Notes under the pieces: model-generated
What the model saw: only the letters and a program-made list of their open reading frames with translations
Told to the model about the DNA's origin: nothing
The model's database searches: none
In this document: positions 1 to 64,000 of the stretch, in pieces
Layout: the number at the start of each line of letters is the position of its first letter
How positions within the stretch are numbered: position 1 is the first letter of the stretch
Program-made: the position numbers and the translations under genes
NCBI RefSeq assembly: GCF_001636845.1
Contig: NZ_LITT01000011.1
Span: 248,001-312,000 of the forward strand
Reading direction: 5' to 3'
Length of the DNA stretch: 64,000 nucleotides
Origin: Clostridium ljungdahlii
GTDB lineage: Bacteria > Bacillota > Clostridia > Clostridiales > Clostridiaceae

Positions 1-323
1 ATTTCCTTCCTCTTACATATCTTCTTATGGATTCACCTGCTTCAGCAAGTTGAAAAGCGTCAACTAATATCCCCTCTTTATTTTTAACCTTGAGTTTTTC
101 AGCATTAAAAAAGTAAAAAGAATCCTTAACTAATCCATCTTTTATAGAATCCAAAGAACAATATAATATCTTTGTACATTCCTTATTAAGCTGGACAGTA
201 TACCTATTATAACCATCCCAATCACAAAAATAAGGTATAAAATATTTAAAATCGAAACTATCCAAGAATTTTTTGCAATCTTCTCTGTTATTAAAATAAT
301 TTAAACTATTAATTTTTAGTCAT
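1..323 (-). pseudogene. Partial hypothetical gene with frameshift at its start
   Basis: A minus-strand reading frame runs off the left edge of the window, with about 100 codons visible and content such as FCDWDGYNRYTVQLNKE and AFQLAEAGESIRRYVRGRK. A good AGGAG site sits in front of an ATG at 321-323, but that ATG reads only MTKN then stop. The long frame is one base away and becomes continuous (MTKINSLNYFNNRED...) if one A is removed from the A5 run at 313-317. This is therefore either a homopolymer frameshift mutation, a sequencing error, or a gene using a rare ATT start. I do not recognise the family; no membrane segment or known motif is visible. Confidence 0.5.
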
Positions 324-507
324 CTCCTTCTTACATAAGTTTAGGATTCCCTAACTCATTGATTATATTATACTTGCTACTTGTCTTGTTGCCAATATAT
401 ATTTTTTAATATTATAAGCAATAGAAAAATTTGAAATGTTAAGACATGACTAGAATTAAGAAAAAATAATGGGACATAATAAAAAGTACAACTAATAATG
501 TATTTTA
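324..507. other. Intergenic spacer, leftward promoter region
   Basis: No gene is visible. It should hold the promoter of the leftward partial gene; AT-rich TATAAT-like sequence lies near 363-372 on the minus strand. Nothing else stands out. Confidence 0.3.
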
Positions 508-670
508 GGCATTTGAAAGAAAATAACAAGTCAAAGATGCGACGAATATTTTTTATCAGACAAGGAGGCAGGTTCCGCAGATAGTGAATCCTATCTAAGG
601 GCTCTACCGACGCAGTATGATAAAAAATAGGTTAGCATACTGACTAGTTATTTCTTTGAAAATACCTTAT
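508..670 (+). repeat. Repeat family A, copy 1 (MITE-like, imperfect terminal inverted repeats)
   Basis: About 160 bp that recurs in inverted orientation at 16930-17096. Its ends are imperfect inverted repeats: TTGAAAGAAAATAACAAGTC at the left, and GACTAGTTATTTCTTTGAAAA at the right. The better conserved middle contains GGAGGCAGGTTCCGC and a GATAG/CTATC stem. There is no open frame of note. It ends a few bases before the ribosome site of the next gene, so it may supply that gene's leader or simply be inserted there. A 22-bp piece of the right end recurs at 51946-51968. Confidence 0.75.
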
Positions 671-684
671 AGGAGGGTAATAGA

Positions 685-945
685 ATGAAAAAAATTGATG
701 AGGCAATTGATAGAATTAGGACGCTTGAATGCCCAACGGGAGACTTAGAAAATAGAGTTACAGAAATACTAGAAAACTATGGAGTTGCAGATAGAAGTAA
801 AATAAATGTTAATAGAGATGAATATTTTGATAAGGATGAAGCACAGGCATATCGGGTTCAAATACTGAATCAGGAGCATCCTATTATGGTGCTAGCTAAA
901 TCAGGATATGATGACTATGTTGCAAAGGTTACAGATGTTTATTAA
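685..945 (+). CDS. Small conserved hypothetical protein (86 aa)
   Basis: An 86-residue acidic soluble protein starting at ATG after a strong GGAGGG site at 673-678. It has no signal peptide, membrane segment or cysteine pair; the N-terminal third (EAIDRIRTLECPTGDLENRV) is probably helical. I do not recognise a family. It stands alone between repeat A and the convergent HAD phosphatase. The coding call rests on the ribosome site, codon use like its neighbours and lack of overlap with another gene. Function unknown. Confidence 0.65.
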   Translation: MKKIDEAIDRIRTLECPTGDLENRVTEILENYGVADRSKINVNRDEYFDKDEAQAYRVQILNQEHPIMVLAKSGYDDYVAKVTDVY

Positions 946-1093
946 AGTAGAAAATTTAAAGTTCCACTCTAAGTCTAAGATAAGGTAACATTAAACTCTA
1001 TACAGGCTACAGCATCCTTTCCTAAGGTCATGGATGAGGGATGTGTAGGCTGTAGTAGTAAAAAATGATATAGCTCTTTATTATAGTTAGTGG

Positions 1094-1975
1094 TTATAGC
1101 ACGAACTTTTCTAAAACATTAGCTACTCCATTTTCTTCATTTGTTAAAGTGATATAGTCAGCAGCATGCTTTATTTCATCTGAGGCATTTCCCATGGCTA
1201 CGGGAAGACCTGCGCATTTAAGCATGTCCAAGTCGTTTGGAGAGTCTCCAATACAAATAACTTCATTAGAAGGTATGTCCAAGTATTGGCACAGTTTTTT
1301 TACACCAGTACCTTTATTAGTATTTTTACTCAATACTTCAAAGGTATAAGTACATGTTTTAAGTACTGAAAAATTTTCATAAAAATGTTGTGGTAAACTA
1401 TTGCTTAGTAGCAAATTTTTATCATAGGTACTTCTAAATTTGAAATTGCTGTAAGGTGACATATCAAAGCCAAAATGATGTACATAGTTCTCTAAAACAT
1501 CTGAGTTTTCATTTATTAGGTTTACTTTTAGTATGTTGTTACGTTTTACTAAGTCTTTGAATTCAGTTATTTCATATTTTGTATTGTTTGCAACAGATTC
1601 TAATTTACCATATAAGTTGTTCTTATAAACTGAGTACGTACCATCGTTATAAAAACATAAGTCTAGTTTTAAGTCTTCTGCCATGTTATATAAATATTCT
1701 AGATCTTTGCTGTTAAAAGGCGACTGAAAAATAATTTTGTCCTCAGTATTGTTTTGTACATTAGCACCAGTGCAAGTTACGCTGTATTGATCATTTGCTA
1801 TTAAATTCAAATCAGAGAGATGATGTTTAATTCCATCTATTGGTCTTCCGGTACAAAGAACAATTTTAACATCTTTTTTTGTAGCTGCTTTAATAGTTTG
1901 TTTATTTTCATTGGATATTGACTTGTTGTCTTTAAGTAAAGTTCCATCCATATCTATAAAAACAATTTTATACAT
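1094..1975 (-). CDS. HAD-superfamily Cof-type phosphatase
   Basis: A 293-residue hydrolase of the Cof/YbjI/SupH type, a cytosolic phosphatase that removes phosphate from sugar phosphates or similar small molecules. Motif I is near residue 8 (FIDMDGTLL, nucleophile and acid Asp pair), motif II Thr lies in CTGRP near residue 42, and motif IV is the late GDSPNDLDML with the metal-binding aspartates. The middle region (about 85-205) is the type II cap that decides the substrate, so the substrate cannot be read. The start follows GAGGAGG with 9 bp spacing. A copy of structured repeat B lies immediately upstream in the same direction and may be its leader. Confidence 0.88.
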   Translation of the reverse strand: MYKIVFIDMDGTLLKDNKSISNENKQTIKAATKKDVKIVLCTGRPIDGIKHHLSDLNLIANDQYSVTCTGANVQNNTEDKIIFQSPFNSKDLEYLYNMAEDLKLDLCFYNDGTYSVYKNNLYGKLESVANNTKYEITEFKDLVKRNNILKVNLINENSDVLENYVHHFGFDMSPYSNFKFRSTYDKNLLLSNSLPQHFYENFSVLKTCTYTFEVLSKNTNKGTGVKKLCQYLDIPSNEVICIGDSPNDLDMLKCAGLPVAMGNASDEIKHAADYITLTNEENGVANVLEKFVL

Positions 1976-1997
1976 TAAAATATTACCTCCTCTATAA

Positions 1998-2233
1998 TTT
2001 TATCCGATGACTACCTGCTCTAATACTCCAACGCACACAGCGAAAGCGACTATCACCAAATCAAAGATTTGGGATATCTGCTTTTCTCCAAATGTGAGTA
2101 AAGAGCAGCTACGTCCCTGGATAATGATTTCTCCTAAAAGATAACGTTTTCTAAGTGCTGAAGCACTAAGAATCCTGTTAATAAGCATCAGGTGGAGTTA
2201 AAACTCCTCTTGATGCAAAGAACTCTGTTTATG
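1998..2233 (-). ncRNA. Repeat family B copy 1: candidate structured leader RNA
   Basis: On the minus strand this reads as a ~235-nt element sharing ordered blocks with 14816-14952: ATAAACAGAGTTCTT at the 5' end, a hairpin around GGAGTTTTAACTCC, TTATCCAGGGACGTAGCTGC in the middle, and GAGTATTAGAGCAGG ... TCATCGGATAA at the 3' end. The late blocks pair: TTATCC with GGATAA and CTGCTC with GAGCAG. Between the blocks the two copies differ in hairpin length, as expected of an RNA fold. It ends about 20 nt before the HAD phosphatase start, same direction. A short open frame inside it is not credible as a gene. Confidence 0.55.
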
Positions 2234-2349
2234 AAATAGTAATGCATTTGTAATTTTAGCAGTGAGGATTTCTATTAAATTATACAATAGGAATAAATAC
2301 AAAACAATAATGAGAGATAGTTTTAACATATAGGTGGCAATTCAAGGCA

Positions 2350-2384
2350 CTTTTAAAAAAGTATGCCAAAGACATACTTTTTTA
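2350..2384 (-). terminator. Rho-independent terminator of the aldo/keto reductase gene
   Basis: AAAAAAGTATG and CATACTTTTTT form an 11-bp stem around CCAAAGA, just past the stop codon of the leftward gene; on the minus strand the stem ends in a run of T. Confidence 0.85.
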
Positions 2385-2391
2385 AGTAGTA

Positions 2392-3234
2392 TTATTTTTT
2401 TAATGTATCTGGGTTAGCATAAACTTCATCCGGTTCGGAACCTGTCCTTATTCCTTTATCAAGCTGCTGAATTTCAGACATATCATCTTTACTTATTTCA
2501 AAATCAAATATGTCTGTATTTTCTTTTATTCTTGATGGAGTAGTTGATTTTGGAATAGTTACAACTCTCATTTGTAAATCCCATCTAAGCACGATTTGAG
2601 ATACTGTTTTTTTATATTTTTTTGCAAGCTCTTTTAGAAGGGGAATTTCAAATACCTTACCCCTCATTAAAGGAGACCATGCTTCTAATTGTATACTATT
2701 TTTTTTGCAGAACTCTCTTAGATTATTTTGAATTAGCAGAGGGTGAAATTCTACTTGATTCACCATTGGCATAATTTCCGCATTTGCCATTAAGTCTTTC
2801 AAATGACCAGCGGTAAAATTGCTAACACCTATTGCTCGCACATATCCTTCTTTATAAAGCTTTTCTAAAGCTCTCCAGGTTTCATTGTGTAGTGGATTAG
2901 GCCAATGAATTAAATATAGATCAAGGTAATCTGTTTTTAGTTTTTTAATAGAAGTTTCAAAAGCTTTTAAAGTTTTTTCATAACCTTGGTCAGAGATCCA
3001 AACTTTACTTGTTAAAAAGATTTCTTTTCTAGGTACTTCACTTTCTTTTATTCCAGTACCAACTCCATCTTCGTTTTTATAGAAAGCAGCAGTATCTATA
3101 TGACCATAACCAACTTTGAGAGCTTCTTTTACTGATTTAATAACAGAGGGACCATCAGCTTTATAAGTACCGAAGCCTATCCATGGCATTTTTACTCCAT
3201 TATTTAAAATTGTGCAACTTTTTATATCTTGCAT
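2392..3234 (-). CDS. Aldo/keto reductase
   Basis: A 280-residue NADPH-dependent aldo/keto reductase (AKR5-like), a cytosolic (beta/alpha)8 barrel that reduces aldehydes and ketones. The tetrad is visible: Asp and Tyr in GHIDTAAFYKNE (about 43-54), Lys in TSKVW (about 77) and His in LIHWPNP (about 110). The NADPH signature IPKSTTPSRIKEN lies near residue 240. A longer frame starts upstream at 3288, but GGGAGG sits 9 bp before the ATG at 3234, so that start is chosen. It is monocistronic with its own terminator. The physiological substrate is not readable. Confidence 0.9.
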   Translation of the reverse strand: MQDIKSCTILNNGVKMPWIGFGTYKADGPSVIKSVKEALKVGYGHIDTAAFYKNEDGVGTGIKESEVPRKEIFLTSKVWISDQGYEKTLKAFETSIKKLKTDYLDLYLIHWPNPLHNETWRALEKLYKEGYVRAIGVSNFTAGHLKDLMANAEIMPMVNQVEFHPLLIQNNLREFCKKNSIQLEAWSPLMRGKVFEIPLLKELAKKYKKTVSQIVLRWDLQMRVVTIPKSTTPSRIKENTDIFDFEISKDDMSEIQQLDKGIRTGSEPDEVYANPDTLKK

Positions 3235-3319
3235 TTCAATCATCCTCCCAATTATAGTAAATACAAAATAGCATTTATATATTACCAATATACTTTTAGA
3301 AAATCAACATATTCTATTT

Positions 3320-3442
3320 ATGAAGGCAGGATTTAGAGAATTTTGCAAGCATATTAATATAGCTAATTCTCAAAAAATTATAGATATCCTATCGAGCTTT
3401 GGTTATTTTTCTAAAGAGTATGCCAATGCTGCTTTACAGTGA
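3320..3442 (+). pseudogene. Short 40-codon frame, possible gene remnant
   Basis: Between two leftward genes a 40-codon plus-strand frame (MKAGFREFCKHINIANSQKI...) runs to a TGA at 3440-3442. It has a protein-like amino acid mix, and the frame extends upstream without stop through NILLENQHILF. No ribosome site precedes it. It looks like the C-terminal scrap of a lost gene rather than a functional small protein. Family not recognised. Confidence 0.25.
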
Positions 3443-3449
3443 AGTTTGA

Positions 3450-3932
3450 TCATTTGCTTTTTATATAGAAAGATTTATTGTCTATAGCCCTCATTGTAGC
3501 CAGTATGCCATCAAGATGATCATATTCATGTTGTATTAATTCTGATAGATCTCCTTTGAAATTTAATGCTTTATCTGCAAAATTTATATCTTTGTATATT
3601 ACAGAGCATTCTTTATAGCGTTTAACTTTTACTAAAAGATTTGGAAAGGACATACAGTCATCCATTACGTCCATCATTTCTTTGTTATCAAATTTAAGTA
3701 CTGGATTAATAAAAACTATAGGCTTGTCAATATACATATATATCAATCTTTTAAATACTCCAATTTGCGGAGCGGCAATTGCTCTGCCTGCATTGTATTT
3801 TTTACGGAAGTCGATTAAGGTATCATGTAAATTTGAAACAGTTTTTTTTATTGAATCCATATCCTCTTTTTCTACAGGTAAACTTTTTTTGTATAAAGCA
3901 TCATTTCCAAGTAATAGTATTTCTTTTATCAT
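3450..3932 (-). CDS. Peptide deformylase-like protein
   Basis: A 160-residue protein of the peptide deformylase fold, which removes formyl groups from N-terminal methionine using a metal held by one Cys and two His. Motif 1 is AIAAPQIG (about 50-57, Gln present), motif 2 is DDCMSFPN (about 91-98) and motif 3 is QHEYDHLDG (about 133-141). The HExxH-type helix and the Cys are kept, but the usual EGCLS is DDCMS and motif 1 has Arg where glycine is normal. It may be a secondary deformylase or a related hydrolase. Divergent from the MocR gene at 4034, so the two may share regulation. Start after AGGAGG. Confidence 0.8.
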   Translation of the reverse strand: MIKEILLLGNDALYKKSLPVEKEDMDSIKKTVSNLHDTLIDFRKKYNAGRAIAAPQIGVFKRLIYMYIDKPIVFINPVLKFDNKEMMDVMDDCMSFPNLLVKVKRYKECSVIYKDINFADKALNFKGDLSELIQHEYDHLDGILATMRAIDNKSFYIKSK

Positions 3933-4033
3933 AAATAACCTCCTAGCTATATGTTGTGAATTTGATAAAATAGTACTATATAATTGTAACTATAAAAAGG
4001 TATGATTTTTATAAAAATTAAGGGGATGATTTT

Positions 4034-5458
4034 ATGGAAATACCGATATTTATTGAAAGACATAGTGAAAAGCCATTGTATATTCAGATATATGAATGTT
4101 ATAAAAAAGCAATATTAGAAGGTACACTTAAAAGAGGGGAAAGGTTGGAGTCTATAATGCAGCTTAAAAATAGACTTTGTATTAGTAGAAATACGGTTCA
4201 AGGGGCATATGATCAACTACTGTGTGAAGGATATATTTATAGTAAAGGTGGAAGCGGCTATTATGTGGAGGTTATAGAAGATCAAATAAAAACCGCCCAA
4301 AAAGAAAATATACCCTTAAAACTTAAACCCTTAAAAAGCATTCATATAGATGATAAAGTATATCCTTATAATTTCAAACCTGGATCAGTGGATCGTAAAA
4401 GTTTTCCATTTGCGATTTGGAGGAAAATTGAGCAAAGCCTTATGAAAAAAGAAAATATAGATATATTAACCTATTCAGATCCTAGAGGTGAATTTGAATT
4501 AAGAAGTCAAATTGCAAGTTATGTTAAAAGTTCAAGAGGAGTAATTTGTTCTCCTGACCAAATAATTATAGGTGCAGGAACTCAGACTTTGATGGCTGTA
4601 TTATGTGACCTGTTTAGTGAATCTTGTAATAAAAATATTGCTTTTGAAGAACCTGGATTTTCTGCTGTAAGAAAGGTTTTCGAATGGTATGGATATAACA
4701 TAGAGCCAATTGAATTGATACAGGTTGGAATGAATATAGAAAAGCTTGAAACCCTTAAAGTGACTCCTGAGTTTATATATGTAACCCCATCAAATCAACA
4801 TCCTTTGGGTATGTCCATGCCTGTTTCAAATCGTATAAAACTTCTTAATTTTATTAGTAAGGCTAGGGGATATATTATTGAAGACGACTATGACAGTGAA
4901 TTTAGATATAATGTAAATCCCATACCTTCACTTCAAAGTTTGGATAGTGAAGATAGGGTGATTTATCTTGGAACTTTTTCAAAAACTCTTTTTCCAGGAA
5001 TGCATGTTGGTTATATGATTTTACCTGAAAATGTAATGAATCTTTTTATTGAAAAGGGAAGCTTTATAAATCAAACCGCATCAAAAATTCATCAGCTGAC
5101 AATTGCAGAATTTATGAAAGAAGGTTTATTTGAAACACATCTTAGAAAAATGAGAAATATATATGCTAAAAAGCAGCAATTTCTTATAAACTGTATAAAA
5201 CAACAATTTGGAGAAGATGTTGTGATTTATGGAGAGAGAGCAGGAGTTAATATTGCACTTCAGGTGAAAAATAGTCTAAATGAATTGGAATTGATAAATA
5301 GGGCTTTAGAAAATGGGGTTAAAGTCTATCCAATATCATTTTATTATTTTGATCAAGGTAATTATAAAGAAGATAATATGGTTTTCATGGGATATGGACA
5401 TTTAAGCTTTGATAATATGCAAAGTGGAATAAAACTTTTGAAAAAAGCCTGGTTTTAA
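4034..5458 (+). CDS. MocR/GabR-type regulator (GntR HTH fused to aminotransferase-like domain)
   Basis: A 474-residue PLP-binding transcription factor. Residues about 8-75 form a GntR winged helix (ESIMQLKNRLCISRNTVQGA). The rest is a fold-type I aminotransferase domain with the PLP-anchoring Asp/Tyr region (IIEDDYDSEFRY) near 285 and the Schiff-base lysine in GTFSKTLFPG near 315. In this family (GabR, PdxR) PLP or an amino-acid adduct switches DNA binding, often at its own divergent promoter. Here it faces the deformylase-like gene across about 100 bp. The effector is unknown. Start follows AAGGGGATG. Confidence 0.9.
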   Translation: MEIPIFIERHSEKPLYIQIYECYKKAILEGTLKRGERLESIMQLKNRLCISRNTVQGAYDQLLCEGYIYSKGGSGYYVEVIEDQIKTAQKENIPLKLKPLKSIHIDDKVYPYNFKPGSVDRKSFPFAIWRKIEQSLMKKENIDILTYSDPRGEFELRSQIASYVKSSRGVICSPDQIIIGAGTQTLMAVLCDLFSESCNKNIAFEEPGFSAVRKVFEWYGYNIEPIELIQVGMNIEKLETLKVTPEFIYVTPSNQHPLGMSMPVSNRIKLLNFISKARGYIIEDDYDSEFRYNVNPIPSLQSLDSEDRVIYLGTFSKTLFPGMHVGYMILPENVMNLFIEKGSFINQTASKIHQLTIAEFMKEGLFETHLRKMRNIYAKKQQFLINCIKQQFGEDVVIYGERAGVNIALQVKNSLNELELINRALENGVKVYPISFYYFDQGNYKEDNMVFMGYGHLSFDNMQSGIKLLKKAWF

Positions 5459-5539
5459 ATTTACAAAACTGGACATCAAAAGAGAGGATATATAATTTAT
5501 ATTGTGCTAAACTCTTACACAAGGAGAGAGGTGTTAGAA

Positions 5540-6010
5540 GTGAAGTGGCTGAAACAATTAAGTCAGGTAATTGACTATATAGAAAACAATTTGGATGGTG
5601 TTATTTCATATGATGAAGCTGCAAAAATTGCCTGCTGCTCAACTTACTATTTTCAAAGGATTTTTTCCTATGTTACAGGTATTACCTTGTCTGAGTATAT
5701 ACGACGCAGGCGTATGACAAAAGCAGCTTTTGAATTGGAAACAACTAATAAAAAAGTAATGGATATAGGCTTAAAGTATGGCTATAAATCACCAACAGCC
5801 TTTAATCGAGCATTTCAAAGTGTTCATGGTGTTTCTCCAATTGCTGCACGGGCGCAAGGAACTACACTAAATACTTATCCACCTATCAGTTTTTCAATTT
5901 CGGTTATAGGAGGTGAAAATATGCGCTACAGAATTGAAACAAAAGAGACAATTAGAATTGTAGGAGTTAGAACAGCGCTGCAAGAAGACATGGAGTGGTT
6001 AACAGTATAA
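5540..6010 (+). CDS. AraC-family regulator, C-terminally truncated
   Basis: 156 residues with two AraC helix-turn-helix units: DEAAKIACCSTYYFQRIF (first) and GYKSPTAFNRAFQSVHG (second), followed by about 30 residues (RYRIETKETIRIVGVRT) that begin a GyrI-like effector domain, then a stop. Family members with this N-terminus usually run to about 290 residues, so most of the effector domain is missing. The GTG at 5540 is chosen because the family begins at the (V/E)KWLKQLSQ sequence and AAGGAGAG lies upstream; a longer frame starts at 5504. It may still bind DNA without ligand control, or be a decaying gene. Confidence 0.75.
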   Translation: MKWLKQLSQVIDYIENNLDGVISYDEAAKIACCSTYYFQRIFSYVTGITLSEYIRRRRMTKAAFELETTNKKVMDIGLKYGYKSPTAFNRAFQSVHGVSPIAARAQGTTLNTYPPISFSISVIGGENMRYRIETKETIRIVGVRTALQEDMEWLTV

Positions 6011-6028
6011 GTTAATGGAGGAATAGTT

Positions 6029-6856
6029 GTGAAAAAATATTTATCAATAAGTCAGATGGCAGAAATACATAATATTTCAAGACAAACACTTATCTATTAT
6101 GACAAGATAGGATTATTTAAACCTACCTATATTGATGATAAGGGATATAGGTATTACAGTCCTTATCAAATTCCATTTTTAAGAGAAATTTGTTTCCTAA
6201 AATCAACAGGTATCAAGCTTAAAGATATAAAAAATAATATAAAAGACAGAAATATCAATAAAGCTATATCTTTATTGAAAAGCCATAAAGAATTGATAGA
6301 TAAAGAAATAGATAAGTTGCTATTGACTCGTGATTCTATTGAAGAAAGGTTAAATTTATATTCAAATGCTGATCAATTTAAAGATGAGTTGTATAAGCCT
6401 ATAATAGAAAAGCTGCCGGAGAGAAAGGCAGTATTTATACCTTATGAAAATAAAATATCAAAGCAAGAATTACATCTTACGCAAATGAAAATATGGAATA
6501 TTATTAATAGGCATGGAATAGTTCCATTTGAGAGTTTTGGCACAATTATTATGAAGGATGGATTGAACAAAAAATATATATTTGAGGGAGCAGGGGGATA
6601 TGTAGCCTTATCTCATGCAGATGATTATATTGAAAACACTGTTACTTTGCCTGCTGGAAAATATGTGTGTATGTATAAATATGGGATGCCCTATGATACT
6701 GAATTTTTGTATAAGCTTATAAGATGGATCAATGATAACAATTATAAAATTGTAGGCAATATAGTTGATGCATGTCTTCTAGATACTACTTTTTATGATG
6801 AAAGCAATAATGTTGATCTTTGTCAATTACAAATTCCTATAGAAAAAATTTGTTGA
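6029..6856 (+). CDS. MerR-family regulator with BmrR/GyrI-like ligand domain
   Basis: 275 residues. The N-terminal MerR winged helix (SISQMAEIHNISRQTLIYYD, then GYRYYSPYQIPFLREI) is followed by a dimerisation coiled coil (about 80-120) and a C-terminal domain (about 125-275) of the effector-binding type seen in BmrR. It starts at GTG with GGAGG 6 bp upstream. It sits directly before the UbiD operon, separated by a terminator, so it is the obvious candidate to control that operon in response to a small aromatic or cationic ligand; this is inference. Confidence 0.85.
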   Translation: MKKYLSISQMAEIHNISRQTLIYYDKIGLFKPTYIDDKGYRYYSPYQIPFLREICFLKSTGIKLKDIKNNIKDRNINKAISLLKSHKELIDKEIDKLLLTRDSIEERLNLYSNADQFKDELYKPIIEKLPERKAVFIPYENKISKQELHLTQMKIWNIINRHGIVPFESFGTIIMKDGLNKKYIFEGAGGYVALSHADDYIENTVTLPAGKYVCMYKYGMPYDTEFLYKLIRWINDNNYKIVGNIVDACLLDTTFYDESNNVDLCQLQIPIEKIC

Positions 6857-6897
6857 ATTTTAAAATATCTCTTGAATGTATAGTCGATATACACCTT

Positions 6898-6946
6898 AAA
6901 CTATTTTTATAAAGGTTGTAAATTATAAAAATAGTTTTCTTTTTTA
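6898..6946 (+). terminator. Terminator between the merR and ubiD genes
   Basis: Perfect 15-bp inverted repeat AAACTATTTTTATAA / TTATAAAAATAGTTT followed by TCTTTTTT. It lies 14 bp before the UbiD start and overlaps the place where a ribosome site is expected, so it could also be an attenuator. Confidence 0.75.
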
Positions 6947-6959
6947 GGGGGGATCTTTA

Positions 6960-8459
6960 ATGGATATAGAAAATAAAAAACAAAAGGTAACAGATTTACG
7001 TTCTGCTATAGAATTGTTAAAGTCGGTTCCGGGTCAGCTAATTGAAACTGATGAACCTGTAGAACCACTTGCTGAACTATGTGGAGTTTATCGTCATGTT
7101 GGTGCTGGTGGAACAGTAATGCGTCCAACACAAACTGGACCTGCAATGATTTTTAATAAGGTGAAAGGTCATAAGGATGCAAAAGTGATTATTGGAGTTT
7201 TAGCTAGTAGGGAAAGAGTTGGCTTACTGCTTGATGCAAAACCAGAACGTTTGGGTTTCTTTTTAAATGAGGCAGTTACTCACCCAATTCAACCTGTAAC
7301 AATTCCACAAGATAAGGCAGTTTGCCAAGAGGTTGTACATTATGCAGATGAGCCGGGCTTTGATATAAGAAAATTAGTTCCTGCACCAACTAATACAGAA
7401 GAAGATGCAGGACCATATATCACACTAGGTATGTGCTATGCATCTGATCCAGAAAATGGAGAGTCAGATGTTACAATACATCGTTTATGTTTGCAAAGTA
7501 AAGATGAAATTTCTATGTACTTTGTACCAGGAGCACGTCATTTAGGCGTTTTTCGTGAAAAAGCAGAAAAGGCTGGCAAACCATTACCAATTTCTATTAG
7601 TATAGGAGTAGATCCTGCCATTGAAATTGCGACATGTTTTGAACCACCAACAACACCACTTGGATACAATGAATTAAGTGCAGCAGGAGCTATTAGAAAC
7701 AATGCTGTTGAATTAGTTCAATGTTTGACAATTGGTGAAAAAGCTATTGCAAATGCTGAATATGTTATAGAAGGAGAATTACTTCCTGGAATACGTGTGA
7801 AGGAAGATCAAAATACAAACACAGGGAAAGCTATGCCGGAATTTCCAGGTTACACAGGGCCAGCTAATCCTGAAGTACCAGTAATTAAAGTAAAAGCTGT
7901 TACTCATCGCCGTAATCCAATTATGCAAACCTGTATTGGACCAAGTGAGGAACATGTTAACATGGCGGGTATTCCAACGGAAGCAAGTATAATCCAAATG
8001 GTGAATAAGGCTATGCCAGGTAAATTATTAAATGTTTACGCTCATTCATCAGGTGGTGGTAAATATATGGCTGTTTTACAATTCAAAAAAAGTATACCAA
8101 GTGATGAAGGACGTCAAAGACAAGCTGCCTTATTGGCATTCTCAGCATTTTCTGAACTTAAACATGTAATTTTAGTTGATGAAGATGTAGATCTATTCGA
8201 TAGTAATGATGTATTATGGGCTCTAAATACACGTTATCAAGGTGATGTTGATACAATATTTATTCCTGGTGTACGTTGTCATCCTTTAGATCCTTCACAA
8301 AATCCTAGTTATAATCCATTACTCAAGGACAAAGGAATTTCTTGCAAGGTAATTTTTGACTGTACAGTGCCATTTCGCTTAAAAGAACGTTTTAAGAGAT
8401 CAAAGTTTAAGGACGTAGATCCTGCTCGTTTTGCACCAGAATTATTTAAAACAAAATAA
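6960..8459 (+). CDS. UbiD-family phenolic acid decarboxylase (LpdC/BsdC-like)
   Basis: 499 residues, the normal length for the catalytic UbiD subunit that uses prenylated FMN to decarboxylate hydroxybenzoic acids (gallate, protocatechuate or 4-hydroxybenzoate). Visible features include the prFMN/metal region TIHRLCLQSKDEISMYF (about 175-192), the conserved glutamate segment VIEGELLPG (about 272) and KEDQNTNTGKAMPEFPGYTG (about 281-300), which matches the gallate-decarboxylase (LpdC) subgroup as I remember it. Followed by the flavin prenyltransferase and an LpdD-like chaperone, forming a complete decarboxylase operon. The ribosome site is GGGGGG at 6947-6952. Substrate assignment within the hydroxybenzoates is inference. 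Confidence 0.9.
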   Translation: MDIENKKQKVTDLRSAIELLKSVPGQLIETDEPVEPLAELCGVYRHVGAGGTVMRPTQTGPAMIFNKVKGHKDAKVIIGVLASRERVGLLLDAKPERLGFFLNEAVTHPIQPVTIPQDKAVCQEVVHYADEPGFDIRKLVPAPTNTEEDAGPYITLGMCYASDPENGESDVTIHRLCLQSKDEISMYFVPGARHLGVFREKAEKAGKPLPISISIGVDPAIEIATCFEPPTTPLGYNELSAAGAIRNNAVELVQCLTIGEKAIANAEYVIEGELLPGIRVKEDQNTNTGKAMPEFPGYTGPANPEVPVIKVKAVTHRRNPIMQTCIGPSEEHVNMAGIPTEASIIQMVNKAMPGKLLNVYAHSSGGGKYMAVLQFKKSIPSDEGRQRQAALLAFSAFSELKHVILVDEDVDLFDSNDVLWALNTRYQGDVDTIFIPGVRCHPLDPSQNPSYNPLLKDKGISCKVIFDCTVPFRLKERFKRSKFKDVDPARFAPELFKTK

Positions 8460-8491
8460 TTGAAATAGATAAAGAAAAGGTGTTGAAGTTT

Positions 8492-9088
8492 ATGGAAGAT
8501 ACCAAAAGAAGTAGTAATAAAAAAAGATTAGTAATAGGTATGAGCGGTGCAAGTGGAGCAATATTAGGTATAGAAATATTAAAGATACTTAGAGAATACT
8601 CTGAATGGGAAACCCATTTAGTTATTTCAAAAGGGGCAGAAGAAACAATAGCTGGGGAAACAAACTATAAATTAAAAGATGTAACGGATTTGGCAGACAA
8701 AGTATATTCTATAAAAGATATAGGAGCAAGTATAGCCAGTGGCACTTTTAAAACTGAAGGTATGATAATTGTTCCCTGCAGTATGAAAACTGTTGCTGGT
8801 ATCGCATGCGGCTACTCTGATAATTTACTTCTTAGAGCTGCAGACGTTATAATTAAAGAAAAGAGAAAATTGATATTAGTAGCTAGAGAATGTCCTTTAA
8901 GCACAATCCATTTGAGAAATATGCTTTCATTATCTGAGTTAGGTGTAATTATTATGCCTCCAATGGTGTCATATTATAATAAACCTGTTGACATCAATGA
9001 TTTGAATAAGCATATTATTGGTAAAATTCTTGATAGGTTTGGAATTGAAATAAGTGGATTTAATAGATGGGGTGAAAGCGATGTATGA
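8492..9088 (+). CDS. UbiX-like flavin prenyltransferase (LpdB/BsdB-like)
   Basis: 198 residues. The enzyme joins dimethylallyl phosphate to FMN to make the prenylated flavin needed by UbiD. The N-terminal flavin loop IGMSGASGAILG is at about 15-26; the IVPCSMKTVAGIACGYSDNLLLRAADV stretch around 90-115 and the LVARECPLS motif near 135 are typical of the family. An upstream GTG at 8480 is possible, but AAGGTG lies 9 bp before ATG 8492. Its stop overlaps the start of the next gene by 8 bp (ATGTATGA), so the two are translationally coupled. Confidence 0.9.
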   Translation: MEDTKRSSNKKRLVIGMSGASGAILGIEILKILREYSEWETHLVISKGAEETIAGETNYKLKDVTDLADKVYSIKDIGASIASGTFKTEGMIIVPCSMKTVAGIACGYSDNLLLRAADVIIKEKRKLILVARECPLSTIHLRNMLSLSELGVIIMPPMVSYYNKPVDINDLNKHIIGKILDRFGIEISGFNRWGESDV

Positions 9089-9461
9089 TTTAACTTTAGA
9101 AAGAGGTAGAATAAAAGTTAATCTAAAAGCTTTTTCCGTAGGAAAAGATCTTTGTGTAATAATCTCAGGAGGAGATATCCCGCATATAGGCTCTGTAACT
9201 TTGAGTATTCCTAGACCAAGTTTGTCAAATTCAAATGAAAGAAGTGCCACAACGTCGGTTTTGAATTTGTTAGGACATAAGGATGATGAAGTTGCAAGAT
9301 ATGTATCACATACACTTTCTTCGAAATTAAATAAAAATGTAGTTGTAACCTGCGGTATTCATGTTGATAATATAACAGCTGAAGAGATAGATGTCGTTAT
9401 AGATATTTTAAAGGAATTGACAGATATAGTAATAGAGAAAATACAAAAATTATTTTTATAA
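9081..9461 (+). CDS. LpdD-like prenyl-flavin decarboxylase accessory protein
   Basis: 126 residues, beta-rich, in the position and size range of LpdD, the third gene of Lactobacillus plantarum-type gallate decarboxylase loci, thought to help load prenylated FMN. Visible sequence includes the VIISGGDIPHIGSVTLSIPRP stretch and NVVVTCGIHVDNIT. The start at 9081 follows GGGGTG at 9069-9074 and overlaps the UbiX stop. It is larger than the small Zn protein BsdD of Bacillus and lacks its cysteines, which supports the LpdD assignment. Function follows from family and context, not from a visible active site. Confidence 0.72.
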   Translation: MYDLTLERGRIKVNLKAFSVGKDLCVIISGGDIPHIGSVTLSIPRPSLSNSNERSATTSVLNLLGHKDDEVARYVSHTLSSKLNKNVVVTCGIHVDNITAEEIDVVIDILKELTDIVIEKIQKLFL

Positions 9462-9603
9462 CGGCTTTTAGAGAATATGTTTTTGAGGCATTTGATATAT
9501 CTGCGTTAATTTACACTTGTTTTAATGAGATTATTGAATATATGATGGTTTCCTCAACGTATAAGTAAAAATACTATGATAGGGATTATGTCAGCTTCAT
9601 CCA

Positions 9604-9658
9604 TAAAAAATGGCTTCCTAATGTTATTTGATTAACGTAGGAGGTCATTTTTTATAGG
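9604..9658. terminator. Bidirectional terminator after lpdD and the receiver gene
   Basis: AAAAAATGGCTTCCTAA pairs (with G-U and mismatches) with TTAACGTAGGAGGTCATTTTTT between two convergent genes; T or A runs on both sides make it usable from either strand. Confidence 0.7.
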
Positions 9659-9663
9659 ATCAA

Positions 9664-10452
9664 CTATTTTTTCATTTCTTTAATTATGCTTTTGACTCGC
9701 TTATTAAGAGCATAAGTTTTAATATTGGACTTCAATTTTGATATAAACAACTGTTCGTTTATAGGTTTAGTTATAAAATCATCAGCACCACAATTTAAAA
9801 TAGCTGCAAGGGTTTTAGGATTACTTAGGGATGTAACAGCTATTATAGAAGCTTTTAGATTGGCTTTCCTTATGTCCCTGATTAAATTTTGACCAAACTC
9901 ATTTTCCAATATAATATCAACTAAATATATATCATATTTTTTATTGCTTTTCAGTAGATCCTTACTAGATTTATAGGAATCTACATTATTTATGTTGTAT
10001 TTTTTAAATAAATCTTTTTCAATTAGACAATCAAAACTACTGTCGTCTATAATTGCAATTTTTGCTTCCTTTAAATCTTCCATATATTCATCTGATTGAA
10101 ATATAGAATCTATACGTTGAATAATTTGTTCATTCAAATCCTTTTTTAAAATATAATCAGTTACACCTAAGTTCAGAAGCTTTTTCTTTGTTCCATCAAT
10201 TGCATTACTGGTTACAACAAATATGGGAATATCTTTTTTGCTGCTGTAATTTATATCCTTAAGAAAATTTTCTATAGAACCTCCTTTTGCATAAAGAGAT
10301 GTTATAATAATATCAATATCGGAATCCTGTAATATTTTATAAGCTTCATTGAAATTATCAGCGGATATATAGGAATAGTTACCTTGTACTAAGGTGTTTT
10401 TTACAATATTACAAAAAAATTCACTTTCTTCAATATGTAGAACAGTATGCAT
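9664..10452 (-). CDS. Tandem receiver-domain protein without output domain
   Basis: 262 residues made of two CheY-like receiver domains (about 1-120 and 130-255). The second has the phospho-acceptor region YDIYLVDIILENEFG with Asp, the switch Thr in AVTSLSNP and Lys in ITKPINEQ. The first has IDIIITSLYAKGG where the acceptor Asp is expected, so it is probably a non-phosphorylated pseudo-receiver. No DNA-binding, GGDEF or enzymatic domain follows; family relatives often end in GGDEF. It may pass or titrate phosphoryl groups or act by protein contact. The start at 10452 follows AAGGGGTG. No histidine kinase gene is adjacent. Confidence 0.85.
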   Translation of the reverse strand: MHTVLHIEESEFFCNIVKNTLVQGNYSYISADNFNEAYKILQDSDIDIIITSLYAKGGSIENFLKDINYSSKKDIPIFVVTSNAIDGTKKKLLNLGVTDYILKKDLNEQIIQRIDSIFQSDEYMEDLKEAKIAIIDDSSFDCLIEKDLFKKYNINNVDSYKSSKDLLKSNKKYDIYLVDIILENEFGQNLIRDIRKANLKASIIAVTSLSNPKTLAAILNCGADDFITKPINEQLFISKLKSNIKTYALNKRVKSIIKEMKK

Positions 10453-10604
10453 ATACTTCACCCCTTGGAGAATATTTATAAACATGTTGTTAAATACATT
10501 ATCGTAGATATATAGGGAATAATTAATATGTTTTACATAGTTTTTAAAAATACTTATAATAAAGTTATATTATTAAAGAGAAGAAAAAACATGGAGGAAG
10601 CAGC

Positions 10605-11075
10605 ATGAATAATGTATTTTATTATGAAACGAAAATTGGTAAAATAGGTATTGCTGAGAATGGAAAGGCCATTACTCATATAAGTTTTGGAAAAATGAAT
10701 CTTCAAGATATATGTATAAATGAAACACCTTTATTGAAAAATGCAGGTAACCAGCTCCAAGAATATTTGGAGGGAAAAAGAAAAAAGTTTGATTTGCCTC
10801 TGGAACCACAGGGGACGGAATTTCAAAAGAAAGTATGGAATGCACTGCAGGAGATTCCCTATGGTAAAACATTTAGTTATAAAGATGTGGCTCAAAATAT
10901 AGGAAATATAAAGGCTTGTCGTGCTGTTGGAATGGCAAACAATAAGAACCCTATTCCCATATGTATTCCATGCCACCGTGTTATAGGTTCAAATGGCAAA
11001 TTAGTTGGCTATGCAGGTGGTTTAGATATAAAAGAAAAACTTTTAGAAATAGAGAAGCAAAATGCAGATAGTTAA
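10605..11075 (+). CDS. ogt: Methylated-DNA--protein-cysteine methyltransferase
   Basis: 156 residues. It repairs O6-alkylguanine by moving the alkyl group to its own cysteine, a single-turnover reaction. The active site PCHRVIGSNG is at about 124-133, preceded by the DNA-binding helix-turn-helix (YGKTFSYKDVAQNIGN with ACRAVGMANNKNP). Start ATG after GGAGG. The next gene encodes an AlkD-like glycosylase about 70 bp downstream in the same direction, so the two probably form an alkylation-repair operon. No Ada-type regulator is fused or adjacent. Confidence 0.95.
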   Translation: MNNVFYYETKIGKIGIAENGKAITHISFGKMNLQDICINETPLLKNAGNQLQEYLEGKRKKFDLPLEPQGTEFQKKVWNALQEIPYGKTFSYKDVAQNIGNIKACRAVGMANNKNPIPICIPCHRVIGSNGKLVGYAGGLDIKEKLLEIEKQNADS

Positions 11076-11147
11076 GGTTGAAGTTCTTTAACTGTGAAAT
11101 TATATGAACTTCTGCAAGTTATTTTTCTAGTAATGGGGGAAATTAGT

Positions 11148-11849
11148 ATGAGTGAAAATGATTCGTATAAAAAAATAATAAGAGAAAAAATTTTTGAACT
11201 GGCGGATGATGAATATAAGAAATTTCAAGAAAATTTGTGTCCCGACAATAATAATATTGTAGGAGTAAGACTTCCGCTTTTAAGAGATCTTGCCAGAAAA
11301 ATAGCTAAAGGAGATTGGCGTAGGTATATAAAAACCGCACAGGATGAATACTATGAAGAAACTATGCTTCAGGGAATGGTAATTGGATGTGTGAGAACTG
11401 ATGTTGAAGAAAGGTTAGGGTATATTACAAATTTTGTTCCTAAAATTGATAATTGGGGTGTTTGTGACAGCTTTTGTAGTGGATTAAAATTTACAAAGTC
11501 CAATATGCAGCGTGTATGGGAGTATTTACAGCCTTATGCATCCTCTGGAAAAGAATTTGAAGTTCGTTTCTTTGTTGTAATGCTTCTTGATTTTTACATA
11601 AAGGAGAATTATATTGATAAGGTGCTGAAATCATTAGATAAAGTAAACCATAAAGGTTATTATGTTAAAATGGCTGTTGCTTGGGCCGTTTCAACTTGTT
11701 ATATTAAGTTTCCAGAAAAAACAACGGAATATTTGAAAAATAATACATTAGATAATTTTACATATAATAAGGCACTACAAAAAATGGTGGAGTCCTTGAG
11801 AGTTGGAGAAGATGCAAAAGTGATTATTCGAAGCATGAAACGTAAATGA
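11148..11849 (+). CDS. AlkD-like DNA alkylation repair glycosylase
   Basis: 233 residues of helical HEAT-like repeats, the AlkC/AlkD fold that removes bulky N3/N7-alkyl purines without flipping the base. Typical segments are VGVRLPLLRDLARKIAKGDW (about 38-57), NWGVCDSFCSGLKF (about 105-118) with the catalytic-site Asp, and FEVRFFVVMLLDFYI. A longer frame begins at 11094, but GGGGGA precedes ATG 11148 and the family starts there. Lies behind ogt; terminator follows directly. Confidence 0.88.
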   Translation: MSENDSYKKIIREKIFELADDEYKKFQENLCPDNNNIVGVRLPLLRDLARKIAKGDWRRYIKTAQDEYYEETMLQGMVIGCVRTDVEERLGYITNFVPKIDNWGVCDSFCSGLKFTKSNMQRVWEYLQPYASSGKEFEVRFFVVMLLDFYIKENYIDKVLKSLDKVNHKGYYVKMAVAWAVSTCYIKFPEKTTEYLKNNTLDNFTYNKALQKMVESLRVGEDAKVIIRSMKRK

Positions 11850-11852
11850 AAT

Positions 11853-11888
11853 AAAAAGACACCAATTTTTGTTAATAGGTGTCTTTTT
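11853..11888. terminator. Terminator shared by alkD-like and DMT genes
   Basis: AAAAAGACACC / GGTGTCTTTTT stem with a 14-nt loop between convergent genes. Confidence 0.9.
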
Positions 11889-11906
11889 CATATACAATTT
11901 AACTTT

Positions 11907-12785
11907 TTAATTAGAACTTACGCATTTATCTTTTGCTAATACAATTGTACAAATTAGTATAAGTGAACTTCCAACCAATATTGCAAATGACATTTGCTCA
12001 TTAAGGAACAACACACCTAAAAATACACTAACTATAGGTTCGAAAGTTCCTAGTATGGATGAAGATGATACTCCTATTAGTTCTATAGCTTTTAGAAGTA
12101 AAATTATTGACAATATAGTTGAAACTACAGAAATCCCTAAATAGCAAACTACAATTTTAATATTAAAGTTTAAATCTATAGATTTGTTAAACAGCCCACA
12201 TAAAGCTGTACCTATTGTTGAACCTAGACAAAGATACATAGTAGTAACCCTATTATCTAAAGACCGGATGGATTTTAAATTAAGGGCGATTAGTGTGAGC
12301 CCGTAGGAAAAACCTGAAAATAGAGCTAAGCAAATTCCTAAAATGTTTATAGTATTATTTTTAAATCCAACTAATGTGTAAATACCGGCTGCAGCAAGTA
12401 ATAAGGATATAATTTTTTTAGTACTCATTTTATCTTTATAAAATATAAAGCCTGCTATGCAAACTACAACTGGATATATAAAATGTAAAGTAGTTGCAAG
12501 GCCCCCACCTAAATAATTATAAGATATAAATAAAGCTTGAGTTGTTATAGTATATCCAGTAATACCAATGGATATAAGTAACAACACCTGTCCCCTTTTT
12601 AAGTTAATATTAATGTGGCTGAAGTTTAAGTATAAAAATAATATTAATGTTGAAATTAAAAATCTAAATAATAGTACGGTGGTTGGGTTAGATCCATTGA
12701 AATATGCAATTCTAGCCAAAATAGGCATAATCCCAAATGCTGTTGATGATAAAAGTGCATAAGCTATTCCTTTGTAATTATTCAA
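11907..12785 (-). CDS. EamA/DMT-family transporter
   Basis: 292 residues with about ten hydrophobic segments in two EamA repeats (about 1-140 and 150-290), the drug/metabolite transporter fold of inner-membrane exporters for amino acids or other metabolites. The first helix has the usual ALLSSTAFGIMPILARIAY and the end of the second repeat SILGTFEPIVSVFLGVLFLNEQ carries the family's P-x-E region. Start after AAAGGAGG. Substrate cannot be read. Confidence 0.88.
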   Translation of the reverse strand: MNNYKGIAYALLSSTAFGIMPILARIAYFNGSNPTTVLLFRFLISTLILFLYLNFSHININLKRGQVLLLISIGITGYTITTQALFISYNYLGGGLATTLHFIYPVVVCIAGFIFYKDKMSTKKIISLLLAAAGIYTLVGFKNNTINILGICLALFSGFSYGLTLIALNLKSIRSLDNRVTTMYLCLGSTIGTALCGLFNKSIDLNFNIKIVVCYLGISVVSTILSIILLLKAIELIGVSSSSILGTFEPIVSVFLGVLFLNEQMSFAILVGSSLILICTIVLAKDKCVSSN

Positions 12786-12859
12786 AATTTGTCCTCCTTT
12801 TGGATGTCAATAAAAAACCATACATATTATAGCATAAATTTAAAATAGTTATAACAGAA

Positions 12860-13105
12860 ATAATATATTTGACTCATTTATTACAACAGTTTTTTCATCT
12901 TTAATACCAAAAACTTTCACTGGATAAATTGTTTGACATTTTCTATATCCAATACATTCATCATAGTGCACTTCTACATTATGATCTTTTGCACAATATC
13001 TGTGCTTTTACATATTCAGGCAATAAATTATTAACGAAGTAAACTGCTCTTATAACAGGAACACCATGGCTTGATAAGGCAAATTTAGGCGTTTAAAGCC
13101 ATATA
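12860..13105 (-). pseudogene. Degraded iron-sulfur (ferredoxin-like) protein remnant
   Basis: On the minus strand three short frame-shifted pieces read in order as DMIYGFK, then TPKFALSSHGVPVIRAVYF..LLPEYVKAQ, then HNVEVHYDECIGYRKCQT followed by IYPVKVFGIKDEKTVVINES. The last piece is a ferredoxin cluster motif (CIGCxxC...CP) with two Cys replaced by Tyr. Frameshifts and stops separate the pieces, and no ribosome site is seen. This is the best explanation of the otherwise empty 540 bp between the DMT and permease genes. The parent family was not identified. Confidence 0.5.
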
Positions 13106-13190
13106 TCATGTCACATTTCTGTAAGCCTTGGAGATGGAAGTATACACATCGCAATAACATAGTAGATGGCAAAATGTGAAAGTTATAGAA

Positions 13191-13231
13191 TTTTGATAAA
13201 TTAAAAAAAATTATGACAAATTAAAAAAAGC
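13191..13231. repeat. Tandem 20-bp direct repeat in permease promoter region
   Basis: TTTTGATAAATTAAAAAAAA and TTATGACAAATTAAAAAAAG lie back to back upstream of the permease gene. A regulator site or a simple A-tract repeat are both possible. Confidence 0.4.
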
Positions 13232-13329
13232 ATAAAACTATGATAAAATATTGTTTGCAGAATAATAAATAGTTATTAGTAAAAAAGGACTAATCCATTA
13301 GGAGACATTTTTGAAGGGGGATATTTCAA

Positions 13330-14730
13330 GTGGAAGAAAAAGAATTAACACGTGGCCTAAAAGCTCGTCATATTGAATTGATTGCTTTAGGTGGTACAAT
13401 TGGTGTAGGCTTGTTTATGGGATCAGCTAGTACGATCAAATGGGCCGGACCATCGGTACTGTTGGCTTATGGAGTAGCCGGCATTGCCATGTATATAGTT
13501 ATGAGAATTATGGGAGAAATGCTGTATCTTGAACCATTGACGGGTTCTTTTGCAAATTATGCAAATAAATATATATGTCCTTGGGCTGGATATATGACAG
13601 CATGGTGTTATTGGTTTATGTGGATAGCTGTAGGTATGTCGGAAGTTACGGCCCTAGGCATTTATATGCATTATTGGTTTCCAGCTTTACCAGCCTGGAT
13701 TCCGGCTTTAATCGGTGTGGCCATTCTTGCTGCTGCTAATCTGACTTCAGTTAAGTTTTACGGTGAATTTGAGTTTTGGTTTTCCTTAATTAAGATTGTC
13801 ACGATTGTAGCTATGCTTATAATCGGATTTGGATTGATTTTCTTTGGTTTCGGTAACCACGGTCAAGCTATTGGGTTAGCAAACCTTACAGCAAACGGAG
13901 GTTTCTTTGCCGGCGGCTGGAAAGGTTGGTTATTTGCCTTATGCTTGGTAACGGCATCTTATCAGGGTGTAGAACTTATCGGCATCACAGCAGGAGAAGC
14001 ACAGGATCCAAAAAACACATTAAGAAAAGCAACGAAAAATATCATTTGGCGTATATTGATTTTTTATATTGGTGCTATATTTGTAATCGTAACTATTTAT
14101 CCATGGAATAAAATCAGTGCTCTTGGCAGTCCATTCGTTTTGACTTTTGCTAAGATTGGGATTTCCGCTGCTGCTGGAATCGTCAATTTTGTAGTACTGA
14201 CAGCAGCAATGTCTGGCTGCAACAGCGGAATTTATAGCTGCGGTCGTATGCTTTATACCTTGTCAAAAAATGGACAAGCTCCTAAATTTCTTGGCAAAGT
14301 AACTAAAGATGGTGTACCAGCAAATGCTATTAAAGCAACTTTAGCTTGTTTGCTCGCCTGCGTGGCTTTAAATTATATCTGTCCAAATTCTAAATTATTT
14401 GTTTATATCTATAGTGCCAGTGTTCTTCCGGGCATGGTTCCATGGATTGTTTTGTGCATTAGTCAAATAAAATTTCGAAAAGAACATGCAGCCGAAATGG
14501 AAGGGCATCCTTTTAAATCAAAGCTTTTCCCATATGCCAACTATATTGTAGTAGGGTATCTTTTCTTAGTTTTAATTGGCATGTGCTTTAACTCCGATAC
14601 TCAGATGTCCTTACTTGTTGGTGCGGTGTTCTGCGTCATCGTTACTATCGGCTATTTTGCTTTTGGCATCAACAAGCGTGCTGCTCTGAAAGTAGAAAAA
14701 TTTAAAGATGAAGAATTAGGAACCAAATAA
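13330..14730 (+). CDS. APC-superfamily amino acid permease (AAT family)
   Basis: 466 residues with 12 predicted membrane helices. The N-terminus [20 protein letters not shown] followed by [19 protein letters not shown] is the AAT-family signature shared by GabP, ProY, LysP and others; these are proton symporters of amino acids in the inner membrane. Starts at GTG after GGGGG. By eye its codons are richer in G and C than flanking genes, so recent transfer is possible. A specific substrate is not readable. Followed by a clean terminator. Confidence 0.9.
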
Positions 14731-14740
14731 ACAACATAAC

Positions 14741-14784
14741 AAAAGCACTATCATGGGAATTATCACACATGATGGTGCTTTTAT
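14741..14784 (+). terminator. Terminator of the amino acid permease gene
   Basis: AAAAGCACTATCATG / CATGATGGTGCTTTT stem with 12-nt loop and trailing T-rich tract. Confidence 0.92.
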
Positions 14785-14815
14785 TATGTATAAATATATT
14801 TTTACTAGAAAAACT

Positions 14816-14952
14816 ATAAACAGAGTTCTTGGCATCAGGTGGAGTTTTGACTCCACCTGATGCCAAGAAATCGTTATCCAGGGACGTAGCTGCTCGCAAC
14901 GTGCACTTCTTGGAGAAGTGGGAGTATTAGAGCAGGTAGTCATCGGATAAAA
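14816..14952 (+). ncRNA. Repeat family B copy 2: candidate structured leader RNA upstream of cooS
   Basis: A 137-nt element sharing ordered blocks with 1998-2233. It begins ATAAACAGAGTTCTT, then a perfect 17-bp hairpin (TTGGCATCAGGTGGAGT / ACTCCACCTGATGCCAA) at 14829-14866, then TTATCCAGGGACGTAGCTGC, a small CACTTCTT/AAGAAGTG hairpin, and GGAGTATTAGAGCAGG ... TCATCGGATAA. TTATCC/GGATAA and CTGCTC/GAGCAG would close a multibranched fold. It ends 65 nt before cooS in the same direction. A TATAAT at 14972-14977 downstream means cooS may also have its own promoter, so the element could be an independent RNA. Confidence 0.6.
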
Positions 14953-14960
14953 GATAAGAT

Positions 14961-14983
14961 ATGGAATATTGTATAATATCCAT
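14961..14983. promoter_or_regulatory. Palindrome overlapping a putative cooS -10 box
   Basis: ATGGAATATT and AATATCCAT form an imperfect palindrome that contains TATAAT (14972-14977). It could be an operator over the cooS promoter. Confidence 0.35.
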
Positions 14984-15016
14984 CAGCATAAAATATTAAA
15001 ATAGGAGGAGATTTAT

Positions 15017-16927
15017 ATGAGCCAAACTGTACTAGAAAAAACAGAAGGGCGAGTTAGCTATCATGATTCTGTAGAGGAAATGCTTAAAAGAATCAGGGAA
15101 GATGGTATGTCAAATGTATTTGACAGATGGTCCTCTCAAGAAAAAATTAGATGTAAGTTTTGCCTAGAAGGATTGAGCTGTCAATTGTGTTCTCAAGGTC
15201 CCTGCAGAATTAATCTTAAAGGAGAACAGAAAAAAGGTGTCTGTGGAATTGGTCCAGATGCTATGGCAATGCGAAATATGTTACTTAAAAACATAATGGG
15301 AGCCGGTACATACAGCCACCATGCATATGAAGCTTTTAGAACATTAAGAGAAACTGGAGAAGGCAAGACTCCATTTACAATTAAAGATGTGGATAAACTT
15401 AAATGGATGTGCCAGAAAGTTGGAATTAATACAAGCGGAGATACTAATAAAATGGCAGTGGATCTGGCAAATTTTTTGGAAGCTGAAATGGGTAAAGATG
15501 TAGAGGAACCCAGTGTTATGGTAGATGTGTTTTCACCAAGAAAGAGAAAAAAAGTTTGGAAAGATCTTGGAATTTATCCTTCAGGAGTAGTTCACGAAGA
15601 GCAAAATGCAGTAGCAAGTTGCTTAACAAATGTTGATGGAGATTATGTATCACTAGCTAAAAAAGCGCTGCGGTTAGGTTTGTCAACTATTTATACAGCA
15701 CAAATAGGACTTGAAATGGTACAGGATATACTTTTTGGCACGCCTAAACCCCATGAGGTAAATGTGGACTTAGGAATTATGGATCCAGAGTATGTAAATA
15801 TTGTATTTAATGGACATCAACCTTGGGCTGGTGCTGCTACCCTTCAAAAGGCAAAGATACAGCAGATACAGGAAAGAGCAAAGGCAGTTGGTGCAAAAGG
15901 GCTTAGAATAGTTGGATCAATTGAAACAGGGCAGGAATTATTACAAAGATTTGAAGTAGATGATGTATTTGTAGGCTTAATGGGAGATTGGCTATCTATA
16001 GAACCACTTCTTGCTACAGGTACAGTTGATGTTCTTGCAATGGAAGAAAATTGCTCCCCACCTGCAATAGATCATTATGCTGAAAAGTATCAGGTAACTT
16101 TAGTAGGTGTAAGTACTATTATAGGTATTCCGGGATTAAATCATATGATTCCATATAATCCTGAAAAAGTGGGTGAAATGGCTGACAAATTGATTGATTT
16201 GGCCATTGAAAACTTTAAAAAGAGAAAGGATAACATTACACCAAAAGTTCCTAAAATAACACAGAAGGCAATAGCAGGGTTTTCTACTGAAGCAGTTTTA
16301 GAAGCTTTAGGAAATAAGCTTGATCCACTTGTTGATGTCATTAAAGCAGGAAAGATTAAGGGAATTGTGGCTTTGGCAAATTGTTCAACTCTAAGAAATG
16401 GTCCTCAAGATTGGAATACAGTTAACCTGGTAAAGGAATTGATTAAAAAGGATATTTTAGTTGTAGCCGGTGGGTGCGGCAATCATGCTCTTGAAGTAGC
16501 AGGACTGTGTAATCTAGATGCAATAAGCATGGCTGGCCAAGGATTAAAAGAAGTATGTAATATGCTCAAGATTCCTCCAGTTCTAAGTTTTGGAACTTGT
16601 ACAGATACGGGAAGAATATCCATGCTTGTTACAGAACTTGCTAATCACCTTGATGTAGATATACCAGATCTTCCTATTGCAGTAACGGCCCCTGAGTGGA
16701 TGGAACAAAAAGCTACCATAGATGGTCTATTTGCAGTAGCCTATGGTGCATATACACACTTATCTCCAACACCATTTTTAACAGGTGCAGAACAACTTGT
16801 AAAGCTTCTTACTGAGGATGTAGAGAGTTTAACAGGGGGTAAAGTTGCATTAGGAGATAATCCAAAAGAGGCAGCTGATAATATTGAAGCACATATATTA
16901 AGCAAAAGAAAGGGTTTGGGGTTATAA
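15017..16927 (+). CDS. cooS: Ni-dependent carbon monoxide dehydrogenase catalytic subunit, variant C-cluster
   Basis: 636 residues, full CooS length. Cluster-binding cysteines at the N-terminus are C46 and C49 (CX2C, D-cluster at the dimer interface) and C55, C58, C63, C76 (B-cluster). The CX2C spacing is the type associated with a [2Fe-2S] D-cluster in Desulfovibrio vulgaris CODH, in contrast to CX7C in Carboxydothermus CODH-II. For the C-cluster, H267 (NGHQPW), C346, C456, C487 and C528 are present and the acid-base Lys is K565 (EWMEQKA). The expected ICCTGNE segment reads SIETGQE at 301-307, so the ligand equivalent to Cys295 is absent. Activity as a CO oxidoreductase is therefore uncertain. 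No CooF ferredoxin or hydrogenase gene is adjacent. Start after AGGAGGAG. Confidence 0.92.
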   Translation: MSQTVLEKTEGRVSYHDSVEEMLKRIREDGMSNVFDRWSSQEKIRCKFCLEGLSCQLCSQGPCRINLKGEQKKGVCGIGPDAMAMRNMLLKNIMGAGTYSHHAYEAFRTLRETGEGKTPFTIKDVDKLKWMCQKVGINTSGDTNKMAVDLANFLEAEMGKDVEEPSVMVDVFSPRKRKKVWKDLGIYPSGVVHEEQNAVASCLTNVDGDYVSLAKKALRLGLSTIYTAQIGLEMVQDILFGTPKPHEVNVDLGIMDPEYVNIVFNGHQPWAGAATLQKAKIQQIQERAKAVGAKGLRIVGSIETGQELLQRFEVDDVFVGLMGDWLSIEPLLATGTVDVLAMEENCSPPAIDHYAEKYQVTLVGVSTIIGIPGLNHMIPYNPEKVGEMADKLIDLAIENFKKRKDNITPKVPKITQKAIAGFSTEAVLEALGNKLDPLVDVIKAGKIKGIVALANCSTLRNGPQDWNTVNLVKELIKKDILVVAGGCGNHALEVAGLCNLDAISMAGQGLKEVCNMLKIPPVLSFGTCTDTGRISMLVTELANHLDVDIPDLPIAVTAPEWMEQKATIDGLFAVAYGAYTHLSPTPFLTGAEQLVKLLTEDVESLTGGKVALGDNPKEAADNIEAHILSKRKGLGL

Positions 16928-16929
16928 GG

Positions 16930-17096
16930 CATTAGGCATTTTCAAAGAAATAACTAGTCAGTATGCTAGCCTATTTTTTATCATACTGCGTCGGTAGAAC
17001 CCTTAGATAGGATTCACTATCTGCGGAACCTGCCTCCTTGTCTGATAAAAAATATTCGTTGCATCTTTGACTTGTTATTTTCTTTCAAATGCCTTA
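16930..17096 (-). repeat. Repeat family A, copy 2 (inverted relative to copy 1)
   Basis: Directly after the cooS stop. Reads on the minus strand as the 508-670 element with scattered substitutions. The imperfect terminal inverted repeats are kept (TTTTCAAAGAAATAACTAGTC on one side and GACTTGTTATTTTCTTTCAAA on the other). Either a MITE or a structured element that may help end the cooS transcript. Confidence 0.75.
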
Positions 17097-17101
17097 TTAA
17101 A

Positions 17102-17134
17102 TGGACGGCTAAAAATAATAGCCGTCCATTTTAG
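17102..17134 (+). terminator. Terminator downstream of cooS
   Basis: TGGACGGCTA / TAGCCGTCCA stem followed by TTTTAG, downstream of repeat A. Confidence 0.85.
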
Positions 17135-17234
17135 CCCTGAATCTTAGCTTCAGGAACTTAAAAAACAAAAATATGTTTGTGTGTGTATGTATTAAATAGA
17201 AAGGGAGTTCATTTAAGTTTATGAAAATGACTTT

Positions 17235-17720
17235 TTATTGAGCTGTAAATTGAGATATAAAATCATTCTCATTATCCCAAGGTAAAATGTCTCCATCTTC
17301 CCGAAGATAATTTAAAATTTCCCATACTCCTTTTTTTGTATAAGAACTTATGCGAAAAATTGTTTTACATCCAGCAAGTTTTAACCATTCCTCTGCCCGA
17401 TCTGGATTAGCATTAGGTCGGTCTATTTGTGTTACTATACCTATAACTTCACGGTTTACAAGAGGTCTGATATTGGGGGGATATATGGAATAAGGTTCTA
17501 TAGCACTAAGCAATAGACCTACTACATCTGCTTCATAAGAATATATAGCAAGAGCACTTGCTAAAGATCTATTTTCTGCATATTCCCCTGGGGTGTCAAT
17601 AATTACATCGAAATTATTAATATATTGGGTTTTATGGTAAGAGATTTCTTGCCCTCTTAAAGTCTGGGTTAAAGTAGTTTTTCCACATTCGCTCCTGCCA
17701 AACAAAATTAATTTTTTCAT
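17235..17720 (-). CDS. eutP: EutP/PduV-type small P-loop NTPase
   Basis: 161 residues. Walker A is GRSECGKTTL at residues 8-17, switch DTPGEY near 43-48 and the guanine/adenine specificity-like TQIDRPN near 98-104. EutP and PduV are Ras-like proteins linked to ethanolamine or propanediol microcompartments, where EutP was described as an acetate kinase; role here is inferred. It follows eutS by 10 bp. No signature enzymes (ammonia lyase, diol dehydratase) or other shell genes are present in this window, so the pair is an orphan. Confidence 0.88.
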   Translation of the reverse strand: MKKLILFGRSECGKTTLTQTLRGQEISYHKTQYINNFDVIIDTPGEYAENRSLASALAIYSYEADVVGLLLSAIEPYSIYPPNIRPLVNREVIGIVTQIDRPNANPDRAEEWLKLAGCKTIFRISSYTKKGVWEILNYLREDGDILPWDNENDFISQFTAQ

Positions 17721-17730
17721 GTATGATCAC

Positions 17731-18108
17731 CTACGTTCTTGTCATTTCACATGTTGTAAAGCCGAGAAATTCCTTACAATAGTCAATAATCGATTTTACA
17801 GCAGACTCGACTTCAGAAATTCCGCCTGTTATAATTAAGGTACCACTAAATCTGTCTACAAATCCTAAATCTAGGTTGCCAGTTTTAGTAGCTATATCTG
17901 CCGCAATAATTGCAGTTTCGCTAGGAGTCATGGTCATGATTCCAATAGCAGCTTTTCCATAATCAATATTAGGATTTAATCCTAATTTTTTATATATAAT
18001 ATTGTCGGGGCCAGCAATTATATGTGCAAGGGTAATTTGTTTACCTGGAACAGTTTCTTGTATAATTCTCATTTTACCTTCATGCTCTATCATATTTTGT
18101 AAATCCAT
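17731..18108 (-). CDS. eutS: EutS/PduU-type bacterial microcompartment shell protein
   Basis: 125 residues with a single, circularly permuted BMC domain: the N-terminal hairpin IIQETVPGKQITLAHIIAG is typical of EutS/PduU hexamers, which carry a small beta barrel over the pore. The core AAIGIMTMTPSETAIIAADI and GTLIITGGISEVESAV follow. The family is about 110-116 residues; the extra dozen lie at the N-terminus. Start follows AAGGAGG. First gene of a two-gene operon with eutP. Confidence 0.9.
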   Translation of the reverse strand: MDLQNMIEHEGKMRIIQETVPGKQITLAHIIAGPDNIIYKKLGLNPNIDYGKAAIGIMTMTPSETAIIAADIATKTGNLDLGFVDRFSGTLIITGGISEVESAVKSIIDYCKEFLGFTTCEMTRT

Positions 18109-18122
18109 GTAATAACCTCCTT

Positions 18123-18161
18123 TTCGACCTATTTTGCTACTAAATTCGACCTATTTTGCTA
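18123..18161. promoter_or_regulatory. Direct repeat upstream of eutS
   Basis: TTCGACCTATTTTGCTA occurs twice, at 18123-18139 and 18145-18161, 22 bp apart (two helical turns), next to the eutS ribosome site. A plausible tandem operator for the eutS-eutP pair. Confidence 0.45.
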
Positions 18162-18282
18162 TAACATTTTAATAATAAAGCATTGGTGTACAATTGTCAA
18201 CCAGGCATTTTTAGGCTTTTAGGTTTTTAGGCTATACATGGCATATGCATTACAGTGCGAGAAAATATATATTTAAATCAAC

Positions 18283-18345
18283 TACTGTCCTCTATCAATT
18301 GTCCTCTGTCCTCTTGAAAATATTGTTTTCCAATGTTTCTAAACT
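18283..18345. repeat. Repeat family C remnant (one end)
   Basis: ACTGTCCTCTATCAATTGTCCTCTGTC and the following AAAATATTG...CAAT block match the right end of the complete element at 39503-39775. Confidence 0.6.
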
Positions 18346-18412
18346 GCAAAAGTTGAGTATTTAATAAATTCATAGAAATATAAAAATTTGAAGTACGTTC
18401 AAAAAATGATCA

Positions 18413-18445
18413 ATAGTCAAAAAATGAACACTATTTTTTGACTAT
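18413..18445. promoter_or_regulatory. Perfect 13-bp inverted repeat, possible operator
   Basis: ATAGTCAAAAAAT / ATTTTTTGACTAT flank GAACACT; a second AAAAATGAACAC follows at 18455. It sits in the 575-bp spacer between divergent eutS and xdhC-like genes and may bind a dimeric regulator. Otherwise this spacer shows no gene. Confidence 0.4.
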
Positions 18446-18683
18446 TTTGCTCTAAAAATGAACACAATATAATAAGTGGCATAAAAAACTACCTAATTTG
18501 GATACTTTGGGCAGTGGCATACATATTGCTTATAATAAGCAATAACATTAAATATTTCACTATTATTAAAGCATCTGTAATTCTCAGTATAAATATAATT
18601 GAAATTGGGAATTACAGATGTAGTTACAAATGTATGTAAACGTATTTTGCTATTAAAAATTTTCTTAGATAGAAGGTAAAAAA

Positions 18684-19763
18684 ATGTTTGAAGACATATA
18701 TAAACAATTAGTAAGTGAGGTAAATAAGGGACATCAATGTGTAACATTGACTTATATTGATTTACTTAGTACGGAAGAAGGTTCTATTATAAAAAAAGTT
18801 ATTTTAACTAAAGAGGATATAGAAAAAAAATCCTTTCCAGTTAATGATAATATTTATGAAAAAATATGCAGTTCTTTAGAAAGCGGTAAACTTGAAATGA
18901 TCAGTATAGGAGAAAATAAAAATATTTTAATTGAACCATTTGTTCCTAAACCACGTCTAGTTGTTTTTGGTGGTGGACATATAGCAAAGCCGGTGACAGA
19001 ATTTGCATCAAGAGTGGGATTTTCTGTTACAGTTATAGATGATAGACCTTTCTTTGCAAATAAACCAAGGTTTCCTGAAGCAGAAAAAGTCATTTGTGAA
19101 AGTTTCGAGAAATCCTTCGATTCAATTAATTTGGAAAAGTCTGATTATATAGTCATTGTAACAAGAGGTCATAGATATGATGGAGTTGTTTTACGTAAAG
19201 TCTTAAAGTATGATCTTAGTTATGTTGGAATGATAGGTTCAAGGCGTAGGGTAACTGCTATGAAAAAAGAGCTCTTGGAAGAGGGATTTTCCAAAGAAAA
19301 GTTGGAATTAGTTAATGCTCCAATTGGCATAGATATAAATGCTATTACTCCAGATGAAATAGCTATTTCTATAATAGCACAGCTTATAAACTTTAAAAAT
19401 AAGGAGACCATGAGTAAATTTGGTAAGAATTTTGCCATTCCTGAATTTGATAAAGAAGTACTAAAAAATGCATCTGAAAAATCACCAAAGCCTAAAGCAT
19501 TCATAACTATACTCTCCTCTAAAGGATCAGTCCCTAGAAAAGCAGGAGCTAAAATGATCACTTATCCTGATGGTATGAGCGTCGGAACCATAGGTGGAGG
19601 ATGTAGTGAATCCTCTGTGCTGCAAAAAGCAAGAGAAATGATGAGGAAAACTACAGGAGAAAGAAGTTTTTTCATAGAGCATGTGGATATGACCGGAGAC
19701 GTTGCTGAATCCGAAGGAATGGTTTGTGGTGGAACCATGGAGGTATTAATAGAGGTAATTTAG
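18684..19763 (+). CDS. XdhC/CoxI-family protein with swapped domain order
   Basis: 359 residues. XdhC proteins insert sulfurated molybdenum cofactor into xanthine dehydrogenase-type enzymes. The Rossmann half is at about 92-235 (LVVFGGGHIAKPVTEFASR, VIDDRPFFANKPRFPEA, GMIGSRRRV), and the CoxI half comes last at about 270-359 (ITILSSKGSVPRKAGAKMI, GTIGGGCSES). In canonical XdhC the order is the reverse, so this is a permuted arrangement of the kind found in clostridial selenium/molybdenum hydroxylase clusters. It is followed 17 bp later by a MoeA-like gene. No molybdenum hydroxylase structural gene is adjacent. Start after AGAAGG. Confidence 0.88.
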   Translation: MFEDIYKQLVSEVNKGHQCVTLTYIDLLSTEEGSIIKKVILTKEDIEKKSFPVNDNIYEKICSSLESGKLEMISIGENKNILIEPFVPKPRLVVFGGGHIAKPVTEFASRVGFSVTVIDDRPFFANKPRFPEAEKVICESFEKSFDSINLEKSDYIVIVTRGHRYDGVVLRKVLKYDLSYVGMIGSRRRVTAMKKELLEEGFSKEKLELVNAPIGIDINAITPDEIAISIIAQLINFKNKETMSKFGKNFAIPEFDKEVLKNASEKSPKPKAFITILSSKGSVPRKAGAKMITYPDGMSVGTIGGGCSESSVLQKAREMMRKTTGERSFFIEHVDMTGDVAESEGMVCGGTMEVLIEVI

Positions 19764-19780
19764 AGAGGAGTTGAATTACA

Positions 19781-20800
19781 ATGAAAAAGATTAAAACTAA
19801 AGAAGCTGTAGGTCATGTACTTTGTCATGATATTACACAAATTATTAAAGGAGTAAAAAAAGGTGTTGCATTTAAAAAGGGACATATTGTTACTGAAGAG
19901 GATATTCCTGTTTTATTATCAATAGGTAAAGAGAACCTCTATATATGGGAAAAACGAGAAGGCATGCTTCACGAAAATGAAGCAGCAAAAATTCTTTATG
20001 ATATTTGTAAAAATGACTATATGTGTCCATCTGAGATTAAGGAAGGAAAAATTGAACTAATTGCTGAAGAAGATGGCTTGCTTAAAGTTGATATTGAAAG
20101 GCTTTGTAAAGTCAATTCACTTGGCGAAATGATGATTGCTACCCGTCACAATAATTTTCCTGTAAAAAAAGGTGATAAATTAGCGGGTACACGTATTATC
20201 CCTCTTGTAATTGAACAAGAGAAAATGGATAAGGCTGTCGAAGCTGCGGGAGATAAGCCACTTATAAAAATTATGCCATTTAAACATAAAAAAGTAGGTA
20301 TTGTAACTACAGGCAGTGAGGTCTTTTATGGAAGAATAAAGGATACCTTTGGTCCTGTTATTAGAGAAAAACTTGCGGAATATAATGCGGAAGTTTTGGG
20401 ACAAAAGATTTTAAATGATAGGCCAGATGAAATTACTCAAGCTATCAAGGACTTTATTAATGATGGAGCAGAATTAATAATATGTACAGGTGGAATGAGC
20501 GTTGATCCTGATGATACAACACCAAGTGCAATAAAAAATACAGGTGCAAAAATTGTTTCTTATGGTGCTCCTGTGCTTCCTGGTGCAATGTTTTTGCTAT
20601 CATATTACAAAAATACAATTCCAATTTTAGGATTGCCAGGTTGTGTAATGTATGCGAAACGTACCATTTTTGATCTAGTTCTTCCAAGAGTTATGGCAGA
20701 TGATAATATAACGTTAGAAGATCTTGCAAGCCTAGGACATGGTGGTTTATGCCTTTCATGTGATGTCTGTTCATTCCCTAATTGTGGTTTTGGAAAATAG
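19781..20800 (+). CDS. Molybdopterin-binding MoeA/MogA-like protein
   Basis: 339 residues. The C-terminal half (about 170-310) is a MoCF-binding domain: KKVGIVTTGSEVFYGRIKDTF, then LIICTGGMSVDPDDTTPSAI and PGAMFLLSYYKNTIPILGLPG. It ends in a cysteine-rich tail CLSCDVCSFPNCGFGK typical of a clostridial subfamily. The N-terminal MoeA-like domains are shortened against classical MoeA (about 400; compare 47203-48429). It is coupled to the XdhC-like gene and probably serves cofactor delivery to a molybdenum hydroxylase. Start after AGAGGAG. Confidence 0.85.
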   Translation: MKKIKTKEAVGHVLCHDITQIIKGVKKGVAFKKGHIVTEEDIPVLLSIGKENLYIWEKREGMLHENEAAKILYDICKNDYMCPSEIKEGKIELIAEEDGLLKVDIERLCKVNSLGEMMIATRHNNFPVKKGDKLAGTRIIPLVIEQEKMDKAVEAAGDKPLIKIMPFKHKKVGIVTTGSEVFYGRIKDTFGPVIREKLAEYNAEVLGQKILNDRPDEITQAIKDFINDGAELIICTGGMSVDPDDTTPSAIKNTGAKIVSYGAPVLPGAMFLLSYYKNTIPILGLPGCVMYAKRTIFDLVLPRVMADDNITLEDLASLGHGGLCLSCDVCSFPNCGFGK

Positions 20801-20977
20801 ATGTTATATATAATAAATTGAATTATTTTACATATAATAAAGATAATATTATGTAGAAATATTTTAATGAGAATATATAATTTATATATATTATTTAGTA
20901 TAATAAAAATAAATATTATATATGGGTTTAAAGTAGGCAATAATAAATTGACCCTTTTCCGTAAGGAGGGTAGTGCT

Positions 20978-23281
20978 GTGAAACAATATCAAATTGTATA
21001 TGATAATTTTGAAAAAATGCAGCATTTTATTTACAGTAATAATATCAATAATAGTGATAATGTTTTGATTCAAATTTTTACAGCAGTAATAGAAATGAAA
21101 TTTATTAAGGATCTCACAGATAAGATAACATCCATATTGCCTAAAGCAGAAATTATAGGTGCAACAACTGCTGGAGAGATATATGAAGGAAATGTACTTA
21201 GTAAAACTACAATAATATCGTTTTCTATTTTTGAAAAAGTAAGAATTAAAGCAAAGCTTTTAAGTGATAAGAATGAATATAAATTAGGAGTAAATATTGT
21301 TAAAGAATTAAGTGAAGATTATACAAAAGCCATTATATTATTTTCTGATGGATTGATCACAAATGGGTATCAGATTATTAAAGGTATAGAATCAGCAAAT
21401 AGTAAGATTATTATTTGTGGTGGCAAAGCTGGTGACAATGGATATTTAAAGAAGACCTTTGTATTTACAAAGGAAGGTATTACAGAAAATGGTGTTGCTG
21501 CAGCTTCACTTAGTGGAAAAAGTTTAAATATTACAACAGAACGAAGTTTTTCATGGTCACCTATTGGAAAATTAATGACTGTTACTAAAGCATTAAATAA
21601 TAGAATTTTTACGATAGATAATATTAAGACAATTGATGTTTACAAAAAATATCTTGGAGATGAAGTGACCAAAGATTTGCCTATGTCTGCAACTGAATTT
21701 CCATTAATAATTAGGAGAAATGGTACCTACTTAGCAAGAGTGGCTTTTGGGCGTCATGATGATGGATCTTTGAGTTTTCTTGGAGATGTTAAAGTTAACG
21801 ACAAGGTTCAGTTTGGTTATGGAGATGTAAATGTGATAACATCTCAAGCCTTAGAAATGACAAATAGATTAAAAAATAGGAATATTGAAGCAATTTTTGT
21901 TTATTCCTGTTCAGTGAGAAAAAATTTTATGCAGAATAAAATTGGAATTGAAACATCTGCTGTAAATAATATTGCTCCAACTTTTGGATTTTTTACTTAT
22001 GGTGAATTTTTTACTTTTAACCGTTCAAATGAACTTTTAAATACAACAATGACAATACTGGGAATATCTGAAGGTAACCAAACTTCTTATAAAAATGTAA
22101 CGATGCCTAATAATGAGAATGAAAACTCCTCAAAAAGCTTTTTTGAAGGAAAAGATGTTGGCGTAATTAAAGTGTTTACTAATCTTGTAAATCAAGTCAC
22201 AAAGGAATTACAGGAGGCTAATAATGTGTTAGAAAAACAAAAATATAAAGTAGAGCAGATGAATAATGCTACAAAAGCTATTATGGAAATAAATAGCCAC
22301 ATGTTGTCTTCCTGTGAAATTGATAGCTTATTTGAGATGATACTTTGTAAGGCATTAGATATAATTTCAAGTGGTACTATGGGAAGTATTTTATTTATGA
22401 GAAATGATAAATTAGTTTATAAGGCTACGAAAGGATATTTTACTGATAAAATAAAAGAAATAGGGTATAAATTGAAGGATTTGTACCAATATAAAGTTCA
22501 CGATATGAATATTAAAGAATTACGTAATCCTATAGTAATAAATAATCTAGAAGAAAATCTGTTCAATGAAAAATATAAATATAACTCATGGAAAAAGTTA
22601 TTAGTTAAATGTCCCTATGAGCTTTTAACTTGTGGTATATGTATTGATGGATGTGTTAAGGGATTTATTAATATATTTAATACAGATGAGAAAAAAAGTT
22701 TCAATGAGGATGACAAAAAGCTGCTGAAGTATTTGTCCTATGATATTGCCATAGCTTTTAAAAATGCTCAATTGTTAGAAAATATTCTATATATGTCTAG
22801 ATATGATAGCTTAACTAAAATATATAACAGAAGCTATTTTAATAAGCTGCTAGGTGAAATTTTGCATAAAGCAAGAATTTCAAGCAATATTTTTGCCATA
22901 TGCATAATAGACCTAAATAATCTTAAAGTTATTAATGATACCTATGGTCATATTATGGGTGATGAAGTTCTGACCAAATTTGCAAATATATTTAAAAAAG
23001 AAATTTGTGAGGAGGATATTTTTGCGAGAATCGGTGGAGATGAATTTGCAGTAGTATTTGTAAATAAGGATGAGAATAGTGTTACTGATATTATAAGTAG
23101 GGTTTCCCAGATACTTAAAGATTATCCTTTTGACTTAGATGGAAATAAGAAAGAGATTAGTTTTGCCTATGGATTTTCTCAGTTTAGAAGAGATTCTGAC
23201 GATATAGAGGAACTTATGAAATTATCGGATAAACGAATGTATGAAAAAAAGAAGAGGATGAAGGATAGAAGAAAAATATGA
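20978..23281 (+). CDS. FIST-GAF-GGDEF sensor diguanylate cyclase
   Basis: 767 residues from GTG 20978, chosen because AAGGAGGG lies 7 bp upstream; the open frame extends back to 20867. Domains: FIST-N (about 15-225), FIST-C (about 230-375; VFVYSCSVRKNFM is the typical C-terminal signature), a short coiled coil, GAF (about 430-580) and GGDEF (about 605-760) with DSLTKIYNRSYF and a perfect RIGGDEFA. The RxxD inhibitory site is not visible upstream of GGDEF (CEED instead), so product inhibition is probably lost. FIST domains are thought to sense small ligands such as amino acids. Likely output is cyclic-di-GMP synthesis. Confidence 0.9.
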   Translation: MKQYQIVYDNFEKMQHFIYSNNINNSDNVLIQIFTAVIEMKFIKDLTDKITSILPKAEIIGATTAGEIYEGNVLSKTTIISFSIFEKVRIKAKLLSDKNEYKLGVNIVKELSEDYTKAIILFSDGLITNGYQIIKGIESANSKIIICGGKAGDNGYLKKTFVFTKEGITENGVAAASLSGKSLNITTERSFSWSPIGKLMTVTKALNNRIFTIDNIKTIDVYKKYLGDEVTKDLPMSATEFPLIIRRNGTYLARVAFGRHDDGSLSFLGDVKVNDKVQFGYGDVNVITSQALEMTNRLKNRNIEAIFVYSCSVRKNFMQNKIGIETSAVNNIAPTFGFFTYGEFFTFNRSNELLNTTMTILGISEGNQTSYKNVTMPNNENENSSKSFFEGKDVGVIKVFTNLVNQVTKELQEANNVLEKQKYKVEQMNNATKAIMEINSHMLSSCEIDSLFEMILCKALDIISSGTMGSILFMRNDKLVYKATKGYFTDKIKEIGYKLKDLYQYKVHDMNIKELRNPIVINNLEENLFNEKYKYNSWKKLLVKCPYELLTCGICIDGCVKGFINIFNTDEKKSFNEDDKKLLKYLSYDIAIAFKNAQLLENILYMSRYDSLTKIYNRSYFNKLLGEILHKARISSNIFAICIIDLNNLKVINDTYGHIMGDEVLTKFANIFKKEICEEDIFARIGGDEFAVVFVNKDENSVTDIISRVSQILKDYPFDLDGNKKEISFAYGFSQFRRDSDDIEELMKLSDKRMYEKKKRMKDRRKI

Positions 23282-23311
23282 TGTACAATTTATGTTATAC
23301 ATCATATTTTT
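23278..23311 (+). terminator. Terminator overlapping the diguanylate cyclase stop codon
   Basis: ATGATGTA / TACATCAT stem followed by ATTTTT. Confidence 0.8.
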
Positions 23312-23402
23312 AGATATTATCCAATTTTGTCATTACTGTAGTAAACTATGCTATAATTTTTAATAGAATAAAAAATTTAATTTATTGCTGGAGGTTTATT
23401 CT

Positions 23403-24437
23403 ATGAAAAAAGTTTATTTTAAGGCTATTGATTCATATTCTAAAACAGAAGAGATAAGTGATGCTGCTGGTAAACTCTTAAGAAAAGTAGTGGAAGAAGA
23501 GCATATAAGTCTTGAAAAATTCATACCTCTTAAAGTTCATTTTGGAGAAAAGGGTAATAATACTTTTATACAATCAAAAAATTTTGCCGGGATAATAAAT
23601 TATTTAAAGGAAAATAACATAGATAGTGCATTTATAGAGACGAATGTTCTCTATAGAGGTGAAAGAACTACAAAGGAAAAGCATTTGAAACTTGCAGAAG
23701 ATCATGGGTTTACTGAGCTCCCTATAATAATAGCTGATGGTGAGCATGGAGAAGATTTTGAGGAGGTTGAAATTAATAAAAAGAATTTCAATAAATGTAA
23801 GATAGGAAAAGAAATCGCAAGCAAAAAACAACTTATTGTTATAAGTCATTTTAAAGGTCATATACTTGCCGGTTTTGGGGGCGCCATAAAACAACTTGGA
23901 ATGGGATGCGCATCAAGAGGAGGAAAACTTGCCCAACACGCAAATTCTGTACCTAAAATTAATTTCTTTAAATGCAAGGGATGCAGCGCTTGTGCAAAAA
24001 AGTGCCCTCAAAATGCCATAACCGTAAATAGAAAGGCAAAGATCAATAAAGACAAATGTGTTGGTTGTGCTTCTTGCATGGCAATATGTCCACAGGGAGC
24101 TATTTATCACAGCTGGCTTGGATCTATGACCAAATCTTTTAATGAAAGGCTTGCAGAATATGCTTATGCTGCAGCAAAGGGCAAGAATAATATTTACATA
24201 ACCTTTGCTTTTAATATAACTAAAAATTGCGATTGTGAAGGGCATGATATGAAACCAATAGCAAAGGATATTGGAGTTTTTGCTTCAACAGATCCTGTGG
24301 CTATTGATAAGGCTTGTCTTGATACTCTTGATAAAAATAGTGGCAGAGTTGTATTTAAAAGGGGAAGATATACTCTTGACTATGGGGAAAAAATAGGTTT
24401 AGGTAGTAAAGAATATGAACTTGTTGAAATAAATTAA
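23403..24437 (+). CDS. DUF362-domain iron-sulfur protein
   Basis: 344 residues. The DUF362 part surrounds a two-cluster ferredoxin insert at about 190-245: CKGCSACAKKCPQNAI and CVGCASCMAICPQGAI, so two [4Fe-4S] clusters are expected. These proteins occur widely in anaerobes; their reaction is unknown though an electron-transfer role is likely. The ATG 23403 follows GGAGG by 8 bp; an upstream TTG at 23385 is not favoured. Stands alone with a short spacer to the DksA/TraR-type gene. Confidence 0.88.
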   Translation: MKKVYFKAIDSYSKTEEISDAAGKLLRKVVEEEHISLEKFIPLKVHFGEKGNNTFIQSKNFAGIINYLKENNIDSAFIETNVLYRGERTTKEKHLKLAEDHGFTELPIIIADGEHGEDFEEVEINKKNFNKCKIGKEIASKKQLIVISHFKGHILAGFGGAIKQLGMGCASRGGKLAQHANSVPKINFFKCKGCSACAKKCPQNAITVNRKAKINKDKCVGCASCMAICPQGAIYHSWLGSMTKSFNERLAEYAYAAAKGKNNIYITFAFNITKNCDCEGHDMKPIAKDIGVFASTDPVAIDKACLDTLDKNSGRVVFKRGRYTLDYGEKIGLGSKEYELVEIN

Positions 24438-24570
24438 CAGATATCCATAAAGATTATGTATTGGCATTCATAAAATTATTAAAAGCTAAATAGGTACAAT
24501 GGAATAAATGGTGTTTTTTTAGTTAAAATATATGTATGCTGAAATATAATTGAGAGGTGTTAATATAATT

Positions 24571-25176
24571 ATGGATGAGAAATTATTACAACATTTTAAA
24601 AATAAACTGAAATCAGAAAGAGATGCAGCCTCTGATTTGTTGGAACAAATGGAAAAGAATGAAACTATAAAATCTAATGCAGAACTATCTAGAGAATTGT
24701 CTTTTTATGATAACCATCCAGCGGATAGCGCTAGCAATATATTTGATAAGGAAAGAGGGTTGGCTTTTCAAAAAAACGAACAAATTGTTATAGAAAAAGT
24801 AGACAATGCTCTAAAAAAAATAGAAGAAGGTACTTATGGCATATGTGAAGTCTGTGGTAAGGAAATAGATATAAATAGATTAGAATTTCTTCCATATGCA
24901 GAGTGCTGTATTGGCTGTCAGCAAAGTATGGATAATTCAAAACCTGATGAAATGAACAACAGACCTCCAGAAGAAGATGTCCTCAAGGACACCTGGAATA
25001 GAGGATACCATGGAGATGACGATCAGGTTGGATTTGATATGGAAGACAGTTACCAATCAGTTAACAAATTTAATAGAAGAAAAAATATAGTTGAAGAATA
25101 TGTGGATGAGGATGAAACATATGTTGATCCTATAGAGAGAATAAGTAACCAAGAGTATAAAAATCAATTACCTTAA
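24571..25176 (+). CDS. TraR/DksA-type zinc-finger protein (YteA-like)
   Basis: 201 residues. A helical hairpin (about 10-85, SRELSFYDNHPADSASNIFDKE) is followed by the C4 zinc finger CEVCGKEI ... CCIGCQ at about 92-118 and an acidic tail. YteA-like proteins of Gram-positive bacteria have this size and lack the catalytic-tip acidic pair of Escherichia coli DksA in a recognisable form, so an RNA-polymerase role is only inferred. An upstream TTG at 24550 is possible; ATG 24571 keeps the GAGAGGTG site in front. Confidence 0.82.
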   Translation: MDEKLLQHFKNKLKSERDAASDLLEQMEKNETIKSNAELSRELSFYDNHPADSASNIFDKERGLAFQKNEQIVIEKVDNALKKIEEGTYGICEVCGKEIDINRLEFLPYAECCIGCQQSMDNSKPDEMNNRPPEEDVLKDTWNRGYHGDDDQVGFDMEDSYQSVNKFNRRKNIVEEYVDEDETYVDPIERISNQEYKNQLP

Positions 25177-25328
25177 GAAAATCAACAGTTTAAACTTTGG
25201 ACATTATGAAACTATATGTATGCTCTATACTTAATTTATCTATGTAAGTAAAATATAGAGGTTAAGATAAATGATCCCACATTGTAGCATAGTCATAAAC
25301 TGAAGGCAAATTATGTGAGGAAAAAGAT

Positions 25329-26510
25329 ATGAGTAGAAACATGAAACAAAGAAAGAATATTTTAGGACTTGATTCTAATATATTTTTTGTGGGAATTACT
25401 AGCTTCTTAACAGATACCACAACTAAGATGATATACGCAATTATGCCCCTATTTTTAATGACCCTGGGGGCAACAAAAACAGAAATTTCTTTGATTGAAG
25501 GGATTGCAGAGAGTACTGCATCTACCTTAAAAGCATTGTCAGGTTGGTGGAGTGACAAAATTGGTAAGAATAAACCTTTTATGATAGTAGGATATGCGTT
25601 TACGGCAGTCCTTTCTCCATTATTTGCATTTGTTACTTCACCAATTCAAGTTCTTGCCATTAGGTTTACAGAGAGGATTGGAAAGGGAATTAGAACGGCA
25701 CCAAGAGATAGTTTAGTTGTTGCATCTTCTACAGAGGAAACAAAGGGAAAAAGCTTTGGATTCCATAAGGCTATGGACAACAGTGGAGCTGTAGTGGGAC
25801 CACTTTTAGCATTTGGAATCTTATTTCTTTTCCCAGGAAATTACACAAGAGTATTTTTAGTATCATCTGTGCCGGGTTTATTAGGACTTGTATTTATTAT
25901 CTATTTTGTCAAAGAGGCAAGAGGGGACAAAGATAAGCTTTTAGGAAAAGTAAGTTTTAAGGATTTTTCAAGCAAGTATTATTTTTTCCTATTAATAATA
26001 TTTATATTTACTCTTGGTAATTCTACAGATGCATTGTTGTTATTAAAGGCAGCTGATGTGGGAATAAGCAATACGTTTGTTCCCATAATGTATCTAATAT
26101 TTAATTCTGTATCTGTGATTTTTGCAGTCCCTGCAGGCATATTGTCAGATAGAATAGGAAGAGAAAGACTTATTATATTTGGATATTTATTATATTCTTT
26201 AATATACTTTGGATTTGGGAAAACAGGAAGTCCTGAAATTGTCATACTGTTATTTACACTTTACGGCCTTTATAGTGCTGCTACAGATGGTGTTCAAAAA
26301 GCTTTAGTTTCGGATTTGATTGATAAAAATAAAAGGGGCACAGGTCTTGGAATTTATAATTGCCTTGTAGGAATAACTCTTCTTCCTGCAAGTGTTATTG
26401 CAGGAGTACTTTATGATAATATAAATAACAGAGCACCATTTTATTATGGAGCTATTATGGCACTTGTTGCAGCTGTGCTTATGATGATTTTTTATAGAAA
26501 AGTTAAATAG
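25329..26510 (+). CDS. MFS transporter
   Basis: 393 residues with 12 predicted membrane helices. The loop 2-3 signature GWWSDKIGKNKPFMIVG (about 74-90) and its repeat GILSDRIGRERLIIFG (about 262-277) place it in the major facilitator superfamily. The sequence RFTERIGKGIRTAPRDS is characteristic of a subgroup of uncharacterised MFS proteins in anaerobes. Single gene with its own terminator. Substrate unknown. Confidence 0.88.
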   Translation: MSRNMKQRKNILGLDSNIFFVGITSFLTDTTTKMIYAIMPLFLMTLGATKTEISLIEGIAESTASTLKALSGWWSDKIGKNKPFMIVGYAFTAVLSPLFAFVTSPIQVLAIRFTERIGKGIRTAPRDSLVVASSTEETKGKSFGFHKAMDNSGAVVGPLLAFGILFLFPGNYTRVFLVSSVPGLLGLVFIIYFVKEARGDKDKLLGKVSFKDFSSKYYFFLLIIFIFTLGNSTDALLLLKAADVGISNTFVPIMYLIFNSVSVIFAVPAGILSDRIGRERLIIFGYLLYSLIYFGFGKTGSPEIVILLFTLYGLYSAATDGVQKALVSDLIDKNKRGTGLGIYNCLVGITLLPASVIAGVLYDNINNRAPFYYGAIMALVAAVLMMIFYRKVK

Positions 26511-26527
26511 CATTAACTTTTCTATAA

Positions 26528-26577
26528 AAAGGTAAGAAATCTATGTAGTTTTAGGATTCCTTGCCTTTCTATTTGAA
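26528..26577 (+). terminator. Terminator after the MFS gene
   Basis: AAAGGTAAGAAATC pairs with GATTCCTTGCCTTT; convergent with the nitroreductase gene, so may serve both strands. Confidence 0.75.
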
Positions 26578-26580
26578 GTA

Positions 26581-27111
26581 TTATTTTATAGTATTGATCT
26601 TGATAGTTTGTTTTAATTCTTTCTCTTTGGTCAGCGGCTCTGTGGGATAGCCTAATGCAATACCAGAAACGGGGATGAAGCCTTCAGGTAAATTAAGTTC
26701 TTTTAATAATTCTTTTTCTTTCGAAAATGAAGCCAAAAATGCCCATAAATACACACTACCTAAACCAATATCAGTAGCAGCAAGAGCCATATTTTCGATA
26801 ACACAAGCGGCATTAGCTATTTCAATGTGAGGTGCTTTATCATTTGCTTTACCAGAAACAACAATTAAAGTAGGAGCACCATAAAAAGGTTTCATATTTG
26901 GGTTGCCAAATGCGTTTGCCGTTGCTTTTGTAATTTTCTCTAGTAAGGTGGAATTTTGAATTACTGTTAAATGAACTGAATCATAAGCACCCATTCCTAC
27001 GGGTGCAGCACAACCTGCATTAAGTACAATATTTAAAGAATCATCACTGATTTGCTCGCTTTTGTAATTACGAGTAGATTTACGCACTGCTATTGCTTTC
27101 ATCATTTCCAT
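26581..27111 (-). CDS. Nitroreductase-family FMN protein
   Basis: 176 residues. FMN-binding pattern: RKSTRNY near 10-16, the NAACVIENMALAATDIGLGS segment around 95-115, and GYPTE with a lysine-rich end. A small single-domain oxidoreductase that reduces nitro compounds, quinones or flavins with NAD(P)H. The long upstream frame to 27219 is not credible; AAGGAG lies 9 bp before the ATG at 27111. Confidence 0.85.
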   Translation of the reverse strand: MEMMKAIAVRKSTRNYKSEQISDDSLNIVLNAGCAAPVGMGAYDSVHLTVIQNSTLLEKITKATANAFGNPNMKPFYGAPTLIVVSGKANDKAPHIEIANAACVIENMALAATDIGLGSVYLWAFLASFSKEKELLKELNLPEGFIPVSGIALGYPTEPLTKEKELKQTIKINTIK

Positions 27112-27205
27112 AGTTAAAATCTCCTTTATATGATATTTATTTAAGGTAATAAAACCTAACACTATATTATTATAATAACATTTTACCAAATTATTTGCAC
27201 AAAAA

Positions 27206-27256
27206 TAAAAAGATTGCAATCAAGTTACATAAAGTAAAACTTGTGCAATCTCTTTT
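27206..27256 (-). terminator. Terminator of the NlpC/P60-like gene
   Basis: On the minus strand AGATTGCA pairs with TGCAATCT around an inner AAGTT/AACTT stem, followed by TTTTTATTTT. Confidence 0.85.
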
Positions 27257-27257
27257 A

Positions 27258-28409
27258 TTATTGAATATATGTTAAATATTTTGAGGAAGACCATCCTTCA
27301 ATTCCATTTATACGGATCTTGTACCAGCTGCCGTCTGAAGTTTGACCAATTTTCTGTGCATATTGCCCTTGGGAGAGTACCCCAACTATTTGTGCTGTAG
27401 ACGATGAATTTGCTCTTATATTTAACTGGTATACACCACTAATAGTTACGTACTGATTTACTGGTACTGTACCAAGGGTGTTTCCCCAGATCCATCCTGT
27501 CTGTCCGTTGTAGGTAACTTGATACCATCCATTTGAATAATTGATTAAGTTTAAAATATTACCTTTTGGAACAGTGGTTAAAATAGCATCATCTGTTGAT
27601 GGATTTGCTCTTAAGTTTGCATAACTTGTTACATTGGCAACCTGTGCATATCCTCCAACTTTAAATTTAGGAGTGGATGGTGCTGCATCTTCAACTATAT
27701 TTATATAACGTGCAGGTATATATCCTTGGTTAATTGTGTTCATGCTTATAAAATATCTTTTGGTACCTTGTATTCCGCCGTAAGTTTGATCCGGTGTTGA
27801 TTCATAGGTAAAAGCACCCTGTACTCCATTTAAAGTTCCCCATTTATCAAAGATAACTACATGATCACCTGGCTTGTCTAGGATATCCATGTGCTGTAGA
27901 CTGTTTAAATCAATTTTTTTAAAATAGTTGTTTAATAAGGTGCTTGTTGATTGTTTATAATCTGCAATATTAAAAGAAGCTTGTACAAAACCAGAGCAAT
28001 CTATTCCTGCAGTTCCAGGTATATATCCTAGTCCTCCATCTGTATTTGCGTTTCCTGTAAAAGCACCTTTATTAACTGCATCAAGAAAGCTTGTCCATGG
28101 AGCGTTATAGGAATTGGTATCGATTCCATCAATACCGCCCCAATCATAAGGAATACCTTTAAAAGTAGCTGTTGTTACACCTTTAAACTGAGCAGGAAGG
28201 GTAACGATTGATGTATATTGGGGAGATATATTGCTGTTTTTATCTGCAGAGTATGTCCAGGTTAAATCCATTAAACTTGTGGCCCTTTGTTCAACTTGAG
28301 TTCTTGATATTGGAGTTTGTGCAGCTGCACTTACTTTGTAAAAAGGTACACTCATCACTGAGGTAAATGCAATCAATGGAACCAAAATTTTAGCTAAGCT
28401 TTTTTTCAT
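27258..28409 (-). CDS. Secreted NlpC/P60-like cell-wall hydrolase with SH3b domains
   Basis: 383 residues. An N-terminal signal peptide (KKSLAKILVPLIAFTSVMSV, cleavage near VSA-AAQ) is followed by an NlpC/P60-type papain fold: the nucleophile is in GIDCSGFVQ (about 134-142) and the His in GDHVVIF (about 187-193). The C-terminus has two SH3b repeats (about 255-310 and 320-380; YANLRANPSTDD and YQLNIRANSSSTAQ), which bind peptidoglycan. The expected role is cleavage of stem peptides during wall turnover. ATG 28409 is chosen, with AAAGG 9 bp upstream. Confidence 0.88.
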   Translation of the reverse strand: MKKSLAKILVPLIAFTSVMSVPFYKVSAAAQTPISRTQVEQRATSLMDLTWTYSADKNSNISPQYTSIVTLPAQFKGVTTATFKGIPYDWGGIDGIDTNSYNAPWTSFLDAVNKGAFTGNANTDGGLGYIPGTAGIDCSGFVQASFNIADYKQSTSTLLNNYFKKIDLNSLQHMDILDKPGDHVVIFDKWGTLNGVQGAFTYESTPDQTYGGIQGTKRYFISMNTINQGYIPARYINIVEDAAPSTPKFKVGGYAQVANVTSYANLRANPSTDDAILTTVPKGNILNLINYSNGWYQVTYNGQTGWIWGNTLGTVPVNQYVTISGVYQLNIRANSSSTAQIVGVLSQGQYAQKIGQTSDGSWYKIRINGIEGWSSSKYLTYIQ

Positions 28410-28582
28410 TTTTTCCATCCTTTCAAGAATATTTTGAAAACGTTCAATATTAGAACCTAATTAAATTATAATAATACAATCTTATGTTATCAATCATCAA
28501 AAGTTGGAATGATCTAACACCAAAATGTATTTAAGGTGTAATATACCAAACTCCAAACACTATACCCGTTGTTTTTTTAATC

Positions 28583-28634
28583 TATATTTGTTATAATACA
28601 TATATAACAAATATAAGAATTATAACAAATATAG
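28583..28634. promoter_or_regulatory. Promoter with repeated TATAACAAATATA boxes
   Basis: TATATTTGTTATA at 28583-28595 is the inverse of TATAACAAATATA at 28603-28615, and the same word repeats at 28621-28633. TATAAT overlaps the first. This arrangement of one inverted and one direct copy just before the CWB2-hydrolase gene suggests an operator at its promoter. Confidence 0.5.
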
Positions 28635-28656
28635 TATATATAAAGAGGGGAGTATT

Positions 28657-30900
28657 ATGCTAAATAGAAATACTAAATTAAGTGTTGTGCTAGCTTTAGC
28701 AGCTTGTACTTTTTTATCTTATCCTGCTCATGCAGATGACAACTTTAGTGTACAAAGATTATATGGTAGTGACAGATATGAGACCTGCAGCAATATAGCT
28801 AACTATTTTGAGCAAGGACAATTGGACAGTGTAATAGTTGCAAGTGGAGAACAATTTGCAGATGCACTTTCAGCTGGATGTCTACAGGAATTAGGAAATT
28901 CTCCTATAATGCTTGTAGGTAAAAATATAAAAAGTAGTGATAAAACATTAGGTTATATTGAAAATCATTTAAAAAAAGAAGGAACTATATATATTTTAGG
29001 AGGGGAAGCTTCTGTAAATAGTGAATTTGAAAGGTATTTTAAAGAAAAAGGCTTTAATAAAATAATAAGATTGGGTGGAAAAGACAGATATGAAACCAAT
29101 GTAAAAGTAGCAAGCAAAGTAGATGTAAAGAAAGGAACTCCAGTAGTTGTAGCAAATGGTAACAATTTTCCCGATGCTTTAAGTATAGCAAGCATAGCTT
29201 CCTATAAAGGGTATCCTGTTTTTATAACTCCTTCTGGAAACCTGCCCAATGAGATAGAAGAAAAAATTAAGGAAATAAAACCTTCTAATATATATGTTAT
29301 AGGAGGAATCAGTTCTGTAAGCAGCAATATAGAGAGTAAATTGAAAGAAGTATCACAAAATGTAGTGAGAATAGAAGGTAAAGATAGATATGAAACTTCT
29401 ATAAATATATGCAAATATTTTAATAAAAATTTAAAAAATTTAGTAGTTACAAGTGGAAAAAACTTTCCAGATTCACTTTCTGGCATTGCTCTTTCAGCTA
29501 AATTTAAGGCACCTATAGTAATAACAGATGAAGGTAATGTAGAAGGACTTAAATCTTATATACAAGATCAAAAGGTGAATGAAATTGTAATACTTGGAGG
29601 AGAAAATATGATTTCTAAAAATGTAGAGGATATTTTGAATCCCCTGAGCTTAAAATCTAAAGCTCAGGATTTTATGACATGTTTACTAAATAAAAAAATA
29701 GATGAGGCTGTGGAAGAATTAAGCACTGATTTAAAATCAGGATATGGAGAAAGCATAATGAAAAGTTATTTTTCCAATGTGAGCTTTAAAGGAATGGATA
29801 CAAAACCTCTAGGTATAAAGCAGGAAAAGCTGCCTCTTGGTAATATGGTTACATTAACCTATAAAGTAGAAGGGCTTCCTACAAATGTAGATATAAAAAT
29901 AAAATATGACAATGATGGAAAAGTATATGATTTCACATCTGAAGCTGCTCCAGGGGAAAGTAATTATAAGCTTCCAACTTATGTAAATATAGATAATTTT
30001 ACTGAAAAAAATGTAGTTATAGGAGATGAAAAGTATAAACTTCCAGGAGTATTGAGCATACCTAAAGGAAAGGGACCATTCCCGGCAGTAGTGCTTGTTC
30101 ATGGAAGTGGCGCTAATGATATGGACGAGACCTATGGGGACACAAAGGTATTTAAGGATATATCTGCAGGACTTGCTTCAAAGGGAATTGCAGTGCTTCG
30201 CTATGATAAAAGAACAAAAGAATATGGCAGCTTAGCTTCAATAGATACAAAATTTGATTTAAACAAGGAAACAGTAAATGATGCAGTAGATGCAGTGAAA
30301 TTATTAAAGAAAACTAAAGAAATTGATTCCAGCAAGGTCTTTGTTTTAGGACACAGTCAGGGGGCAATGCTTACACCAACCATATTAAAAAATTGCGGCA
30401 ATAGTGGTGCAGCTGGTGGAATAATGATGGCAGGACCGGTAGATTTTTTAGACACACTTTTAGAGCAAAGTAAATATTTGAATTCAATAGGATATATGGA
30501 CGAAGATAATTTAAAATATATACAAAACTTATATGACTTAGTAAAAAACAATAAAGATTTTCCTGAAAATATATCTGAAAATACTATGATTTTTCATGCA
30601 TATCCCTATTATTGGTTAAGTGTTAAGAATTCAACTCAAGTACAGGATGCAGTAGACATAAAAGATCCCCTGCTTATTCTTCAAGGAAAGAGGGATTATC
30701 AAGTAGCTGCTTCTAATTTAGAAAAGTGGAAGAATATATTGAAGGATAAACAAAATGTTGAGTATAATTCTTATGATAAGTTAAATCACTTTTTTATAGA
30801 AGGAGAAGGAAAGATGACTCCTGAGGAGTATGGAAAGGGCAATGTATCAAAGTATGTTATAGACGATATAGTAAGCTGGATTAGCAAATATTCTAAATAG
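28657..30900 (+). CDS. Secreted CWB2-repeat protein with alpha/beta hydrolase domain
   Basis: 747 residues. Signal peptide (about 1-26, ending HADDN). Three cell-wall-binding type 2 repeats (about 33-320), each starting with a RLYGSDRYET / RLGGKDRYET / RIEGKDRYET motif, anchor it non-covalently in the wall. A DUF3887-like linker (about 335-425) leads to an alpha/beta hydrolase (about 440-745): oxyanion HGSGANDMDETYG, nucleophile elbow GHSQGAM near 568, Asp in ILQGKRDYQ and His in LNHFF. Probably a surface esterase; substrate unknown. Start after GAGGGG. Confidence 0.9.
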   Translation: MLNRNTKLSVVLALAACTFLSYPAHADDNFSVQRLYGSDRYETCSNIANYFEQGQLDSVIVASGEQFADALSAGCLQELGNSPIMLVGKNIKSSDKTLGYIENHLKKEGTIYILGGEASVNSEFERYFKEKGFNKIIRLGGKDRYETNVKVASKVDVKKGTPVVVANGNNFPDALSIASIASYKGYPVFITPSGNLPNEIEEKIKEIKPSNIYVIGGISSVSSNIESKLKEVSQNVVRIEGKDRYETSINICKYFNKNLKNLVVTSGKNFPDSLSGIALSAKFKAPIVITDEGNVEGLKSYIQDQKVNEIVILGGENMISKNVEDILNPLSLKSKAQDFMTCLLNKKIDEAVEELSTDLKSGYGESIMKSYFSNVSFKGMDTKPLGIKQEKLPLGNMVTLTYKVEGLPTNVDIKIKYDNDGKVYDFTSEAAPGESNYKLPTYVNIDNFTEKNVVIGDEKYKLPGVLSIPKGKGPFPAVVLVHGSGANDMDETYGDTKVFKDISAGLASKGIAVLRYDKRTKEYGSLASIDTKFDLNKETVNDAVDAVKLLKKTKEIDSSKVFVLGHSQGAMLTPTILKNCGNSGAAGGIMMAGPVDFLDTLLEQSKYLNSIGYMDEDNLKYIQNLYDLVKNNKDFPENISENTMIFHAYPYYWLSVKNSTQVQDAVDIKDPLLILQGKRDYQVAASNLEKWKNILKDKQNVEYNSYDKLNHFFIEGEGKMTPEEYGKGNVSKYVIDDIVSWISKYSK

Positions 30901-30910
30901 AGATTTTTAA

Positions 30911-30937
30911 CAGGCCACCCATTTTAAGGGTGGTCAT
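30911..30937. terminator. Hairpin between convergent CWB2-hydrolase and dapB
   Basis: GGCCACCC / GGGTGGTC stem with a 7-nt loop. It lacks a clear T run on either strand, so its action as terminator is only likely from position. Confidence 0.5.
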
Positions 30938-30978
30938 AATTAGAATTAAAGATATGACTCAGTAAAATGATTTAATTT

Positions 30979-31806
30979 TTAAATTTGAGAACTAAGTACT
31001 TCATTATCTAGACTGTCAATGTATTCATGAAGTATTTTTTTTAGATTTAATACATCTTTCATCTCGTAGTATCCGGACTTTTTATAAATGTAGTTTACTG
31101 CATTAATGGCTCCTATTGAAAAAACCTTTTTTGAAAAAGATTCATGACTTATTTCTATTCTATCCTCATCACCAACTATAAGAACGGAATGTTTTCCTAC
31201 TACCCCTCCAGCACGCACAGAACTTATAGGAATAGATTTATTTTGTACACCAGATATTTGAAGCCCATGTTCTATTTCATCCGATAGTTTTAATGCAGTC
31301 CCTGAAGGGGAGTCTTTTTTGTCTTTATAGTGCATTTCTACGATTTGGAAGTCATAATTATTTAATATAGTAGCTGCAATATTGCTTAGCAGCATTATTA
31401 CGTTTACTCCTAAAGTGATATTTGGGGCGTAAACTATGCCGTTTTTAAACTTATAGGATATAGTTTGAAGCTTGTTAATATCTTCTTTGGAGAAACCTGT
31501 AGTACCTATTACCATATTTACTTTCATTTTTGATAGTGTGATGGCATTTTTCATGGTTGCTTGTGGATTTGAGAAGTCTACCACAACGTCTGGTTTCGTC
31601 TTAAAAATAGTAGCTTGGAGTTCATCAGAAGTAGTTATTTTTACATCTGTTTTAGAATTACCAAGTAACTCTCCTAAATTCATTCCTCTTTTTTCACTGT
31701 TAGGACTGCAGATTGCAGCTACCATTTCCATGTTATCTTGCTGTAAAACGCCTTCTGCAATATATTTTCCTGTCTTACCTAAACCTATTAGGCCTACTTT
31801 TATCAA
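30979..31806 (-). CDS. dapB: 4-Hydroxy-tetrahydrodipicolinate reductase (DapB)
   Basis: 275 residues. Catalyses the NAD(P)H reduction in lysine/diaminopimelate synthesis. Cofactor loop VGLIGLGKTGKYIAEG at residues 4-19, GTTGF near 101-105, and the active-site region EMHYKDKKDSPSGTALKL around 157-174 with the catalytic His and Lys. In most DapB the motif reads HH; here the second His is Tyr. The gene is isolated from other dap genes, so it may be a second copy or a paralogue with a shifted substrate. Starts at TTG 31806 after AAGGAGG. Confidence 0.82.
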   Translation of the reverse strand: MIKVGLIGLGKTGKYIAEGVLQQDNMEMVAAICSPNSEKRGMNLGELLGNSKTDVKITTSDELQATIFKTKPDVVVDFSNPQATMKNAITLSKMKVNMVIGTTGFSKEDINKLQTISYKFKNGIVYAPNITLGVNVIMLLSNIAATILNNYDFQIVEMHYKDKKDSPSGTALKLSDEIEHGLQISGVQNKSIPISSVRAGGVVGKHSVLIVGDEDRIEISHESFSKKVFSIGAINAVNYIYKKSGYYEMKDVLNLKKILHEYIDSLDNEVLSSQI

Positions 31807-31889
31807 ATAAATTACCTCCTTTTTTAACGCTTATAAGAAAAATTTTAAGTATTGATGTCATTTCTTTGCTACTTATCTATTTCAAATTT

Positions 31890-31924
31890 AGTAACAACTT
31901 AATTATATCATATAAGTTGTTACT
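31890..31924. promoter_or_regulatory. Perfect 12-bp inverted repeat upstream of dapB
   Basis: AGTAACAACTTA / TAAGTTGTTACT with 11-nt spacer, in the leader or promoter of dapB. Could be a transcriptional hairpin or operator. No T-box or lysine riboswitch signature was recognised. Confidence 0.4.
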
Positions 31925-32117
31925 TGTCATTAATAGTTAATGTATGTTTATAATTTATGCATAACTTCAATTAATTCTATTTTAGTGTAGATTAAGGGTT
32001 TGTATGAAACTTTAATTATTAATTCCAACAAATTGTTAAATTATTATTTACATAATATAAATAATAATTTATACTTAGTATTGATTTATTAGGATTTTAT
32101 TGGAAGGAGGCTTTACT

Positions 32118-32178
32118 TCAAGTTATCAATGAATCTTACTTAGTAGGAGTGTTACAGTAGGTAGCCATCAGATAAAGT
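32118..32178 (+). ncRNA. Repeat family B copy 3: short structured leader candidate
   Basis: GGAGTGTTACAGTAGG ... CATCAGATAA aligns with GGAGTATTAGAGCAGG ... CATCGGATAA of the two full copies. The stems are kept by compensating changes: TTATC pairs with GATAA, and CTTACT with AGTAGG where the other copies have CTGCTC with GAGCAG. The 5' hairpins are missing. It ends about 20 nt before the BusR-like gene, same direction as in the other two copies. Confidence 0.45.
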
Positions 32179-32198
32179 AATTTGAAGTAAAAATTAAA

Positions 32199-32831
32199 AT
32201 GTCATTGCAAAATGTTACAAAACCTGTATACCAGAAAATAGCCGTTGATATAGCTAATAGAATATTAGATGGTGATTTTTCTATAGGAGATAAACTTCAT
32301 GGGAGATCATCTCTTTCAAGTCATTATAATGTTTCTCCTGAAACTGTAAGAAGAGCTATTATGCTTTTAAATGAAATGGATATTGTAGAGGTAATAAAGG
32401 GCAGTGGAATTATTGTTAAGTCTGTGGATAATTGTTTGAAATTTATAGATAAATTTAAGGACATAGGTTCTATGAACAAATCTAAAAATCAAATTTTAGA
32501 CTTATTAAATGATAGAAATGAAATTGAAAAAAAAATTGGGGAAAAAATCGACGAACTTTTGGATTATTCAAATAGGTTTGTGAACATCAATCCATTTATG
32601 CCTTTTGAATTTAAAATATATAAAGGCCTGGGTGTTGTAGGGAAAACTATATGCGAGAGTAAGTTCTGGCAGAATACAAATGCTACTATAATAGGTATAC
32701 GTAGAGAAGGAAATTTAATACTTTCTCCAGGCCCTTATGCTGTATTTAAAGATGGAGACATTTTTTTAGCAATAGGTGAAGAAGATGTGTACCATAAAAT
32801 CAAAAAATTTCTTTATGGAGATAATAGTTAA
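32199..32831 (+). CDS. BusR-like regulator: GntR winged helix plus RCK_C (TrkA-C) domain
   Basis: 210 residues. Winged helix at about 5-75 (YQKIAVDIANRILDGDFSIG, LSSHYNVSPETVRRAIMLL), coiled coil at about 85-125, and an RCK_C/TrkA-C fold at about 130-205 (IGIRREGNLILSPGPYAVFK, DGDIFLAIGEE). This is the architecture of BusR, a repressor of osmolyte uptake that binds cyclic-di-AMP through RCK_C. No betaine or potassium transporter gene is adjacent, so the target must be elsewhere. The ribosome site is weak (GAAGT), which may matter given the structured RNA just upstream. Confidence 0.82.
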   Translation: MSLQNVTKPVYQKIAVDIANRILDGDFSIGDKLHGRSSLSSHYNVSPETVRRAIMLLNEMDIVEVIKGSGIIVKSVDNCLKFIDKFKDIGSMNKSKNQILDLLNDRNEIEKKIGEKIDELLDYSNRFVNINPFMPFEFKIYKGLGVVGKTICESKFWQNTNATIIGIRREGNLILSPGPYAVFKDGDIFLAIGEEDVYHKIKKFLYGDNS

Positions 32832-32895
32832 TAATAAGGAAAAAGGAAACTTTAAATTGGTTCAATATAAATAAATTAATCAAAATATTAGAATG

Positions 32896-32928
32896 AAAAA
32901 GTCAGATAATGTAATCTGGCTTTTTTAA
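32896..32928 (+). terminator. Terminator of the busR-like gene
   Basis: AAAAAGTCAGAT / ATCTGGCTTTTTT with 6-nt loop. Confidence 0.9.
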
Positions 32929-32974
32929 ATAAAGAAAGTTAATTTTGGTATATATACAAAAAAATAATAGCTTA

Positions 32975-33015
32975 AAGCTGCTTTTATCTGATGCTAAGAA
33001 GTCTGTTTATATTTG
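32975..33015 (-). repeat. Repeat family B remnant with internal deletion
   Basis: On the minus strand ATAAACAGACTTCTTAGCATC is followed at once by AGATAAAAG, i.e. the 5' end block joined to the 3' end block with the middle lost. No downstream gene in that direction. Confidence 0.45.
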
Positions 33016-33016
33016 T

Positions 33017-33083
33017 TGACATATATATCATTTAATGATATAGTTTGCTTAACGATATGTCATTAAATGATATATGTGATGTA
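33017..33083. promoter_or_regulatory. Twin palindromic operator with TTGACA promoter (PadR-type context)
   Basis: TTGACA at about 33018 is followed by the palindrome ATATCATTTAATGATAT at 33026-33042, and an inverted near-copy (GTCATTAAATGATATAT) lies at about 33059-33075. Two such sites around a promoter, just before a PadR-like N-terminal remnant, point to autoregulation by a PadR repressor. Confidence 0.5.
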
Positions 33084-33086
33084 AAA

Positions 33087-33137
33087 ATGGCTAGAAATAA
33101 TTCTTTACAAATGGGTGAGCTAATGCTTACTGTTTAG
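33087..33137 (+). pseudogene. PadR-family regulator remnant (16 codons)
   Basis: MARNNSLQMGELMLTV then stop. It matches how clostridial PadR regulators begin (MARxxxLxMGELTDTV), after which the gene is missing. It sits between a PadR-like operator and the efflux operon PadR proteins commonly control. The identification rests on a short stretch. Confidence 0.4.
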
Positions 33138-33278
33138 ATGAATGCATTGATTTTTATATTTATATTGTATATAATGTATATATACAATATAAACATAATT
33201 ACAATAAATATTTACAAAATATACGTAAATAAGTAGTATGTAAAGGAAAATTATTTAAAAGTAGGAGGGTGAAGTTAA

Positions 33279-33962
33279 ATGTCAGAAGAAAATTCAGAAG
33301 GAAATAAAGATGGAATTTTAAAAAATATTATTGGTGCTATAATTTCACCAAGAGAAACAATGGAAAGAGTTAATAAAAATCCTAAAGTATGGAGATGCTT
33401 AATACCTATAACACTAATTCAGTTAATTATTGCTATAATAGAAATACCCAAGCTCACAAGTTTTGCTGTTTTACAAGCTCAGCAAATGCCAAACTTTTCT
33501 CAAGCTGCAATTCCAATTATAAAAACTGGAGCTATAATTTTTACGGTAATTAGTGCATTAATTACGCCAGCATTATTTGCATTAGTAATTAGTGCTGTTA
33601 TTAAACTTATAGCTTCTATTTCAAAAGAAACTGGAAACTTTAAAAATTTATATTGTATAAATATTTTAGCTTATGTTCCAGTTCTAATAGGTGGAATTTT
33701 AACTGCAATAATAATGCTTTTTACAGAGCCACAAAATATAAAAAATATTTCAACTAGCCTTACATTGCTTTTAAGTTCATCAACAGATATGAAAAGTACA
33801 ATTTATAAATTGTTTTCATGTATAGATTTTTTCTATATATGGAGTGCAGTTTTATCAACAATTGGTACTTCTATTGTGTTTAAAATGAAGACAAAAAAAG
33901 CAGCAATTATAGTTTTTGTGGTTTACGCCGCTGCAGTGTATGTTTTTAAAGTTTTAATTTAA
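33279..33962 (+). CDS. Yip1-family membrane protein
   Basis: 227 residues. A cytosolic N-terminus (GIIGAIISPRETMERV-like motif, residues about 15-30: IIGAIISPRETMERVNKNP) is followed by five or six hydrophobic helices (for example LIPITLIQLIIAIIEI and ILAYVPVLIGGILTAIIML). Yip1 proteins often sit beside MacAB-type exporters in Firmicutes, as here. Function unknown. Start after AGGAGGG. Confidence 0.8.
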   Translation: MSEENSEGNKDGILKNIIGAIISPRETMERVNKNPKVWRCLIPITLIQLIIAIIEIPKLTSFAVLQAQQMPNFSQAAIPIIKTGAIIFTVISALITPALFALVISAVIKLIASISKETGNFKNLYCINILAYVPVLIGGILTAIIMLFTEPQNIKNISTSLTLLLSSSTDMKSTIYKLFSCIDFFYIWSAVLSTIGTSIVFKMKTKKAAIIVFVVYAAAVYVFKVLI

Positions 33963-34109
33963 AAATATTGTTGAAATTGAATAGTGCTTTGTGCAGTTAG
34001 ACAAGCTGGCATTGTTTTTGTACAGTGTCAGTTTTATCTTTATTTGAATAGTTTGGAAAAAAGTTTATAATTCTTAGTAAGGCCGTAGAAAAAATGGGGA
34101 GGAAAATAG

Positions 34110-35189
34110 ATGAAATTTAAATTAAGTTTTGTAAAAGACAAGAAAAAATTAGCAATTATAGTAGCTGTTATATTTATGATTACAGCTATAGGGATATCTT
34201 CTTATGCAAAATCGAGGAAATCACAAGGTAAGAAAGTAACTATATCTAAGGTGACCAGAAGAAATATAGTTCAAAGTACTACAGTTTCAGGAAGTATAGA
34301 ACCTAAATATAGCAATGATATAACATTAAATAATACACAGAAGGTAGCAAAGGTGCTAGTAACAGAAGGGCAGCAGGTTACAAAGGGAGATATCTTAGTT
34401 CAAATGGATACATCTGACTATGACAGTGAACTAAAAAAGCTAAAGATTGATTTAAAGAATGCTCAAAATGCAGTATCACAATCACAAGCAGTACCAGGGA
34501 CTAGTAAAGATAATGTAGGAAATCAAACAGATTCTATTAAAGCTGAAATAGACAATTTAAATGCAAAGATAGAACAAAGTAATATAAGATCTAATGTAGA
34601 TGGAAAAGTAATGAGAGTTGACGCTAAGGAAAATCAAATTCCTAAAGCAGGAGATATGGTTATTGTAGATGATATTTCACAATATAAAGTTTCTATAGAT
34701 ATGAGTCAATATGATGCTATGAAGGTTGCAAAAGGACAAAAGGCCATTGTTAAAATAAAAGGTAATGATCAAAAAAAATATACTGGTTCAGTTACGGATG
34801 TAGGACAAATAGCTCAAGTTAAGGCTGATGCTAAAGCCACCAATCAGGAAGCTAAAGTAAATGTGATAGTAACTCTAGATAATGCAGATGATAGTATAAA
34901 AGTAGGTTATGAAGCAGATGCAGAAATTATATTTAATGAAAAAAGAAATGTAGTTTGTATGGGCTTTGATAGTGTGAAAGAAGAAAAAGGCACAAAGAAA
35001 AAATATGTTTACATAGTGAACGGCAAAAATAAGGTTTCAAAAAGATATATAAGTACAGACATAGAGACAGATGATTATATGGAAGTTATAGATGGTCTTA
35101 ATGAAGGAGAGAAATATGTATCAAATCCTCCGGATACCCTTAAAGATGGAGATATTGTAGAGACTCAAGCAGGAGGGAACAATAAGTGA
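34110..35189 (+). CDS. MacA-like efflux adaptor (HlyD/RND periplasmic-type subunit)
   Basis: 359 residues. One N-terminal membrane segment (about 11-28), then a barrel-sandwich/lipoyl half-domain (VSGSIEPKYSNDITLN, LVTEGQQVTKGDILVQMD), a short helical hairpin (about 110-155), the returning lipoyl half (NIRSNVDGKVMRVDAKENQ) and beta-barrel domains ending VSNPPDTLKDGDIVETQ. In Gram-positive cells such adaptors work with MacB ABC transporters to export peptides or lipids. The stop overlaps the ATPase start by 4 bp. Start after GGGGAGG. Confidence 0.88.
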   Translation: MKFKLSFVKDKKKLAIIVAVIFMITAIGISSYAKSRKSQGKKVTISKVTRRNIVQSTTVSGSIEPKYSNDITLNNTQKVAKVLVTEGQQVTKGDILVQMDTSDYDSELKKLKIDLKNAQNAVSQSQAVPGTSKDNVGNQTDSIKAEIDNLNAKIEQSNIRSNVDGKVMRVDAKENQIPKAGDMVIVDDISQYKVSIDMSQYDAMKVAKGQKAIVKIKGNDQKKYTGSVTDVGQIAQVKADAKATNQEAKVNVIVTLDNADDSIKVGYEADAEIIFNEKRNVVCMGFDSVKEEKGTKKKYVYIVNGKNKVSKRYISTDIETDDYMEVIDGLNEGEKYVSNPPDTLKDGDIVETQAGGNNK

Positions 35190-35893
35190 TAATTAAATTG
35201 GAGAATTTAGTTAAGATATATGATACCGGTGCCGTAAAGCTTATGGCTTTAAAGGAAATTAATTTAGAAATTGAAAAGACAGAATATGTAGCTATAATGG
35301 GAGCATCAGGATCGGGTAAGTCTACTCTTATGAATGTACTTGGTTGTTTAGATAAACTTACAGATGGAAAATATTATTTAGATGGTGTAGATATATCATC
35401 ATTAGACGATAACAGTTTAGCTGATATAAGAAACAAGAAAATAGGCTTTGTATTTCAAGCATTTAACTTACTTCCAAAGCTTACAGCTATAGCTAATGTG
35501 GAATTGCCCATGATGTATGCAGGAGTATCTAAAAAAGAGAGAGAAAAAAAAGCAAAGTGGGCTTTGGATAGAGTTGGATTATCTCATAGACTTCATCATA
35601 AACCGAATGAAATGTCTGGTGGACAAAAACAGAGGGTAGCCATTGCAAGAGCTTTAGTAAATGATCCAACTATAATACTTGCAGATGAACCTACAGGAAA
35701 CTTGGACAGCGTTTCTAGTGAAGAAATAATGGAGATTTTCCAGCAATTAAATGATGAAGGAGTAACTATTGTTATGGTTACACATGAACCTGACATAGCC
35801 ATGCATACAAAAAGAACCATAGTTTTTAAAGATGGAACTATAATTTCAGATAATCCAGTAGAAAAAAGAACCATAGTTGGGGGGCAGAAGTGA
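35186..35893 (+). CDS. ABC transporter ATPase (MacB/LolD type)
   Basis: 235 residues. Walker A GASGSGKST (about 39-47), Q-loop FVFQAFNLLPKLT, signature SGGQKQRVAIARAL (about 143-156), Walker B IILADEPTGNLDS (about 160-172) and switch His in VTHEPD. It starts at GTG 35186 inside the end of the adaptor gene (GTGA overlap), so translation is coupled. Energises the FtsX/MacB permease encoded next. Confidence 0.95.
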   Translation: MIIKLENLVKIYDTGAVKLMALKEINLEIEKTEYVAIMGASGSGKSTLMNVLGCLDKLTDGKYYLDGVDISSLDDNSLADIRNKKIGFVFQAFNLLPKLTAIANVELPMMYAGVSKKEREKKAKWALDRVGLSHRLHHKPNEMSGGQKQRVAIARALVNDPTIILADEPTGNLDSVSSEEIMEIFQQLNDEGVTIVMVTHEPDIAMHTKRTIVFKDGTIISDNPVEKRTIVGGQK

Positions 35894-35894
35894 T

Positions 35895-37106
35895 ATGAAT
35901 GTTGAAGAAAGCTTTCAATCTGCACTACAAAGTATAAAATCAAATAAATTAAGATCTTTTTTAACTATGCTGGGAATAATAATTGGAATATCTTCTGTAA
36001 TTACTATAGTATCTATGGGTGCTGGGGCAAAACAATATATTACAGGACAATTTGAGGGCATGGGCAGCAATGTAATTAATCTTCAGCTTAATCAGTCTTC
36101 AGATAGTGCTATAGAAAAAAGAGATTATTTTACTATGGATGATATAGATCTTATAAAGGAGAAAATACCTGAAGTTACATCAGTTGTTCCTACACTTGGA
36201 GGAGATGGAAACTTGAAAAATGAAAATAAATCCAAGCGTGTCCAAATTGTGGCATCAACAGAAGGTTATGATAAACTTTCAAATATAAAAATGGTTAATG
36301 GAAGATTTTTAAAAGAACATGATGTAGAGATAAGGTCAACTGCAGCAATTATAGATGAAAAAACAGCTGTAAAATTATTTCACAATACAAATGATGCTCT
36401 TGGAGAAAGTATTAAATTAAGTTCAGATGACCAAGATATAGATTTAAACATAGTTGGAGTATGTAAAGACCCAAATGGCAATCTTGGATCCATGTCAGAT
36501 AATGCTCCTGGCACAATATTTATACCTATAACTATTGCTGATAGAATACTTACAAATACCGATATTGGTTATATGTCAGTAATGTTATCCGATATGAGTA
36601 AGGCTGAAGAAATAAGTTCCAAAATGGTAAAAATTCTTGAAAATAAACATCAAAACAAAAACAAATACACAGCTCAAACTGGATTTAAAGAGCTTGAAAA
36701 TCTAAATAAATCATTATCTGTTATAACAGGTGTATTGGGTGCTATTGCAGCTATATCACTTTTAGTTGGTGGTATAGGTGTTATGAACATAATGCTTGTA
36801 TCTGTGACAGAGAGAACTAGAGAAATAGGCATAAGAAAAGCCATTGGAGCAAAAACTAGAGACATAAAAGTACAGTTTTTAATGGAGTCTATAATACTGT
36901 GCCTTATAGGTGGAACTATTGGAACTATATTAGGTATCACAATAGGTAAAATTGCAGGATCTTTCTTAAAGATGCCCGTACCAGTGTCATTTAAAATAAT
37001 ATTTATAGCATTTTCATTTTCATCAGCAATTGGTATATTCTTTGGGCTATACCCGGCAAGTAAGGCAGCAAAATTAGATCCTATTGAAGCTTTAAGATAT
37101 GAATAA
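35895..37106 (+). CDS. ABC transporter permease (MacB/FtsX family)
   Basis: 403 residues. First membrane helix at about 20-42 (LRSFLTMLGIIIGISSVITI), a large extracellular MacB-PCD domain (about 50-275), then three helices (LGAIAAISLLVGGIGVMNIM, IILCLIGGTIGTILGITIG and the last near 365-390) with the conserved TERTREIGIRKAIGAK loop. ATG 35895 lies two bases after the ATPase stop and is preferred to the upstream 35877. Completes a Yip1-adaptor-ATPase-permease operon for export of an unknown substrate. Confidence 0.9.
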   Translation: MNVEESFQSALQSIKSNKLRSFLTMLGIIIGISSVITIVSMGAGAKQYITGQFEGMGSNVINLQLNQSSDSAIEKRDYFTMDDIDLIKEKIPEVTSVVPTLGGDGNLKNENKSKRVQIVASTEGYDKLSNIKMVNGRFLKEHDVEIRSTAAIIDEKTAVKLFHNTNDALGESIKLSSDDQDIDLNIVGVCKDPNGNLGSMSDNAPGTIFIPITIADRILTNTDIGYMSVMLSDMSKAEEISSKMVKILENKHQNKNKYTAQTGFKELENLNKSLSVITGVLGAIAAISLLVGGIGVMNIMLVSVTERTREIGIRKAIGAKTRDIKVQFLMESIILCLIGGTIGTILGITIGKIAGSFLKMPVPVSFKIIFIAFSFSSAIGIFFGLYPASKAAKLDPIEALRYE

Positions 37107-37178
37107 AAATTTTTTGATTTGTTTTAAAAAGACCATATAATATGATTAGAAGAAAGTTAAAGTATGGGGAGTGAATTT

Positions 37179-38114
37179 ATGGACAGCGAAAAGCAGCAAT
37201 TGAGTATTGAAGCAGCAAGGTTATACTATAAGTCAGATTATAGTCAACAGCAAATTGCATCCCAACTTGGAATATCAAGGCCTACTGTATCCAGGCTTTT
37301 GCAATATGCTAAAGAAAAGGGATTTGTAAAGATTGATATTGTAGATCCCTTTGATGATTTAGATAATATGTCACATCAATTAAAGGAAAAATATAAACTA
37401 AGAGATGTCCGCGTTGCTTTTTCGCCAAAGGATGATTATGAACTTATAAGAGAGTATATTGGCAAAGAGGCAGCAGAATATTTAAGTGAAATTTTAAAAA
37501 ATGGTGATATGCTTGGAGTAAGTTGGGGAACTACCATGTATGAAGTTGCAAAGAATTTGGAGCCTAAAAATCTTAAGGGAATAGAAGTGATTCAGTTAAA
37601 AGGAGGTATTAGTTATTCGGAAGTAAATACATATGCTTTTGAAACTATTGAATTATTTGCAGAAGCATTTCATACGATACCAAGGTATTTGCCTTTGCCT
37701 GTGATTTTTGACAATTCGACTATAAAAGAAATGGTTGAGCATGATAGAAATATTAAGAGTATTATAGAAATGGGTGCAAATGCAAATATAGCAATTTTTA
37801 CAGTTGGTACTGTAAGGGATGAAGCATTACTATTCCAACTAGGATATCTAAATGAGCCGGAGAAGAAGAAGTTAAAACAAGAAGGTGTAGGGGATATTTG
37901 CTCAAGATTCTTTGACAAAAATGGCAAAATTTGTGATGAAGAGATAAATAATCGTACTATAGGTATATCACTAGAAAATTTAAAGAAAAAGGAAAAGGCA
38001 ATTTTAGTTGCAGGGGGATCACATAAAGTTGAGGCAATTAAAGGAGCCTTAAAAGGAAAAAATGCTAATATACTCATTACAGATAAATATACTGCCAGAA
38101 AACTTTTAAAATAG
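37179..38114 (+). CDS. deoR: SorC-family deoxyribonucleoside regulator (DeoR of the Bacillus type)
   Basis: 311 residues. The N-terminal HTH (YSQQQIASQLGISRPTVSRLLQYA, about 22-45) is followed by a SorC sugar-phosphate-binding domain (about 60-310) with GDMLGVSWGTTMYEVA and a late ILVAGGSHKVEAI. In Bacillus subtilis the equivalent protein represses dra-nupC-pdp and is released by deoxyribose-5-phosphate. Two sequences very like the published DeoR operator lie downstream, before cdd and deoC. ATG 37179 follows GGGGAG; an upstream ATG at 37164 is less likely. Confidence 0.88.
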   Translation: MDSEKQQLSIEAARLYYKSDYSQQQIASQLGISRPTVSRLLQYAKEKGFVKIDIVDPFDDLDNMSHQLKEKYKLRDVRVAFSPKDDYELIREYIGKEAAEYLSEILKNGDMLGVSWGTTMYEVAKNLEPKNLKGIEVIQLKGGISYSEVNTYAFETIELFAEAFHTIPRYLPLPVIFDNSTIKEMVEHDRNIKSIIEMGANANIAIFTVGTVRDEALLFQLGYLNEPEKKKLKQEGVGDICSRFFDKNGKICDEEINNRTIGISLENLKKKEKAILVAGGSHKVEAIKGALKGKNANILITDKYTARKLLK

Positions 38115-38145
38115 GTATATGAACTAAATTTCATATACCTATTTA
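38112..38145 (+). promoter_or_regulatory. Terminator hairpin containing a DeoR-like operator, upstream of cdd
   Basis: TAGGTATATGA / TCATATACCTA form an 11-bp stem after deoR. Its loop region reads TGAACTAAATTTCA (38120-38133), one base different from the operator before deoC. It can serve both as deoR terminator and as repressor site for cdd. Confidence 0.6.
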
Positions 38146-38208
38146 CAAATGTTCAAAAAAGATTTATTATGTATGTGTAATAGAAATTGAGGGGAGGATA
38201 CAAATTTA

Positions 38209-38607
38209 ATGGATTATAAAAATTTAGTTTCTAAAGCTTTTGAGGGAAGAAAAAATGCTTATGCTCCTTATTCCAACTTTAAAGTTGGAGCAGCTGTACT
38301 TGCTGAAGATGGAAAGGTTTATACAGGTTGTAATATAGAAAATGCTTCATATGGCGCAACAAATTGTGCAGAAAGAACTGCAATATTTAAAGCTATATCA
38401 GAAGGAAATAGAGCTATAAAAGCGATTGCGATTGTAGGAGTAGAAAACGATTATACATATCCTTGTGGAGTTTGCAGACAGGTTATAGCGGAGTTTGCCT
38501 CAAAGGATGCGGAGATAATACTCGGAAAAGGTGAAGGTGAGTATATAGTTAAAACATTAGATGAATTATTACCAGGAGCCTTTACCAAAGAAGATTTAAA
38601 TAAATAA
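38209..38607 (+). CDS. cdd: Cytidine deaminase
   Basis: 132 residues. Converts cytidine and deoxycytidine to uridine and deoxyuridine. Zn-site motifs NCAERTAIF (about 52-60, Cys and catalytic Glu) and PCGVCRQ (about 86-92) are complete, as in tetrameric Bacillus-type enzymes. N-terminal AYAPYSNFKVGAAV is typical. Start after GGGGAGG. Part of the nucleoside cluster. Confidence 0.96.
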   Translation: MDYKNLVSKAFEGRKNAYAPYSNFKVGAAVLAEDGKVYTGCNIENASYGATNCAERTAIFKAISEGNRAIKAIAIVGVENDYTYPCGVCRQVIAEFASKDAEIILGKGEGEYIVKTLDELLPGAFTKEDLNK

Positions 38608-38676
38608 TATCAGCTATAGAAGTGTTCTTTTATTTTGAAATCGAGTTAAAAAGAATGCTTTTAATTTGAAAACTTG

Positions 38677-38690
38677 TGAACAAAATTTCA
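38677..38690. promoter_or_regulatory. DeoR operator upstream of deoC
   Basis: TGAACAAAATTTCA is identical to the core of the Bacillus subtilis DeoR palindrome as I recall it (ATTGAACAAAATTTCAAT). A partial 3' half follows at about 38694-38700 (AAATTTTAC), which also fits the Bacillus arrangement of palindrome plus half site. Confidence 0.7.
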
Positions 38691-38750
38691 TAATAAATTT
38701 TACAAATGTTAAAACTTATTATGAATTACTGTACGAAAGGAAGATTTATT

Positions 38751-39395
38751 ATGAATATCGCTAAAATGATTGATCATACATTATTAAAACCGGAAACAAC
38801 AAAAAACCAGATAATTAAATTAACAGAAGAAGCAAAGAAGTATAATTTTGCTTCAGTTTGTGTAAATCCAACATGGGTTAAACTAGCAACTGAGAAGCTA
38901 CATGGTAGTGAAGTTAAGGTATGTACGGTTATTGGATTTCCTCTTGGGGCTAATACAACTGAAACAAAAGTGTTTGAAGTAAAAGATGCAATCAAAAATG
39001 GTGCACAGGAAGTTGATATGGTCATTAATATTGGAGAACTAAAGGATAAAAATGATGTGTATATAGAAAATGATATAAAGTCTGTTATAGAAGCTGCAAA
39101 AGGAAAGGCATTAGTAAAAGTTATTATAGAAGCTTGTCTTTTAACACAAGAGGAAAAAGTTAGAGCTTGTAAGATAGCTAAAAAAGCAGGAGCAGATTTT
39201 GTAAAAACATCAACCGGATTCTCAAAATATGGAGCTAAAGTGGAAGATGTTAAACTCATGCGTGAAACAGTAGGAAAAGATATGGGAGTTAAGGCATCTG
39301 GTGGTATCCATACTAAACAAGAGGCTTTAGATATGATTGAAGCAGGAGCAAGCCGTATAGGTGCAAGTGCAGGTATTACTATTGTATCTGAATAA
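38751..39395 (+). CDS. deoC: Deoxyribose-phosphate aldolase
   Basis: 214 residues. Cleaves 2-deoxyribose-5-phosphate to acetaldehyde and glyceraldehyde-3-phosphate. Class I aldolase: Schiff-base Lys in FVKTSTGF (about 149-156), second Lys in GVKASGGI (about 178-185), and Asp in [13 protein letters not shown] 38751 follows AAAGGAAG; the longer frame from 38706 is not needed. Final step of the deoxynucleoside pathway encoded here. Confidence 0.96.
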
Positions 39396-39502
39396 ATATT
39401 TGTATGGACTCTATTAGTAGAAGATATACATTAACAACTCAATTTTCGCACATACAAAATGTAGACTTAATATAAGCAAATTACGAAGTATTTTTTATGG
39501 GA

Positions 39503-39775
39503 GAATTGACAGAGGACAGAGGACAGAGGACAGAGGACAGAGGACAGTGAAGGAGGATTTTTCTCCGCTACACTACGAAAAACCTTTAATTTAAAAGAAA
39601 CTCATGTTCTTTTGTTTCTCAGGAGTACTTTCTGAGTAAACAATATTTTGCATTAGCAAAATAAGCCTAAAAAATAAATTAGTTTTCTGACGTAAGGAAG
39701 AAAACTCACCTTCACTGTCCTCTGTCAATTGTCCTCTGTCATCTCAAAAATATTGCGTTGCAATATTTTTCAAAT
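39503..39775. repeat. Repeat family C: element with AGAGGAC tandem repeats and inverted ends
   Basis: The left end has GAATTGAC, five tandem AGAGGAC units (39511-39545) and AGTGAAGG. The right end (about 39705-39752) carries CCTTCACTGTCCTCTGTCAA and TTGTCCTCTGTC, i.e. the inverse. About 150 bp without open frame lies between. After it a hairpin AAATATTGCGTTGCAATATTT occurs at 39756-39776. It fills most of the 445-bp gap between deoC and nupC, so it interrupts the operon physically. Confidence 0.65.
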
Positions 39776-39839
39776 AATGTAATCGTTATTTGAAAATTTG
39801 GACATTTTAGTTAAACTTATTTAAGGAGGGATACACAAA

Positions 39840-41021
39840 ATGAAATTTATTGTTGGAATTATTGGACTAGCCATTGTAGCTGGACTTGCATTACTTGGCA
39901 GCAATAATAGGAAAAGTGTAAAGATAAAGCCTATAATTATAATGGTTGTCTTACAATTTATTTTCGGATTTATTTTATTAAATACTGAAGTAGGTAATAT
40001 TTTAGTAGGTGGAGTAGCAAATGGTTTTGGAGCACTTCTTAAATGTGCATCAGAAGGTGTAAACTTTGTATTTGGTGGTATGGTGAATGACGGTAAATAT
40101 ACATTTTTTATAAGCGTTCTCATGCCAATCGTGTTTATTTCAGCTTTAATAGGTATATTACAATATTGCAAGATATTACCTTTTATAATTAAGTACGTTG
40201 GATTAGCGTTGAGTAAAGTAAACGGTATGGGTCAATTAGAATCTTATAATGGAATAGCATCGGCAATTCTTGGACAATCAGAGGTATTTATTTCAGTAAA
40301 GAAGCAGCTTGGATTATTGCCTAAAAATCGTCTATATACTCTTTGTGCATCAGCTATGTCGACAGTATCAGCATCTGTTGTTGGTTCTTACATGGTTCTT
40401 ATAAAGCCTAGGTATGTTGTAACAGCACTTATATTAAATCTATTTGGTGGATTCATTATAGCTTCAATTATAAATCCATATACTGTAAAGCCAGAAGATG
40501 ATATTTTAGAGGTTGAAGAGAAGGAAAAACAATCATTCTTTGAAATGCTCGGTGAATATATCATGGATGGATTTAAAGTTGCTATTACAGTTGGAGCAAT
40601 GTTAATTGGATTTGTATCAATAATTGCATTAATTAACGCAATATTTAAAGGAATATGTGGCATTTCATTCCAGGATATTCTTGGATACATTTTCTCTCCA
40701 TTTGCATTTTTTATGGGTGTACCATTTAATGAAGCAGTAAAAGCAGGAGGTATAATGGCAATAAAACTTGTATCAAATGAATTTGTTGCAATGACTACAC
40801 TTGCACAGGGAAATCTTGGCTTATCCTATAGAGCAACAGCTATTGTATCTGTATTTCTAGTTTCATTTGCAAATTTCTCATCAATTGGAATTATAGCAGG
40901 TGCAGTTAAAGGATTGAATGAAAAACAAGGCAATGTAGCTGCACGTTTTGGATTAAAATTATTATATGGAGCAACACTAGTAAGTGTACTTACAGCAACT
41001 ATTGTTGGATTAATTGTATAA
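39840..41021 (+). CDS. nupC: Concentrative nucleoside transporter (NupC family)
   Basis: 393 residues, about ten hydrophobic helices. CNT-family motifs include GQSEVFISVKKQLGLL (about 142-157), SAMSTVSASVVGSYM (about 171-185) and NEFVAMTTLAQ near 310. A cation-coupled importer of nucleosides in the cytoplasmic membrane. Lies in the deoR-controlled cluster, directly before deoB and pdp (14-24 bp spacing), so uptake and breakdown genes are cotranscribed. Start after GGAGGG. Confidence 0.93.
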   Translation: MKFIVGIIGLAIVAGLALLGSNNRKSVKIKPIIIMVVLQFIFGFILLNTEVGNILVGGVANGFGALLKCASEGVNFVFGGMVNDGKYTFFISVLMPIVFISALIGILQYCKILPFIIKYVGLALSKVNGMGQLESYNGIASAILGQSEVFISVKKQLGLLPKNRLYTLCASAMSTVSASVVGSYMVLIKPRYVVTALILNLFGGFIIASIINPYTVKPEDDILEVEEKEKQSFFEMLGEYIMDGFKVAITVGAMLIGFVSIIALINAIFKGICGISFQDILGYIFSPFAFFMGVPFNEAVKAGGIMAIKLVSNEFVAMTTLAQGNLGLSYRATAIVSVFLVSFANFSSIGIIAGAVKGLNEKQGNVAARFGLKLLYGATLVSVLTATIVGLIV

Positions 41022-41044
41022 TATATGTGTAAGGAGTGATTTTA

Positions 41045-42226
41045 ATGAATGAATTTAAGAGAATACATGTAATAGTTATGGATTCTGTTGGCATTGGTGA
41101 AGCACCAGATTCAGAAAAATTTGGTGATGTTGGTGTTAATACATTAGCACACATTGCAGAAAAAAAGAACGGATTAAATATACCTAACATGGAAGCTATG
41201 GGATTATCTAATATATATGAAATTAAAGGAGTAAAAAAGGCTCACCATCCAAAAGCTTATTTTACAAAGATGCAGGAAGCTTCACGTGGAAAAGATACTA
41301 TGACGGGTCACTGGGAAATGATGGGACTGTATATTGATAAGCCATTTAGAGTTTTTCCTAATGGTTTTCCAGATGAATTAATTAAGAAGATTGAGGATTT
41401 CTCTGGAAGAAAAGTTATAGCAAATAAGCCAGCTAGTGGAACGGAAATTATAAAGGAACTTGGAGAAAGGCAGCTTAAGACAGGAGAGCTTATAGTATAT
41501 ACATCTGCAGATTCTGTACTTCAAATTGCTGCACATGAGGAAGTTATACCGCTAGATGAGTTATATAAAATATGTCAATATTGCCGTGATATAACACTAG
41601 ATGAACCATATAAATTAGGAAGAATAATTGCTAGACCGTATGTTGGAAAAACAGCGGATACATTTAAGAGAACTTCAAATAGACATGATTATGCATTAAA
41701 ACCTTTCGGTGAAACAGTAATGGATTACCTAAAGAATGCAGGTTTGGATTCAATTGCTATTGGAAAAATTCGAGATATATTTGATGGTGAAGGAGTTACA
41801 AAAGCAATTAGAACTAAATCAAACATGGATGGCATGGATAAGTTTATTTCCGTACTTGATGAAGATTTTCATGGACTCAGCTTTACTAATTTAGTTGATT
41901 TTGATGCAGTTTATGGTCATAGACGTAATCCAATAGGATATGGAGATGCCATAGAAGCATTTGACAAAAGACTCACTGAAGTATTTGAAAAGTTAAGAGA
42001 AGATGATTTGCTTATAATTACAGCAGATCATGGTAATGATCCAACATATACTGGAACAGATCATACCCGGGAATTTGTTCCCCTAATCGTTTATTCAAAG
42101 AGATTTGAAGAAGGTAAAGATCTAGGGATACGCAGGACTTTTTCAGATATAGGTGCAACAGTTGCAGATAACTTTAAAGTTAAGATGCCTAAATATGGTG
42201 AAAGCTTTTTACAAAAATTAATATAA
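41045..42226 (+). CDS. deoB: Phosphopentomutase
   Basis: 393 residues, normal length. Interconverts (deoxy)ribose-1-phosphate and -5-phosphate. Alkaline-phosphatase-like metalloenzyme with Mn ligands in [18 protein letters not shown] (N-terminus), the phospho-Thr region [11 protein letters not shown] (about 81-91), and late [22 protein letters not shown] 41045 has AAGGAG 8 bp upstream; the GTG at 41036 is inside the ribosome site. Links nucleoside phosphorolysis to DeoC. Confidence 0.96.
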
Positions 42227-42241
42227 AGGTGGTATGTAAAA

Positions 42242-43543
42242 ATGAGAATGGTAGATATAATTGAAAAGAAACGTGAAGGAGGAGAATTAACTACAGAAGA
42301 AATTAAATTTTTTATAGAAGGTTATACTAAGGGTTCAATTCCTGATTACCAGGCGAGTGCTCTTGCAATGGCAATTTATTTTCAGGATATGACTGATCGT
42401 GAGAGAGCAGATCTTACTATGGCAATGGTTCATTCTGGAGAAACTATTGATCTTTCAGCAATTGATGGTGTAAAAGTTGATAAACATTCAACAGGTGGAG
42501 TAGGGGATACAACAACACTTGTTCTTGCACCTATGGTTGCATCTCTAGGTGTACCTGTTGCAAAGATGTCAGGACGTGGACTTGGACATACAGGTGGAAC
42601 TATTGATAAACTTGAATCAGTAAAAGGATTCCATGTTGAACTTACAAAAGAACAATTTATTGATTTTGTTAACAACAGTAAAGTTGCAGTTATGGGACAA
42701 ACTGGTAACTTGACTCCAGCAGATAAGAAGTTATATGCTCTTCGTGATGTAACTGGAACTGTCAATTCAATTCCACTAATTGCAAGTTCAATAATGAGCA
42801 AGAAGATTGCAGCAGGAGCAGATGCGATAGTACTTGATGTTAAAACTGGTGCAGGAGCTTTCATGAAGACAGAAGAAGATTCAGAAAAGCTTGCACATGC
42901 TATGGTTAAAATAGGTAATAATGTAGGCAGAAAGACTATGGCAATAATTTCTGATATGTCTCAACCTTTGGGATTTGCAATTGGAAATGCTCTTGAAGTA
43001 AAGGAAGCTATTGATACATTAAAAGGAGAAGGACCAGAAGATTTAACAGAACTTGTTTTAACTCTTGGAAGCCAGATGGTTGTACTTGGTAAAAAAGCAA
43101 AGACGTTAGAAGAAGCAAGAGAAAAATTACTTGAAGCAATAAAGAGTGGAAAAGCATTAGAAAAATTCAAGGAATTCCTTAAAAATCAAGGTGGAGATCC
43201 ATCAGTTGTGGACAATCCTGAAAAATTACCTCAAGCAAAATATAAAATTCCTGTTCCTGCAAAGGAAAGTGGATATGTTTCAAATATGTTAGCTGACCAA
43301 ATTGGTATAGCAGCAATGCTTTTAGGTGCAGGAAGAGCTACAAAAGAAGACAAAATTGATTTAGCTGTAGGAATAGTTCTTAATAAAAAGGTTGGAGATA
43401 AGGTAGAAAAAGGGGAATCACTTATGACTATCTACTCAGACCGTGAAGATGTAGAAGATGTAAAGAATAAGATTTACGAGAATATCACTATCAGTGCTCA
43501 TGCAGAAAAACCAGTTCTGATCCACAAGATTATAACAGAATAA
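42242..43543 (+). CDS. pdp: Pyrimidine-nucleoside phosphorylase
   Basis: 433 residues. Splits uridine, thymidine and deoxyuridine with phosphate to base and (deoxy)ribose-1-phosphate. The family signature [17 protein letters not shown] is at about 110-126, the phosphate loop [11 protein letters not shown] at about 81-91, and [12 protein letters not shown] in the substrate region. C-terminal domain with [10 protein letters not shown] and a biotinyl-like fold ending near LIHKI. Last gene of the cluster; a long palindromic repeat follows and may end the transcript. Confidence 0.96.
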
Positions 43544-43548
43544 TAATA

Positions 43549-43801
43549 GAGTTTCTAAACGAAAAATCAACTTATACTCTGGATATTTTTTACAAACTTT
43601 AGCTCCTTAAATATTTTGATAAGGCTAAGGAAAAAATTTAAAAAAATACTGAGAACTTTTAAAAACTCGTACCTCAAACAATTCAAAAGTTCTAGATTTT
43701 TTAAGAATTTTTTCCTAAGACTTATATACAAAATATCTAAAAGAGCTTCATTATTGTAAAAATATGCCTACGTATAAGTTGATTTTTTAGTTAGAATACT
43801 C
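43549..43801. repeat. Repeat family D copy 1: ~253-bp imperfect palindrome
   Basis: GAGTTTCTAAACGAAAAATC ... on the left pairs with GATTTTTTAGTTAGAATACTC on the right, and the pairing continues inward through AACTTATAC/GTATAAGTT, TTTTTACAA/TTGTAAAAA, AGCTCCTT/AAGAGCT, CTAAGGAAAAAATT/AATTTTTTCCTAAG and GAACTTTT/AAAAGTTC. Nearly the entire length can fold into one hairpin. No open frame. Confidence 0.75.
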
Positions 43802-43850
43802 ATATATAGATCGTAAAATTTAATTGTGAAGATAACTATCTATATATGAG
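43799..43850. repeat. Perfect 13-bp inverted repeat bridging two palindromic elements
   Basis: CTCATATATAGAT (43799-43811) and ATCTATATATGAG (43838-43850) enclose 26 bp and overlap the inner ends of the two family D palindromes. Confidence 0.6.
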
Positions 43851-44100
43851 ATTTCTACTTGAAATTTGAACTTATGCATAGAATATACTGACAAAATTGA
43901 AATCACATTTAAAAACTTTTCCATAAGTCTTAGTGAGGTATTTTAGAAAATCTTAGGAGCTTATATATGTCTGAGGCACGAGTTTATATAAGCTCCTTTA
44001 GATTTTCAAAATACTGAACTTTAGACTTATTAAAAGTTTTTAGTGTGATGAAATTTGTTAGTATATGGCTGGCATAAGTCAACTTTCAAACTAGAAACTC
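43848..44100. repeat. Repeat family D copy 2: ~253-bp imperfect palindrome
   Basis: GAGATTTCTACTTGAAATTTG ... pairs with CAACTTTCAAACTAGAAACTC. Inner arms ACTTATGCAT, ATATACTGACAAAATT and AATTTGTTAGTATAT are complementary, and a central GAGCTTATATA/TATATAAGCTC forms the tip. Same family and length as copy 1. With copy 1 it fills the 645-bp gap between pdp and the satD-like gene. Confidence 0.75.
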
Positions 44101-44188
44101 TATATAGTTTTTTATTTTCTACTATTTGGAGAATTTATGTGGTATAATATGGTTAAAATTGTTTTTAGGTTGAAGGGAGAAAACTAAG

Positions 44189-44965
44189 TTGAAATTGTAT
44201 GGTGTAGTGACAATGGATATTGTTGATTCTAGGAATATACCAAATCGTGAGATACTGCAGCAAAAGTTAAAAAAATATTTTGATTTAATGTATAAAAAGT
44301 ATCATGATAGCTTGGTTTCTCAAATAAATTTTACCCTTGGGGATGAGTGGCAGCTTATTACAAGTCAACCTGAAAACTGCTACGATATTGTTCATGATTT
44401 TCAAAGATTACTTTGGCAAGATGATGTAAAATTTTATTCAGGAATTGGAATAGGTGAACTGAAAACAGATATTTATGAAGATACCCGTAGGATGGATGGT
44501 TCATGTTTTATAATGGCCCGGGATGCTATAAATATTGCCAAACAATCATCTAAGAAAAGGACAAAATATATTTATAGTAAAACAAATAAGGTTTTTCTTA
44601 AATCTATAATGAATCACATATCAGTACAAAATCATTTTTTTAAAACAAAATGGAACATTCCATTTAATGAAGAAGTTGCAGTGGATGCAGTAGATTGTAA
44701 TGAATTGATTTCTTTAGATGATATAATAAACGTTGTTATAGAAAATAATGAGATTCTAAAAAGTAAGCTGACACGGAAGCAAAAAATAATATATACTGAA
44801 TATATGAAACATAAATCTTATAGAAAAATAATAGAAAAAAATGCAGATAAATTAAATGAGACTATAGGAGGAATAAGTCAAAAGTTAAATAGTGCTGAAT
44901 ATTTTACTATTCAACGAAACCATGGAATGGTAAAGCTATTAATAAATTTATTGATTTCTATTTAA
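44189..44965 (+). CDS. SatD-family protein with C-terminal helix-turn-helix
   Basis: 258 residues. The N-terminal domain (about 1-120) has TMDIVDSRNIPNRE, a strand-turn FTLGDEWQLI near 52-61 and FYSGIGIGEL near 92-101. The C-terminus (about 190-250: LTRKQKIIYTEYMKHKSYRK, then GGISQKLNSAEYF) looks like a sigma-region-4-type HTH. SatD was named in a streptococcal acid-tolerance locus; biochemical function is unknown. The order Asp...GDE...GIGIG recalls palm domains of nucleotide cyclases, which is my inference only. Starts at TTG after GAAGGGAG. A shorter homologue is convergent immediately downstream. Confidence 0.72.
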   Translation: MKLYGVVTMDIVDSRNIPNREILQQKLKKYFDLMYKKYHDSLVSQINFTLGDEWQLITSQPENCYDIVHDFQRLLWQDDVKFYSGIGIGELKTDIYEDTRRMDGSCFIMARDAINIAKQSSKKRTKYIYSKTNKVFLKSIMNHISVQNHFFKTKWNIPFNEEVAVDAVDCNELISLDDIINVVIENNEILKSKLTRKQKIIYTEYMKHKSYRKIIEKNADKLNETIGGISQKLNSAEYFTIQRNHGMVKLLINLLISI

Positions 44966-44986
44966 TAAGTAATAAAATAGAACAGA

Positions 44987-45373
44987 TTATGAATACTCTT
45001 TTACTACAATAGGTAGGTTTTGATTCTTGGCATCTATAAGGGCATCTCTAGCTAGATAAAATGATGGACCATCTAATTGATTTACAGTTAATTCAAAATT
45101 CTTAATAGAAACGGGTCCTATGCCAATACCACAATAAAAGTCAACTGATTTTAATTCCTTATGAAAAAAATCTAAAATTTTCATGTAATTACAGTCGTAA
45201 TTTAACAATCCTTCCCATTCATCACCTATAGTAATAATAAAAGGAACAACTATTATTGATTGAAATATTTTATTAGTTCCTTTTAACATATCAATTAACT
45301 GATATTGAACTTTTTCCCGATTTACAAGTTTCCTTGACTTTTTTAAATCACAAATCATAGTCAAATAATTCAA
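44987..45373 (-). CDS. Short SatD-like protein lacking the HTH domain
   Basis: 128 residues matching only the N-terminal domain of the neighbouring gene: CDLKKSRKLVNRE, FIITIGDEWEGLL, DFYCGIGIGPV, LDGPSFYLARDALIDAK. It stops where the other continues toward the HTH. Convergent with it, 21 bp apart. Starts at TTG after GAGGAG. It could be a partner or antagonist of the full-length protein, or a truncated paralogue. Confidence 0.65.
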   Translation of the reverse strand: MNYLTMICDLKKSRKLVNREKVQYQLIDMLKGTNKIFQSIIVVPFIITIGDEWEGLLNYDCNYMKILDFFHKELKSVDFYCGIGIGPVSIKNFELTVNQLDGPSFYLARDALIDAKNQNLPIVVKEYS

Positions 45374-45391
45374 TATATCACTCCTCGTATA

Positions 45392-45437
45392 ATAAGTTTA
45401 TAGCCAAGAAAAACTGGTTATAAACTTATCTTTTTTA
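45392..45437 (+). terminator. Strong plus-strand terminator
   Basis: ATAAGTTTATAGCCA / TGGTTATAAACTTAT stem with an 8-nt loop, followed by CTTTTTT. The only plus-strand transcript it can end is that of the 44189 gene, which would then run antisense through the short satD-like gene. Confidence 0.75.
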
Positions 45438-45534
45438 TAGTATAGAGATAGGAGACATCTTTGAGGGATTCTTCCTCATCCTATTCCCATCTATACAATT
45501 AATATTTATATATTCAATAAAGATTATCCTGTGG

Positions 45535-45790
45535 TATGATATCAGCAGAGTCTGATGTCCGAAGGCACTGCTTTCACTCCTTTCAGCCAACGCTTGTTGT
45601 GTCTGCTTTTTTAGCTTTCAGCCTGGTTCATGTAGCATATTCCGCTTACACAGATGTTTCATCCCCTGTCGTAGCTCCAGCAAAAAAGCTGGCAGGGTGC
45701 ATGCTGATTACGCGAGGTTGCGGTCACTACATGATGCCTGGGATAAACCTTTTGCTTCAGATTTCAAAAATACTTAATCGGAAAGGATGG
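45535..45790 (+). ncRNA. Candidate bridge RNA region of the IS110 element
   Basis: In IS110 elements a noncoding RNA from the end upstream of the transposase bridges donor and target DNA through two internal loops. Here the region folds locally: CCCTG (45664-45668) pairs with CAGGG (45693-45697) around an internal loop TCGTAGCT and an inner CCAGC/GCTGG hairpin. An 85-codon open frame covers it but has no ribosome site or family resemblance. The exact RNA ends are not readable. Confidence 0.5.
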
Positions 45791-45797
45791 TGATATC

Positions 45798-47096
45798 ATG
45801 TTAAAGATTAACTTTATGTCTACTTTGTTTGTCGGTATTGATGTCAGTTCCAAATCCAATGTTGTTTATGCAATGGATTTTTACAAAAACAAATATATAC
45901 AAACTTCTTTCTCCAACAATCAGCCTGGTGCAGATGAACTCTCTGCTTTAATCAAAGATTGTATGGTTGCTCATTCTGATTTGAATACCATTGTCATTGC
46001 TATGGAATCTACTTCTGTTTATAACATTCACATAGCGAACCATCTTTCTACTTGCGAAATATTGCTTCCATTCAAGCCTTATGTTTTCTGTCTAAATCCA
46101 AAGATGACAGCTAACTATAGGAAAGCCTTTACTGCTATGGCTAAAACGGATCCTTTGGATGCCTTTATTATTGCTGATTTTGCAAGAGCTGGTTTAATCG
46201 AAATACAGCCTTGGCGTGGAAGCCAGTTTTTGGCTTTAAAACGTCTTACCAGACATCGCTTGCATCTGACAGAATGCATTACTAGAGAGAAGACATACAT
46301 GGTTTCTAACCTATATCTCAAATTCAGTGAACTACAGCTCCTTAGCGGAGGAAACCAGCCATTTAGCAACATTTATGGTGCCGCTTCATCTGCTATCCTT
46401 ACAGAATATTTATCTCCTCAAGAGATTATTGATGCTTCTGAAGAGGAGCTGCTTACATTCATTGCTGAAAAAAGCAGGAACAGAATTGCAGATATTTCAA
46501 AAACTACTGAGCTTTTGAAGAAAGCTGCGAGGGATTCCTATCGCCTTGACAAATGCCTTTATGAGCCTTTAAACATCTCTTTGGCAAGTTCTTTCAACTG
46601 TATTGATACTTTTAAGAAAGAAATTAAGGCTATTGATGATGCCATTGAAAAAACAATCAAAGGCATGAATCCTAATGCACTTACCATTCTCAAATCAATT
46701 AATGGTATCGGTCCTGTGTTTGCTGCTGGAATCATTGCTGAAATTGGCGATATAAATATTTTTCATTCATCTGATGCTTTAGCCAAGTATGCAGGGCTTA
46801 CTTGGTCAAAAAATCAGTCTGGTGACTTCGATGGAGAAGACACTTGTATGCAGAAAGCTGGTAATACTTATTTGCGTTATTATCTTGGCGAAGCCGCCAA
46901 CAGTGTCAGAAGATACATTCCTGAGTATCGGGACTACTACGCTAAAAAATACAGCGAAGTTCCGAAACATCAGCACAAAAGAGCACTTGCGTTGACATCT
47001 CGTAAATTCGTACGACTCGTTTTTGGTTTGCTGGTCAAAAACCAACTGTACACCGGTGAAAAATTAGACACCGAATTTCATATCAAGGCGAACTAA
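45798..47096 (+). CDS. IS110-family transposase
   Basis: 432 residues. The N-terminal RuvC-like DEDD domain has GIDVSSKSN (Asp near 14), VIAMESTSVY (Glu near 66) and AKTDPLDAFIIADF (the two late acidic residues near 116-119). The C-terminal Transposase_20 domain has ILKSINGIGPVFAAGIIAEI and AKYAGLTWSKNQSGDF with the catalytic Ser in QSG, then KAGNTYLRYYLGEAA. Full length and apparently intact. Start after AAAGGATGG. Confidence 0.95.
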   Translation: MLKINFMSTLFVGIDVSSKSNVVYAMDFYKNKYIQTSFSNNQPGADELSALIKDCMVAHSDLNTIVIAMESTSVYNIHIANHLSTCEILLPFKPYVFCLNPKMTANYRKAFTAMAKTDPLDAFIIADFARAGLIEIQPWRGSQFLALKRLTRHRLHLTECITREKTYMVSNLYLKFSELQLLSGGNQPFSNIYGAASSAILTEYLSPQEIIDASEEELLTFIAEKSRNRIADISKTTELLKKAARDSYRLDKCLYEPLNISLASSFNCIDTFKKEIKAIDDAIEKTIKGMNPNALTILKSINGIGPVFAAGIIAEIGDINIFHSSDALAKYAGLTWSKNQSGDFDGEDTCMQKAGNTYLRYYLGEAANSVRRYIPEYRDYYAKKYSEVPKHQHKRALALTSRKFVRLVFGLLVKNQLYTGEKLDTEFHIKAN

Positions 47097-47202
47097 CATT
47101 CGATTTTTTTGTCAAAAATTCGAACGTCTATTTTGTGTACCCTTTTTTAAGGAAAACATATCGAAATCTTTTAAAAAACTATCTTGACATATTACCAGAT
47201 TG

Positions 47203-48429
47203 CTAAAATTTATTAACATATACTTTTTCATTTTCAGAAATTCCTTCTACATTTTTATCAATTTTTATATAACCCCACGCCTTTGTAAATCCACTTATAG
47301 TTGCTGATTTAGTCAAAATAGGTGCAGCTATATATTCGCCTTTTATATTATCTATAATAACTGGAAGATATTCTTCTCTACCTTTAGCTTTATGATAATT
47401 TGTACTGAATTTACAAGGAATAGGATATTCTATTTCCTGTAAGTTCATCATTGTATGTAAAACATATGTAACCAATATTCTGTAAACTACAGCACAAGAA
47501 AGTGGATGACCCGGAAGTCCAAATATAGGTTTATCTTCTACTTTACCAAGTATAGTAGGCTTACCTGGTTTTACGGATATTCCATGAAAAAGTATTCCTG
47601 GATTTCCAAGCTCCTCAATAACCCTTGCAGTTTCATCTTTCTTTCCTACAGAACTGCCGCCAGACACAAGTACTATATCACATTCTTCTAAAGCCTTTTT
47701 AACAGCTTCATATAATGCTTTATAGTTATCTTTAATCACTCCATACAATATAGGTTCTCCACCATCTTCAATAACTGAAGAATAAATAAGATATGAATTA
47801 ATATCTCTAATTTCACCAGGACGCGGCTGTTTTTCAGGTGCAACAATTTCATCCCCTGTAGAAATTATCCCAACTTTCGGTTTACAAAATACAGGTATTT
47901 GGGTAATTCCTAAATTTGACATCATACCTACACTGTAAGGTGAAAAAAGTGTTCCACGTTTAAGCACAGTTTCACCTAATTCCACATCTTCATCTTCATT
48001 TAATACATTTTCGCCAAATGAAATCGTTTTATTGGCAAGTACAGTTACTTCATCCATTTTGTCAGTATATTCGATCATAATAACACTATCAGCTCCCTTT
48101 GGAAGCATTCCTCCAGTAGGTATATAAATACATTCTCCTGGTAATTCTAGGCATTCAGCAGGCATTTGGCCCATTTTAACTTCTCCTTTTAAATTAAGCA
48201 TAGAAGGCATGCTCTCACTAGCACCCTGAAGATCTTTAAATTTAACCGCATATCCATCTACCATAGATCTTTTAAAACCTGGAATATTTGAAGATGATAT
48301 AATATCCCTAGATAATATTCTGCCATTACATTCTTTAATATCTACTAATTCCGACCCTAAATTTAATTCAAATTTAGAATTTATAATACGTTTTGCTTCT
48401 TCTACAGATACTACATTATAAAGATTCAT
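47203..48429 (-). CDS. moeA: Molybdopterin molybdenumtransferase
   Basis: 408 residues, full MoeA length. Inserts molybdate (or tungstate) into adenylated molybdopterin. N-terminal domains carry IPGFKRSMVDGYAVK (about 50-64) and CIYIPTGGMLPKGADSVIM (about 104-122). The MPT-binding domain has VGIISTGDEI near 183 and IVLVSGGSSVGKKDETARVI near 253, followed by GKPTILGKVEDKPIFGLPGHP. Start after AAGGAGG. Divergent from the formate dehydrogenase operon, which needs this cofactor. Confidence 0.94.
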   Translation of the reverse strand: MNLYNVVSVEEAKRIINSKFELNLGSELVDIKECNGRILSRDIISSSNIPGFKRSMVDGYAVKFKDLQGASESMPSMLNLKGEVKMGQMPAECLELPGECIYIPTGGMLPKGADSVIMIEYTDKMDEVTVLANKTISFGENVLNEDEDVELGETVLKRGTLFSPYSVGMMSNLGITQIPVFCKPKVGIISTGDEIVAPEKQPRPGEIRDINSYLIYSSVIEDGGEPILYGVIKDNYKALYEAVKKALEECDIVLVSGGSSVGKKDETARVIEELGNPGILFHGISVKPGKPTILGKVEDKPIFGLPGHPLSCAVVYRILVTYVLHTMMNLQEIEYPIPCKFSTNYHKAKGREEYLPVIIDNIKGEYIAAPILTKSATISGFTKAWGYIKIDKNVEGISENEKVYVNKF

Positions 48430-48920
48430 AATAACCTCCTTAAAGATTTGTTGGTAAATACTTAATTTTAATACAATTAAATATTTATATCATTATACAT
48501 CAATTATTTTAATTTTATATAATTTCATCTAAAATATATATAGTAATATTACCTTTGTTATATATCTACACTAATTATAGTAATGTCATTTAATTTATTA
48601 CAATAAATAAATTTTATAAGAAAATCATATTAAAATATTATGCACTAAGAGTTAATAGAGTTTTGAATACTATAAAATGTAAGACTTATGAAACCATTTT
48701 CACTTAGATTATTTTATGATATAATACTTACACAGATAGTTTCTACTAAAATTCAAAATAAATTTATTATATCATTATATGGTAAGTTTAGTTAAAAATT
48801 AAAAAATTTATAATTTAATTAGAAAGAAGATTCCTAGATTTTAGTCATAATATTAAATTGTGTGGAAACACAGGTAAAAGGGACTACAATAAATGAACCT
48901 AAAGAAAGGAGTGTAAAAAC
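48430..48920. other. Divergent promoter region between moeA and fdhF
   Basis: 490 bp of AT-rich DNA with no gene. A TGTGGAAACACA hairpin lies at about 48859-48871, near the fdhF start. I saw no convincing molybdenum-cofactor riboswitch, but a covariance search would be needed to exclude one. Confidence 0.4.
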
Positions 48921-51026
48921 ATGAAAAGTGTACTAACTACTTGTCCTTATTGTGGAACAGGATGCACGTTTTTCTTAAATGTAAAGGATGGGAAAATTGT
49001 TAGTGTAACCCCAGATAATGATGTAAATTCAGTAAACCAAGGTAAACTTTGCTCAAAAGGACGTTTTGGTTTTGACTTTGTACATCATAAAGATCGCCTA
49101 ATTAATCCTTTGATAAGAAAAGAAGGAAAGCTAATTGAGGCTACATGGGAAGAGGCAATTGGGTTTATTGTTTCTAAAATCAAAAAAACTGTAAAAGAAT
49201 ATGGTTCTGACAGTGTTGCAGCTTTCAGTTCAGCACGATGTACCAATGAGGAAAATTATCTTATGCAAAAATTAATGCGTGCAGTGGTTGGTACTAACAA
49301 CATTGATCATTGTGCCCGTTTGTGACATGCTCCTACCGTGTCTGGTCTAGGCACAGCATTTGGCAGTGGAGCAATGACAAACTCAATACATGAACTTGAT
49401 GAAATGGGACCTAAAGATGCTATTTTTGCTATTGGTACAAATACTACAGAATGTCATCCTATAATTGGTCTTAAAATGTTTAAAGCTAAAGAACGTGGTA
49501 CTAAGCTAGTAGTGGCTGATCCACGCAAAACCGATATGGCATTACATGCTGATGTTTGGCTGCGGCTTAAACCAGGCACAGATGTAGCACTTTTAAATGG
49601 AATATCAAATGTTATACTTACAGAAGGACTAGCTGATGAAGCCTTTATTGCTAAAAGAACTGAAAATTTTGAAGCCTTCAAAGCAGTTGCAATGAAATTC
49701 ACCCCAGAATATACAGCTAATATAACACATGTATCAGCAGAAAAAATACAACAAGCTGCAAGAATTATTGCTAAAGCTGATAATACTGCTTCTTACTATA
49801 CCATGGGCATTACCCAGCATACTACCGGCGTTGACAATGTACTGTCTGTAACTAATTTGGCCATGCTTACTGGTAATATGGGTAGATCTAAAACAGGCGT
49901 TAACCCTCTCCGTGGTCAAAATAACGTTCAAGGTGCATGTGATATGGGAGCTTTGCCTAATGTATACACTGGATACCAGTCAGTAACTAATCCTGATGTG
50001 AAAGCAAAATTTGAAAAAGCATGGAATGCTCAGTTAAGTGATAAAGTTGGACTTACCATTCCATCTATCTTGAATGCAATTGCAAAAGATGAGGTGAAAA
50101 TGCTGTATGTATTTGGTGAAAATCCAATGCGCAGTGACCCTGATATAAATCATGTGGAACACTGCTTGAAACATTTGGATTGTTTGATTGTGCAAGATAT
50201 TTTCTTAACTGAAACAGCTGAAATTGCTGATGTTGTTCTTCCAGGTGTATCTTATGCTGAAAAAGACGGAACTTTTACTAGCACCGATCGTACAGTGCAG
50301 CGTATTCGTAAAGCCATAGAGCCAATAGGTAATAGTCTTCCAGATTGGCAAATACTCCGGGACATTATGAATGCAATGGGTTATCCAGCAAATTATAATT
50401 CTTCTGAAGACGTATTTGATGAAATGAGATCTTTGACAGCAAGTTATGCTGGCATTAGTTATAAACGTCTAGAGGAAAGCAGAATTACATGGCCATGTCC
50501 TAATGAGAATCATCCTGGTACACCTATTTTACATGTAGGTAAATTTTCTCGAGGTTTGGGTAAGTTTTCTCCAATTGAGTATCGAGAACCTGCAGAACTT
50601 CCTGATAAAGAATATCCATTAATGTTGACTACTGGACGTGTTGTTGCCCACTATCATACAGGAAGTATGACGCGGCGTAGTTGGGGTCTAAATGGTGTGG
50701 AGCCAGAAGGATTTTTGGAAATCAACCCTACAGATGCAAAAAATCTTAATATTGAAGATGGTGATGAGATTAGTGCATCAACACGACGCGGCTCATTAAT
50801 TACAAAAGCACAAGTAACAACCAGAGTACCAGAGGGATTAACATTTATTACTTTTCATTTTACTGAAAGCCCAGGTAATATTTTGACTAATAGTGCAGGT
50901 GATCCTGTTACTGAAACACCAGAACTTAAAGTTTGTTCAGTAAAGATAAAAAAATTAGATTTCTCAGATTTCGGATGTCAAAAGCGCAAGATTTTCCGTA
51001 AAAAGAGCATGCGTAAAGACGCTTAA
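48921..51026 (+). CDS. fdhF: Selenocysteine-containing formate dehydrogenase
   Basis: 701 residues when the in-frame UGA at 49323-49325 is read as selenocysteine (residue 135), in HCARLUHAPTVSG, the exact FdhF active-site context. The N-terminal [4Fe-4S] motif is CPYCGTGC ... CSKG (about 8-52). Two bis-MGD binding regions follow, with GQNNVQGACDMG near 331 and the C-terminal TTGRVVAHYHTGSMTRR. It oxidises formate or reduces CO2 using Mo or W. Followed 13 bp later by a four-cluster ferredoxin gene. Automated callers will split it into 48921-49325 and 49338-51026. Start after AAAGGAG. Confidence 0.95.
49323..49370 (+). promoter_or_regulatory. Bacterial SECIS element directing selenocysteine at UGA 49323
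   Basis: Right after the UGA, GTGTCT and AGGCAC form a stem (49338-49355) with a GGUCU apical loop, about 14 nt from the codon. This matches the SelB-binding loop of Escherichia coli fdhF (AGGUCU). Confidence 0.8.
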
Positions 51027-51039
51027 GGAGGTAATTATA

Positions 51040-51612
51040 TTGAATACCTTTGTTGTTGCAAATCCTAATAAATGTATTGGATGTAAATCTTGTGAAATTG
51101 CATGTGCAGCTGCACATTTAGATGTTAGTATACTTACTGCAGGATCTGCAGGTGTTCCTTTTTCACCTCGTATCAATCTAATACGGGCAGAAAAAGTTAC
51201 CGTTCCAATACAATGCAGGCAGTGTGATGATTCACCTTGTGCAAATGTTTGCCCTGTAGGTGCAATTGTTCATCAAGAAAATAAAATTGTTGTAAAAACA
51301 GATTTATGTATTGGGTGTAAAATATGTATACTTGCTTGCCCATTTGGAGCTATGGACATGGCTCCACAATATAAAAGTGGCCATAAACAAACACAAATCT
51401 TAAATGTAATTACTAAAGAAGAAAATCAGAATAAGGAAGTTATGGCAGCACATAAATGTGATTTGTGTGCAGGCAGGCCTGAAGGTCCCGCTTGTGTAGA
51501 AGTTTGTCCAGCTGATGCTTTTGTCATAATTAGTCCTGAAGTTATAAATAATAGTATCAAAAATAAGCGTCAATCTAATGCTTTAGAATTATTAGAAAAT
51601 AAAAGCATATAA
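51040..51612 (+). CDS. HydN/FdhB-like four-cluster ferredoxin
   Basis: 190 residues with four [4Fe-4S] motifs: CIGCKSCEIAC, CRQCDDSPCANVCP, CIGCKICILACP and CDLCAGRPEGPACVEVCP. Such proteins carry electrons between FdhF and hydrogenase or another partner. It starts at TTG 51040 with AAGGAGG in front, 13 bp after fdhF, so the two are one operon. No hydrogenase gene follows in this window. Confidence 0.93.
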   Translation: MNTFVVANPNKCIGCKSCEIACAAAHLDVSILTAGSAGVPFSPRINLIRAEKVTVPIQCRQCDDSPCANVCPVGAIVHQENKIVVKTDLCIGCKICILACPFGAMDMAPQYKSGHKQTQILNVITKEENQNKEVMAAHKCDLCAGRPEGPACVEVCPADAFVIISPEVINNSIKNKRQSNALELLENKSI

Positions 51613-51633
51613 AAATTAAATCCGTTTTGGAAA

Positions 51634-51672
51634 AACGTACCTAGATTTGGGTAAATTAAATCTAGGTACGTT
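51634..51672. terminator. Perfect 15-bp inverted repeat after the fdhF operon
   Basis: AACGTACCTAGATTT / AAATCTAGGTACGTT with a 9-nt loop. No T run follows, so it may be a 3' stabilising hairpin or a protein site rather than a simple terminator. Confidence 0.6.
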
Positions 51673-51762
51673 ACTGTATAAAGAATAGCATTGAGATTAT
51701 ACTATTAATATTTAAGTAGGTAGTAATCAAACGAATAAGTGGATTGGAAAAGGAGGAACAAA

Positions 51763-51948
51763 ATGGACAAAAATATTACATTGAAAATTATAGAGAGCCA
51801 CTGCAAAATAGATAAGGATAAGAAATGTCTAGCATGTTCTGATGCTTATAAAATAGCAGAAAAATTGAAAATAAATATTTCGGATATAGGGAAGTTATGT
51901 AATGAAAATTCTATAAAGATCATAGGTTGTCAGCTTGGCTGCTTTTAA
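51763..51948 (+). CDS. Small cysteine-containing protein associated with formate dehydrogenase
   Basis: 61 residues starting at ATG after AAGGAGG. Contains CLAC near residue 25, a helix-turn-helix-like AYKIAEKLKINISDIGKL segment, and ends in GCQLGCF. Proteins with this GCQLGCF ending are familiar beside molybdenum enzymes in anaerobes, but I know of no assigned function. The Cys pairs could bind a metal or cofactor sulfur. Same direction as the fdhF operon and the MobB-like gene. Confidence 0.7.
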   Translation: MDKNITLKIIESHCKIDKDKKCLACSDAYKIAEKLKINISDIGKLCNENSIKIIGCQLGCF

Positions 51949-51968
51949 GTTATTTCTTTGAAAATTCC
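51946..51968. repeat. Repeat family A terminal remnant
   Basis: AAGTTATTTCTTTGAAAATTCC matches the right end of the full copies; only the end block remains, overlapping the stop of the small gene. Confidence 0.55.
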
Positions 51969-52003
51969 TAAAGCATTAATTAATAGAGAGGTGAACAAAA
52001 ATA

Positions 52004-52561
52004 GTGACTAATAAATATACTATACCCAATATGATTTTAATTGGTTCAACTGCTAGAAACAGTGGAAAAACCACTCTTGCTATTTCAATAATAAATAAAT
52101 ATAAATTAACTAAACCAGTGATAGCCCTAAAAGTAACAACTATTCAAGAGAAAAATGGAAAATGCATACATGGAGGAGAAGGCTGCGGAGCATGTTCAAA
52201 TTTAAAAGGGAATTTTGAGATAACAGAGGAATTAAATACTGGTAATAATAAAGATACTTCTCTATTATTAGCTGCTGGAGCAGAAAAAGTTTACTGGTTA
52301 AAAACATTAAAAAACAATATGTCCGAAGGATTTAGTGCGTTTATTACCCAAATACCTAAAAATTCTCTTATAGTATGTGAATCAAATAGCTTACGAAAAG
52401 TTGTTACTCCTGGCGTTTTCGTTATGATGAAGAATACAAAAAACAGTCAAATAAGAAAATCAGCAAGTGAAGTTATAAATCAAGCTGACATAATTATAGA
52501 AAATAATTTTAATGATAATTTTGAAAAAGTAATAAAAGAGATAGCTAATATAATTAAATGA
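52004..52561 (+). CDS. MobB-like P-loop protein of molybdenum cofactor metabolism
   Basis: 185 residues. Walker A is GSTARNSGKTTLA (about 13-25), followed by a cysteine-bearing loop CIHGGEGCGACSN (about 54-66) and LIVCESNSLRKVVTPGVFV near 125. The fold resembles MobB/MoaE-associated GTPases that help attach nucleotides to molybdopterin, but the Cys loop is not in classical MobB. Its position behind fdhF, opposite moeA, supports a cofactor role. Starts at GTG after GAGAGGTG. Confidence 0.7.
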   Translation: MTNKYTIPNMILIGSTARNSGKTTLAISIINKYKLTKPVIALKVTTIQEKNGKCIHGGEGCGACSNLKGNFEITEELNTGNNKDTSLLLAAGAEKVYWLKTLKNNMSEGFSAFITQIPKNSLIVCESNSLRKVVTPGVFVMMKNTKNSQIRKSASEVINQADIIIENNFNDNFEKVIKEIANIIK

Positions 52562-52638
52562 TACTATAATTTAAAATTTACTAAAGCTGTGAAAAATGCT
52601 TAAGATAAAGAAGTCTGTAATAAAAATTCTGTAAAATA

Positions 52639-52680
52639 TAGCTTTCTATGATAAAATCAAAATATCATAGAAGGCTATTT
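52639..52680 (+). terminator. Terminator after the MobB-like gene
   Basis: TAGCTTTCTATGAT / ATCATAGAAGGCTA stem, followed by TTTATAAT. Confidence 0.75.
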
Positions 52681-52761
52681 ATAATGTAAATATATCTTGA
52701 CAAATGTAACCTATATTATTATAAAGTACTTAAATGAGCAAATTACGAAAGGGATGTATTT

Positions 52762-53298
52762 ATGACTGATTATTTTGATTTAATCAAGAAACGTGAAAGC
52801 TGCAGAAACTATAAAGAAAAAGAAGTAGAAAAGGAAAAGCTAGTTGCCTGTATAGAAGCAGCAAGAATTGCACCCTCAGCTTGCAATGGTCAGCCCTGGA
52901 GATTTATTATTGTAAATAATAAAGACCTGTCACCTAAGGTTTCTAAATGTCTTCAAGATCTAGGGATGAACAAATTTACAGACAAATGCCCGGCATTTAT
53001 TATTGTACTCCAGGAAAAAACAGATATTAAAGCTAGAATCGGTGGTAAAATTAAGAATCAAGATTATGCTCCCATTGATATAGGGATTGCAACTGCTCAT
53101 ATATGTCTTGCAGCTACGCAGCAAGGACTATCTACCTGTATTATGGGATGGTTTAATGAAAAAAAGCTTAAGGATTTACTTCACATACCAAATTTTAAAA
53201 GAATCAGGCTTGTCATAAGTGTAGGATATTCTGCAGATTCAGCTCTCCGCAATAAGGTACGTAAAAGCATAGATGAAATCGCTCAATTTATAGACTAA
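52762..53298 (+). CDS. Nitroreductase-family protein
   Basis: 178 residues, FMN-dependent oxidoreductase. RESCRNYKEKEV at about 10-21, IAPSACNGQPWRFIIV at about 36-51 and the PIDIGIATAHICLAATQQGL dimer/FMN segment near 108. The C-terminus has VISVGYSADSALRNKVRKS. Different subgroup from the gene at 26581. Single gene; substrate unknown. Confidence 0.87.
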   Translation: MTDYFDLIKKRESCRNYKEKEVEKEKLVACIEAARIAPSACNGQPWRFIIVNNKDLSPKVSKCLQDLGMNKFTDKCPAFIIVLQEKTDIKARIGGKIKNQDYAPIDIGIATAHICLAATQQGLSTCIMGWFNEKKLKDLLHIPNFKRIRLVISVGYSADSALRNKVRKSIDEIAQFID

Positions 53299-53340
53299 AC
53301 CTTATATGCAATTAATTTTCATATACTTTTAAAATTCTTA

Positions 53341-53469
53341 TAGGTTTTCTAATTGAAATTTCAACTTATACATAAAATATAATGACAAAATTAAAAATAC
53401 CAAGCTTTAGACCTATTAAAATTTGTCATTATATGATTTGTATAAGCCAACTTTTAACTAAAATCTCTA
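53341..53469. repeat. Repeat family D copy 3: 129-bp palindrome
   Basis: TAGGTTTTCTAATTGAAATT ... pairs with the inverse of its right end TAACTAAAATCTCTA. Inner arms AACTTATACAT and ATATAATGACAAAATT pair with AATTTGTCATTATAT and GTATAAG. Same end sequences as the 253-bp copies at 43549 and 43848, but with the middle deleted. It sits at the 3' end of two convergent genes. Confidence 0.7.
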
Positions 53470-53480
53470 TGATACCTGTT

Positions 53481-54347
53481 TTAACCGTTCACTATTTCTC
53501 CTCCATTTACATGGATAGTCTGGCCTGTAATATAAGATGCATTTTGAGAAGCTAAAAATACATAAGTTCCTGCACATTCCACAGGCTGGCCTGCTCTTGC
53601 CATTGGAGTATCTGCACCAAACTGGGAAGTCTTTGTTTCATCAAAACAAGATGGTATAAGAGGTGTCCAGATTGGCCCTGGTGCAACCGTATTTACCCTT
53701 ATCCCAGTCTTCCCCTTTGCAAGTGCAGTAGCTAATGATCTAGTAAAAGCTACTATTGCACCTTTTGTCATAGAGTAATCTATAAGCGTAGCACTTCCTT
53801 TAAACGCCACTATGGAAGCTGTATTTATTATACATGCTCCTGGTTTTAAGTGATTCATTGCTGCCCTTGTCATATAGAAAGTTCCGTATGCATTGGTTTT
53901 AAAAGTTCTGTCAAATTGTTGATCTGATAACTGCTTTATATCAGTACATTCATATTGGACAGCAGCATTGTTAACTAGTATATCTATTTTTCCATATTCG
54001 CTTATGGTTTTTTCTACAACGCTATTGCAAAAATTCACATCACTAATATTTCCTGCTATAAGTGTGCACTTTGTTCCCTTGCTTTCTACAAGTCTTTTAG
54101 CTTCCTCAGCATCTTTTTGTTCATTTAAGTATACAATTACTACATCTGCACCCTGGTTCGCATAAGCTATAGAAACAGCTCTACCTATACCACTGTCACC
54201 ACCTGTAATTATTGCAGTTTTCCCTTTTAAAAGATCTCCTTTTTTATTATACACAGCATCATCACATATAGGCATAGGATTCATTTCATACTGAAATCCC
54301 GGATGATGATTCTGATGCTGCTTTGGAAAAGATGTTGGAAAATTCAT
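53481..54347 (-). CDS. Short-chain dehydrogenase/reductase (YhdF/YghA type)
   Basis: 288 residues. Rossmann loop [13 protein letters not shown] (about 46-58), NNAA near 126, catalytic Ser in [14 protein letters not shown] (Tyr and Lys near 193-197), and the late [14 protein letters not shown]. The about 40-residue N-terminal extension with [18 protein letters not shown] is typical of the YhdF/YghA group found in general-stress or spore settings. NAD(P)H-dependent oxidoreductase; substrate unknown. Start after AAGGAGG. Confidence 0.9.
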
Positions 54348-54421
54348 ATTTGCTCCTCCTTCGATTTACTATTTATTATTTATATAAACTAGTATTTTCA
54401 ATTGAGGAGAAAATATTTATA

Positions 54422-54547
54422 TCAATTATGGGTTCTATTTATTTTTTCTCCAATACTCATTAATTTATCCTTTACCGCTATCTTATTTTTCCATCTTTCA
54501 GGAATGACGTCATATCCATAATAGGTACCTGCAAGTCCCCCTGTCAC
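54422..54547 (-). pseudogene. C-terminal fragment of a split ADP-ribosylglycohydrolase gene
   Basis: On the minus strand the frame reads VTGGLAGTYYGYDVIPERW, then about 20 more residues to a TGA at 54422-54424. This is the C-terminus of an ADP-ribosylglycohydrolase; its N-terminal part lies at 62168-62559, interrupted just where the conserved GDADTVAAV-TGGLAG stretch should be continuous. The intervening 7.6 kb is the recombinase element. Confidence 0.8.
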
Positions 54548-54683
54548 GTTATTGTTATAATTTTTGTTATAGAAAACAGATAAAGCAGTATAAACAGTAG
54601 TGTATGTTCTAATTATATAATTTTAATTCTACAATAGTTATAGAATTCGTTAAAAATATAAAATTATAAGAATCATTTTAATG

Positions 54684-54726
54684 TTATTCACAATTTTATC
54701 CACAGCTTTTCAACAAGTTATCAACA
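54684..54726 (+). repeat. Phased array of four DnaA-box-like 9-mers
   Basis: TTATTCACA, TTATCCACA, TTTTCAACA and TTATCAACA in the same orientation at 54684, 54696, 54707 and 54718, i.e. every 11-12 bp. TTATCCACA is the perfect DnaA box. It lies inside the element about 140 bp from its left end. Confidence 0.6.
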
Positions 54727-54856
54727 TTATAACTATCAAGATATTTATAAACAACATCATTAAAAACCTATCTAATCATTTTTTAAATGGTGCTGATAGT
54801 TATTTATATTTTATATAATGACGTTTTATAAGAATCTTACATACTAATATTAATCT

Positions 54857-55375
54857 TTATAGTGGTTGCAAAGTCATAACATTTACTATGTGTGTTTTTT
54901 CTGCAAAATCCATAGTAACTTCTTTAATTTTTGTATATCCTAAAGCAGACCAAAAGTTAATTCCTTTAGTATTTTCTTCAATTACACCTATTCTAAATGA
55001 CTTTGCTCCTAAGTTAATTGCCCATTCAACTAATGCTTCATGTATAATTTTTCCCAGTCCATTTCCCCTTTCTTGTGGTTCAATAAGCATTAATCCCAGC
55101 ATCCATTCTCCAACAGTTGGAAAATCTCTTACAATATCAATTATCCCCACTAATTCATTATCAAATTTGTATATCCCTAAAACAAATTTATCTTCATAAT
55201 TTTTATTTGTAGGTAGAGCATTAAATATTTCGTCTATTTCTTCTTTAGAAGGTAATATACCAGCATGTAGTATATAATAATCTGAACATTTTTCACATAG
55301 TTCATCAACAATCTTATGATTATCTACAGAAATGAGCTTAATCTTATATCCATTGATTAAATTAATACTTTTCAT
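54857..55375 (-). CDS. GNAT-family N-acetyltransferase (element cargo)
   Basis: 172 residues. The acetyl-CoA loop EPQERGNGLGKIIHEALVEW is at about 105-124, with the preceding strand GEWMLGLMLI and the following FRIGVIEENTKGINFWSALGY, a complete GNAT core. The acceptor (antibiotic, amine or protein) is not readable. It lies inside the recombinase element, so it is the apparent passenger gene. ATG 55375 follows GGGGGAA. Confidence 0.85.
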   Translation of the reverse strand: MKSINLINGYKIKLISVDNHKIVDELCEKCSDYYILHAGILPSKEEIDEIFNALPTNKNYEDKFVLGIYKFDNELVGIIDIVRDFPTVGEWMLGLMLIEPQERGNGLGKIIHEALVEWAINLGAKSFRIGVIEENTKGINFWSALGYTKIKEVTMDFAEKTHIVNVMTLQPL

Positions 55376-55718
55376 AATATATTCCCCCAAATATGATACA
55401 TACTCAATTAAAACTACGTCATATCTTACAACTGTGAACTAAACACCTGCAAAATAACTATATCATACCGCCCTCATATAGTATAACGACATCTCTTCTC
55501 TTTTACTGAGTAAGTATTTAGTTTTTTACTTACAGTATAGACATCCGAAAGTTGCATTTTAAAATTGCTTTTTACACTTTTTGTATTTATTAACCTTATT
55601 TTAAAACTTTTAGTCAGTTTTCAACAATATGCTTTGACAGAATCTAATCAAACAAATCACTTAAAGATATAAACAACGTTTGTTCAGACTGCATCGGGTT
55701 TTTGACTATAACTTCTTT
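55376..55718. other. Spacer between acetyltransferase and element gene D
   Basis: No gene. A hairpin GTAAGTA / TACTTAC around 55511-55536 followed by nothing T-rich on the minus strand. Promoter of the acetyltransferase gene is expected here. Confidence 0.3.
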
Positions 55719-56456
55719 CTATAAATCATTCTTTAATCTGCTTCTTCTTTTCTTCTTTACTTCTTCAGTATTATTGATACTGATTATATTATTTGAAGCT
55801 TCTTCGGAAGATTTTGAAGCAAAATCGTTGATATTCAAAACCTTATTTAATCTGGATTTCTTTTTATCAAACATATTCAATAGTTCCTCATAAACAATTG
55901 AATCTTTGGAGTTAGTCAAATTCATAACATTTTCAAGAGAATTATGTGGAATAGCACTATTGTAAAATAGGGTTATAAGACCATTTTCAAAGGTGTCTAT
56001 TCTCTTATTCAGTAATTCATTTTTCTTTTTAAGCTTGGCATTTTCTTGTTCTAAAATCTTGATTTTGCTTTTATCTCTGTTGAATACTTTAATCAATCTC
56101 TTGACTAATACATCTGGTTTTTTATAAAAATCATTGACCAATGTGATTATATCTTGCATATCAGGTGTATATTCTTCTCCAACAACTTGAACATTGGAGC
56201 TATTCTTAACTTCGTCTATTCTTGTTCTACCATAATAGTATTCACCATTGTATTCACCGTACCAAAAATCATAGCCATACAACTTAAAAAGCTGTCCATT
56301 ACTTCTCCTATATTTATCGTTACCAGCTATTTTTTTATTGAATACAAATACTGAGTTGTAAGTAAGCTTACTCTTTATGCCACCAAGTTCTTTTAATTTC
56401 AAATCTACAATTTCTTTTACTTCTTCTATATCGTATTCTCGTCTTGCTTTAGGCAT
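55719..56456 (-). CDS. Element gene D: coiled-coil accessory protein
   Basis: 245 residues. N-terminal basic region (PKARREYDIEEVKEIVDLKL), an aromatic-rich middle (LYGYDFWYGEYNGEYYYGR) and a coiled coil at about 130-160 (KIKILEQENAKLKKKNELLN), ending in a Lys/Arg tail (KKKRRSRLK). It occupies the place of TnpC in Tn554-type elements, which is also a small coiled-coil protein, but similarity beyond that is not evident. 12 bp after recombinase C, so same operon. Confidence 0.65.
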   Translation of the reverse strand: MPKARREYDIEEVKEIVDLKLKELGGIKSKLTYNSVFVFNKKIAGNDKYRRSNGQLFKLYGYDFWYGEYNGEYYYGRTRIDEVKNSSNVQVVGEEYTPDMQDIITLVNDFYKKPDVLVKRLIKVFNRDKSKIKILEQENAKLKKKNELLNKRIDTFENGLITLFYNSAIPHNSLENVMNLTNSKDSIVYEELLNMFDKKKSRLNKVLNINDFASKSSEEASNNIISINNTEEVKKKRRSRLKNDL

Positions 56457-56468
56457 AATATCCCATCC

Positions 56469-57971
56469 TTACTCTTCTATTTTTTTAACCTCTTTTGGAG
56501 GCACTAAATCCAATAATACTTTTTTCAAGTCTAATAAATTATGAGTATCTCTTCTTATGTCCATTGTTAAGGTTTTGAATTCCCTGTCTTCATCAACATT
56601 TGACCTTAATACCCCATCTAAATCTACTGGGTTCATCTGATTTATAATTTCATTTAAACATCCTTCTTCAACAGCCAATTTTTTCATAAGTGGAGAAATA
56701 CATTTTTCTTTAATATATTTTCTCATAAGGTCATAGTTATCTTCGGTTGGAGAACACCACCATTTACTACACTTAAAACAAAACTCTTCATTTTCACACA
56801 ACATACCATTACTTTTAATATCTACTGTGCAGTAACCAATATCATCATCGGCTTTCCTACATTGCTCTAAAGGTTTAAAGCATTCTACAGGTTTTGAGAA
56901 AATAATTTCTTTTATACTTTTGTTGGAAAAATCAACACCCAATCTCCTTGCACTAATAAAATTAACTATCTCACTATCTACATAATAAGAAACCTTACTT
57001 TGATAAGAGTCTTGGGAGAATACTCTTCTGTGACCACCTATAATCGCTATTTCAACAGGAGTAAGCCCTTGTAACATCAAAGATGTAAATGCAAAATGTC
57101 TGGTATCATGTAGGTTCACACAGCATTCTATTGAATTATCTTTATAATATCCCTTAATAATGTGCTTATAAAAGCTTCTAAGCATAGAATCTAAAGTTAT
57201 AATTGTAAAATATTCAGGGTTACTCTTTAAGTTTTTAGAGAACTCATTGTTAACCATCTTCTTGTCCCCAAGAAATGAATACTTATTCTCATCTAAGTTT
57301 ATCAAGTATTTTCTAAGCTCAAACGTTGCCTTATAAGAAAATAGAGTTTGAGAATTACCATATCCATTTGTTAAATTTTTATAGTTATCTATCAAATCGT
57401 ATATGTTCCTTGTGATTTCAAGTTTATCCAATATAAGTAGATAAGTTCGTTTCACTGCATTTTTTACAACATTTGAATGCTTAATTCTGTTTACTTTTAA
57501 ATAAAACCTATCACCATCTTCTATCAAACAATCTCTTTCCATCTTTGCTGTAATTTCAGTAGGTCTAATGAGTATAACATTACTTATTTTCCACCATAAC
57601 AAGATGGGCATATAATATGTCTTTAATTCTTGAAGAATTGCTCTGTCATAAAAAAACGTATTAACATAATAACCAAATGTTAGAGCATCTTTATTACTTG
57701 GTAAATCCCTAACATTACTATTAACTTTTAAATTCTTTTGTAAAGATTCCAACCCATTCCAATAGATATTAATAGTATCAGGATTGATTTTAAATCCAAT
57801 ATCTTCTCTGTAATTTATATAGGATTTAATGGTGTCGATTGCTTTGTAAACAGTGCTGTCATCAACAGTGGTAGTATCTTCTCTACATTTCATGAATTCC
57901 ATATTATTACCTTTATTTTCTTTTAAAAAATCATCACTAAAATTATTAGTTGCAATTAAAAAATTTAACAA
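56469..57971 (-). CDS. Element gene C, main part: tyrosine recombinase
   Basis: 500 codons following an in-frame UGA. Catalytic features: Arg in ILIRPTEIT (about 137-145), box II HDTRHFAFTSLM (about 288-299), GGHRRVFSQDSY and candidate nucleophile Tyr in KVSYYVDSE (about 324-332). The C-terminus is Cys-rich (CRKADDDIGYC, CENEEFCFKCSKWWC). The first 40 residues continue smoothly from the preceding 122-codon frame, so the native protein is about 622 residues. TTG at 57971 or ATG about 70 bases downstream could start a shorter product. Confidence 0.75.
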   Translation of the reverse strand: MLNFLIATNNFSDDFLKENKGNNMEFMKCREDTTTVDDSTVYKAIDTIKSYINYREDIGFKINPDTINIYWNGLESLQKNLKVNSNVRDLPSNKDALTFGYYVNTFFYDRAILQELKTYYMPILLWWKISNVILIRPTEITAKMERDCLIEDGDRFYLKVNRIKHSNVVKNAVKRTYLLILDKLEITRNIYDLIDNYKNLTNGYGNSQTLFSYKATFELRKYLINLDENKYSFLGDKKMVNNEFSKNLKSNPEYFTIITLDSMLRSFYKHIIKGYYKDNSIECCVNLHDTRHFAFTSLMLQGLTPVEIAIIGGHRRVFSQDSYQSKVSYYVDSEIVNFISARRLGVDFSNKSIKEIIFSKPVECFKPLEQCRKADDDIGYCTVDIKSNGMLCENEEFCFKCSKWWCSPTEDNYDLMRKYIKEKCISPLMKKLAVEEGCLNEIINQMNPVDLDGVLRSNVDEDREFKTLTMDIRRDTHNLLDLKKVLLDLVPPKEVKKIEE

Positions 57972-58340
57972 TCAGTTATAATAACGCTGTATTTGTTTAG
58001 GTCCGTATCCTTCGAGAAAACATTCAGCTAACCAACATTTTACAATTAGCAAATCATGTTCTTGCAAATTCTTAAATTTAAGACTATATAAATCTCTAAA
58101 ATCTATATACACATTGATTATTGTATTATCATCTTCCACGACCCATAAATTACTTTTAAATGTACCCTCAGAATAACCTTTTTTAAATGTGCCTTCAAGC
58201 AAAAATCCTTCTTTATTAAAGTCTTCGGTTACACCTTTAACAAAATCTTCAAGTGAAAATTTTGCTTCTGATATTAATTCTACATTGATTTTTTCCAATA
58301 CTACTTGATACTTCCATATACATTTCCCTTGAATTACCAT
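57972..58340 (-). CDS. Element gene C, N-terminal part before an in-frame UGA
   Basis: 122 codons ending ...GYGPKQIQRYYN then UGA, and the very next codon in the same frame opens the 500-codon recombinase frame (LLNFLIATNNFSDDFLKE). The junction LAECFLEGYGPKQIQRYYN-x-LLNFL reads like the helical core-binding domain of a tyrosine recombinase. No ribosome site is clear before the ATG 58340. Either a nonsense mutation has killed the gene or the UGA is read through. Confidence 0.6.
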   Translation of the reverse strand: MVIQGKCIWKYQVVLEKINVELISEAKFSLEDFVKGVTEDFNKEGFLLEGTFKKGYSEGTFKSNLWVVEDDNTIINVYIDFRDLYSLKFKNLQEHDLLIVKCWLAECFLEGYGPKQIQRYYN

Positions 58341-58395
58341 GCTAAATTATTAACAAGATAGTCAATAAATGAAATATATAAATTAATTTCACCCA

Positions 58396-60207
58396 TTAAT
58401 AGTTTAGCTTTGTTATCTTATATTCCTTTATATCACTTATAATAGCACTACAGAGCGTAGTTAGTGCATATATACATGGTATACTGTATTGACAGCCTAA
58501 ACACCTTTTTAAGTCACGTCTTTGGCAACCTTTCTTGGACATTAAACATTGAACATCTCGTTCTCTTGATGGCAAATTATCAGTAAACATGTCAATCAAA
58601 AACTGTTCACACTCTTCTAAGCTACTTTCTTCTATCATTCTCATAATCATAGCTCTTTCATGGTTGACTGTATTTAAAAAGCCTATTGTACTTTGTACTT
58701 TAAACACATCATTGAATGCAGTATTTACACGAATTACTTGTTCAGTCATTTCTTCAAAAGATAGTTCTTTTCCCTGTACTTTTTGAACCAATAAGCTTGG
58801 TATGTATCCAAATTCGCCCCTTTTAAACAATTGTTTTGTTAATCCTTCTATCTTTTTTAGGTTAAAATCCACATAAAACAACGGAGAGTTTTTATCCATA
58901 TGATTTCTTAATTGTTGAACTAATTTCAACGCATTATCGTCTCCTGACATATTGCTCAAATGATATATGAAGGTCATTACACTTTTGTTCATTTTTTTTG
59001 ACGAAAAAGTAAAACCCTCACAATCATCCATATTTTTGAAAAAATTCTTTAATTGGCTATCTGTCGGCTCATTGTATTTAGTTTTAAAATCTAACAATGG
59101 CACATATTCTGTCTTAGAATCAAGTACACCTTTTGATACCAAAAATGTTTCTATGATTAGTATAGCAGTTGCAATAGCGGGAGCTAATATATCAGATGAA
59201 AAGAAGTGACCTTTAATTTGCGTCTTTGATATTTTGAACTCCTGGTTTATCACTCTTTCTATAAGTCTTCTTGATTGTATCAATGTAAGTTCGTTATCTT
59301 GAAACCATTCAAGTCCAGTTATTTCAAATTCAGAAAGCAAGTCGTATACATGCAGTCTTGGAAAATCAGTAACATCTCCATGTCTCCAGGCGTTATTTAA
59401 GTGGAGCATTAAATATAACCATACTGAGGGATATCTTATATCCTTATTCTTTAGCATTTTAGCTATAGAATTTTTAGTATGCGATTTAACATCTGACAAA
59501 AATTTGAATATTTTTGTATACGACTCAAAATCATAAATTTCCTTTTTCTGTTTTCTATTTTCTTGGTTTCTTTTATTAAAATCCTTGATTTCTTTTAGCC
59601 TAATTTTATTAACTTCATCTAACCTAAATCCTTTGTCATGCGATTTAGACTTTCTTAGCTGTAGTCTCACATCTTCTTCCACTTTTACGAGGAAACTGTA
59701 TAACCATCGTTTTGCGTCTGAACCTGCCCAGTTGTATACTAAAGCTAATTCCTTGGGACTCAAGGAGTAAATTTCAGAAACATCGAACTCTTTCAAAGCC
59801 TTGTTAATTATATCAATAGATATTGACATATAGCGAGTTATGCGATTTTCTGCTGTTTTTAAGGATTGTGTTTGCCTTAACTTCGATTTTACAAATTCAT
59901 ACCATTTTTCTTTGGTATATGTTGATGAATTAAATTTGGTTAATTCATCTGTACTTAAATCCATCCTTTTTTCAAATGTATCAAAATAGGTTACACCTCC
60001 TGTATCTAACACCTTTTTTCTCTTAATAAAGGGTTCTACTCTTTCTAAAGCTTCGATTCTTTTGTAGACATTCTGTTTTCTTCCGTTAGGGCAAAGAGTC
60101 TTTACAATAGCATATGCAGGAATTTCAAAAGTTTCTAAGCCATCAAAATAACGGGAACTGCTATCTATAGCAGGGGGGGTAAATCTTTTTAATTTCAACT
60201 GTACCAA
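58396..60207 (-). CDS. Element gene B, main part: large recombinase-like protein
   Basis: 603 codons from TTG 60207 (GGAGAG upstream). Helix-turn-helix-like N-terminus (CPNGRKQNVYKRIEALERVE), then a long helical region. An Arg box NNAWRHGDVTDFP (about 272-284) resembles recombinase box I, but the HxxR box is not evident (KKMNKSVMTFIYHLS), and a later QLRNHMDKNSPLFYV holds His and Tyr. It ends in a Cys cluster (CLMSKKGCQRRDLKRCLGCQ). Perhaps a recombinase partner lacking a full active site, like the second protein of some trio elements. Confidence 0.65.
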   Translation of the reverse strand: MVQLKLKRFTPPAIDSSSRYFDGLETFEIPAYAIVKTLCPNGRKQNVYKRIEALERVEPFIKRKKVLDTGGVTYFDTFEKRMDLSTDELTKFNSSTYTKEKWYEFVKSKLRQTQSLKTAENRITRYMSISIDIINKALKEFDVSEIYSLSPKELALVYNWAGSDAKRWLYSFLVKVEEDVRLQLRKSKSHDKGFRLDEVNKIRLKEIKDFNKRNQENRKQKKEIYDFESYTKIFKFLSDVKSHTKNSIAKMLKNKDIRYPSVWLYLMLHLNNAWRHGDVTDFPRLHVYDLLSEFEITGLEWFQDNELTLIQSRRLIERVINQEFKISKTQIKGHFFSSDILAPAIATAILIIETFLVSKGVLDSKTEYVPLLDFKTKYNEPTDSQLKNFFKNMDDCEGFTFSSKKMNKSVMTFIYHLSNMSGDDNALKLVQQLRNHMDKNSPLFYVDFNLKKIEGLTKQLFKRGEFGYIPSLLVQKVQGKELSFEEMTEQVIRVNTAFNDVFKVQSTIGFLNTVNHERAMIMRMIEESSLEECEQFLIDMFTDNLPSRERDVQCLMSKKGCQRRDLKRCLGCQYSIPCIYALTTLCSAIISDIKEYKITKLNY

Positions 60208-60628
60208 TATGCTCTCTCCAAAACTTATTTTGCTTTGCCTTTATCTCTTCAATTTGGTCTTTTTTAAAATATTTTGTATAGCCAAATCCTATCATCTTGT
60301 AAACCTCTAATTTAAACTCTTTAATAAGCCTCATAATATAATCAGTATCATTAGTGTCATGAGTGACTGTGTCTAAATACTCTACAACTTGCTCTTGAGT
60401 TCTACAATTAGCTAAAACAAAGTCATTATGTGCCTTTGCTTCATAGACTTCTTTTTTATTGTACATATAATGTGCTTTTTTATATGGCAAAGGATAACCA
60501 TGCGGAATTTTGACTTTTTTTAAATACCTGAGTTTTATGTCTCTTGGCTTTAAAAAGTCTAAGACCTCCTTGCATGTCATATGATTATCGAAAAATTCCT
60601 TCTGTTCCTTATCTGCTTCATTAAGCAT
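60161..60628 (-). CDS. Element gene B, N-terminal part: HTH-repeat protein
   Basis: 155 codons overlapping the start of the 603-codon frame by 47 bp. It contains repeated helix-turn-helix-like units: TCKEVLDFLKPRDIKLRYLK with YMYNKKEVYEAK, and YKMIGFGYTKYFKKDQIEEI. The same kind of unit continues at the start of the next frame. The overlap contains a C7 run (60173-60179 on this strand), an obvious place for a frameshift joining the two into one protein of about 745 residues. Start after AAGGAGG, 14 bp behind gene A. Confidence 0.6.
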   Translation of the reverse strand: MLNEADKEQKEFFDNHMTCKEVLDFLKPRDIKLRYLKKVKIPHGYPLPYKKAHYMYNKKEVYEAKAHNDFVLANCRTQEQVVEYLDTVTHDTNDTDYIMRLIKEFKLEVYKMIGFGYTKYFKKDQIEEIKAKQNKFWREHIGTVEIKKIYPPCYR

Positions 60629-60642
60629 AAGTAACCTCCTTT

Positions 60643-61971
60643 TTACGTTTCAATAGAAATCCTACTTAACTCCTCTAATCTTGATTGTATAGACTCAAGA
60701 ACAGCTATCCTGTCTATATACTCATAAGCAGAATTCAAGGATTTATCTCCTCTTAAATTTGCAAGAATTTGAGCTGATGGCTTTCCTGTTGCATCATTAC
60801 AGAGTCCTGTTTTAATTAAGTAGTTTGTATAAATATGCCTACCAATATGACTTCCCCATTTATAATTTTCTTTATAATCTTTTGCTAATGCTGGTTTTCT
60901 TTCAGCTAACTTTTGAAGGAAGCACTCTTTTAAAAATGCAAATCTGGTATGATAAACTTCACCCGCCATTGCATTACCATTCAAATCTACGAACAATGCT
61001 CTGGTATTGTTTCTGGGTCTATCTTTTAAATAGTTCAAATGCTTTTCAAGCAAATTAAATAACTGCCCATTAAAATCGAACACTGGTTGGTCTTTTCTTG
61101 GTTTTTTAACCTGAGATTTATCTGTTTTTATGCCTCTATTTTTAAATAACCAACCTTGTCTGTCTTGAATGTCTAAAAGTATCTTGTCTCCTTTTTTATC
61201 AACCTTATAAGAACTTAAAACTTGATTAACAACTTCTCCTGCTCTCAATCCTCCCATGAACTGCATTGCTACCCCAAAAGCTATATCTGGCGTTTCTTCT
61301 TCTGCAACCTCCAAAAGAAGCTCCCAATCAGATTTTCTCATGTCTGCCAACTTAGGTCTTGCACCAATGCTTTTGCTATCCTTAGATGGATAAGTAATAT
61401 CTACACCACAATCATCAAAAGGGTTTATAAGGACTTTCTTTCCTTTGCTTGTTACTTTAGACCCACTTTTATATCCTGGCATAGTATATTTTTCACCAAC
61501 CTCAAATTCTACCTGCATATATTCGTTTGTTATACCTTTCTTTCTTAAAAAATCATAAAAGTATATCAGTTCATTTTGCTTCCTCATAACTGTTTTGTAG
61601 TTATTGCCAAGCACTATAGTACCTTTTACTTTTCTTGGTTTTTCATTACTCAGGTAGTGTAAAAACTTTGCACCATGCAAAAAATTAAGACCGTATAGTC
61701 CCTCTGACTTTAAATTGTCGAAAACTCTATCTTCACCAAGCTCAACTTGATGCAATATGTAGTTCATAAAGTCACATATAAGATAACCTACACTTTCTTG
61801 TGTATTTATAGCTAAATTTGAATAATAGGCATATATATAGTGAGTTAAGGAACTTGGCATCCAAACCCCTGTATCCACATCTTTCTCCATAATCATAACT
61901 GTATTTTTATTTTCTTCGCTATAGGTATTAAATAGTTTTGCATTTACTTGTTGCGTACTGTATCTTATCAT
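60643..61971 (-). CDS. Element gene A: tyrosine recombinase
   Basis: 442 residues, intact. The N-terminal core-binding region is about 45-200; the catalytic domain has box I Arg in MQFMGGLRAGEVVNQ (about 239-253), box II HIGRHIYTNYL (about 385-395) and the nucleophile Tyr in SAYEYIDR (about 424-431). In place of the usual LGH before the Tyr it has NLRGDKSLN. First gene of the element operon; AGGAGG lies 9 bp before ATG. It would cut and rejoin the element ends. Confidence 0.85.
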   Translation of the reverse strand: MIRYSTQQVNAKLFNTYSEENKNTVMIMEKDVDTGVWMPSSLTHYIYAYYSNLAINTQESVGYLICDFMNYILHQVELGEDRVFDNLKSEGLYGLNFLHGAKFLHYLSNEKPRKVKGTIVLGNNYKTVMRKQNELIYFYDFLRKKGITNEYMQVEFEVGEKYTMPGYKSGSKVTSKGKKVLINPFDDCGVDITYPSKDSKSIGARPKLADMRKSDWELLLEVAEEETPDIAFGVAMQFMGGLRAGEVVNQVLSSYKVDKKGDKILLDIQDRQGWLFKNRGIKTDKSQVKKPRKDQPVFDFNGQLFNLLEKHLNYLKDRPRNNTRALFVDLNGNAMAGEVYHTRFAFLKECFLQKLAERKPALAKDYKENYKWGSHIGRHIYTNYLIKTGLCNDATGKPSAQILANLRGDKSLNSAYEYIDRIAVLESIQSRLEELSRISIET

Positions 61972-62167
61972 CTAATAAGACCTCCTACTTATCCCTCTCA
62001 TATTCTTTTCCTATATCACTTATTAATAACAATTTGTTCTCTATATTATATCATATATTCTATAAAATAAAAGAATACCTATAGAATTATATTCCATAGA
62101 TATATCAATGCTTTATCTATTATTTATAGTTTATATTTATTAATTCTATATATTAACCACAATAAGC
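61972..62167. promoter_or_regulatory. Right end and promoter region of the recombinase element
   Basis: About 195 bp of very AT-rich DNA with the element border (TTAACCACAATAAG at 62153-62166) and an imperfect palindrome CTATAGAATTATATTCCATAG at about 62082-62102, a likely operator or recombinase site before gene A. Confidence 0.5.
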
Positions 62168-62559
62168 AACTGCAGCCACGGTATCAGCATCTCCACATAA
62201 ATTTGCAGCCTCACATATTGTATCTTCTAAATTTGAATTGTTCATGAAACACCAAAATGCACACCTTAAAGTGTCAACTACATATCCTGAAGGTACAAGC
62301 TCTTCTTTTTTCATATTCATTTAGATTCAATAGGACATTCAGGATTCTCAAGTATTCCTCCTGCTACACATAAAGTCATCATGGTATCATCTGTAACCTG
62401 TCCAGGCTTCAACTTCCAATGACCTCTGCCTATAATATCTTTTAGATACCCATATGTTTTGCGTCCTTCTTCTTGAGATAAAAATTCCAAAGTTGCCCCT
62501 AATGCATCTCCACAGGCTACTCCAAATAATCCTCCCAAAAGTTTATTTAATCTTTCCAT
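62168..62559 (-). pseudogene. N-terminal fragment of a split and internally deleted ADP-ribosylglycohydrolase gene
   Basis: Codons from 62559 read LLGGLFGVACGDALGATLEF and GQVTDDTMMTLCVAGGIL, the N-terminal metal-binding region of DraG-type hydrolases, and stop after ECPIESK at 62317. Just past that, another frame gives KKEELVPSGYVVDTLRCAFW and CEAANLCGDADTVAAV, the late part of the same protein, so about 130 codons are missing in between. The frame is then cut by the mobile element at about 62168. The final 40 codons are at 54422-54547. Doubly broken gene; it lies 10 bp after the chemotaxis receptor. Confidence 0.85.
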
Positions 62560-62569
62560 ATTAACACCT

Positions 62570-64000
62570 TTATACTTTAAATCTTGAAACTATGCCCACT
62601 AATGAGTCAGATTTTTCTTTTGCTTTTTCAGTTAATTCTACAACATGTCCTGCCATTTTAGTTATGTAAGAGGTTTCCCCTGCAATATTTTGAGCCCCAC
62701 TTGCCTGTTCATTTCCACTATCGGATATCTCTTGCATTAGTTTTGATACATTTTGAACTGATACAAGAAGTTCATGAGACGTAGTACTAAACTCTGTTAC
62801 TATGTTATTTACGTCTAAGAAATTCTTACTGGATTCCTCATGAGATTCTACAATTTCATTGTAATCAGGTAGAATCTTTTTATCTATAAATTCCAATATT
62901 TCATAAGCACTAGATGATAAATTATCTACCACCTCTAAGATAGTTTTTGTAACCTCCTGTATTCTATTAACAGTATCTTTAGAATCATCAGAAAGAGTTC
63001 TTATTTCATTTGCTACAACTGCAAAACCCCTACCTGCTTCTCCGGCTCTAGCAGCTTCAATAGATGCATTTAATGCTACTAGATTAGTATCTTCCATAAT
63101 ATCAAGAATTGCTGAGGACAATTCACTAATCTTAGAAACCTCTTTTGATTTCTTAATGGCATCTTCCAAACTTTCTTTTGTGTTTTTGTATATGCTCATT
63201 ATGCTCTCTCTAGATTTCATTGCTTTTTGTTTCATTTTCTGTGATACACTACTCGCATTTGAAACACTTTCAGAACTATATTGTGCCTTTCTCGATATAG
63301 ATTCTGCATCCTTTTCAATTTCCCTTGATATTGCACTTATTTCTTCAGTAGATGCTGCAGTTTCCTCAGTAGTATCTGACAACTGCTCTGTAGTTGCAGA
63401 TATTTCCTCTATACTTTTATTAAGATTCTCCATTTCCACATTAATTTGTTTCATATTTTCAGTTACATTAGAAGATTCTTCTATTATATTCCTAATTATA
63501 TTCCCCTGACTTTCCTGCATGTTCTTTACTGCAACAGCAAGCACACCAGATTCATCTTTCATTTTTAACAACTTTTCAGGTATCGGAATTGTAAAATCAC
63601 CAGATGCCACTATTTTTAAATGCTTTGTAATTACATTTATAGGTTTTGATATAAGTGAAGTAATGAAAAATGCTATTAATACACCTATTAAAACAAAAAT
63701 AATAGTTGTAATTACCTGAAAGATTTGATTTTTTGTAAGGCTTTCCATAACTTCAGATTTGGGTACAGATATTCCCAAGGACCAGTTGGTGCCTTTTACA
63801 GGTGCATATCCTATATATTTTTTTGTTCCATCCCTGTAAGTATATCCATCTGCGCCACTCTTTCCCTCCATCATATAGGTTTCAAATTTCATTAGTTCCT
63901 GTAAGCTTGGATCCTTTTTACTTTTTTCAATTACATTTTCCATTTTACGTACAAGAGATATATCTTTATTTGCTACCGTATGTCCACTTTTACTTATCAT
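62570..64000 (-). CDS. Methyl-accepting chemotaxis protein (5' end outside the window)
   Basis: 476 codons visible; the gene almost certainly begins beyond 64000. The remaining part of a dCache sensor ([25 protein letters not shown]) is followed by a membrane helix (about 96-118), HAMP (about 120-175) and the signalling hairpin with the invariant tip [20 protein letters not shown] (about 313-332). An extracellular ligand is sensed and passed to CheA. Ends just before the broken ADP-ribosylglycohydrolase gene. Confidence 0.92.

Follow-up and report, generated by a model that had tools for sequence, protein, structure and literature searches.

A precisely bounded insert with four conserved genes in a Clostridium DRAG gene: a probable site-specific transposon of the Tn554/SE/GInt kind

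Introduction

Genes for resistance and fitness travel on Tn554 (tnpA, tnpB, tnpC), on SEs (strand-biased circularizing integrative elements; intA, tfp, intB, srap) and on GInts (ginA, ginB, ginC, ginD), and radC is the target site of Tn554. The mechanism of their one-strand, 6-bp-copying transposition and the relations among the groups are described as unsettled in the available part of PMC10214605. The same part gives a one-sided 6-bp spacer pattern as the signature of SEs, describes the SE protein Tfp as devoid of the RHRY residues and puts the recombinases of RITs (ritA, ritB, ritC) at 315-410 aa each. Blocks of tfp and srap are found only in Gammaproteobacteria, according to the accessible portion of Idola et al. 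Tn552-II is of the Tn554 type and has a 7-bp spacer; for it, the available text of PMC12486829 formulates the rule that att bases are brought in by the element, and proposes a rescue of the broken target for the tgl gene. GInts, as far as the accessible sections of PMC5385486 describe them, have four essential genes, three encoding integrase-like proteins and one a small HLH protein; gin operons occur in Firmicutes, and GinC, the third protein, is without the first catalytic arginine.

Here we describe an insert within a 64,000-nucleotide stretch of Clostridium ljungdahlii DNA (the whole stretch analysed, hereafter the window). The insert is real and precisely bounded, and is probably a variant of the little-described Tn554/SE/GInt group with an unusual extra recombinase-like gene, B.

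Results

The insert occupies 54549-62165 (7,617 bp, minus strand) inside an ADP-ribosylglycohydrolase (DRAG) gene. An initial annotation of the window had proposed that a mobile element splits one gene, and had suggested a comparison with related genomes lacking the insert. In this comparison two same-genus loci, L030 and L031, proved to have the gene unsplit, its open frames being 300 and 304 aa long. The window flanks both align to these empty sites at 93-97% and the alignments converge on a single point, which sets the C end of the element at 62165 and the C' end at 54549; the insert itself stood, while the bounds of 54546 and 62167 given initially had to be corrected. The 5' part of the host gene (62172-62559, minus strand) matches PF03747 (E 1e-18) and aligns to the empty sites, and the 3' part (54422-54542, minus strand) was identified by direct reading together with the same alignment. 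The two unsplit genes, from genomes G142 and G136, are the nearest to the window's DRAG among 13 same-genus genomes; the copy in G128 is 68% identical. Independently of the insert, the host gene has undergone a separate loss of 370 bp at 62321/62322, which alters its frame as well. This deletion and the breaks in genes B and C described below had all been overlooked before.

Written on the minus strand, with a slash where the element ends, the sequence is GCTGC-AGTTGC-AGGGGG at the empty site, GCTGC-AGTTGC/TTATTGTGGTTAAT at the left junction and CAATAA/CGTGAC-AGGGGG at the right one. Each side carries a 6-bp spacer: AGTTGC at attL (62166-62171, minus strand) is the same as the core of the empty site, and CGTGAC at attR (54543-54548, minus strand) is foreign to it. 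The plain join of GCAGT(T) to ACAGG assumed initially is replaced by these two spacers, of which only the left one equals the empty site. A foreign right-end spacer brought in by the element is a feature of the Tn554 family, and it is present here. The terminal motifs C (TTATTGTGGTTAAT, 62152-62165, minus strand) and C' (TTATTGTTATAATT, 54549-54562, plus strand) are inverted relative to each other, and their first seven bases, TTATTGT, match at 7/7 positions at termini set independently by the empty site, which bears out the short inverted ends noted earlier. A longer subterminal inverted pair that the window also shows was discarded as lying within chance: 63 of 500 shuffles reached it.

In frame, CGTGAC would change the local A-V-A-G-G to A-V-T-G-G. 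The target motif occurs in 4 of 188 family genomes, with threonine at that position in two of the four copies; a donor gene with the core CGTGAC was found in 0 of the 188. An earlier residence of the element in another DRAG-family gene would fit these bases, which do not prove it. The element is a single copy in its own genome, and direct sign of recent movement is absent there.

All the genes listed initially (three recombinase-type genes, a coiled-coil gene and an acetyltransferase gene) are present, but the coding sequence of B is spread over two frames and a TGA interrupts C. Gene A (60643-61971, minus strand, 442 aa) is IntA/TnpA-like. Its residues R243, K289, H375, R378 and Y418 are kept in 29 of 29 alignment rows, which, like the rows for B and C below, are not all independent (L049/L051/L052 and L015/L057 are near-identical loci), and PF00589 was found in 6 of 18 A relatives (E <= 0.001), but not in the window's own A. 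The best match of A in a PDB profile search was Tn1549 Int, at E 0.0016 only; a PDB sequence search with A alone gave no match, and scans of genome contigs and viral contigs with A alone gave nothing useful. Judged by its conserved residues, A is a tyrosine recombinase.

Gene C has a coding capacity of about 620 residues over two pieces, an N-terminal piece of 122 aa (57972-58340, minus strand) that terminates at an in-frame TGA (57972-57974), and a main piece of 500 aa (56469-57971, minus strand) that is TnpB/IntB-like and contains a Cys cluster. R136, R291, H314, Y323, C381, C392 and C401 are present in 29/29 rows. PF00589 was found in 16 of 18 C relatives; among the window's own A-D proteins C gave the best integrase match, to PF00589 at an E-value of 0.08. 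Protein comparisons were made with hhalign; the references were SE proteins encoded at six plasmid loci and a Tn554-type trio (L066) located elsewhere in the window genome via DUF6262. In these pairwise comparisons, with small reference sets and L066 as the one Tn554 reference (pairwise E-values), A scored 95.5% against SE IntA and 95.1% against TnpA, and C scored 93.7% against TnpB. The initial statement that the set does not match Tn554 goes too far in view of the latter two values, with B as an added gene. On these residues and scores, C is a tyrosine recombinase that resembles a Tn554-type TnpB.

Gene D (55719-56456, minus strand, 245 aa) is predicted to consist of an N-terminal helical domain and a long coiled coil (model m51e196858911, helix 114-167), and would be a coiled-coil protein that is TnpC/Srap-like by position. 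Its hhalign score against TnpC was 8.8%, a weak value from a small reference set. A DUF6262 match was not found in D, and a PDB fold search with the D model gave no significant match.

The cargo is a GNAT acetyltransferase gene (54857-55390, minus strand; PF00583, E 3e-11). Next to it, four DnaA-box-like TTATNNACA sites stand in a single orientation at 54684-54753 (plus strand), as the initial annotation had seen; in an after-the-fact test, none of 2000 mononucleotide shuffles of the segment 54549-55000 reached four, and the whole 64 kb holds 31 such sites against 28.4 expected by chance. The cluster was rejected as a family trait: L043 has none at 14492-16366, and L046 shows no such grouping. 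The window gave no hits in Rfam and tRNA scans, nor in PADLOC.

Gene B can encode about 740 residues across two frames. The N-terminal piece (60161-60628, minus strand, 155 aa) matches the N-terminal part of the B protein of L019 (E 8e-8), and the main piece, a 603-aa open frame (58396-60207, minus strand), contains a recombinase-fold core and a C-terminal Cys cluster. The frame changes at a run of seven G (60173-60179, plus strand). A programmed frameshift was rejected, because most relatives have B as a single open frame; L023 is split too, but elsewhere. The initial annotation had described a large second protein with HTH repeats and a Cys cluster. The Cys cluster is indeed conserved across the aligned rows, but searches of the two B pieces of the window revealed no HTH repeats; such repeats are clear in Paenibacillus and Campylobacter relatives, N-terminal and of excisionase type. 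(Counting HTH-like units by regular expression overlooked the clearest arrays, and that count was discarded.)

No integrase family match was obtained for B in Pfam, NCBIfam or PHROG, a Foldseek search with its model gave no match at E <= 0.001, and PDB profile searches with B and with C gave nothing useful. The predicted model of B resembles tyrosine recombinases over the core-binding and catalytic domains, and by this model B is a large protein with a tyrosine-recombinase fold. As to its role, B might be a DNA-binding regulator that reuses the fold, like the phage repressors SroF and MrpR, and no recombinase, a reading to which we give somewhat less than an even chance. SroF and MrpR are among the best 50 structural matches listed for the B model, box II is altered (K405, R/K408) and HTH arrays are present in some B relatives; on the other hand, B keeps R275, K328, R434 and Y445 in 30/30 full rows and H436 in 29/30, with the usual nine-residue spacing from H to Y (a count that omits the L023 row, the wrong half of a split gene). 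More tentatively, B could be a catalytically competent third recombinase that has a type-IB-topoisomerase-like lysine in box II and that, in part of the family, is fused to a covalent array of excisionase-type HTH domains. The Bacillota quartets would in that case be a separate lineage bridging Tn554 (A, C) and SE/GInt, with the HTH array steering end cut, strand choice and target. The interest of the element lies in B.

Could the element be an SE that reached Bacillota, with B as Tfp and D as Srap? The same gene order, a C-terminal Cys motif in the second proteins, inverted ends and a 6-bp footprint all speak for it. We nevertheless regard it as very unlikely, because the scores of B against Tfp (1.4%), of D against Srap (8.0%) and of C against SE IntB (4.7%) are not significant in these pairwise tests with small reference sets (5 and 6 sequences for Tfp and Srap; the weak scores of B and D may hide remote homology), and C is far nearer to Tn554 TnpB. 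Moreover, B has R275, K328, H436 and Y445, whereas Tfp lacks RHRY in the part of PMC10214605 cited above, and the restriction of tfp-srap blocks to Gammaproteobacteria (Idola et al., in its accessible portion) also argues against an SE. A GInt, that is, a ginABCD island of Firmicutes (Bardaji et al.) and thus a known kind of element, appears doubtful as well. In its favour, the essential genes of GInts number four, encoding three integrase-like proteins and a small HLH protein, and gin operons occur in Firmicutes (PMC5385486, sections available). However, GinC, the third protein there, is without the first arginine, while here all three recombinase-fold proteins keep it and the odd one is the second; direct repeats of 10-17 nt are also absent from the window element junctions.

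The TGA in C is without counterpart in relatives. Because of this TGA and the frame change at the G7 run in B, complete B and C proteins are impossible and the element is stuck, unless these are sequence errors. To judge from its reading frames, the window copy is probably decayed and most likely immobile now. Sequencing or assembly errors in an intact element are an unlikely explanation: the G7 run is error-prone and the assembly is in 65 contigs, but B and C each carry a lesion independent of the other, the one in C is of the substitution type and leaves homopolymer length alone, and decay is seen in relatives too (four TAA in gene A of L020; gene A of L017 split by an IS21).

The initial annotation had expected A-B-C-D to recur as a block. 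In the synteny check, the same order was found at 31 of 35 loci, nearly all Bacillota where named, or at 29 of 33 distinct loci after two loci found through two collections were collapsed. The 31 include three with a defect: L017, with its split A; L023, with B in two frames; and L049, with D cut at a contig end. Four loci depart from the pattern, namely L018, L020, L024 (contig end) and L044, in which C and D are inverted and about 6 kb off. The D family was partly defined by position in L015-L028, and in 21 named loci D was found independently by that profile. The view of a poorly described family agrees with the window's A-D proteins, which have no Pfam, NCBIfam or PHROG family above cut-off; among open-licence papers, no later one on Bacillota quartets was found.

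Gene A matches occurred in 13 of 194 family genomes at E <= 0.001, the window included (longer stretches were taken for 10 of the 12 others, the two weakest being left out), and in four plasmid records. Scanning species genomes with the B alignment gave 21 loci, 20 of them in Bacillota genera by title and one in Arthrobacter. The quartet is rare in a random phylum sample, where, counting the genome of the window, a strong B is present in 2 of 398. A count of 20/398 genomes with B at E 0.001 was not accepted as true, because only the window (4.6e-186) and G485 (5.9e-52) are strong; the other 18 have E-values of 3.9e-6 or weaker and match mostly the N-terminal HTH part. Tyroviruses were also rejected as relatives, their three recombinases being scattered genes in 160-170-kb phages according to the accessible part of PMC9703825.

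Intact quartets occur in Clostridium, Intestinibacter (I. bartlettii DSM 16795, L040), Bacillus-like genera and Paenibacillus; a mercury-resistance operon adjoins the quartet in Cytobacillus, and vat(A)/vgb(A) lie near it on an Enterococcus plasmid. In Clostridium sp. C2-6-12 (L043), an element with an intact quartet runs from 7970 to 16373. Of 59 genus genomes, 51 match its left flank, and in the seven of these loci that were compared (L073-L079) the sequence beyond the break continues in L043 at 16373. The left end of L043, TTAATGTGATTAAC, is the counterpart of motif C and resembles it. The 8 bp ATATTGTT stand at both L043 junctions; donor and host bases are therefore inseparable and a strict 6-bp register is unproven there. 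Candidate ends of L046 were no better than chance pairs and were not used.

Other targets, named by eye from flanking frames, are topB, dinB/yolD, rarA, an ATP-dependent ligase gene, a DUF72 gene and radC. In L025, the truncated piece of topB on the upstream side shares 89% identity over 172 aa with the beginning of the complete downstream copy, and the layout is similar for rarA in L056 (49% over 98 aa) and dinB in L027 (32% over 145 aa). The topB pair may represent a rescue of the broken target, as proposed for tgl (PMC12486829, in the text available), and a plain second gene would also explain it; a rescue piece of this kind is absent from the window element. A tRNA/tmRNA scan of eight relatives, testing ssrA as the target, found nothing, and the smpB neighbourhood of L042 is therefore no evidence for a tmRNA target.

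Discussion

The observed structure, exact ends, 6-bp pattern, conserved operon and catalytic residues point, with a probability of about 0.8, to a site-specific transposon of the Tn554/SE/GInt kind in which the tnpA- and tnpB-like genes are separated by an additional recombinase-like gene. In such a transposon, A and C would act on the short inverted ends C and C', which flank a 6-bp spacer, and B and D would serve as their partners in end recognition and strand choice. The ends would be joined into a circle, taking 6 bp from the left flank, and the circle would insert into a conserved motif of the host gene, so that the 6 bp of the target stay on the left and those of the donor land on the right. 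The circle, the direction and the copy-out step are what we infer. With Tn554-like A and C and an SE-like extra protein, the Bacillota quartet would be a natural intermediate, and its occurrence in relatives offers clean empty sites and intact copies for study.

Compared with known systems, the element shares three adjacent recombinase genes with RITs. RIT proteins, however, have 315-410 aa each, their ends are 34 bp and a fourth gene is lacking, whereas the window proteins have 442, about 740 and about 620 residues and are followed by D. With GInts, compared by description only, it has in common three integrase-like proteins and a small one, cargo behind the fourth gene and occurrence in Firmicutes; it differs from them, again by description only, in keeping R243 in A, R275 in B and R136 in C, unlike GinC, and in lacking the 10-17-nt direct repeats of GInts at its junctions.

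The likeness to SEs lies in the order catalytic, recombinase-fold, catalytic and small coiled-coil protein, in translationally close genes, in the C-terminal Cys motif of the second protein, in the inverted ends and in the 6-bp footprint. The sequences are not significantly alike except for A and IntA, Tfp is without the catalytic residues that B keeps, and the Tfp of pAQU1 has no HTH array. With Tn554 and Tn552-II the element shares a pair of tyrosine recombinases of which the second is larger and rich in Cys, a small putative C-terminal helper, specificity for a target and a short right-end spacer that comes from the donor; yolD-like targets, as for Tn552-II, recur near Bacillota quartets (L016). 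It differs from Tn554 in its target, a DRAG gene and not radC, and in B, which is without a Tn554 counterpart and separates A from C both in the window and at the 31 of 35 loci. By their sequences, A and C look Tn554-like, and the layout of the quartet looks SE-like.

Host gene, target genes and terminal sites

When the unsplit copy in a genome of the same genus (G142, L030) was taken as the reference, the host ADP-ribosylglycohydrolase gene showed a 370-bp internal deletion at window 62321-62322. Because this deletion is a separate event from the element insertion, it made the gene a pseudogene in its own right, whether before or after the element arrived.

At L025 (topB, 1725-3902 and 12143-12760), L056 (rarA, 6863-7168 and 16521-17825) and L027 (dinB, 5297-5743 and 12766-13845), the target gene is present twice: on the upstream side of the element it is truncated, and on the downstream side it is complete. 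The layout looks as if the element had brought in a replacement 5' part of its target gene.

Near the right end of the window's element, four DnaA-box-like sites lie in one orientation (54684-54753). No such cluster was found in L043 (Clostridium sp. C2-6-12) or L046, the two relatives checked.

Variant copies, cargo and neighboring genes

The downstream open frames of two distant elements (L019:2584-4227 and L028:12601-14259) are both about 550 aa long and start alike, and are putative shared cargo. Predicted vat(A) and vgb(A), possible cargo of the element, lie about 2.4 kb from the quartet A-B-C-D on Enterococcus faecalis plasmid LR961926.1 (L015:4845-15428). A mercury-resistance operon follows the quartet in the Cytobacillus firmus copies L017:2968-14949 and L047:8197-17422; gene A is interrupted by an IS21-type insertion in the former and whole in the latter.

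At L044:7077-20644, a rearranged or composite copy, C and D are inverted and about 6 kb away from A and B. The Campylobacter jejuni record labelled 'plasmid' (L018, NZ_CP029055.1, 5,109 bp circular) contains A in two frames, B, a short C-like piece and little besides, so that an element circle and a mis-assembly are both possible readings of it.

Going by record titles, the sole non-Bacillota quartet is that of Arthrobacter (L048, NZ_JADHDX010000018.1). As its adjoining genes look Bacillus-like, transfer or contamination is a possible explanation.

A Tn554-type trio in the same genome

The window's own genome (G000) also carries a Tn554-type trio on contig 47 (L066:6151-9773), which encodes proteins of 377, 710 and 126 aa and includes a DUF6262 match (E 7e-14).
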